24,234 nucleotides of DNA from Bifidobacteriaceae bacterium (GTDB taxonomy: Bacteria; Actinomycetota; Actinomycetes; Actinomycetales; WQXJ01). The notes under the pieces were generated by a model, which was given only the letters and a program-made list of their open reading frames with translations, was not told the origin of the DNA and did no database searches. The stretch covers positions 1-24,234 of the forward strand of contig JAISCU010000204.1 in the NCBI GenBank assembly GCA_031265345.1, read 5' to 3'. A program made the translations under genes and the position numbers. Shown piece by piece: positions 1-24,234 of this stretch (the first letter of the stretch is position 1; each line of letters starts with the position of its first letter).

Positions 1-1
1 C

Positions 2-178
2 GCCGCCGCCGGGACCGCCGCCGGGACCGCCGACGCCGCCCAACCTCCGCCGAGTTCGACCCCCGCGCCGACCCCGCCCGCGCCGGGGCCCGCCCCCAGC
101 CCGGCTCCGCCGTCCCAACCCCGGCCGGCGCCCGCGCCGTCCCCGCCCGCGTCGGCTCCGGGCGCGGGGAGCGTGTGA
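2..178 (+). CDS. C-terminal tail of an upstream conjugation protein (partial)
   Basis: An open frame runs from the window edge to a TGA at 176-178. It encodes a low-complexity Pro/Ala/Ser tail of about 58 residues, with runs such as PAPTPPAPGPAPSPAP. The stop lies three bases before the GTG of the SCO6880-like gene, so the two genes are probably co-transcribed. In actinobacterial conjugation operons of this type the gene just before the SCO6880-like one is often a TrbL/VirB6-like polytopic membrane protein, and Pro-rich tails are common there. That identity is inferred from position only, because no conserved domain is visible. A simple repeat (two GCCGGGACCGCC units) lies at the very start. 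Confidence 0.6.
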   Translation, partial: AAAGTAAGTADAAQPPPSSTPAPTPPAPGPAPSPAPPSQPRPAPAPSPPASAPGAGSV

Positions 179-181
179 CCG

Positions 182-1645
182 GTGTCCGCGTCAACGGCCG
201 CGGAGGGCGGCGCGTTGCGGCCGGTGAAGTTCTCCCGGCTGCCGAAACGCGGCCGGCTGCTCGGCTTGTCCGGCCCGAGGCTGGCCTGCCTGGCCGTCGC
301 GGCCGCCGCCCTGGTCGCCGGCCTCTACGGCGGCGGCGGGACCGGGGTGGCGTGGACCGCCCCGGTCTGGGGCGCGGGCGGGTGCCTCGCCTTGGCGGGG
401 GTGGGGGGAAGGAAACTGATCGAGTGGGCGCCCATCGTCATCCGGTGGGCGTCGCGTGAGTGGGGAGGGCAAACCGTGTACCAGCGCCGAGTCTCGAAAC
501 CCCGCCCGGCCGGGACCCTGGCCCTGCCGGGCGACGCCGCCAGCCTGCGCCAACACCAAGACCCCGCCACCGGGGCGGTCATGGTCCACGACCCGCGCCG
601 GCAAACCCTCACCGCTGTGGCGGAGGTGTCCCACCCGTCGTTCGCGCTGCTCGACCCGTTGGACCAGGAACGCCGCGTCCAGGCGTGGGGCCGGGTCCTC
701 GCGTCTTGCTGCCGGTCCGGGCGGATCGCCCGCGTCCAGGTGTTGGAGCGGGTCCTGCCTGACTCCGGCACCGGCCTCGCCGACTGGTGGCGCGAGCACG
801 GGCGCGACGACGGGTCGTGGACCGCCTGGGTGTACCGGGAACTGATCGACCGGGCCGGGCCCGCCTCCGAACGCCACCAAACCACTATCTCCGTCGCGTT
901 GGACCTGAAGACCGCCGCCAAAGCCGTCAAAGGCGCTGGCGGCGGGATCAAAGGCGCCGCCCGCGTGCTCGGCCAAGAACTCGCCACCCTGACCACCGCG
1001 CTGCGCGCCGCCGACCTCCACGTGTCGAAATGGCTCGGCCCCGCAGACCTCGCGTTCGCGCTGCGCACCGCTTACGACCCGGACGCCGCCCGCCGCCTGG
1101 AGGCCGACCCGAACCTGGGCCGGGACCCGGCCCTGGCGGGGCCGGTCGCGGTCCGCGAGTCGTGGGCGTCGCTCAGGACGGACACCGCCTTCCACGCGGT
1201 GCTGTGGATCAGCGAGTGGCCGCGCTCCCAGGTGTTCCCCGGATTCCTCGCGCCGCTGCTCCTCTCCTCCGGGATCAGAAGGTCGTTCAGCCTGCTGGTC
1301 GAGCCGATGCGCGCCGACCAAGCCGCCCGCGACCTGCGGAAAAAGAAAACCGAACACCTCGCCGACCAAACCCAGCGCGCCCGCGTCGGGCAAATCGAAG
1401 ACGCCGCCCAACAAGCCGAATACCAAGACGTCCTGACCCAAGAAGCCGACCTCGCCTCCGGGCACGGCGTCTGCCGTTACACCGGCCTGATCGCAGTGTC
1501 CGCCCCCACCGACACCGAACTCCAAGCCGCCCTCGCCGCCGTCGAGCAAGCCGCCGTCCAAGCCTCCTGCGAAACCAGGATCCTCGCCGGCCAACAAGCC
1601 CAAGCCCTCACCGCCGCCGCCCTGCCCCTCGCCCGCCCGGCGTAG
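182..1645 (+). CDS. SCO6880-family type IV conjugation protein
   Basis: Protein of 487 aa, starting at GTG 182 with a purine-rich GGGGAG about 10 bases upstream. Two hydrophobic segments lie near the N-terminus (about residues 27-50 and 57-76), and the rest is a long soluble domain without Walker motifs. The order of features matches SCO6880-type proteins found immediately before the VirB4 ATPase in actinobacterial conjugative elements: the two membrane segments, a GTLALPGDAASLR segment near residue 110, and a C-terminal section reading GHGVCRYTGLIAVSAPT, then ETRILAGQQAQALTAAALPL. The family is thought to take part in the membrane mating channel, but its exact role is not established. The virB4 gene that normally follows directly is displaced by an antisense gene. 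Confidence 0.85.
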   Translation: MSASTAAEGGALRPVKFSRLPKRGRLLGLSGPRLACLAVAAAALVAGLYGGGGTGVAWTAPVWGAGGCLALAGVGGRKLIEWAPIVIRWASREWGGQTVYQRRVSKPRPAGTLALPGDAASLRQHQDPATGAVMVHDPRRQTLTAVAEVSHPSFALLDPLDQERRVQAWGRVLASCCRSGRIARVQVLERVLPDSGTGLADWWREHGRDDGSWTAWVYRELIDRAGPASERHQTTISVALDLKTAAKAVKGAGGGIKGAARVLGQELATLTTALRAADLHVSKWLGPADLAFALRTAYDPDAARRLEADPNLGRDPALAGPVAVRESWASLRTDTAFHAVLWISEWPRSQVFPGFLAPLLLSSGIRRSFSLLVEPMRADQAARDLRKKKTEHLADQTQRARVGQIEDAAQQAEYQDVLTQEADLASGHGVCRYTGLIAVSAPTDTELQAALAAVEQAAVQASCETRILAGQQAQALTAAALPLARPA

Positions 1646-1684
1646 AGCTGGCGCGGCCTGCGAGAAGGCCCCGGTCCCCAGCGG

Positions 1685-2194
1685 CTATTCGCCCTCGATT
1701 GGGGGGATCTGCGTGCCGAGTCCATCCTCCACGTCGAGGTCGAAGGCCGCAGCGATGAGGCCGACCTGGAGACCGACACCCGACCTCAACTCGCCAAGCG
1801 CCGTCGCAAACCTGAAGTCCTCCCAGGCGAGGGCCGGATCACGGAACAGAAAGCGGCGGCCGCGCGCGAATCCCGGCGCTTGGTTGAACATCTCTTGCAC
1901 CTGGTCGAGGAATCTGACGCAGTGGCGGCGTACCAGGCGCAACGAGCCTTCCAGTTCGGCGCCTATTCCTCCCCGGCCGATGACCTCGGTCATCAGCTGC
2001 CGGATCTCAAGAACGGAATCGACGCAGCGGTCAGGTTCCTCCAGCGCGGACGAGTAATACAGGACCCGCCGGTCTTCAAGGAATGTCACGACCCTCTTGG
2101 CCACGGACCGGTCAGAAACGGCCGGTTCCCAAGACAGCCCGAAGAACGGAGTGCTGAACCCGGTCAACCGCGACGCGATTTCTGAGGCTTTCAC
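1685..2194 (-). CDS. DUF6650-like protein inserted antisense in the conjugation operon
   Basis: Protein of 169 aa, read right to left from GTG 2194 to the stop at 1685. Recognisable parts are VKASEIASRLTGFSTPFFG, LSWEPAVSDRSVAKRVVTFL, EDRRVLYYSSALEEPDRCV, SVLEIRQLMTEVI and a C-terminal ALGELRSGVGLQVGLIAAAF. I recall this pattern from DUF6650 proteins of actinobacteria, whose function is unknown; that match is from memory. The frame continues upstream to 2302, but that extension is Arg/Ala-rich and overlaps virB4, so the internal GTG followed by the conserved N-terminus is preferred. The base composition is clearly less GC-rich than both neighbours. It converges on the SCO6880-like gene (39-bp gap) and diverges from virB4 (35 bp), which marks it as inserted cargo. 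Confidence 0.75.
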   Translation of the reverse strand: MKASEIASRLTGFSTPFFGLSWEPAVSDRSVAKRVVTFLEDRRVLYYSSALEEPDRCVDSVLEIRQLMTEVIGRGGIGAELEGSLRLVRRHCVRFLDQVQEMFNQAPGFARGRRFLFRDPALAWEDFRFATALGELRSGVGLQVGLIAAAFDLDVEDGLGTQIPPIEGE

Positions 2195-2229
2195 TTTCCC
2201 ATCGTACTGAGCCAACCTGGCGCAGCCGG

Positions 2230-3735
2230 GTGAGCGGATCGCACTTGCTCGACATGCACCCCGACGAGCGCGTCCACGCCGCCGTCCTCGCGCGCCCGCC
2301 ACGGCAGGGCCGCCGGGATCGGAGGGCCCAGGCGAGGGCCGCCCGGAGCGTGGTCGAGGAGGCCAGCCGCGCCGAGAAGGGCAGGGCGAGGGCCGCGGCG
2401 GAGGCGGCCCGCGAAGAGGCCAGAGCCGCCGCGCGCCTGCCGGCGGCGGGGGAGCCGGGGCCGGCGCAGCTGCGCACCAGGGGGAGGCTGCGGCTCGCGA
2501 AGCACCAGGACACGACCGCGGCTTTGGCGGGCGCGTACCCGTTCATCGCGGAGGGCGGCCTCGGCGCGAGGGGCGTGTTCGTGGGCGCGGACCTGTACGG
2601 CGGGTCGTCGTTCGCCTACGACCCGTGGGTGCTGTACCGGGACGGGGTGATCACCGCCCCGAACATCGTCCTGGCCGGGATCGTCGGCTCAGGGAAGTCC
2701 GCCCTCGCCAAGAGCCTCTACACCCGGTCGATCCCGTTCGGGCGGCGGGTGTACGTGCCGGGAGACCCGAAAGGCGAGCACGCCGCCGTGGCCGAGGCTG
2801 TGGGCGGGGAAGCGATCCACCTGGGGCACGGGCTGGCCGCCCGGCTGAACCCGCTGGACGAGGGGCACCGGCCCCGGCGCCTGTCCAACGCGGAGTGGGC
2901 GGCCCAGGTCGCCGCGCGCCGCCGGGACCTCGTCGGCGCGCTCGCCGAGACCGTGCTCGACCGGCCGATGAGCCCGCTGGAGCACACCGCCGTCGACGTG
3001 GCCCTGTCCCGGACGGTCGCCTCCGCTGCTGTGCCGATACTGCCTATGGTCGTGGAGCGGGTGCTCGCGCCCGACAGGGCCGACAGCCCGGACGGCAGGC
3101 TGGCCGAGGACGGACGCGAGGTGGGCCACGCGCTGCGGCGGCTCGTGTCCGGCGACCTGGCCGGCCTGTTCGACGGGCCGTCCACCGTCCGGTTCGACCC
3201 GTCCCTGCCGATGGTGTCCCTCGACCTGTCGTCCGTGGCTGAGAACTCCACGTTGATCTCGGTGCTGATGACCTGCTCGTCCGCGTGGATGGAGTCCGCG
3301 CTGCTGGACCCGGACGGCGGGCAGCGGTGGGTGGTCTACGACGAGGCGTGGCGGCTCATGTCCCACCCTGCGCTGCTCCGGCGGATGGACGCCCAATGGC
3401 GGCTCGCCCGCCACTACGGGATCGCGAACATGCTGGTGTTCCACAAGCTCACCGACCTGGACAACGTGGGCGACCAAGGAACCGCCATGAGAGCGCTCGC
3501 GTCGTCACTGCTGGCCAACGCGGAGACCAGGATCATCTACCGGCAAGAATCCGACCAGACCAAGGGCGCCGCCGAAACGCTCGGGCTGACCGGCGCCGAG
3601 ACCCGGCTCCTGCCAACCCTGGCGACCGGGCAGGGCCTGTGGCGGATCAAAGACCGCTCCTTCGTCGTCCAACACCAGCTGCACCCCGCCGAACTCGCCC
3701 TCTTCGACACGTCCTCCAGGGCCTCAGGGATCTAG
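2230..3735 (+). CDS. VirB4-like conjugation ATPase
   Basis: Protein of 501 aa. Residues 1-75 are charged and Ala/Arg-rich (probably helical), followed by the ATPase core. Walker A is GIVGSGKS at residues 150-157. Walker B is WVVYDEAW, with the acidic pair at about 371-372, followed by a QWRLARHYGIANMLVFHKL segment and a C-terminal LPTLATGQGLWRI region. This is the pattern of VirB4/TraC-type ATPases that power type IV secretion in actinobacterial elements. GTG 2230 is the first usable start, but the N-terminal boundary is uncertain because there is no strong ribosome binding site. The gene would follow the SCO6880-like gene directly but for the antisense insertion, so its transcription may now depend on read-through or a local promoter. 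Confidence 0.88.
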   Translation: MSGSHLLDMHPDERVHAAVLARPPRQGRRDRRAQARAARSVVEEASRAEKGRARAAAEAAREEARAAARLPAAGEPGPAQLRTRGRLRLAKHQDTTAALAGAYPFIAEGGLGARGVFVGADLYGGSSFAYDPWVLYRDGVITAPNIVLAGIVGSGKSALAKSLYTRSIPFGRRVYVPGDPKGEHAAVAEAVGGEAIHLGHGLAARLNPLDEGHRPRRLSNAEWAAQVAARRRDLVGALAETVLDRPMSPLEHTAVDVALSRTVASAAVPILPMVVERVLAPDRADSPDGRLAEDGREVGHALRRLVSGDLAGLFDGPSTVRFDPSLPMVSLDLSSVAENSTLISVLMTCSSAWMESALLDPDGGQRWVVYDEAWRLMSHPALLRRMDAQWRLARHYGIANMLVFHKLTDLDNVGDQGTAMRALASSLLANAETRIIYRQESDQTKGAAETLGLTGAETRLLPTLATGQGLWRIKDRSFVVQHQLHPAELALFDTSSRASGI

Positions 3736-3903
3736 AAAACCGCAGGTCAGAGGCCTTTCCCCAGGGTGGGCGGCCGGTGTCTGGCTCACCGGGCAGGGCA
3801 CCTCGTCCGGCCGTCGCGGGCGCCGGCGGGCACCTTGCCCAAAGCGGGCCCCGCCCGCCGAACCGATCCCGTTCTCACCGCGGCCTTTGAAGGAGCGCCC
3901 GTC

Positions 3904-4452
3904 ATGACAACACCACCCTGGACGCCGGACCAACCCGACGTGTGCGTAACAGCCGACCACGACGGGGCGCTGACCGTCGAGTTGCGGGGCAGCCCCTACG
4001 CCCTGCCCGACACCGGAATGGGGCGCCGCGAGCAGATGGGCCGCCTGTTGGACCACTTCTGCCAGCTGCTCGGCGTCCCGTTCCAAGCCCGCGTCGTCGA
4101 GGCCGACGGGACCGTCCACCAAGGATGGGTGCCCGACCAGCGCGCCGCCGAACTCGCCCCGCCGGCGTGGCAGGCCGCCGCCCAGCCAAGCTATGACGCC
4201 AGGCATGTCGCCGCCCAGCCGGCGGCAGACGGCGGCGCCGGCGAGCCCGTCCTGATCGGCGGGGACGGGTTCATCCCCGGCGAGCAAGTCGCGTTCGCCG
4301 TCGTTGTGGCGGAGACTGCCGCCCAACCGGACGGGACCGCGCTGATCGAACTGCCGGCCGGGTACATCCGGGAACTGCCTTGCGGGGAGATCGCGCTGAT
4401 CGGCCGCGTGTCGGGGACGCTCGCGGTCCGGCAACCGGGCCGGCAGCTGTGA
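3904..4452 (+). CDS. Conserved-position hypothetical protein of the conjugation operon
   Basis: Protein of 182 aa starting at ATG 3904. The start is chosen for the AAGGAG at 3889-3894, nine bases upstream; the open frame extends further but without a better signal. I do not recognise a named domain. An N-terminal module (residues 13-80) alternates beta-like segments (VCVTADHDGALTVELRG) with a helix, REQMGRLLDHFCQLLG. A linker rich in Ala and Gln follows, then a second beta-rich module (residues 115-182) ending in ELPCGEIALIGRVSGTLAV. No signal peptide or membrane segment is visible. Its stop overlaps the GTG of the coupling-protein gene by four bases, so translation of the two is coupled and it is probably an accessory transfer protein. 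Confidence 0.75.
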   Translation: MTTPPWTPDQPDVCVTADHDGALTVELRGSPYALPDTGMGRREQMGRLLDHFCQLLGVPFQARVVEADGTVHQGWVPDQRAAELAPPAWQAAAQPSYDARHVAAQPAADGGAGEPVLIGGDGFIPGEQVAFAVVVAETAAQPDGTALIELPAGYIRELPCGEIALIGRVSGTLAVRQPGRQL

Positions 4453-6224
4453 CGCCGCCGGCCGCGCCCGCCGGGCGGGACTCCCTCGCGAACCTCGGCA
4501 TAGCCGCGATCCTCGGGACAGCCGCCGCCGGGCTGGTGTTGCGGGCCGCCGGCAGCCTCGCCGCCTTCTTCACCGGCCGGCCCCAGCCGACAGGACCGCT
4601 CGCGGCCGGCCTCGGGGTCCTGCTCGACCCCGCCCGCCCCGGCGCCGCGCTAGGCGCCGAAGGGCTGAACCCGGTCGCGTACTGGGCGTCGGCCGCGCTC
4701 CTGCTCGCCGGACTGGCCGCGGGGGGCGCGTGGGGATGGGTGCGCTGGCGGGCCCACAGCGGCCGCACGGCCCAGGATCCGCGCCGAATCGCGGGGACCG
4801 CCGGACGCGACGAGATCCGCCGGGCCGCGTCCGGGAAAGCCCTGGCCCGGCGGGGCGCGGCGCTGCGCCCCTCGGTGCCGGACCCCGCGCCCCGCGACGT
4901 CGGCTACCTGATCGGCCGCGCCCGCGGGCGGGAGGTCTGGGCGTCTGTGGAGGACAGCGTCCTGCTGATCGGTCCGCCGCGGTCCGGGAAAGGCCTCCAC
5001 ATCGTCATCAACGCCATATTGGACGCTCCCGGTGCCGTCGTGACCACAAGCACCCGCCCCGACAACCTGGCCGCGACCATCTCGGCGCGCGCCCGGAGGG
5101 GCCCGGTCGCGGTGTTCGACCCGCAACAACTGGCCGGGGGGCTGCCCGCAGGGCTGCGCTGGTCCCCGGTGCGGGGCTGCGAGCGGCCCCTGACCGCGAT
5201 GATCCGCGCCGCCGGGCTGGCCTCCGCTACAGGGGTCGGCTCCGGCGGGGTCGAGAACGGCGGGTTCTGGGAGGCGAAGACCAGGGTCGCGCTGCAAGCG
5301 CTCCTCCACGCCGCCGCCCTCGACGGCAGAGACGCCGCCGAACTGTTCCGCTGGACCCTCGACCCGAACTCCGCCATCGACGCCGTCACCGTCCTCCGCT
5401 CCCACCCCGGCGCCGCCGCCGGGTGGGCTGAGGCGCTGGACGCCACCATCAACTCCGACCCCCGCACCCGCGACTCGATCTGGCAAGGCGTGTCCCTGTC
5501 CCTGTCCGCGCTGGCCGACCCCCGCGTCCTCGCCGCCGTCAGCCCCCGCCCCGGAGAGAAGTTCGACCCCGCCCGATTCCTCCAAAACAAAGGAACCCTG
5601 TTCCTCCTCGCCACCGGCGCCGGCGCCGGAGCGTCCGCCGCCCTCGTCGCAGCGCTCATCGAAGACCTCGTGGAAACCGCCCGGCATCTGGCCGCCAGGT
5701 CGCCCGGCGCCCGGCTCGACCCGCCCGTCCTGCTCGCCCTCGACGAGGTCGGAAACCTCGCCCCCCTCCCGTCCCTGCCGATCCTCATGGCGGAGGGCGG
5801 CGGCACCGGGATCACCACCATGCCCGTGCTCCAGTCCCTGTCGCAAGCCCGCGACCGGTGGGGCCAAGACGCCGCCGGAGCGATCTGGGACGCCTCCATC
5901 GTCAAGGTCATCCTCGGCGGCGCGTCCAGCCCGTCCGACCTGCGGGACATCTCAACCCTGGTCGGGGAGCGCGACGAGACCACCGCGTCCGACACCCGCT
6001 CCGAGACCGGCGCCCTGTCCACCCAACGCTCCATACGCCGCGTCCCCGTCATGCCGCCAGAGCAAATCCGAACCCTCCCGTTCGGGACCGGCGTGATCCT
6101 CCTGCGCTCCGCCCGACCCATCGTCGCCGACCTGCGCCCCTGGCCCACCAGGGCCGACGGCAAACAGCTTGTCGCAAGCCGCGCCGCGATCGAGCGTCAA
6201 ATGGGCCTTGGCTTCGACCAATGA
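4449..6224 (+). CDS. VirD4/TraG-type coupling ATPase
   Basis: Protein of 591 aa starting at GTG 4449, which overlaps the preceding stop as GTGA. Two hydrophobic N-terminal segments (about residues 15-40 and 75-98) anchor it in the membrane. Walker A is GPPRSGKG at 175-182. Walker B is LLALDEVGN, with D432 and E433, followed by the PSLPILMAEGGGTGITTM and SIVKVILGGASSPSDLRDI segments of the TraG/VirD4 motor. It is the type IV coupling protein, which brings the DNA substrate to the mating channel and drives its transfer. Members from actinobacterial elements have this length. The last 28 bases overlap the 3' end of an antisense gene. Confidence 0.9.
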   Translation: MTPPAAPAGRDSLANLGIAAILGTAAAGLVLRAAGSLAAFFTGRPQPTGPLAAGLGVLLDPARPGAALGAEGLNPVAYWASAALLLAGLAAGGAWGWVRWRAHSGRTAQDPRRIAGTAGRDEIRRAASGKALARRGAALRPSVPDPAPRDVGYLIGRARGREVWASVEDSVLLIGPPRSGKGLHIVINAILDAPGAVVTTSTRPDNLAATISARARRGPVAVFDPQQLAGGLPAGLRWSPVRGCERPLTAMIRAAGLASATGVGSGGVENGGFWEAKTRVALQALLHAAALDGRDAAELFRWTLDPNSAIDAVTVLRSHPGAAAGWAEALDATINSDPRTRDSIWQGVSLSLSALADPRVLAAVSPRPGEKFDPARFLQNKGTLFLLATGAGAGASAALVAALIEDLVETARHLAARSPGARLDPPVLLALDEVGNLAPLPSLPILMAEGGGTGITTMPVLQSLSQARDRWGQDAAGAIWDASIVKVILGGASSPSDLRDISTLVGERDETTASDTRSETGALSTQRSIRRVPVMPPEQIRTLPFGTGVILLRSARPIVADLRPWPTRADGKQLVASRAAIERQMGLGFDQ

Positions 6225-6943
6225 CCAGGTTGTTTCTCGTCATGCCTTACCCGAACGCCGCCAGGAAGCAGCCTTTGGTTGATCGCTCTTCTCCAGCGCC
6301 GACCGCGGCGCGCCGCACCGGGCAACGGCACTTGCGGGCCCGGCGCTTCAGGCAAGACCGGACCGGCAGGCTCCCGCCGAGCCTGGAACTCGGAACGGCC
6401 GGACTCTTCGTCCGTCTCGCGGCAGCCACATGTGGGCCGCGGAGCGACGTCCGTCAGTGGCAACCAAGCGGTGCGTCGAGAACGCCGGCCGCGCCAGGTC
6501 GGAGATTCTGTCCAAGTCAGCACCGCCCAGGCGTCGCCCCAGACCGCCGCCTCGCAGTAGACGCGCAGACGCTCCAACCAGCCCGGTTCAGCACGCGCGA
6601 CGACCCGGAAGCCGTCTCTCACCCGATACCCGCTCCCACCGCCTCCTTTCACTTCGGCGCTCTCAATCTGGGCGCGGCACCCGATCCCAACCGCGGACAG
6701 CCGATACGCGGAGCCGTCACCGACATTGGCGATCTCGGTCTCGGCCGTCGGGGGACCATCCGCATTCCCGTGGCGGTCGGCGGCGATCCGTCGCGACATC
6801 CCGGCAAAGGGCAAGAAGTCAGCGCGCGTCATGTCAACGCGCCACCACCTGATGGCGACCATCGTCGACGTTCCGGTCGCAAGCGCCGGCGCAATCGCGG
6901 CGGCCCAACCGACGGCCGGCCAGAACCCATCGCCGAAATCCAT
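6197..6943 (-). CDS. Membrane-anchored hypothetical protein, antisense cargo
   Basis: Reading from ATG 6943 to the stop at 6197 gives 248 aa. A single hydrophobic segment at residues 7-30 (FWPAVGWAAAIAPALA and following) is followed by a positively charged flank. A compact domain then contains EIANVGDGSAYRLSAVGI and GDAWAVLTWTESPTWRGRRS, which look like authentic beta-rich protein. The final 75 residues are Pro/Arg-rich and less convincing, so the true end of the fold may be earlier. I do not recognise a named family. The body uses lower-GC codons than the transfer genes around it. The start is uncertain because no strong ribosome binding site is visible. It overlaps the 3' end of the coupling-protein gene tail to tail. 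Confidence 0.55.
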   Translation of the reverse strand: MDFGDGFWPAVGWAAAIAPALATGTSTMVAIRWWRVDMTRADFLPFAGMSRRIAADRHGNADGPPTAETEIANVGDGSAYRLSAVGIGCRAQIESAEVKGGGGSGYRVRDGFRVVARAEPGWLERLRVYCEAAVWGDAWAVLTWTESPTWRGRRSRRTAWLPLTDVAPRPTCGCRETDEESGRSEFQARREPAGPVLPEAPGPQVPLPGAARRGRRWRRAINQRLLPGGVRVRHDEKQPGHWSKPRPI

Positions 6944-7175
6944 AATCCGAGGCTGCTGCCGACAGAAGACCCGCGCCGGAAAAGGCTCGGCCACCCCCCA
7001 AATGGTCGGAGCCTCCCCCAGGTCCCCGGCGGGACTACCGCAGGCGCTCCCGTCAACGCCCATTCGGCGTGAACGAACCGCCCGACGGGCGGCAGCGGAG
7101 GCCAGGCGCGCGCACCAGGCCGTTGACAGCGGCCGCCCACTCGGGGCGGCGGCGCGAGCAGCAAGGGAATCGTTG
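6944..7175 (+). promoter_or_regulatory. Divergent gap upstream of ssb
   Basis: This 232-bp stretch lies between the divergent membrane-protein gene and the ssb gene. It should hold promoters for both directions. I see no convincing -35/-10 pair and no coding pattern. The only clear signal is AAGGGA at 7164-7169, the probable ribosome binding site of ssb. Confidence 0.35.
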
Positions 7176-7670
7176 ATGCCCATCAAGACCAACACGGCGA
7201 TGAGCGGATTCATCGCCTCCGCACCGCGGCTGACCTTCTCCGAGCAGGGAACTCCCCGCATGTGGGCAAGAGTCGGCCAGCAGCGTTGGGCCCGCAACCC
7301 GGACGGGTCGTTCACGCAACTGGAATCCGCCTACCACGACCTGATCATGTTCGGCCGGGCCGCCCAAAACGCCGCCCAGAACCTCGCCAAAGGCGACCGG
7401 TTCATCGCCGAAGGCACCGTACAGGAATGCGAGCACACCAACCCCGACGGCACGACCGAGAAACGCGAGCAATTCCTTGCCAAGAGGATCGGCCACGACA
7501 CCGGCTACCAGACCACCATCACCCGCACACCGAGCCCCCTCCGCGCCCAACAGGCCCCGACGCCAACCCAGGAACAAGCCCGGCAAGCCGCCGAGACCGG
7601 GCTCGGCCACCGCGACAGCTTCCCGCCCCGCCCAAACCCAGGCCAAGCGCCCACCGCCATCGGAATGTGA
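7176..7670 (+). CDS. ssb: Single-stranded DNA-binding protein (element-encoded)
   Basis: Protein of 164 aa starting at ATG 7176, with AAGGGA about seven bases upstream; the frame is open further upstream but that part does not resemble SSB. Residues 10-110 form an OB-fold of the SSB type: a first strand region around IASAPRLTF, then ARVGQQRW, YHDLIMFGRAAQNAAQNLAKGD, a FIAEGTVQ strand, and KREQFLAKRIGHDTG. A Pro/Gln-rich tail follows, without the acidic C-terminal tip typical of the housekeeping SSB. Conjugative elements often carry their own SSB to coat the transferred strand. Next in order is the DUF4913 gene, 11 bases downstream. Confidence 0.82.
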   Translation: MPIKTNTAMSGFIASAPRLTFSEQGTPRMWARVGQQRWARNPDGSFTQLESAYHDLIMFGRAAQNAAQNLAKGDRFIAEGTVQECEHTNPDGTTEKREQFLAKRIGHDTGYQTTITRTPSPLRAQQAPTPTQEQARQAAETGLGHRDSFPPRPNPGQAPTAIGM

Positions 7671-7681
7671 GGCACCCAGCC

Positions 7682-8332
7682 ATGACACCACAGCCAAACC
7701 CCATCCCCGAACGTCACGACCTCGCACCAAACGACCCTGGACCAGACCACCGCGACGTCGGCGCCCGCCACGGCGCCGACCTGAACGACAACTCGTCGGC
7801 GACGGACGGGCCACCCGCCCCGATCATCTGGGCGGAACTGTCCTCCGACGAACTGGAGCACGAGTGGCTGGCGCTCAACGCGTGGGTCGAAGACGCCCGC
7901 CACACCTACCACCTGGCAGCCAACATCGTCCCCCCGTTCTGGCACCGCCACCAACTCCTCGTCGAGCACCTCTCCGCGCTCAGGACCCACTGGCAAGCCT
8001 CCCACCACCCCGAACAGGGCGGCTCCGGGCCGTTCGGATGGCTCCGCGACTTGGACGAGTGGAAAGCCCGCATGCGGGAAGCCGTCGCCACCCTCGGCAC
8101 CAGAATCGACTCCGACCGGCCCGCCCGGCTCGCGCCCTGGCCCGGCGAACCCGAACCAGACCCTGAAGACCAACTCCCGCCCGTCAACCTGGACAACCGG
8201 TACGAAGACCTCGTGGGCGTCATCATGTGGCACACCGACCGCGTCCGCCGCCGCGAAGACCACTTCTACGAGGCTATCTCCGCCGCCATCGACCAGATCC
8301 CCCTCGAAGACACCGACGACACCGACTGGTGA
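7682..8332 (+). CDS. DUF4913-domain protein
   Basis: Protein of 216 aa starting at ATG 7682, with TGAGG about nine bases upstream. After a disordered 45-residue N-terminus the core contains LNAWVEDARHTYHLAANIV, PPFWHRHQLLVEHLSALRTH and WLRDLDEWKARMREAVATL, then a short acidic segment. The Trp and His pattern (PPFWHRH) is that of DUF4913 proteins, common in actinobacterial plasmids and ICEs close to the integrase. The function is unknown. A further 60 residues at the C-terminus (RYEDLVGVIMWHTDRVRRRE and an acidic end, DTDDTDW) are outside the part I recognise. It is the last gene of the + strand transfer operon and is followed by a strong terminator. Confidence 0.75.
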   Translation: MTPQPNPIPERHDLAPNDPGPDHRDVGARHGADLNDNSSATDGPPAPIIWAELSSDELEHEWLALNAWVEDARHTYHLAANIVPPFWHRHQLLVEHLSALRTHWQASHHPEQGGSGPFGWLRDLDEWKARMREAVATLGTRIDSDRPARLAPWPGEPEPDPEDQLPPVNLDNRYEDLVGVIMWHTDRVRRREDHFYEAISAAIDQIPLEDTDDTDW

Positions 8333-8410
8333 CACCCACCCGCCCCAAGGCGGCGACCACGGCAGAATCCGGCGGCCGCTCCGCAAGCCGGGGACTGGCC
8401 GAAGGGAAAA

Positions 8411-8458
8411 GCGAGGCCGGGCGCCCACCACCAAGGATGGGCGTCCGGCCTCGCTCGT
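8411..8458. terminator. Bidirectional rho-independent terminator
   Basis: A 17-bp stem (8411-8427 with 8438-8454) has one G-T wobble and a 10-nt loop. It is followed by TCGTTTT on the + strand and preceded by GAAAA, which reads as a T run on the minus strand. It ends the transfer operon from the left and the excisionase gene from the right. Confidence 0.88.
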
Positions 8459-8471
8459 TTTGGCCGCCCGG

Positions 8472-8666
8472 TCAGGCGGCCTTCCTCGTCGGCGCTTTCA
8501 GGCACGCCTCCTCGAACGCCTCCACATCGGAGCGACGGTAACGCACAATCCCGCGCATCTTCAAATAGGCCGGCCCGTAACCCAAGCTGCGCCAATGCGC
8601 CAACGTCGTCAAAGGAACCCCCCAACGCTCCGACAACTCCACCGCCGTCAACGAAACCCCGCACAT
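8472..8666 (-). CDS. xis: Excisionase / AlpA-like helix-turn-helix protein
   Basis: Protein of 64 aa read from ATG 8666 to the stop at 8472. The whole protein is a winged helix-turn-helix of the MerR/HTH_17 type: SLTAVELSERWGVPLTTLAH, then WRSLGYGPAYLKMRG and IVRYRRSDVEAFEEA. Such small proteins next to a tyrosine integrase act as recombination directionality factors or as regulators of excision. AAGGAGA lies just upstream; a GTG two codons earlier (8672) is an equally possible start. The gene diverges from the integrase gene, and the roughly 95 bp between them must contain both promoters. Confidence 0.82.
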   Translation of the reverse strand: MCGVSLTAVELSERWGVPLTTLAHWRSLGYGPAYLKMRGIVRYRRSDVEAFEEACLKAPTRKAA

Positions 8667-8763
8667 GTCCACTTGTCTCCTTCCAGTCGCAGGGGAAGAC
8701 GCGGCGCACCTTCCCGGCAACCAGGTGCAACAACGACACCCGGACAACCACCAGGAGGACGCG

Positions 8764-10044
8764 ATGGCACGCGCGTGGGTCGAAGACCGCTGGAACGACG
8801 CCGCCGGCAACCCGTCGGCGCGGCACGGCACCGGGTCGCGTTGGCGGGTGCGCTGGCGGGAGAACACCGACGACGGCCCCCGCCTGCGCGACAGAGCCTT
8901 CCCCAAGAAATCCGACGCCGAGGAATTCGCCGCCAAAATCGACAACGACCTGCGCGCCTCCGTCTACCGCGACCCCGACCTCGGCAAAACCCCGTTCAAG
9001 GAAGTCGCCGAGCAATGGCTCGCCACCCACCTGTCGATCAGGGACTCGACCGCGCTGCGCTACGAACGCGAACTGCGCATGTACACCCTCCCGAAGTTCG
9101 GGCGCCGGGAGATCAACACCATCACCCGCGCCGAGGTCGCCAACTGGGTCGCCGACCTGCACCACGGCCGTGCCCGGGCCCGGTACAAGATCAGGGGCAC
9201 CAACCCGCCTGAATACCGGCCAATCCAGCGGATGCGGAACCCGCTCGGCGCGTCCTCGATAGAGCACATCATCGTCAACCTCGGCGCGATCATGAAATGG
9301 GCGCTCGTCGAAGGCCGCATAGACCGGAGCCCCGTCGTCGGCCTGTCGCTGCCCAAGACCGAATCCGAAGAGCACGTCTACCTCACCCACGCCCAAGTCA
9401 GAGACCTCGCCGAAGCCGCCGAACAGGTCTCAAGGGAACACCAAGACGCGGTCCTCGTCTACGCGCTCGCCTACACCGGGATGAGGATCAACGAAGCGCT
9501 CGCCGCGAAAACCGGAGCCCTGGACCTGCCAGGCCGCAAACTCCGGATAGTCAAGACCTGGACCCAAGACAAGAACGGCGCCCGGGTGCTCGGGCCGCCG
9601 AAAAGCCACGAACGGCGCACCGTCCCGCTGACCGCGCACCTCGCCGAAGAACTGGCGGCCCTCGTCAAAGACGCCGCGCCGGGGGACTTCATCTTCCAAG
9701 CCAAACGCGGCGGCCCGATCCACGACCACAACTGGCGGCCCAGAGTGTGGGACAAAGCCGTCGAACAAGCCGGCCTCGAAGGCCTCGGCCTGACACCCCA
9801 CAAAATGCGCCACACCGCCGCCTCGGCAGCCATAGCCGCCGGAGCCGACGTCAAAGTCGTCCAGCAAATGCTCGGCCACGCATCCGCCGCCATGACGTTG
9901 GACGTGTACGGGCACCTCTGGCCGAACCGCCTCGGCGAAGTCGCCGACGCCATGGAACAAGCCCGCCGCAAAGCCCTCGCCCCGCCCCCGCCGACCCCTG
10001 TTGAGCGTCGCTTGGTTCGACGGTGTTCGGGTCTCGCGTTCTGA
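8764..10044 (+). CDS. int: Tyrosine recombinase / integrase with transposon-altered C-terminus
   Basis: Protein of 426 aa starting at ATG 8764, with a near-perfect AGGAGG at 8753-8758. It contains an N-terminal arm-binding AP2-like region (GSRWRVRWRE, about 25-32), a core-binding SAM-like domain (residues 75-185) and a catalytic domain. Catalytic residues are visible: R241 in TGMRINEAL, K280 in GPPKSHERRTVPL, H346 and R349 in TPHKMRHTAA, H372 in LGHAS and Y382 in LDVYGHL. It would integrate and excise the conjugative element at the tRNA-Pro 3' end found at 13471. The 3' end is interrupted: from codon 412 the reading frame runs into a transposon and ends 14 residues later. All catalytic residues lie upstream of the insertion, so activity may be retained. 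Confidence 0.9.
   Translation: MARAWVEDRWNDAAGNPSARHGTGSRWRVRWRENTDDGPRLRDRAFPKKSDAEEFAAKIDNDLRASVYRDPDLGKTPFKEVAEQWLATHLSIRDSTALRYERELRMYTLPKFGRREINTITRAEVANWVADLHHGRARARYKIRGTNPPEYRPIQRMRNPLGASSIEHIIVNLGAIMKWALVEGRIDRSPVVGLSLPKTESEEHVYLTHAQVRDLAEAAEQVSREHQDAVLVYALAYTGMRINEALAAKTGALDLPGRKLRIVKTWTQDKNGARVLGPPKSHERRTVPLTAHLAEELAALVKDAAPGDFIFQAKRGGPIHDHNWRPRVWDKAVEQAGLEGLGLTPHKMRHTAASAAIAAGADVKVVQQMLGHASAAMTLDVYGHLWPNRLGEVADAMEQARRKALAPPPPTPVERRLVRRCSGLAF
9994..9998. repeat. Target-site duplication, left copy (ACCCC)
   Basis: These five bases directly abut the left transposon end. The same five bases directly abut the right end at 13308-13312. Confidence 0.85.
9999..10026 (+). repeat. Left terminal inverted repeat of the transposon
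   Basis: It begins TGTTGAGCGTCGC. Aligned without gaps to the reverse complement of the right end, 16 of the first 27 positions match, with runs GTT, CGTCGC and GACG. A related TCGC...CTGACGA motif recurs just inside, around 10033-10047, as expected for multiple transposase-binding sites. Confidence 0.75.
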
Positions 10045-10109
10045 CGACGGCGGGGGTGGCGCGGGGCTGGGGGCCGCCGTCATGATTGTGGCGACCCGCT
10101 AGACGAGAC

Positions 10110-10150
10110 GGGCCCGCCGGCGCAACCGTTTGAACCGCGCCGGCGGGCCC
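10110..10150. other. Perfect 14-bp inverted repeat before the helper gene
   Basis: The arms at 10110-10123 and 10137-10150 are exact complements around a 13-nt loop. It lies inside the transposon, between its left end and the first gene. It has no T run, so it may block read-through from the integrase gene or act as an operator. The function is inferred from position only. Confidence 0.6.
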
Positions 10151-10174
10151 TGACGCGCATAGGAGTGCGCGCTG

Positions 10175-10849
10175 ATGCTGACCGTAGCCGCAGAACCCGC
10201 CGTTGTCGAGGCGCTGCTCGCCGTCTGCTGGCTCTGCTGCCCGGACGCCGCCTGCCAGGGGACGCTCCGCCCGTGGGGATGGGCGCGCCCGCGGGTCGTC
10301 GAGGCCGGGCTCGACGGGCGCGGCTCGCACAGGGTGCGGCCGGTCCCCCGCCGGGCCCGCTGCGACGCGTGCCGGAGGACGCACGTGCTGCTCCCGGACG
10401 GGTTCTTGTCCCGCCGCGCGGACTCCGGGGCGGTGATCGGGCGGGCCGTCGAACTCGCCGCCGCCGGGCACGGCCACCGGAAGATCGCCGCCGCGCTGGG
10501 CCGGCCCGCGTCCACGGTCCGCGGCTGGCTGCGGTCCGCGCGGGCGGCGGCCGCGGCCGGCACGGGCGCGTTGCGGGCCGTCGCCGCGCAGGTCGCCCCG
10601 GACGCGGCGGCCGTGAATCCGAAGCCCGCCGGCACGCCCCTGGGGGATCTGGTGGCGGCGCTGTCCGCCCTGGCGGCCGCCGCCGGCGCCCGTGAGCGGC
10701 GGCAGGAGACGGCGCCGTGGCACTCGGCGGGCGCGGCGGCGTGCCGGTGCCGGCTGTTCCAGGCGTCTTGGTGGGCCGGGACCGCGCAACACGAACTGGC
10801 CCTTACGCCCGCGTGGCTGGCCCGGGCAGGCTCGGCCCGGGGCCCGTGA
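10175..10849 (+). CDS. DUF6431-like zinc-ribbon/HTH transposon helper
   Basis: Protein of 224 aa starting at ATG 10175, with AGGAG at 10161-10165. The N-terminal part has paired cysteines (CWLCCPDAAC near residue 20 and CDACRRTH near 67), forming a probable zinc ribbon, with LRPWGWARPRVV between them. A helix-turn-helix follows (GHGHRKIAAALGRPASTVRG, residues 98-117), then an Ala-rich helical tail. This layout matches DUF6431 proteins that accompany rve transposases and AAA ATPases in actinobacteria. It probably binds DNA, either the transposon ends or the target; that role is inferred. The gene is separated from the transposase gene by 65 bp containing a perfect hairpin. Confidence 0.75.
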   Translation: MLTVAAEPAVVEALLAVCWLCCPDAACQGTLRPWGWARPRVVEAGLDGRGSHRVRPVPRRARCDACRRTHVLLPDGFLSRRADSGAVIGRAVELAAAGHGHRKIAAALGRPASTVRGWLRSARAAAAAGTGALRAVAAQVAPDAAAVNPKPAGTPLGDLVAALSALAAAAGARERRQETAPWHSAGAAACRCRLFQASWWAGTAQHELALTPAWLARAGSARGP

Positions 10850-10859
10850 GGCGGGCCCC

Positions 10860-10884
10860 GCGCCCCGGGAGCGTCCCGGGGCGC
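10860..10884. other. Perfect 11-bp hairpin between helper and transposase genes
   Basis: Arms 10860-10870 and 10874-10884 are exact complements with a 3-nt loop. There is no T run. It may attenuate transcription or protect the transcript between the first and second transposon genes; the role is inferred. Confidence 0.55.
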
Positions 10885-10914
10885 CTCCAGCGAACCCGGA
10901 GAGGGGAAGAGGCG

Positions 10915-12366
10915 ATGACGGAGCAGGTTTCGAGGTCCGAACGGGCCGACCGGACGGCGATGTGGCGGTGGGGGGTGATCCGCGACGCGATAGACCCGGA
11001 GCTGACCGCGAAACAACGCGGCCAAGTGGTGCGCCGGGTCGCGGCCGGGGCGCACCCCGCGCCCGGCGGCGGGACCCGGACCGTGTCGCGGGAGACCGTG
11101 GACAGGTGGGTGCGGGCGTGGCGGGCCGGCGGCCTGATGGCGTTGCGCCCGTCGGGCCGCCAGTCCGCGCCGCGCACCCCCCGAGAGGTGCTGGACACGG
11201 CGGCCGCGTTGAAGCGGGAACGGCCGGACCGGACCGCGGCGCAGGTCCGACGCGTCATGGTCCGGGCGTGCGGGGACGCGCCCAGCGAGTCGACCCTGCT
11301 CAGGCATTTCAGGCGCCTCGGTTTGAACACCGCCCCGCCGCCGGGCGCGCACGGCCGGTTCGAGGCGGACTTCCCGAACGAGATGTGGGTCGGCGACGCG
11401 TTGCACGGGCCGAAGGTCGCCGGACGGAAGACGTACCTGTTCGCGTTCATGGACGACCACTCCAGGTACGTGGTCGCCGCCCGCTGGGCGCACTCCGAGG
11501 ACCACGCGCGCCTCGCGATCGCGCTCCGGCCCGCGTTGGCCGCGCACGGCCTGCCCGGCGCGTTGTACCTGGACAACGGCGCCGCGATGGTGGACGGGGC
11601 GTTGGCCAGGGCGTGCGCCCGCCTCCAGATCCGGCTCACCCATTCGGCGCCGGGCCGCCCCCAGGGGAGGGGCAAGATCGAACGCTTCTTCAACACGGTG
11701 ACGAGCCAGTTCCTCACGGAGGTCGCGCCCGCCGGCCAGGAGGAAGGGCCGGCGGGCGGCTCCAGAGTGTCGTCTTTGGAGGAGTTGAACGCGTTGTTCG
11801 ACGCGTGGCTCGAGCAGGTCTACCACAAGACCCCGAACGAAACGACCGGGCAGGCCCCCGCCGACCGGTGGAAGGCCGGGTGGGCGCGCGCCGAACCGCG
11901 CCGCGCCGCCCTGGAGCAGATCGCGGAGGCGTTCAAATGGTCCGAGGTCAGGAAGGTCCGCACGGACGCGACGGTCGTGCTGTTCGGGAACTCCTACGAG
12001 GTCGACCCGTCCCTCGTCGGCCGGCGGGTCGAGGTCGTGTTCGACCCCTACGAGATGGGCGGCCCCGTCGAGGTGTTGTCGGACGGGGAGGCGGCCGGGA
12101 CGGGCACGCCCGCGGTGATAGGCCGGCACGTCCACAAGAAAGCCGCCGCCGCGGCCCGCGACGAGCGCGGGGGGCCGGCGGGCGGCGCCGCGACCGGGAT
12201 CGACTATCTGAGGCTGTTGGAGGAGGACCGGCGCGGCGAGATCGCCCGCTCGGGGATCGCTTGGCGCGCCCTGTCCGACGGCGAGGCCGCGGCCGACTCC
12301 GCGGACGTGGACGGCTCCGGCCCGGACGACGGGGACGAGCCGTGGACCCAGGGGGCGCTGCTGTGA
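10915..12366 (+). CDS. DDE transposase, rve fold with Mu-type C-terminal domain
   Basis: Protein of 483 aa starting at ATG 10915 behind a purine-rich GAGGGGAAGAGG. Residues 30-135 are DNA-binding helix-turn-helix modules (QRGQVVRRVAAGAHP; SRETVDRWVRAWRAGGLMAL). The catalytic core begins near 150. The acidic triad is D161 (WVGDALHG), D220 (LYLDNGAAM) and E256 (GRGKIERFF), giving DD(35)E spacing. A C-terminal beta-barrel of the Mu transposase type is seen near 360-400 (VVLFGNSYEVDPSLVGRRVE). The enzyme cuts and joins the transposon ends, probably with the AAA protein choosing the target. Its stop overlaps the start of the ATPase gene. Confidence 0.88.
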   Translation: MTEQVSRSERADRTAMWRWGVIRDAIDPELTAKQRGQVVRRVAAGAHPAPGGGTRTVSRETVDRWVRAWRAGGLMALRPSGRQSAPRTPREVLDTAAALKRERPDRTAAQVRRVMVRACGDAPSESTLLRHFRRLGLNTAPPPGAHGRFEADFPNEMWVGDALHGPKVAGRKTYLFAFMDDHSRYVVAARWAHSEDHARLAIALRPALAAHGLPGALYLDNGAAMVDGALARACARLQIRLTHSAPGRPQGRGKIERFFNTVTSQFLTEVAPAGQEEGPAGGSRVSSLEELNALFDAWLEQVYHKTPNETTGQAPADRWKAGWARAEPRRAALEQIAEAFKWSEVRKVRTDATVVLFGNSYEVDPSLVGRRVEVVFDPYEMGGPVEVLSDGEAAGTGTPAVIGRHVHKKAAAAARDERGGPAGGAATGIDYLRLLEEDRRGEIARSGIAWRALSDGEAAADSADVDGSGPDDGDEPWTQGALL

Positions 12367-13175
12367 GCGTCGACAGGCTGCAGGCCCATTGGGGGCTGAC
12401 CCGGATGCCGTTCGGCAAGGACGTGCCCGTCGGGTCCCTGTCCCGGCACCGGTCGTTCCAAGAGGCCGTCGCCCGGGTGTCGTGGGCGGTCGCGCAGCGG
12501 CAGGTCGCGGTCGTCACCGGGGAGGTCGGGTCCGGGAAGACCGTCGCCGTGCGGGCCGCCCTGGCGGGCCTGGAGCCGGCCCGGCACCTGCCGGTCTACG
12601 TCCCGGACCCGACGATCACGCTCAGGGGCGTCCACTCCCAGATCACCGCGGCGTTGGGCGGGTCGCCGCAGTTCTACACGGGGATGCTCGCGACCCAGAC
12701 CGCCCGCCTGTTGGCGGGGGAGCTGGACGAGCGGGGCCGGCTCCCGGTCGTGGTGATCGACGAGGCGCACCTGCTGTCGAACATGGAGTTGGAGTCGTTG
12801 CGGATGCTGACGAACTGCTCCATGGACTCGGAGTCGACGTTCGCGTTGGTGCTGGTCGGGCAGCCGACCCTGCGGCGCCGGTTGAAGCTCGCGGTCCTCG
12901 CCGCGTTGGACCAGAGGGTCGGGGTCCGCTGCCAGATGGCGGGGATGGACCCGGCCGAGACGGCCGACTACGTGAAGGCGCATCTGGCGTGGGCGGGCCG
13001 GACGGAGCTGCTGTTCGCCGACGACGCCCTGGCGGAGATCTGGCAGGCGTCCCGCGGGCGTCCCCGGGCGGTGAACAACCTCGCCACTTCGGCGATGGTC
13101 GCGGCCTATGCGGCGGGGAAGGCGATAGTGGACAAGGAGTGCGCGGTCGCGGCTGTCGTCGAGGACGGCGAATAG
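12363..13175 (+). CDS. AAA ATPase of the transposon (ExeA/TniB-like)
   Basis: Protein of 270 aa starting at GTG 12363, overlapping the transposase stop by four bases. It begins LQAHWGLTRMPFGKD, as ExeA-type ATPases do. Walker A is GEVGSGKT (53-60), Walker B is VVVIDEAH (129-136), a sensor segment reads LVLVGQPTLRRRL, and the C-terminal part has RGRPRAVNNLATSAM. In Mu and Tn7/Tn5053 relatives the AAA partner (MuB, TnsC, TniB) selects and marks the target and stimulates the transposase. The tight coupling supports that role here. No separate target selector such as TniQ/TnsD is present. Confidence 0.88.
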   Translation: MSVDRLQAHWGLTRMPFGKDVPVGSLSRHRSFQEAVARVSWAVAQRQVAVVTGEVGSGKTVAVRAALAGLEPARHLPVYVPDPTITLRGVHSQITAALGGSPQFYTGMLATQTARLLAGELDERGRLPVVVIDEAHLLSNMELESLRMLTNCSMDSESTFALVLVGQPTLRRRLKLAVLAALDQRVGVRCQMAGMDPAETADYVKAHLAWAGRTELLFADDALAEIWQASRGRPRAVNNLATSAMVAAYAAGKAIVDKECAVAAVVEDGE

Positions 13176-13219
13176 CGGCGGCGCCGCCGTCAGCGTGGCG
13201 GCCGGCCCGGCAAGACGAC

Positions 13220-13250
13220 GAAGGGGCCCCTTCCGGGGGCCCCTTCTTCA
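13220..13250 (+). terminator. Hairpin terminator after the transposon ATPase gene
   Basis: A perfect 11-bp stem (13220-13230 with 13236-13246) with a 5-nt loop begins 45 bases after the stop codon. The tail TTCTTCA is only partly T-rich, so termination strength is uncertain. It lies inside the transposon. Confidence 0.7.
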
Positions 13251-13279
13251 TGCCCGCGTTGGCGCCCTGGGTGACGCCG

Positions 13280-13307
13280 AGATCGTCAGATTAGGCGACG
13301 GCTAACG
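13280..13307 (-). repeat. Right terminal inverted repeat of the transposon
   Basis: Read on the minus strand it starts CGTTAGCCGTCGC and matches the left end at GTT, CGTCGC and GACG in register. It differs from the left end in its first base (C instead of T). Confidence 0.75.
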
Positions 13308-13312
13308 ACCCC
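13308..13312. repeat. Target-site duplication, right copy (ACCCC)
   Basis: Identical to 9994-9998 and immediately outside the right transposon end. Confidence 0.85.
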
Positions 13313-13349
13313 CGCCCAGCGGCCACCCGGCCCGGCGATGGGAATGTGA
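13313..13349 (+). pseudogene. Severed 3' end of the integrase gene
   Basis: Joining codon 411 and the first two bases of codon 412 (9997-9998) to base 13313 keeps the frame and reads AQRPPGPAMGM, then TGA at 13347. This is the probable native C-terminus of the integrase before transposon insertion. It is no longer translated with the gene. Confidence 0.7.
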
Positions 13350-13384
13350 CACGATGCCGTCCGTTGCGTCTCGTGGCCGATCCC

Positions 13385-13406
13385 ATGTGGGCCAAATGTG
13401 GGCCAC
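13385..13406 (+). repeat. Paired 11-bp direct repeats, likely integrase arm sites
   Basis: The units ATGTGGGCCAA (13385-13395) and ATGTGGGCCAC (13396-13406) are adjacent and differ in the last base only. They start 86 bases left of the tRNA-like core. Position and the 11-bp period suit arm-type binding sites of a tyrosine integrase. Confidence 0.65.
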
Positions 13407-13470
13407 CGCCCATTTCCAGCCAACAGGCCAACCCGAGAACCAGCGTTTCCGCTGGCCACGGCCTCACAAA

Positions 13471-13502
13471 GTCGGGGTGGCGGGATTTGAACCCACGACC
13501 TC
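13471..13502 (-). other. Attachment site: 3' end of a tRNA-Pro (fragment)
   Basis: On the minus strand this reads as a T-arm and acceptor 3' strand: GAGGTCGTGGG, then TTCAAATCCC, then GCCACCCCGAC. It resembles the 3' end of actinobacterial tRNA-Pro. The D-arm and anticodon arm are absent to the right, so it is not a gene. Its place beyond the integrase, with repeats on both sides, identifies it as the att core of the conjugative element. The 10-mer TTTCCGCTGG occurs on both sides (13446-13455 and 13521-13530). Confidence 0.8.
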
Positions 13503-13635
13503 TTCCTCGATCCAGGGGGTTTTCCGCTGGTTTCGAGCTCTTGCGAATTGCTGCGGATTGTGGCTTTGACCTGGGAAAACAGGGGTCCTTTGAGGGCGCC
13601 GGAGTTGCGGCTGGATGCGGGGTCTGGCCGTTCTC

Positions 13636-13657
13636 ATACGGTCCAAATACGGTCCAC
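13636..13657 (+). repeat. Second pair of 11-bp direct repeats, right of the att core
   Basis: ATACGGTCCAA (13636-13646) and ATACGGTCCAC (13647-13657) are adjacent. They share the A-T-N-N-G-G-N-C-C-A pattern and the AA/AC alternation of the last two bases with the left pair at 13385. They are probably arm-type sites on the other side of the att core. Confidence 0.6.
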
Positions 13658-13792
13658 GCAGCGGCCGCCCGCTGAGGGTGTGACAGGCGTTCCGGCGTCG
13701 CCCGGAGGAGGCCGCCGTCGGGGCGGCGGCACCCCCGTTGAGGGGCACCGCCCTTGAAGGCGTGCGCCCAACTGTCGGAGATTTCTCGGGTG

Positions 13793-13915
13793 CCCTATTT
13801 GCAAGCGTCAGGTTTCGTCGCGCGTGCAAATAGGCGCTCATCAGCGTAGACGCCCGCCGCTCGTGGCCTGGACCGCGCTAAGCGGAACGGTTTCGTCGCC
13901 GCGTTGCAAATAGGG
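13793..13915. repeat. Three copies of a TTGCAAATAGGG motif with a TTTCGTCGC leader
   Basis: The first copy is inverted (13793-13804). The second (TGCAAATAGG, 13825-13834) forms a perfect 10-bp inverted pair with it. The third (13904-13915) is direct. Copies two and three are each preceded by GGTTTCGTCGC and lie 79-80 bp apart. The function is unknown: possibly recombinase or regulator binding sites, or part of a small RNA ending at the terminator at 13930. Confidence 0.6.
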
Positions 13916-13929
13916 TCACGGCTTCGGGT

Positions 13930-13957
13930 CGCCCAGCGCCCACACTGGGCGCGTTTT
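13930..13957 (+). terminator. Orphan rho-independent terminator (+ strand)
   Basis: A 7-bp stem CGCCCAG/CTGGGCG (13930-13936 with 13945-13951) with an 8-nt loop is followed closely by TTTT. No + strand gene precedes it between the att core and this point. On the minus strand there is no T run, so it does not serve the NYN gene. It could end a small RNA or be left from a lost gene. Confidence 0.55.
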
Positions 13958-14085
13958 CGTCCCCCTTCGCAGGCCAACCCGTCGTGGCGGAGCTTGGTTC
14001 GGCGGCCCACAGCGGTCCGGTTGACTCGTCTCCAACCGGCGCGCCCCCGCGGCCCCAAGGCGCCAGCGCTGGGCGGGCAGGGCCG

Positions 14086-14724
14086 TCATGGAGCCGGGTT
14101 CGCCGGCGCCGACCATTTCGCCGGACGCGTATAAGACCAGGGCCCATCGAGCACCGTGTCCGGGAGTTGGGCCTGGCGGATCTTGGCTTCCCCGATCACG
14201 AACGACGCTGGCAGGGCGGCCCGGATGCGTTTCGAGACGCGTCCAGGCGGGAAGGCACCGACCAGGCGAACCCCGGGGGCGGCGGCCTGCGCGATCCGTA
14301 TGGCCGGCAGGTAGTCGGCGTCCCCGGACACCACCAGCGCGTCGTCCATCCGCGCCAGGATCGCGTCGGCCACAAGTTGGGCGCCGACATGCACGTCGGT
14401 CTCCTTCTCCTCGTAGGCGACCCGTTTGTGCCCGCAGTTCTCGCACAGGTGCGAGCGCCGCTGGTAGCGGCCGGTCTGAATTCTCAGCACGCCCGGGCTC
14501 GCGGCCGCCAGGGCTTTGAGGTAGTTCTGCTGGCGGGACTGGGCATCCGGCGACTCGACTGTCATCGCGGTGTAATAGTTGACGCGCACAAGGTCGCTGG
14601 CCGGCCTGAGCGCGCGGATGAGGCCCACCACGTCGAGCCACAGCCAGCGGTGCCCCATCGTCTGGCGCAGGCCATGGTAGAGATTCAGCCCATCGATATA
14701 GGCGATCAATCGTCGGCCGGGCAC
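14086..14724 (-). CDS. NYN-domain (PIN-like) putative ribonuclease
   Basis: Protein of 212 aa read from GTG 14724, with AAGGA about seven bases upstream. NYN/LabA-type motifs are in order: AYIDGLNLYHGL near the N-terminus (metal-binding Asp), EEKETDVHVGAQLVADAIL in the middle, and DDALVVSGDADYLPAIRIA with two further acidic residues. A CENCG knuckle before the second motif suggests a small metal site. The fold is that of a metal-dependent RNase; the substrate is unknown. It stands alone between two tRNA-Pro fragments, so it is probably cargo of a decayed element. The upstream region on its strand has TAGGCT about 16 bp after TCGAAC, a possible promoter. The start is also supported by the conserved RLIAYIDG segment only five residues in. 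Confidence 0.85.
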   Translation of the reverse strand: MPGRRLIAYIDGLNLYHGLRQTMGHRWLWLDVVGLIRALRPASDLVRVNYYTAMTVESPDAQSRQQNYLKALAAASPGVLRIQTGRYQRRSHLCENCGHKRVAYEEKETDVHVGAQLVADAILARMDDALVVSGDADYLPAIRIAQAAAPGVRLVGAFPPGRVSKRIRAALPASFVIGEAKIRQAQLPDTVLDGPWSYTRPAKWSAPANPAP

Positions 14725-14756
14725 CGGGGGTCCTTGTCTCTAGCGCAGCTTCAAGA

Positions 14757-14855
14757 CCGCCCCGAAGGGGCGGCTGGCATGGTAGCCTACCGGTATCACC
14801 ACCACGTTCGAGAGAGCGTGGCCCGACGGCCCTCCGCACCGGGGGGCCGTTTTTT
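14757..14855 (+). promoter_or_regulatory. Attenuator-like leader with a short His-containing ORF
   Basis: In order on the + strand: a 7-bp hairpin (14757-14763 with 14767-14773) that covers a ribosome-binding-site-like AAGGGG; an ATG at 14779 opening MVAYRYHHHV with three consecutive His codons; a 5-bp hairpin (14802-14806 with 14817-14821); and a terminator (14826-14855). This is the layout of a transcription attenuator. The gene it would control is missing, since an integrase remnant follows. His codons could be coincidental, so the regulatory reading is an inference. Confidence 0.4.
14826..14855 (+). terminator. Strong rho-independent terminator (+ strand)
   Basis: An 8-bp stem ACGGCCCT/GGGGCCGT (one T-G wobble) with a 9-nt loop is followed by six T residues. 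No intact + strand gene lies upstream. Confidence 0.8.
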
Positions 14856-14889
14856 CGTGATCCGCTGTGCGTCGCGATCTGGGGGATCA

Positions 14890-15135
14890 GCCAACCCCGT
14901 CGCGCTGACTGCCAGGGGTCCGGGCGCGGGGACGGCGGCCGGCGTCGAGGCCGCCCAGCAGGAGCTCGGACACGCCTGTGCCGCGGTGATGTTGGACGTC
15001 CGTGGGCGCCTCTGGCCGTCGCGCCTCGGCGGGGTCGCCACCATGGAAGCCGCCGAATCCGCAGCTTCCCGGCCAGCCCCCCGAACGCCGCCCATTCCGG
15101 AATCGACACGTGAACGCGCGTCGGCAGATGCGAGC
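14890..15135 (+). pseudogene. Decayed 3' remnant of a second tyrosine integrase
   Basis: The + strand translation contains VEAAQQELGHACAAVMLDVR and then GRLWPSRLGGVATMEAAESA. This aligns without gaps to the intact integrase segment VKVVQQMLGHASAAMTLDVY, then GHLWPNRLGEVADAMEQARR. The DNA is similarly collinear between about 14938 and 15060. The catalytic tyrosine is replaced by arginine and the catalytic Arg/Lys region upstream is absent, so it is a dead C-terminal fragment. It precedes the second tRNA-Pro fragment just as the intact gene precedes the first. The frame is open well beyond the homologous part, to 15180. The boundaries given are approximate. Confidence 0.75.
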
Positions 15136-15148
15136 GGCGTTGGATGGC

Positions 15149-15170
15149 ATGTGCAACCAATGCGCAATCC
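15149..15170 (+). repeat. Degenerate paired 11-bp repeats left of the second att copy
   Basis: ATGTGCAACCA (15149-15159) and ATGCGCAATCC (15160-15170) match each other at 8 of 11 positions. They begin 86 bases left of the second att core, the same offset as the clear pair at 13385 from the first core. Confidence 0.5.
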
Positions 15171-15234
15171 CAGCCGGTAGAGCGAAGAACGAGGGCCCCC
15201 GCCCCGGCGTTTCCGCAGTTCAAAACCCTGGCGC

Positions 15235-15266
15235 GTCGGGGTGGCGCGTTTTGAACCCACGACCCC
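15235..15266 (-). other. Second, degenerate tRNA-Pro 3' end (old attachment site)
   Basis: It matches the core at 13471 over GTCGGGGTGGCG and TTTGAACCCACGACC, with differences in the T-loop region. It has no tRNA body. The 10-mer GCGTTTCCGC lies exactly 28 bases to its left (15207), as it does for the first copy (13443). Confidence 0.75.
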
Positions 15267-15353
15267 TTGCGCCTCTTGGTTCCGCTTCGACTCGCATAGG
15301 GGGTCTTGTTCAGTGAGCCGAGCTGGCGGTCGACAGCGCGTGACGCGCGGGTC

Positions 15354-16637
15354 CTACGGTGGCCCTGCGGGGTTCTTGAAGGCCACCGGCAGTTGGCGCA
15401 CAGGAAGAAGCAACTTGCCGGCGATGCTTCCCTGCACTCCGATGAAGGTTGCGGTCCACTCGACCTCGACGGCATCAGCCGCTGTGTCGACCGCGGCGAC
15501 CACGAGTTCGTCGTCATCGCTCTCCCACGGCTGGCCGGGGCGCAGCGCCTCGGGTTTGACGGTAACCAGCAGCGCTTCCGCGTTCCCGTTCCGCCAGTCC
15601 GTGTCAGGTCGACTCGGCGGGGCCGAATAGTGGGGAGAGTGGTCGAGCACGACCGAGCCCAGTTCCGTGGGGTCGCGTGGCACGGGGAAGGCCCGATTCC
15701 AAAAGTCGTCGGCCGGGTCCTCCCAATAGAATCCCTGCGTGCCGTGGAAGGTGAGCACGATCTGAGGCTTCTCGAGGGGTGCCGTTCCGGGGCCGCTGCT
15801 TGCTCTGATCTTGATGCCGTCGCCGAGCGCCCCGATCAACAGCTCGCGGCGCTCGGGCCAGTCTTGGCGCCGGTCCTCCTGCCATTTCGCGATGAACGCC
15901 GCAGCCTCCTTCGGCGGGAGGCGGCCGGAAAGCATGCCCAAGTCCATCACGCTCCACGGGCTTTTCGGCTGTGGAGCGTGATGCGCGAGGAACTTGTCGC
16001 GCTCCTTGCGGATGTGCCTCGAGTTGAAAACGTCCAGGTCGGGCAACTGGTACGCGGTTCCGAGTACCTCGACTACGATCTCAGGGTCTTGAGGTGCTTG
16101 CCCAAACCGTTTGAGCCTCTCTGCCATCTCCTCGTGGTTGGCCTCTTCGGTTTTGCCGTTCCTTCGGACATATACGGCCCCGGACCTGGCCTTTTGCCCA
16201 GAGGCCTTGCACACGTGGATCCGGCCCGGTTCGGGCGAGTCGACCTCGAAGACCAGCACACCGGAGTCGCCTTGGTCGCGGGCGATCCAGTGCAGCGCCC
16301 ATCGCGGCCCGCTCTCGCCGAGGTACTTCTCGAGTCCTTGTTGCGCGTCGGCCGGATCGACCCGTGCGGCGCCACTCGGGTGTCCGTCGTCGCCAATTCC
16401 CACCAGCGCGACTGCCGCCCCGTCGAGGTGGGCCGCGGCGTGCTCTGGGAGCCGGTTCGCCGCGCCGAGCACGAACCTGGCGACGGCGGACCAGCCTTCT
16501 TTTGACGGCAACTGGATGTCGGACTTGAACTCGAGCCAATCGGATTCGCCCAAGCCGTCGTCAGACAGGACCCAATCGACAAACTCGCCCCAGGCCCTCA
16601 GTCCAACTGGGCGCCTTGCCAGATCGAAGCCGCTCAA
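15354..16637 (-). CDS. Schlafen AlbA_2-domain protein
   Basis: Protein of 427 aa read from TTG 16637; an in-frame TGA three codons earlier (the stop of the preceding gene) forces this or an internal start. Residues 30-175 form an AlbA_2 domain: ESDWLEFKSDIQLPSKEGWS, VARFVLGAANR, a central VALVGIGDDG, GVLVFEVDSPEPGRIHVCK and GAVYVRRNGKTEEA. AlbA_2 is a divergent nucleic-acid-binding or nuclease-like fold found in Schlafen-type proteins, transcription regulators and several phage-defence proteins. The remaining 250 residues are soluble and unrecognised, with WNRAFPVPRDPTELGSVVL and a beta-rich end. It follows the membrane protein gene by six bases, so the two are translated together. The GC content is lower than in the conjugation genes. 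Confidence 0.8.
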   Translation of the reverse strand: MSGFDLARRPVGLRAWGEFVDWVLSDDGLGESDWLEFKSDIQLPSKEGWSAVARFVLGAANRLPEHAAAHLDGAAVALVGIGDDGHPSGAARVDPADAQQGLEKYLGESGPRWALHWIARDQGDSGVLVFEVDSPEPGRIHVCKASGQKARSGAVYVRRNGKTEEANHEEMAERLKRFGQAPQDPEIVVEVLGTAYQLPDLDVFNSRHIRKERDKFLAHHAPQPKSPWSVMDLGMLSGRLPPKEAAAFIAKWQEDRRQDWPERRELLIGALGDGIKIRASSGPGTAPLEKPQIVLTFHGTQGFYWEDPADDFWNRAFPVPRDPTELGSVVLDHSPHYSAPPSRPDTDWRNGNAEALLVTVKPEALRPGQPWESDDDELVVAAVDTAADAVEVEWTATFIGVQGSIAGKLLLPVRQLPVAFKNPAGPP

Positions 16638-16643
16638 GGGTGG

Positions 16644-17237
16644 TCACTCGCTCTCCTGTGGCGGCTCCGGCTCGAGAGGAGAAATCTTCTTGCTGACGGC
16701 GTCGATGGCCAGTTTCACCTGGTGCAGGCTCCCCGAAGGCTGGTCGCGCGATTCGCGGACAAGTCCGAGGTCGATGACGTAGGAAAGCGGGGAAACCGGT
16801 CCCCACGGGCCGTCGGCGGTCACCTCCACCTTGTGCTTGTATTCGCGTTCGAGATCTGCGAGCATCTGGCTGCCGATGCCGAGATACCACCTGACCTGGA
16901 CGTTTGGCGCGATAGACGGGATGCCCTCACGGAGCCGCTCTTCGGCCACGCGGGTGATGTCCCGAGAGCCGTAGGTCAGCGCCAGTGGCGGGTCAATCCG
17001 AGCTTTGACGTTGCGGGCCAGAGTCGGCCCGGAATTGCCGACTACGAGATCAAGCGCTGAGCCTTGCGCGTCGTCCAGTCTGACGTCGACCCAGACGTAG
17101 GGCTGGACGGCTTCGCGGGCGATCCGGGTCTGCCGGTTCAGGTTCCGCTGTGACTGCCACAACGCGAGGTACGAGGACGTGACGCCCAGAAAGGCGAGCG
17201 CCACCCCCGCCAGAGTTGTCCACTCGCCAGCGTTCAC
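16644..17237 (-). CDS. Membrane-anchored hypothetical protein paired with the AlbA_2 gene
   Basis: Protein of 197 aa read from GTG 17237. Residues 7-27 are a transmembrane helix (WTTLAGVALAFLGVTSSYLA) followed by a basic, Gln-rich stretch. Then comes a beta-rich domain beginning VQPYVWVDVRLDDAQGSALD and LVVGNSGPTLARNVKARIDP, which resembles an immunoglobulin-like sandwich. A short helical end, LHQVKLAIDAVSKK, precedes an acidic Pro/Glu tail. I do not recognise a named family, although proteins with this anchor-plus-sandwich layout are common in bacteria. It is first in a two-gene operon with the AlbA_2 gene. Its layout recalls the antisense protein at 6197-6943 (one N-terminal helix, then a domain with an N-x-G-x3-A signature). 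Confidence 0.75.
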   Translation of the reverse strand: MNAGEWTTLAGVALAFLGVTSSYLALWQSQRNLNRQTRIAREAVQPYVWVDVRLDDAQGSALDLVVGNSGPTLARNVKARIDPPLALTYGSRDITRVAEERLREGIPSIAPNVQVRWYLGIGSQMLADLEREYKHKVEVTADGPWGPVSPLSYVIDLGLVRESRDQPSGSLHQVKLAIDAVSKKISPLEPEPPQESE

Positions 17238-17648
17238 GGCTTTGAGCCTAACGCCTGGTCCGCTTCGGCGCGCTCGGCGCAGGGGTAGCGCGTCGGGCGT
17301 GCTGGTCTGGCCGACCGATGTCCGCGGTGGACCCGTCGATCCCTTCGACCAGAGGGCCGGGATACAGGCGGCAGGCCGCCCGGTCGCGCTTGAGCGCCGG
17401 CGGTCGGCAAGGCTGTGGGAGTACCCGCCAGAAGGCGAGGTGCTCGGCGCGAAGCTGAACGCACAGAACCGCCTGCGGCGCGAACGGTCCCCGCCTGCGG
17501 TTGGGGAGGGCCGCGCACTTTCCGCGTGTCAATTGGCCCCGACCGCGCCCGACGCCTCCTGCCCGGCTCCGGCGCGACGGTCCGGGGCCGCAGCCAGCAG
17601 GCGCGCCCCCGGGAGGGGGCGGCCGGGGACCAGGAAAGGCGCGAGCCG
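17238..17648. other. 411-bp divergent intergenic region
   Basis: It separates the minus-strand membrane protein gene from the + strand surface protein gene and must contain promoters for both. The GC content is high. AGGAAAGG at 17632-17639 is the likely ribosome binding site of the surface protein. The open frame of the surface protein continues upstream to 17415 but encodes Arg/Gly-rich sequence without conserved character, so I exclude it. I see no clear promoter, RNA gene or terminator. Confidence 0.45.
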
Positions 17649-20600
17649 ATGGAGCAAGCAGCGAGCCACCCGAGACACATCCAACACGACCGGAAGAGAG
17701 CGCGCGGCCGGGGGCTGGGCCGCCGTTTCTGGGCGGGTTTGGCGGTGTTGTGTTTGGCCGTGTCGGCGTTGTTCGGGGCGGGGGCGGCGGGTCCGGCTGT
17801 GGCGGCTGACCACGGGCCGGGGTATTGGGCGGACGGAACGTTCCTGGGGATCACGTATTTCCCGAACGGGCCGGGGATTTGTTTGAACAACGGGGCGGCT
17901 GTGAACTCGTCGGTGACGGACACCCGGGTGGTGGAGAACCGGATGGCGGGGTTCATGGTGTGGTACCTGTGGGACAGGGCTTTGACGGACGCGGACGCGG
18001 CGGCGGCGTTGGCGATGCTGTTGAAGAACATCGCGGACCAGATGGTGGACACGGGCGGGGTCGCGGACGACCACATCGAGTGGTCTGATCTGACGGTCAG
18101 GTCGCAGGAGATCGCCACGGACGCGAACTACGCGTGGGCGGTCTACAACGGCTGGAACGCCGCGACCCCGTCCACCGTCCAGGCACCCGCCGTGTCCGTG
18201 AAGACCACCGTGGAGACAGGCGACGTGGACATGGTCTCCGGCGAGATCACGTTCAAACAGATCGGGCTGAAAGCCGGCGGCGGCGCGGGGTTCTTGTTCC
18301 CGTACTCCGGGGGCGGCGCGTCGGCGTATTACCAGCCGTTGTTGGAGGAGATCGGCTCGCCGACGTTGACGTTGTCGGGGCCGGCGGTGTTCAAAGCCAA
18401 CGGGCGGACCACCTACACGCCGCCGGCCGCGCCGGCCGGGGGCCTGGGGGACGCGTCGAGGGCGGCGGTCGCGGTCCCGACTGGGTTCGGCGGGTCGGAG
18501 AAGGTCGTGTTGACGGTGGCGTACGAGGTTCCGTCGGCGAGGGTGGAGATCGCGTTGCGGGAGTCGCCCGCCCATCAGAACTACATCCTGAGGCCCCTGG
18601 GGGAGGACGTGGTGAAGGCGTCCACGAAGGGCGTGGTCCCGGTCAAGGCCGCGGAGATGACCGCCACATCGGCGATGGTCCCGGTCGAGGTGAAACCGGG
18701 GGACTCCCCGTCGAAGCTGCGGGACTTGATCACGGTGGCCGCGAAGACCGGCGCCTGGCCGAAGGAGATGGGCACGGGTGAGCCGGTGCCAATCGTGTTC
18801 CGGTTCACGCTGATGCGCCACCCGCAGCCGGCGCTGTCGTTCGGGTCGAAGACGGGCGACCAGGTGGCGTCGCTCACCAGGGTGTTCACAGGGCCGGGGT
18901 CGTGGACGCTGACGGCGGCGGACCTGCCGGCGGGGGTGTGGGAGTCGATCGCGGACGGGTCGGAGACGGCGAGGCAGGCGTACTCGGTCACCACGCAGGC
19001 GTTGAGGGCGGACCAGCCGGCGGCGACCCGCCCGTATCTGGCGGCGGACTTCACCGACGGGTGGGGGCTGGCGCAGGAGACGTTCACCCGTGTCACCCCC
19101 CTGATCGGGTTGGAGACCAAGGCGGAGGGGTCGGTGCACGTCGGCGGTCTGCTCTCGGACGAGGGGACTATATCGGGGGTGCCCGCCGGGCACGGGTCTT
19201 TCGCCGGGGCCGGGACCAGGTTCGCGGCGGACGCGACCGTGTTGACGATGACGCTGTGGGAGGTCGACCAGGCGGTCGTGGAGGCGCTGCCGCGCGGCAC
19301 GACGGCGCCGCCCGCCTCCGCGGTGAAGGTCAAGTCGTACGAGGTGCCGCTTGAGAACGGGGACTTCCAGGTGGGCCGGGACGTTGCCGCCCGGGAGGCG
19401 GGGATGTGCTACGTGTGGCACGCGACATACCCGGGCGACACGTGGCTGGCCGCGTACAGCTCCGACTTCGCGGACCCGTGGGAGCGGCAGTGCGCTCCCC
19501 AGCCGGGGAAGCCGTGGGTCGCGTCGGTCGTGTCCGAGCCCGTCGCGGACGCGGGCGCGCTGGTGCGGGACCGCGCCGAGTGGGGCGCCGCCCCCGCCGG
19601 GTCCACGGTCGAGTTCTGGGCGCGGACCGCTCCGGTCAAAGACCTGTTCAAACCGTCCTCGGAGTGGGAGTGCGACCTGGCGAAAGCCACAGCCCCGGCG
19701 CGGGTGGGCGATCCCGTCGCCGTGGCCGGGGAGGCGGGCGCGGCCTGGTCGAACCCGGTGGAGGCGGGCCCGGCCGGGTGGTGCGTCCTGTTCCAGGTGG
19801 TGTTGAAAGACAAGGCCGGCGCCGTGTTGGCGGAGGGCGTGTGGGGCGACCCCGCAGAGACGGTCATGGTCCCGCCCGTCCCGAAGATCGCCTCCCAAGT
19901 CGCCGCCCCGGTGGCCGACGCGGGCGGGCTGGTCCGCGACAAGGCGATCTGGGAGGGCGCGCCGTTCGGCGCGAAGGTCGTCTTCGAGACCCGGACCGCG
20001 CCGGTGAAAGACCCGAGACTGCCGGTCGACCGGTGGGAATGCGACCTGAACGCTATGGGCGCGCCCGCCGCCGCGGGGTCGGCGCAGCCGGTCGGCTCCT
20101 TGGACGGCGAGACGCTGTCCCCCGAGGTGGAGGCGCCGGAGGTGGGCACTTGCCTGCTGTGGCGGGAGGTCCTCCTCGGCCCGGACGGCCGGGAGACCGC
20201 GTCCGGGCAGTGGGGAGAGCCGTCCGAGACCACCCTGGTGAAAGCCGCGCCCGCGGTCACCACGGAGGTGGTGGAGTTGGTCGTGGACGCCGGGGCGGCC
20301 GCCCAGGACAACGGGTCTTGGACCGGCGCGCCCGCCGGGTCCACCGTCGAGTTCCAATACCGGGTCGCGCCGGTCAAGGACGCGAAGCTGCCGGTCGACC
20401 GGTGGGAGTGCGACCTCGACCAGATGGGCGATCCTGCCCCCGCCGGCGGCCCCTGGCCCACCGACGCGCACGAGGGGTCCCGCCTGTCCGACCAGATCGC
20501 GGTCAGCGAGGCGGGCGTGTGCGTCCTGTTCAGGGAGACCCTCCGCGGCCACGACGGCGCGGTGCTGGCGGAGGGCGAGTGGGGAGACGAAGGCGAGACC

Positions 20601-21509
20601 GCCTACGCGAAGGCGCCGCCCGCGGTCGCCACCGAGGTGGTGGAACTGGTTATCGACGCGGGGTCGGCCGCCCAGGACGACGGGTCTTGGACCGGCGCTC
20701 CCGCCGGGTCGACAGTCGAGTTCCAACACCGGCTCGCGCCGGTCAAGGACGCGAAGCTGCCGGTCGACCGGTGGGAGTGCGACCTCGACCAGATGGGCGA
20801 CCCCGCCCCCGCCGGCGGCCCTTGGCCGACCGACGCACACGAGGGGTCGCGCCTGTCCGACCAGATCGCGGCCGCCGAGGCGGGCGTGTGCGTGCTGTTC
20901 AAGGAGATCCTCCGCGACAAGGACGGCACCGTGCTGGCGGAGGGCGAGTGGGGCGACCCGTCCGAGACCGTGTACGTGAAAGCCCCGCTGGCTGTGGCCA
21001 CCCGTGTGGTGGAGTTGGCGGTGGAGGAGGGGTCGGCCGCCCAGGACGACGGGTCGTGGACCGGCGCGCCGGCCGGGTCCACGGTCGAGTTCGAGTACCG
21101 GGTCGCGCCGGTCAAGGACGCCGCCGTCCCGGCCGCGGAGCAGGAGTGCGACCTCGGCCGGATGGGGGACCCCGCCCCGGCGGGCGGCCCGTGGCCGACG
21201 GACGGCCACGAGGGGTCCCGCCTGTCCGACAAGGTCGAGACCGAGCAGGCGGGCGTGTGCGTCCTGTTCAAACTGACACTCCGCGACCAGGGCAGACAGA
21301 TCCTCGCCGAGGGGAAGTGGGGCGACCCGTCCGAAACCGTCACCGTGGTGCCCAAACCGGCAGCTCCGCCGCCGGGGCTGCCGTTCACCGGGTCCAACCC
21401 GTGGCCGCTGGCCGGCGGCGCGGCCGCCCTGCTCGCCGCCGGCGCCGCGCTCGTGGCTGGGGGCCGCCGCCGCAACCGGCGGATCTCAACGGAAGGGGGC
21501 TTGCTGTGA
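17649..21509 (+). CDS. Sortase-anchored surface protein with five 123-residue repeats
   Basis: Protein of 1286 aa starting at ATG 17649, the start that places a signal peptide at the N-terminus: a basic region (HDRKRARGRGLGRR), a hydrophobic core (FWAGLAVLCLAVSALF) and a probable cleavage after AVA near residue 53. An N-terminal head domain (about residues 55-330) contains GPGICLNNGAAVNSS and a helical WYLWDRALTDADAAAALAML segment. A long central region (330-620) follows, then five tandem repeats (about 622-1236). The C-terminus has LPFTG, a hydrophobic helix and RRRNRR, a complete sortase signal. It should be a covalently attached wall protein, perhaps an adhesin that assists mating contact. 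Its stop overlaps the next start by four bases, so it belongs to the downstream operon. Cysteines in the head could form a thioester or disulfide, but I cannot show which. Confidence 0.85.
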   Translation: MEQAASHPRHIQHDRKRARGRGLGRRFWAGLAVLCLAVSALFGAGAAGPAVAADHGPGYWADGTFLGITYFPNGPGICLNNGAAVNSSVTDTRVVENRMAGFMVWYLWDRALTDADAAAALAMLLKNIADQMVDTGGVADDHIEWSDLTVRSQEIATDANYAWAVYNGWNAATPSTVQAPAVSVKTTVETGDVDMVSGEITFKQIGLKAGGGAGFLFPYSGGGASAYYQPLLEEIGSPTLTLSGPAVFKANGRTTYTPPAAPAGGLGDASRAAVAVPTGFGGSEKVVLTVAYEVPSARVEIALRESPAHQNYILRPLGEDVVKASTKGVVPVKAAEMTATSAMVPVEVKPGDSPSKLRDLITVAAKTGAWPKEMGTGEPVPIVFRFTLMRHPQPALSFGSKTGDQVASLTRVFTGPGSWTLTAADLPAGVWESIADGSETARQAYSVTTQALRADQPAATRPYLAADFTDGWGLAQETFTRVTPLIGLETKAEGSVHVGGLLSDEGTISGVPAGHGSFAGAGTRFAADATVLTMTLWEVDQAVVEALPRGTTAPPASAVKVKSYEVPLENGDFQVGRDVAAREAGMCYVWHATYPGDTWLAAYSSDFADPWERQCAPQPGKPWVASVVSEPVADAGALVRDRAEWGAAPAGSTVEFWARTAPVKDLFKPSSEWECDLAKATAPARVGDPVAVAGEAGAAWSNPVEAGPAGWCVLFQVVLKDKAGAVLAEGVWGDPAETVMVPPVPKIASQVAAPVADAGGLVRDKAIWEGAPFGAKVVFETRTAPVKDPRLPVDRWECDLNAMGAPAAAGSAQPVGSLDGETLSPEVEAPEVGTCLLWREVLLGPDGRETASGQWGEPSETTLVKAAPAVTTEVVELVVDAGAAAQDNGSWTGAPAGSTVEFQYRVAPVKDAKLPVDRWECDLDQMGDPAPAGGPWPTDAHEGSRLSDQIAVSEAGVCVLFRETLRGHDGAVLAEGEWGDEGETAYAKAPPAVATEVVELVIDAGSAAQDDGSWTGAPAGSTVEFQHRLAPVKDAKLPVDRWECDLDQMGDPAPAGGPWPTDAHEGSRLSDQIAAAEAGVCVLFKEILRDKDGTVLAEGEWGDPSETVYVKAPLAVATRVVELAVEEGSAAQDDGSWTGAPAGSTVEFEYRVAPVKDAAVPAAEQECDLGRMGDPAPAGGPWPTDGHEGSRLSDKVETEQAGVCVLFKLTLRDQGRQILAEGKWGDPSETVTVVPKPAAPPPGLPFTGSNPWPLAGGAAALLAAGAALVAGGRRRNRRISTEGGLL
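19512..21356 (+). repeat. Five in-frame 369-bp repeats in the surface protein gene
   Basis: Units start at 19512, 19881, 20250, 20619 and 20988; each is exactly 369 bp (123 codons). Conserved landmarks per unit are APAGSTVEF, APVKD, ECDL, a second Cys in CVLF, and LAEGEWGDPSETV. Every unit has two invariant cysteines, suggesting one disulfide per domain. Units three and four are nearly identical in DNA over long stretches, including more than 60 consecutive bases after the APVKD codons. Unit one is the most diverged. Confidence 0.9.
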
Positions 21510-22687
21510 GCGGGGCGGGCGACGGCAGGATCCATGTGGCGGCGGTGTTCTGGGACGACCACCCGCAAGCGGTCCCGGAGGTGTTGGCCGGCCGCGACCA
21601 GGACGACGTCACGCTGAGGGCGGCCCGGATGGTGTGGGACCGGACCGCCCTGAAACCCGACCCGTCCGACGAGGCGGCCGCGTTCATGCGGTCCCGGCCC
21701 GCGCCGTCCGAGTGGTCGGGCGCCGCCGACGCCCGCCAGTGGCTGGCCGAGGCCGCCGCAGAGGGCTTCGGCCCGCGGGTGATCCCCGGACGGGCGCCCC
21801 TCGCCGACGACGACGAGCCTGACCGGGACCGGGACGTCACCATCGGGCTGGTCCGCGGCTGGGACGAGCCGCCGCTCGCCACCCTGGTGCTGGCGGACCT
21901 GGAGCCGCTCCGGCTGGAGGCCCGCCTCGCCGACGCGGTGTGGGCGCGCGCCCGCGGCCTCGGCCAAGACCATCCCGCGCCTCCCAGCCCGCCCGACGCT
22001 GGGGCGTTGTGGCGGTGGCTGACCGACGCCAAGGGCGGGTTGGAGGGGGTGGTGGCGTTCTCCGCGCAGCAGGCGCCCCTTCCCGCCGCCCAACCGGTCC
22101 CCGACACGGCGGCCGCGGAGGCGGCGGGGCCGGGGCAGGCGGTGATCGACACGGGGCGCCCCGCCGTGTGGGCGGACCTGAACTCGGGCGGGATCCCGGA
22201 CAGGCTGATCGCCGCGCTGCCCGATCCTCCGGCCCCGTTCGGGGAGCCCGGCTCCGCCAAGCAGGTCGGCGGGCGGGAGTGGGAGGCCGCCATGGACGAC
22301 TGGCGCGAAGACGTCCTCGACGTGGCCGCCGACATCTCCAGGGTGGCGGACCTGCGGGACCGGGTCGACCAGCTGGAGTACCTGTGGGACCGCCTCGCGC
22401 GGGAGGTCGCGGGACACCCGCTGCCCGCCCCGCCGGAAGACCGCCGGCTCGTCGGGCAGTGGCTGGCCCAGTTCGCGGACACCGCGGTGGAACGCGACCG
22501 GCGGCTCCTGAACCTCGTGGACACGACCCGCCCCGACGGCTCCCCGCCGCACACCGCCCCCACGGTCCCAGCCCGCCGCCCCGAACCCGCCCAGCAGCCC
22601 GACACGGGAACAGGCCGCCTTGCGCCCCGCCACGCCTTCGGCGCGACTCCGACCAACCCGGCCGGCCCGGCCGGGCTCCGACTGTGA
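21506..22687 (+). CDS. Hypothetical protein of the surface protein-methyltransferase operon
   Basis: Protein of 393 aa starting at GTG 21506, overlapping the surface-protein stop as GTGA, with GGAAGGGGG about seven bases upstream. I recognise no named domain. It begins with GRIHVAAVFWDDHPQAVPEV, continues with an acidic section (PLADDDEPDRDRDVTIGL) and a segment reading PPLATLVLADLEPLRLEARL, and has a probable coiled coil near 280-310 (SRVADLRDRVDQLEYLWDRL). The last 60 residues are disordered and Pro-rich. No signal peptide or membrane segment is visible, so it is cytoplasmic. Overlaps of four bases on both sides show strict coupling with the surface protein and the methyltransferase, suggesting a role in the same process. 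Confidence 0.75.
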   Translation: MSGAGDGRIHVAAVFWDDHPQAVPEVLAGRDQDDVTLRAARMVWDRTALKPDPSDEAAAFMRSRPAPSEWSGAADARQWLAEAAAEGFGPRVIPGRAPLADDDEPDRDRDVTIGLVRGWDEPPLATLVLADLEPLRLEARLADAVWARARGLGQDHPAPPSPPDAGALWRWLTDAKGGLEGVVAFSAQQAPLPAAQPVPDTAAAEAAGPGQAVIDTGRPAVWADLNSGGIPDRLIAALPDPPAPFGEPGSAKQVGGREWEAAMDDWREDVLDVAADISRVADLRDRVDQLEYLWDRLAREVAGHPLPAPPEDRRLVGQWLAQFADTAVERDRRLLNLVDTTRPDGSPPHTAPTVPARRPEPAQQPDTGTGRLAPRHAFGATPTNPAGPAGLRL

Positions 22688-23796
22688 CCAAGCCCCAACC
22701 CGCCGCCGCCGACCCGGCGGAAGGGGCTGGCGGGCTGGCCGCTCCAGTGCGGCTCGCGGAAGACCCCGCCGCCGTCCTGCACCCAGGCGACGCGCTCGAC
22801 GTGCTGCCGCGCCTCGCCGCCGCGTCGTTCCACGCCGTAGTCACCGACCCGCCCTACGCCATCGGCATGGACACCTGGGACGAGCCCGCCGCGTTCACCC
22901 GAATCGCCCAAGAGCGCGGCATCGACCTGGACGGGCACGGCGGCGCCCTGGAAGGGTTCCGTGCCTGGACCAGGGCGTGGGCACTCGAGGCGCGGCGCGT
23001 GTTGAAGCCGGGCGGGTGGCTGGTGTGCTTCGGCGGGGCCCGCGCCTGGCACCACGCGGCGCTCGGCATCGAGCAAGCCGGCTACCAGATCAAAGACCAG
23101 ATCGCGTGGCTCTACACCAGCGGCGTGCCGAAAAACCTCGACGTGTCCAACGCCATCGACCAGCACCTCGGCCACCCACGACCCGACCGGCGCGTCGGCA
23201 AACCCCAAGACGGGCTCCTCCAAGGCCGCCGGGTCGCCGACAAGGGCGAGCCCGCCACCGAGGAGGCTCGCCGGTGGGCGGGATGGGGCACCGCCCTCAC
23301 CCCCGCGTTCGAGCCGATCATCGTCGCCCGCGCCCCCACCAGCCTGACCGTCGCGGGCAATGTGCTGGAACACGGGGCCGGGGCGGTCAACACCGCCGCC
23401 GGCGCCCACCTCGGCGGCGGGAGATGGCCCAAGAACGCCGCGCTCGACCACGGCGCCGCCATGTTGCTGGACCGGGACTGCGCCGCGCGGCCAGGAGACC
23501 GGTCCGGGCTGTTCCCGGTCTTCCGCCACCACCCGAAAGCGACCCGAGCCGAACGCCCGACTGTCCACGGCGCCGCCCACCAGACCGTCAAGCCCCTCGG
23601 GCTGATGCGGTGGCTCTGCGCCCTGTTCTGCCCGCCCGGCGGGACCGTCCTCGACCCGTTCGCAGGCACCGGAACCACCCTGGAAGCCGCGCATGATGTC
23701 GGCGCCAACAGCGTCGGTGTGGAACTCGAGCCGGCCAACCAGGAACTCGCGCGGGCCCGCTTGCGCCGCGCATGCCAAGCCCGGCCCATGATCTGA
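22684..23796 (+). CDS. Beta-class DNA methyltransferase (N4/N6 type)
   Basis: Protein of 370 aa starting at GTG 22684, overlapping the preceding stop by four bases. Motif IV is DPPY at residues 55-58 (AVVTDPPYAIGMDTWD), and motif I comes later as DPFAGTGTT at 324-332, followed by GVELEPANQELARARL. This motif order is that of beta-class amino-methyltransferases of the N6_N4_Mtase family. QTVKPLGLMRWL just before motif I is also typical. It would methylate adenine or cytosine amino groups in a short target site. No restriction endonuclease is adjacent, so it looks like an orphan element-encoded methylase that protects transferred DNA from restriction; that purpose is inferred. It is last in its operon. 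Confidence 0.9.
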   Translation: MTKPQPAAADPAEGAGGLAAPVRLAEDPAAVLHPGDALDVLPRLAAASFHAVVTDPPYAIGMDTWDEPAAFTRIAQERGIDLDGHGGALEGFRAWTRAWALEARRVLKPGGWLVCFGGARAWHHAALGIEQAGYQIKDQIAWLYTSGVPKNLDVSNAIDQHLGHPRPDRRVGKPQDGLLQGRRVADKGEPATEEARRWAGWGTALTPAFEPIIVARAPTSLTVAGNVLEHGAGAVNTAAGAHLGGGRWPKNAALDHGAAMLLDRDCAARPGDRSGLFPVFRHHPKATRAERPTVHGAAHQTVKPLGLMRWLCALFCPPGGTVLDPFAGTGTTLEAAHDVGANSVGVELEPANQELARARLRRACQARPMI

Positions 23797-23862
23797 GCCA
23801 AGGCACGAAACGCCCGCGCCGCAGGGCCTTGCCGGCGAACCTCTTCGGCCCAGCCGTACCGG

Positions 23863-24225
23863 TCAGCGGCCGCGTGGCGCCGGTCTGCGGCCTTTCATCG
23901 CGACGCACGATTGGCAATCCATGAACGCGAGCGCGTGACCGAAGAGTTCCCCGTGGAGCGCTTCCCGGGCGCCAAGCCAGGTGTCGAACCATCCGCCCAA
24001 GTCGGCACCAATGAAGCCGGCCAACTCGCGCACATCGTCTGGCAACTGAAGCGGCGTCCCCCTGCGGTGCTTCCCGGAGGCGGTCATCTGCCCGACCAGA
24101 GGGAACTCGAACACAACCGGCTGGAGTGTGATGCGTGCGATTGCGAGCCCACAAGAGCCGCTGCGCCAGCGCCTAGACGGTCGCGCGGGCGCGGAAGAGC
24201 CCGCGGCAGCCCCCGCTTGGAACAT
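23863..24225 (-). CDS. Hypothetical protein at the window edge (possibly partial)
   Basis: Reading from ATG 24225 to the stop at 23863 gives 120 aa. The frame remains open to the window edge, so the gene may begin outside. Residues 1-28 are low-complexity, but the rest looks real: ARITLQPVVFEFPLVGQMTA, SGKHRRGTPLQLPDDVRELA, FIGADLGGWFDTWL and GHALAFMDCQSCVAMKGRR. I do not recognise the family. Two cysteines in DCQSC could bind metal. The base composition is lower in GC than the methyltransferase gene, with which it converges across a 66-bp gap. Confidence 0.5.
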   Translation of the reverse strand: MFQAGAAAGSSAPARPSRRWRSGSCGLAIARITLQPVVFEFPLVGQMTASGKHRRGTPLQLPDDVRELAGFIGADLGGWFDTWLGAREALHGELFGHALAFMDCQSCVAMKGRRPAPRGR

Positions 24226-24234
24226 GGCTGCCAG

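Follow-up and report, generated by a model that had tools for sequence, protein, structure and literature searches.

The left part of the window, by which we mean the whole 24,234-nt stretch of DNA analysed, carries conjugation genes on the plus strand, encoding an SCO6880-family protein (182-1645; Pfam and NCBIfam), a VirB4-like ATPase (2230-3735; an NCBIfam match below the cut-off) and a VirD4-like coupling protein (4380-6224; below the NCBIfam cut-off but passing that of Pfam). Homologues of these genes (182..6224) lie in the same order in two contigs of one reference genome (G013:C104 and G013:C75). A Pfam scan of 16 window ORFs found no relaxase; the left part of this element, which we call element A, lies outside the window. 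Its tyrosine integrase gene (8665..10044, plus strand; Pfam Phage_integrase PF00589, E 4e-27) has had its last codons replaced by a two-gene transposon of 3.3 kb (9999..13306, plus strand), which encodes an IS481/Mu-type DDE transposase (10717-12366, plus strand) and an AAA ATPase (12363-13175, plus strand). The hexamer GACCCC borders the transposon on both sides (9993-9998 and 13307-13312), and matching units with nearly identical ends occur in G003 and G013 at 80% and 77% nucleotide identity. Beyond it the original 3' tail of the integrase continues in frame to the stop (13313..13349, plus strand), ending in MGM. Only the transposon thus separates the tail from the gene body, and the gene from its att site. 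The presence of a DDE transposase and an AAA ATPase between an integrase and a tRNA-derived core suggested a guide-RNA-directed transposon, a candidate that we rejected because the two genes form a discrete insertion that has its own ends and recurs elsewhere at 77-80% identity, and because the core has an integrase-type layout.

Two such cores, both on the minus strand and both lacking a tRNA body, lie to the right of the integrase tail. Core 1 (13471..13505) is the 3' part of a tRNA-Pro, and core 2 (15235..15268) is a tRNA-Pro 3' fragment with three differences from it; over 13471-13504 and 15235-15268, 31 of the 34 bases (91%) are identical. ARAGORN found no tRNA-Pro in the 24,234-nt window, and its sole call, a tRNA-Trp at 18107-18188 within a long ORF, is probably spurious. 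An RNA function for the core region was considered and rejected: Rfam returned nothing at the gathering threshold across the window and, for 13380-15300, just a weak hit to tmRNA where the tRNA-like core lies. Exactly 28 bases to the left of each core stands GCGTTTCCGC (13443 and 15207), which has no further copy in the window on either strand. At core 1 it forms the apex of a CCAGCGTTTCCGCTGG hairpin (13440..13455, plus strand), and at core 2 it occupies 15207..15216 (plus strand); in relatives including L014, a GCGTTTCCGC apex tips a longer, terminator-like hairpin. Exactly 86 bases to the left of each core begins an 11-bp tandem repeat: ATGTGGGCCAA/ATGTGGGCCAC at 13385 (10/11; 13385..13406, plus strand, two copies of the word ATGTGGGCCA), and ATGTGCAACCA/ATGCGCAATCC at 15149 (8/11; 15149..15170, plus strand, two imperfect copies of the word ATGYGCAAYC). 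All three features, core, GCGTTTCCGC and repeat, thus share a spacing of 1764. Further left, each site has an integrase 3' end, namely the tail ending at 13349 and, at the right site, a C-terminal remnant (14908..15090, plus strand) with 52% amino acid identity to integrase residues 384-445 by tblastn (E 4e-10). The two cores, the offsets and the integrase ends were all where the original prediction had placed them.

The DNA to the right of core 2 encodes an AlbA_2-like protein (15354-16637, minus strand; a match below the Pfam cut-off), a protein of unknown function (16644-17237, minus strand), a surface protein with an LPFTG end (17640-21509, plus strand), an unknown gene and a DNA methylase ending at 23796 (plus strand). 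A relative of the AlbA_2-like gene adjoins a TrwC relaxase gene in G012:C11, and a relative of the methylase gene adjoins VirD4 in G005:C175; the flank is probably conjugative-element DNA. Among the loci compared, 15269-17300 had no DNA match at 1e-3. Three scans of viral contigs yielded two integrase loci at 33-37% identity and one weak methylase locus, and no relative of the AlbA_2-like protein.

The nearest integrase relative found, L001 from the Bifidobacteriaceae MAG Gsp477_bin183, is 83% identical at the amino acid level to the element A integrase. It shows the same integrase tail with its MGM-stop, a repeat at -86, GCGTTTCCGC at -28 and a tRNA-Pro core, 35 nt of which are identical to core 1. 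It differs from the window in that it stands against an intact tRNA-Pro(CGG) and uses another arm word, ATGTACGCAT; its contig is 3.7 kb long and does not show the other element end. In L001, purA adjoins the tRNA-Pro gene. We did not adopt this as a conserved locus, since the only other match lies 7 kb from the tRNA in G013 (36 loci, most of which reach just 1.5 kb from the core). Another relative, at a tRNA-Lys gene (L002), has GCGTTTCCGC at -28 and an 11-bp repeat at -89. Exact GCGTTTCCGC was present in 14 of 53 integrase loci, and a repeat of 11-bp period above the program threshold lay between -69 and -100 in 13 of the 24 loci read. Querying plasmids with the integrase returned 100 records, none of which reached 60% identity; of these, only pDJL3 was used.

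Could the shared layout be a chance resemblance or a case of scattered pseudo-tRNA repeats? The shortness of the motifs is all that speaks for this. When the DNA to the left of core 2 was shuffled 3000 times with its dinucleotides preserved, GCGTTTCCGC never arose at -28 (0/3000) and a repeat of at least 8/11 arose at -86 in 11 of 3000; repeats of at least 8/11 occur at 102 of 24,212 window positions. Because the three identical offsets recur in L001, and slightly shifted in other loci, we regard chance as refuted, its probability being practically nil. Both patches are att sites of tRNA-integrating elements, and the left one belongs to the conjugative element A.

Between the cores, 165 bases beyond core 1, lies another arm-type repeat (13636..13657, plus strand), two copies (10/11) of the word ATACGGTCC. 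Arm-type repeats therefore flank core 1 on both sides (13385 and 13636), and core 2 on the left only. The ATACGGTCC word is also the P' word of an element end in G002:C116, at +164 (18/20), and occurs in G013 within the P zone, next to an integrase remnant (15/16). We assign 13636..13657 as the P' arm of a further element, B1, whose left end this would be. We do not claim an empty site from the comparison of C116 with C181 in G002, since only 128 bp are shared. A GTCGGGG near the 13636 repeats raised the idea of a third att site at 13717, which was rejected because the offsets, judged by eye, do not fit and because 13636 lies where a P' arm of core 1 is expected. The interval further holds CCCTATTTGCAA/TTGCAAATAGGG inverted repeats (13793..13915, middle copy at 13825) and an NYN-domain gene (14086..14724, minus strand; Pfam NYN E 1e-8). 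The integrase remnant at 14908..15090 and the repeat at 15149 form the P end of an element that we call B2; in G013:C64, an integrase 3' end together with its core can be aligned, with gaps, to 14973-15268 at 67% nucleotide identity. To the right of core 2 no recognisable P' arm repeat was found (7/11).

Similar arrays exist in other genomes, including genomes of the family of L001. In Amycolatopsis vancoresmycina (G025), four cores spread over 28.6 kb; integrases precede the last three cores, and the first of these integrases is fragmentary. In G010:C59, a core whose left side bears a P arm is followed by 5.95 kb and then an intact tRNA-Pro, and G013:C64 has two cores without a tRNA body 15.2 kb apart. 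In the G010 and G025 stacks, one end of the array is an intact tRNA; the intact tRNA-Pro that the original prediction placed to the right of the present array would lie beyond the window, which ends at 24234. Only one of 18 genomes of the L001 family contained a match to the element A integrase at 1e-40, a result that counts against a stacked array. A P' repeat of at least 8/11 accompanied 14 of 19 reference core fragments as against 3 of 29 intact tRNA-Pro sites, in a count that leaves out L124 (no core at the limit of the pattern) and L117 (no P'-zone sequence); like core 2, the other 5 of the 19 fragments fall below 8/11.

We next compared P and P' words in 13 reference att pairs, comprising 12 neighbouring same-orientation core pairs on one contig and pDJL3. 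The two words of a pair matched at 15/20 or better in 10 of the 13, and the summed own-pair score was 217 as compared with a permuted mean of 164 (sd 7; 0 of 20,000 permutations as high). The pairs that did not match were G026 (10/20), the third element of G025 (13/20) and G019:C41 (13/20). For 7 of the 13, the own pair scored strictly higher than any other in its row, and for the second element of G025, G020 and G022 the word of another element tied or scored better. Between the two cores of the window, the 13636 and 15149 words match at 12/20, which is the background level.

Based on this mismatch, we propose that a deletion probably fused two elements, B1 and B2, into the 1.76 kb that separates the cores, since the left-end and right-end words differ while in reference elements the two ends usually share one word. 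The mismatch alone does not prove fusion, because 3 of the 13 reference pairs also mismatch. The original prediction had taken the right member for one decayed element, and an integrase reduced to a remnant, changes at 3 of 34 core positions and a similar element in G025, 2.3 kb long and with its integrase fragmentary, are all consistent with a single element whose words differ through decay. The two copies of each word agree with one another, however (10/11 at 13636, 8/11 at 15149), while the ends agree only at 12/20; decay acting independently would not alter the two copies of a word in the same way, and the G025 mini-element keeps matching words (18/20). We therefore consider a single decayed element unlikely.

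A different question is whether core 1 joins two elements at all. It could be the attP of element A itself, in a circle or a head-to-tail dimer, so that the DNA on its right would be the left half of A and only core 2 a fossil. Between the P word of A and the P' word to the right of core 1, 15 of 20 positions agree (15/20), which equals both the 95th percentile of unrelated pairs and the weakest matching reference pair (G022), the right flank resembles conjugative-element DNA, and pDJL3 is a circular record carrying such an attP. The differences between the two words nevertheless recur at identical positions in each copy, ATACGGTCC is present at other element ends (G002, G013), and the core-2 remnant would be left unexplained, making this reading distinctly improbable.

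Taken together, the region is very probably a tandem att array of tyrosine-integrase elements, every one of which used the 3' end of a single tRNA-Pro gene. The array contains at least three element ends, and these have different short recognition words. An integrase end runs in the order integrase 3' end, P-arm pair, hairpin and tRNA core, the P-arm pair being an element-specific word repeated at 11-bp spacing near -86 and the hairpin here carrying GCGTTTCCGC at -28. The far (P') end usually carries the same word as the P arm, about 120-170 bp beyond the core. Core 1 would then be the junction of the conjugative element A, at its P end, with B1, at its P' end, and core 2 would be the P end of B2, with its integrase cut to a remnant; B1 and B2, having different words, have probably become the 1.76-kb piece by deletion. 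The suggestion that related elements had inserted successively into one tRNA gene is supported by the L001 layout on an intact tRNA-Pro and by the stacks elsewhere; the order of insertion, like the fusion, is inferred, and the integrase of A may still recognise its own arms. A 35-bp core common to several element ends might also have been mis-joined in metagenome assembly, as the nearest relative is a MAG and shared cores would be natural mis-join points. Against this, the named strain A. vancoresmycina NRRL B-24208 shows this kind of stacking on a single 1.28-Mb contig and core 2 has private changes, so that we judge such a join very unlikely.

The closest published cases of tandem accretion at tRNA genes are AICEs and ICEs, as in Fean5518-Fean5534 in the Frankia tRNA-Lys gene (PMC3218068) and in the tRNA-Arg hotspot of Streptomyces, which holds between one and three elements together with a remnant (PMC9513070). 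In these cases, several elements with their own integrases share one tRNA-derived direct repeat and remnants persist in the stack, as in the window; the window differs in its use of tRNA-Pro, in the VirB4/VirD4-type conjugation genes of element A and in a middle piece that resembles a two-element fusion. PMC3218068 contains no word beginning with 'arm', and the passages of PMC9513070 consulted do not mention arm sites. For the att anatomy, the nearest parallel is the attP of Cluster K mycobacteriophages (CrimD, Pixie), where the core stands between pairs of 11-bp arm repeats, with a putative stem-loop terminator separating it from an arm, and where Pixie and Tweety have the core in common but not the arm sequences (PMC3203893). 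The window shares the 11-bp pairs around a core and the stem-loop between core and arm. However, the Cluster K elements are phages, the CrimD arm pairs are inverted to each other whereas those of the window are direct, and the window has several such sites side by side in one genome.

The att anatomy and the stacking were already known; what is added here is that arm words track the integrase N-terminal domain and differ between stacked neighbours. Across 171 pairs from 19 integrases, chosen among those with a readable tRNA or core alongside, arm-word similarity correlated with N-terminal-domain similarity once the rest of the protein was allowed for (partial correlation 0.31, against 0.12 the other way round), with relatedness controlled only through rest-of-protein identity and a permutation that does not preserve relatedness; two stops in the translated stretch of L011 were kept as X. 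Words differed at all five reference stacked junctions read, two of which (L111 on the P' side, L150 on the P side) rest on 8/11 repeats that may be due to chance. In A. vancoresmycina, elements 1 and 2 combine related integrases with different words. As a tentative proposal, which we hold to be somewhat less probable than its negation, arm words may serve as address codes: in this actinobacterial family, integrases would share a tRNA core and read different 11-bp-spaced words via their N-terminal domain, so that stacked neighbours could excise independently, while hybrids fused by deletion would have mismatched words and be trapped, leaving remnants like 13471-15235 to persist. Stacking at tRNA genes is one way in which genomic islands grow. 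This integrase family offers a test case for what keeps stacked elements from excising each other, and arm words help to assign each end in a crowded site to its element.

Two tRNA-Pro 3' fragments lie on the minus strand of the window, core 1 at 13471-13504 and core 2 at 15235-15268. They are identical at 31 of 34 positions, neither adjoins a tRNA body, and ARAGORN found no tRNA-Pro in the window. The only copies of GCGTTTCCGC on either strand start at 13443 and 15207, each 28 bases ahead (leftward) of its core, and an 11-bp tandem repeat begins 86 bases ahead of each, at 13385 (10/11) and 15149 (8/11). When the DNA left of core 2 was dinucleotide-shuffled 3000 times, GCGTTTCCGC never appeared at -28, and a repeat of at least 8/11 appeared at -86 in 11 shuffles. 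The original prediction of two fragments without a tRNA body at identical offsets was thus borne out, as was that of an integrase 3' end left of both (a tail to 13349 and a remnant at 14908-15090). Core 2 ends in CCCCTTG, as do tRNA-Pro(GGG) genes of related genomes, and starts with GTCGGGG, as do tRNA-Pro(CGG) genes; it is possibly a hybrid of two isoacceptor sites, or a product of plain decay.

Used as query in a single scan of genome contigs, the window's integrase gave 53 loci. At the closest, L001 (Bifidobacteriaceae MAG Gsp477_bin183; integrase 83% identical), the repeat at -86 and GCGTTTCCGC at -28 precede a core that is the 3' part of an intact tRNA-Pro(CGG). Exact GCGTTTCCGC occurs in 14 of the 53 loci, and 13 of the 24 loci read have a repeat of 11-bp period above threshold ahead of their tRNA or core. 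The offsets are -89 and -28 at a tRNA-Lys (L002), and -90 and -31 at two tRNA-Glu loci (L014 and L015), where GCGTTTCCGC tips a hairpin followed by T's. In our reading, GCGTTTCCGC tips a terminator-like hairpin and the repeats are arm-type sites. Cluster K mycobacteriophages have the same anatomy, with 11-bp repeat pairs on either side of the core and a putative terminator between, according to the excerpt consulted of PMC3203893. Among 18 genomes of L001's family, this integrase was found at 1e-40 only in L001's own, and the tRNA-Pro core pattern (at most three mismatches) in all 18.

The left integrase (8665-10044) belongs to element A, a putative conjugative element with genes for an SCO6880-family protein, a VirB4-like ATPase and a VirD4-like coupling protein (182-6224); genome G013 carries close relatives with matching gene order. 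The last codons of this integrase are interrupted by a two-gene unit (9999-13306) with GACCCC on either side; the original tail, MGM-stop as in L001, ends at 13349, and the recombinase domain (residues 239-418) lies ahead of the insertion. The unit is a compact transposon with an IS481/Mu-type DDE transposase and a partner AAA ATPase, the top NCBIfam matches being IS481 and PEP-CTERM-system ATPase, both below cut-off. It is 80% and 77% identical in nucleotides to units in G003 and G013, and close relatives of the transposase occur in G003, G013, G010 and G005.

On the right, a second integrase survives as its C-terminal part at 14908-15090, 52% identical to residues 384-445 of the first (E 4e-10). 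In a gapped alignment, 14973-15268 shows 67% nucleotide identity to an integrase 3' end plus core in G013:C64. Between the cores, 13793-13915 holds three CCTATTTGCA/TGCAAATAGG copies in inverted and direct order, not found in the other loci compared; they may represent a set of operators or a small repeat that was inserted. No P' repeat (the arm right of a core) marking an element border was found right of core 2 (best 7/11). For the AlbA_2-like gene beyond it (15354-16637), the 18 family genomes contain a single relative (41%), in G012:C11 and adjoining a TrwC relaxase gene, and the window's methylase has a relative in G005:C175 adjoining VirD4; these neighbors suggest that the right flank is conjugative-element DNA. 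The methylase gene follows a large surface-protein gene (17640-21509) with repeated segments, an LPFTG-type end (motif by eye) and no Pfam match; an ARAGORN tRNA-Trp call within it (18107-18188) is probably spurious.

Of 19 reference core fragments, 14 have a P' repeat of at least 8/11 on their right, vs 3 of 29 intact tRNA-Pro sites. For 13 reference pairs of attachment sites (12 core-to-core segments and the circular-form site, attP, of plasmid pDJL3), we scored the best 20-base match between each element's own P (integrase-side) and P' zones. The summed score was 217 vs 164 (sd 7) with permuted pairs (0/20000 as high). Ten of the 13 matched at 15/20 or better, the others being G026 (10), the third element of Amycolatopsis vancoresmycina (G025; 13) and G019:C41 (13). 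The own pair ranked strictly top in seven; another element's word was equal or better for G020, G022 and the second element of G025.

The segment between cores 1 and 2 scores 12, the background mean. Its left-end word, ATACGGTCC at 13636, recurs as the P' word at an end in G002:C116 (+164, 18/20) and lies beside an integrase remnant in G013:C64 (15/16). Because of this score and these occurrences, we infer that the segment is two elements fused. The original prediction of one decayed element stands as to the integrase remnant, and its single-element reading gives way to a probable fusion. The P word of element A agrees at 15/20 with the P' word on the right of core 1 (95th percentile of unrelated pairs), so this P' end may be linked to element A. 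In G026:C3, tRNA-Pro cores 16 kb apart (345163 and 361249) have clear but different end words, which makes them either a second candidate fusion or a case that breaks the matching rule.

Stacking of related elements at one tRNA gene, as predicted, is supported by the L001 layout on an intact tRNA-Pro and by stacks elsewhere. G025 has four same-orientation cores (152125, 154397, 167376 and 180773); the first element (2.3 kb) has an integrase match in pieces only, the second a related, near full-length integrase and the third a distant one. G010:C59 has, in order, a core with ATGTGCCCAAA on its left, 5.95 kb with GGTGACAAYCA at either end and an intact tRNA-Pro, and G013:C64 two cores without a tRNA body and, between them, 15.2 kb with AAGTGGACAGT at either end. 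Five reference junctions have 8/11 repeats on both sides; there the two sides agree at only 12-14/20, and two of these junctions have one weak repeat. In the nearest relative, L123 (G001:C349) is another damaged stack, its integrase cut at about residue 218-230 directly ahead of a tRNA-Pro core that has a three-copy AGTGGACACCA P' repeat on its other side.

Across 19 integrases (171 pairs), arm-word similarity correlated with identity of the N-terminal domain (r 0.61) and of the rest of the protein (0.56); the partial correlations were 0.31 and 0.12, the former reached in 0 of 5000 permutations. L002 (tRNA-Lys) and L011 (tRNA-Pro), 59% identical within that domain and 43% outside it, have an arm word in common (17/20) despite their different tRNAs. 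Phages Pixie and Tweety have a common core and different arm sequences, as the same excerpt of PMC3203893 describes.

Stacking at tRNA genes is already known: the portions consulted describe a tandem of Fean5518 and Fean5534 in a Frankia tRNA-Lys gene, the two excising both separately and jointly (PMC3218068), and one to three elements plus a remnant at a Streptomyces tRNA-Arg site (PMC9513070). Arm words tied to stacking were not found in the titles and abstract openings returned by literature searches, and such work may exist. The window adds a revised interpretation of the piece between the cores, together with a testable proposal on arm words.
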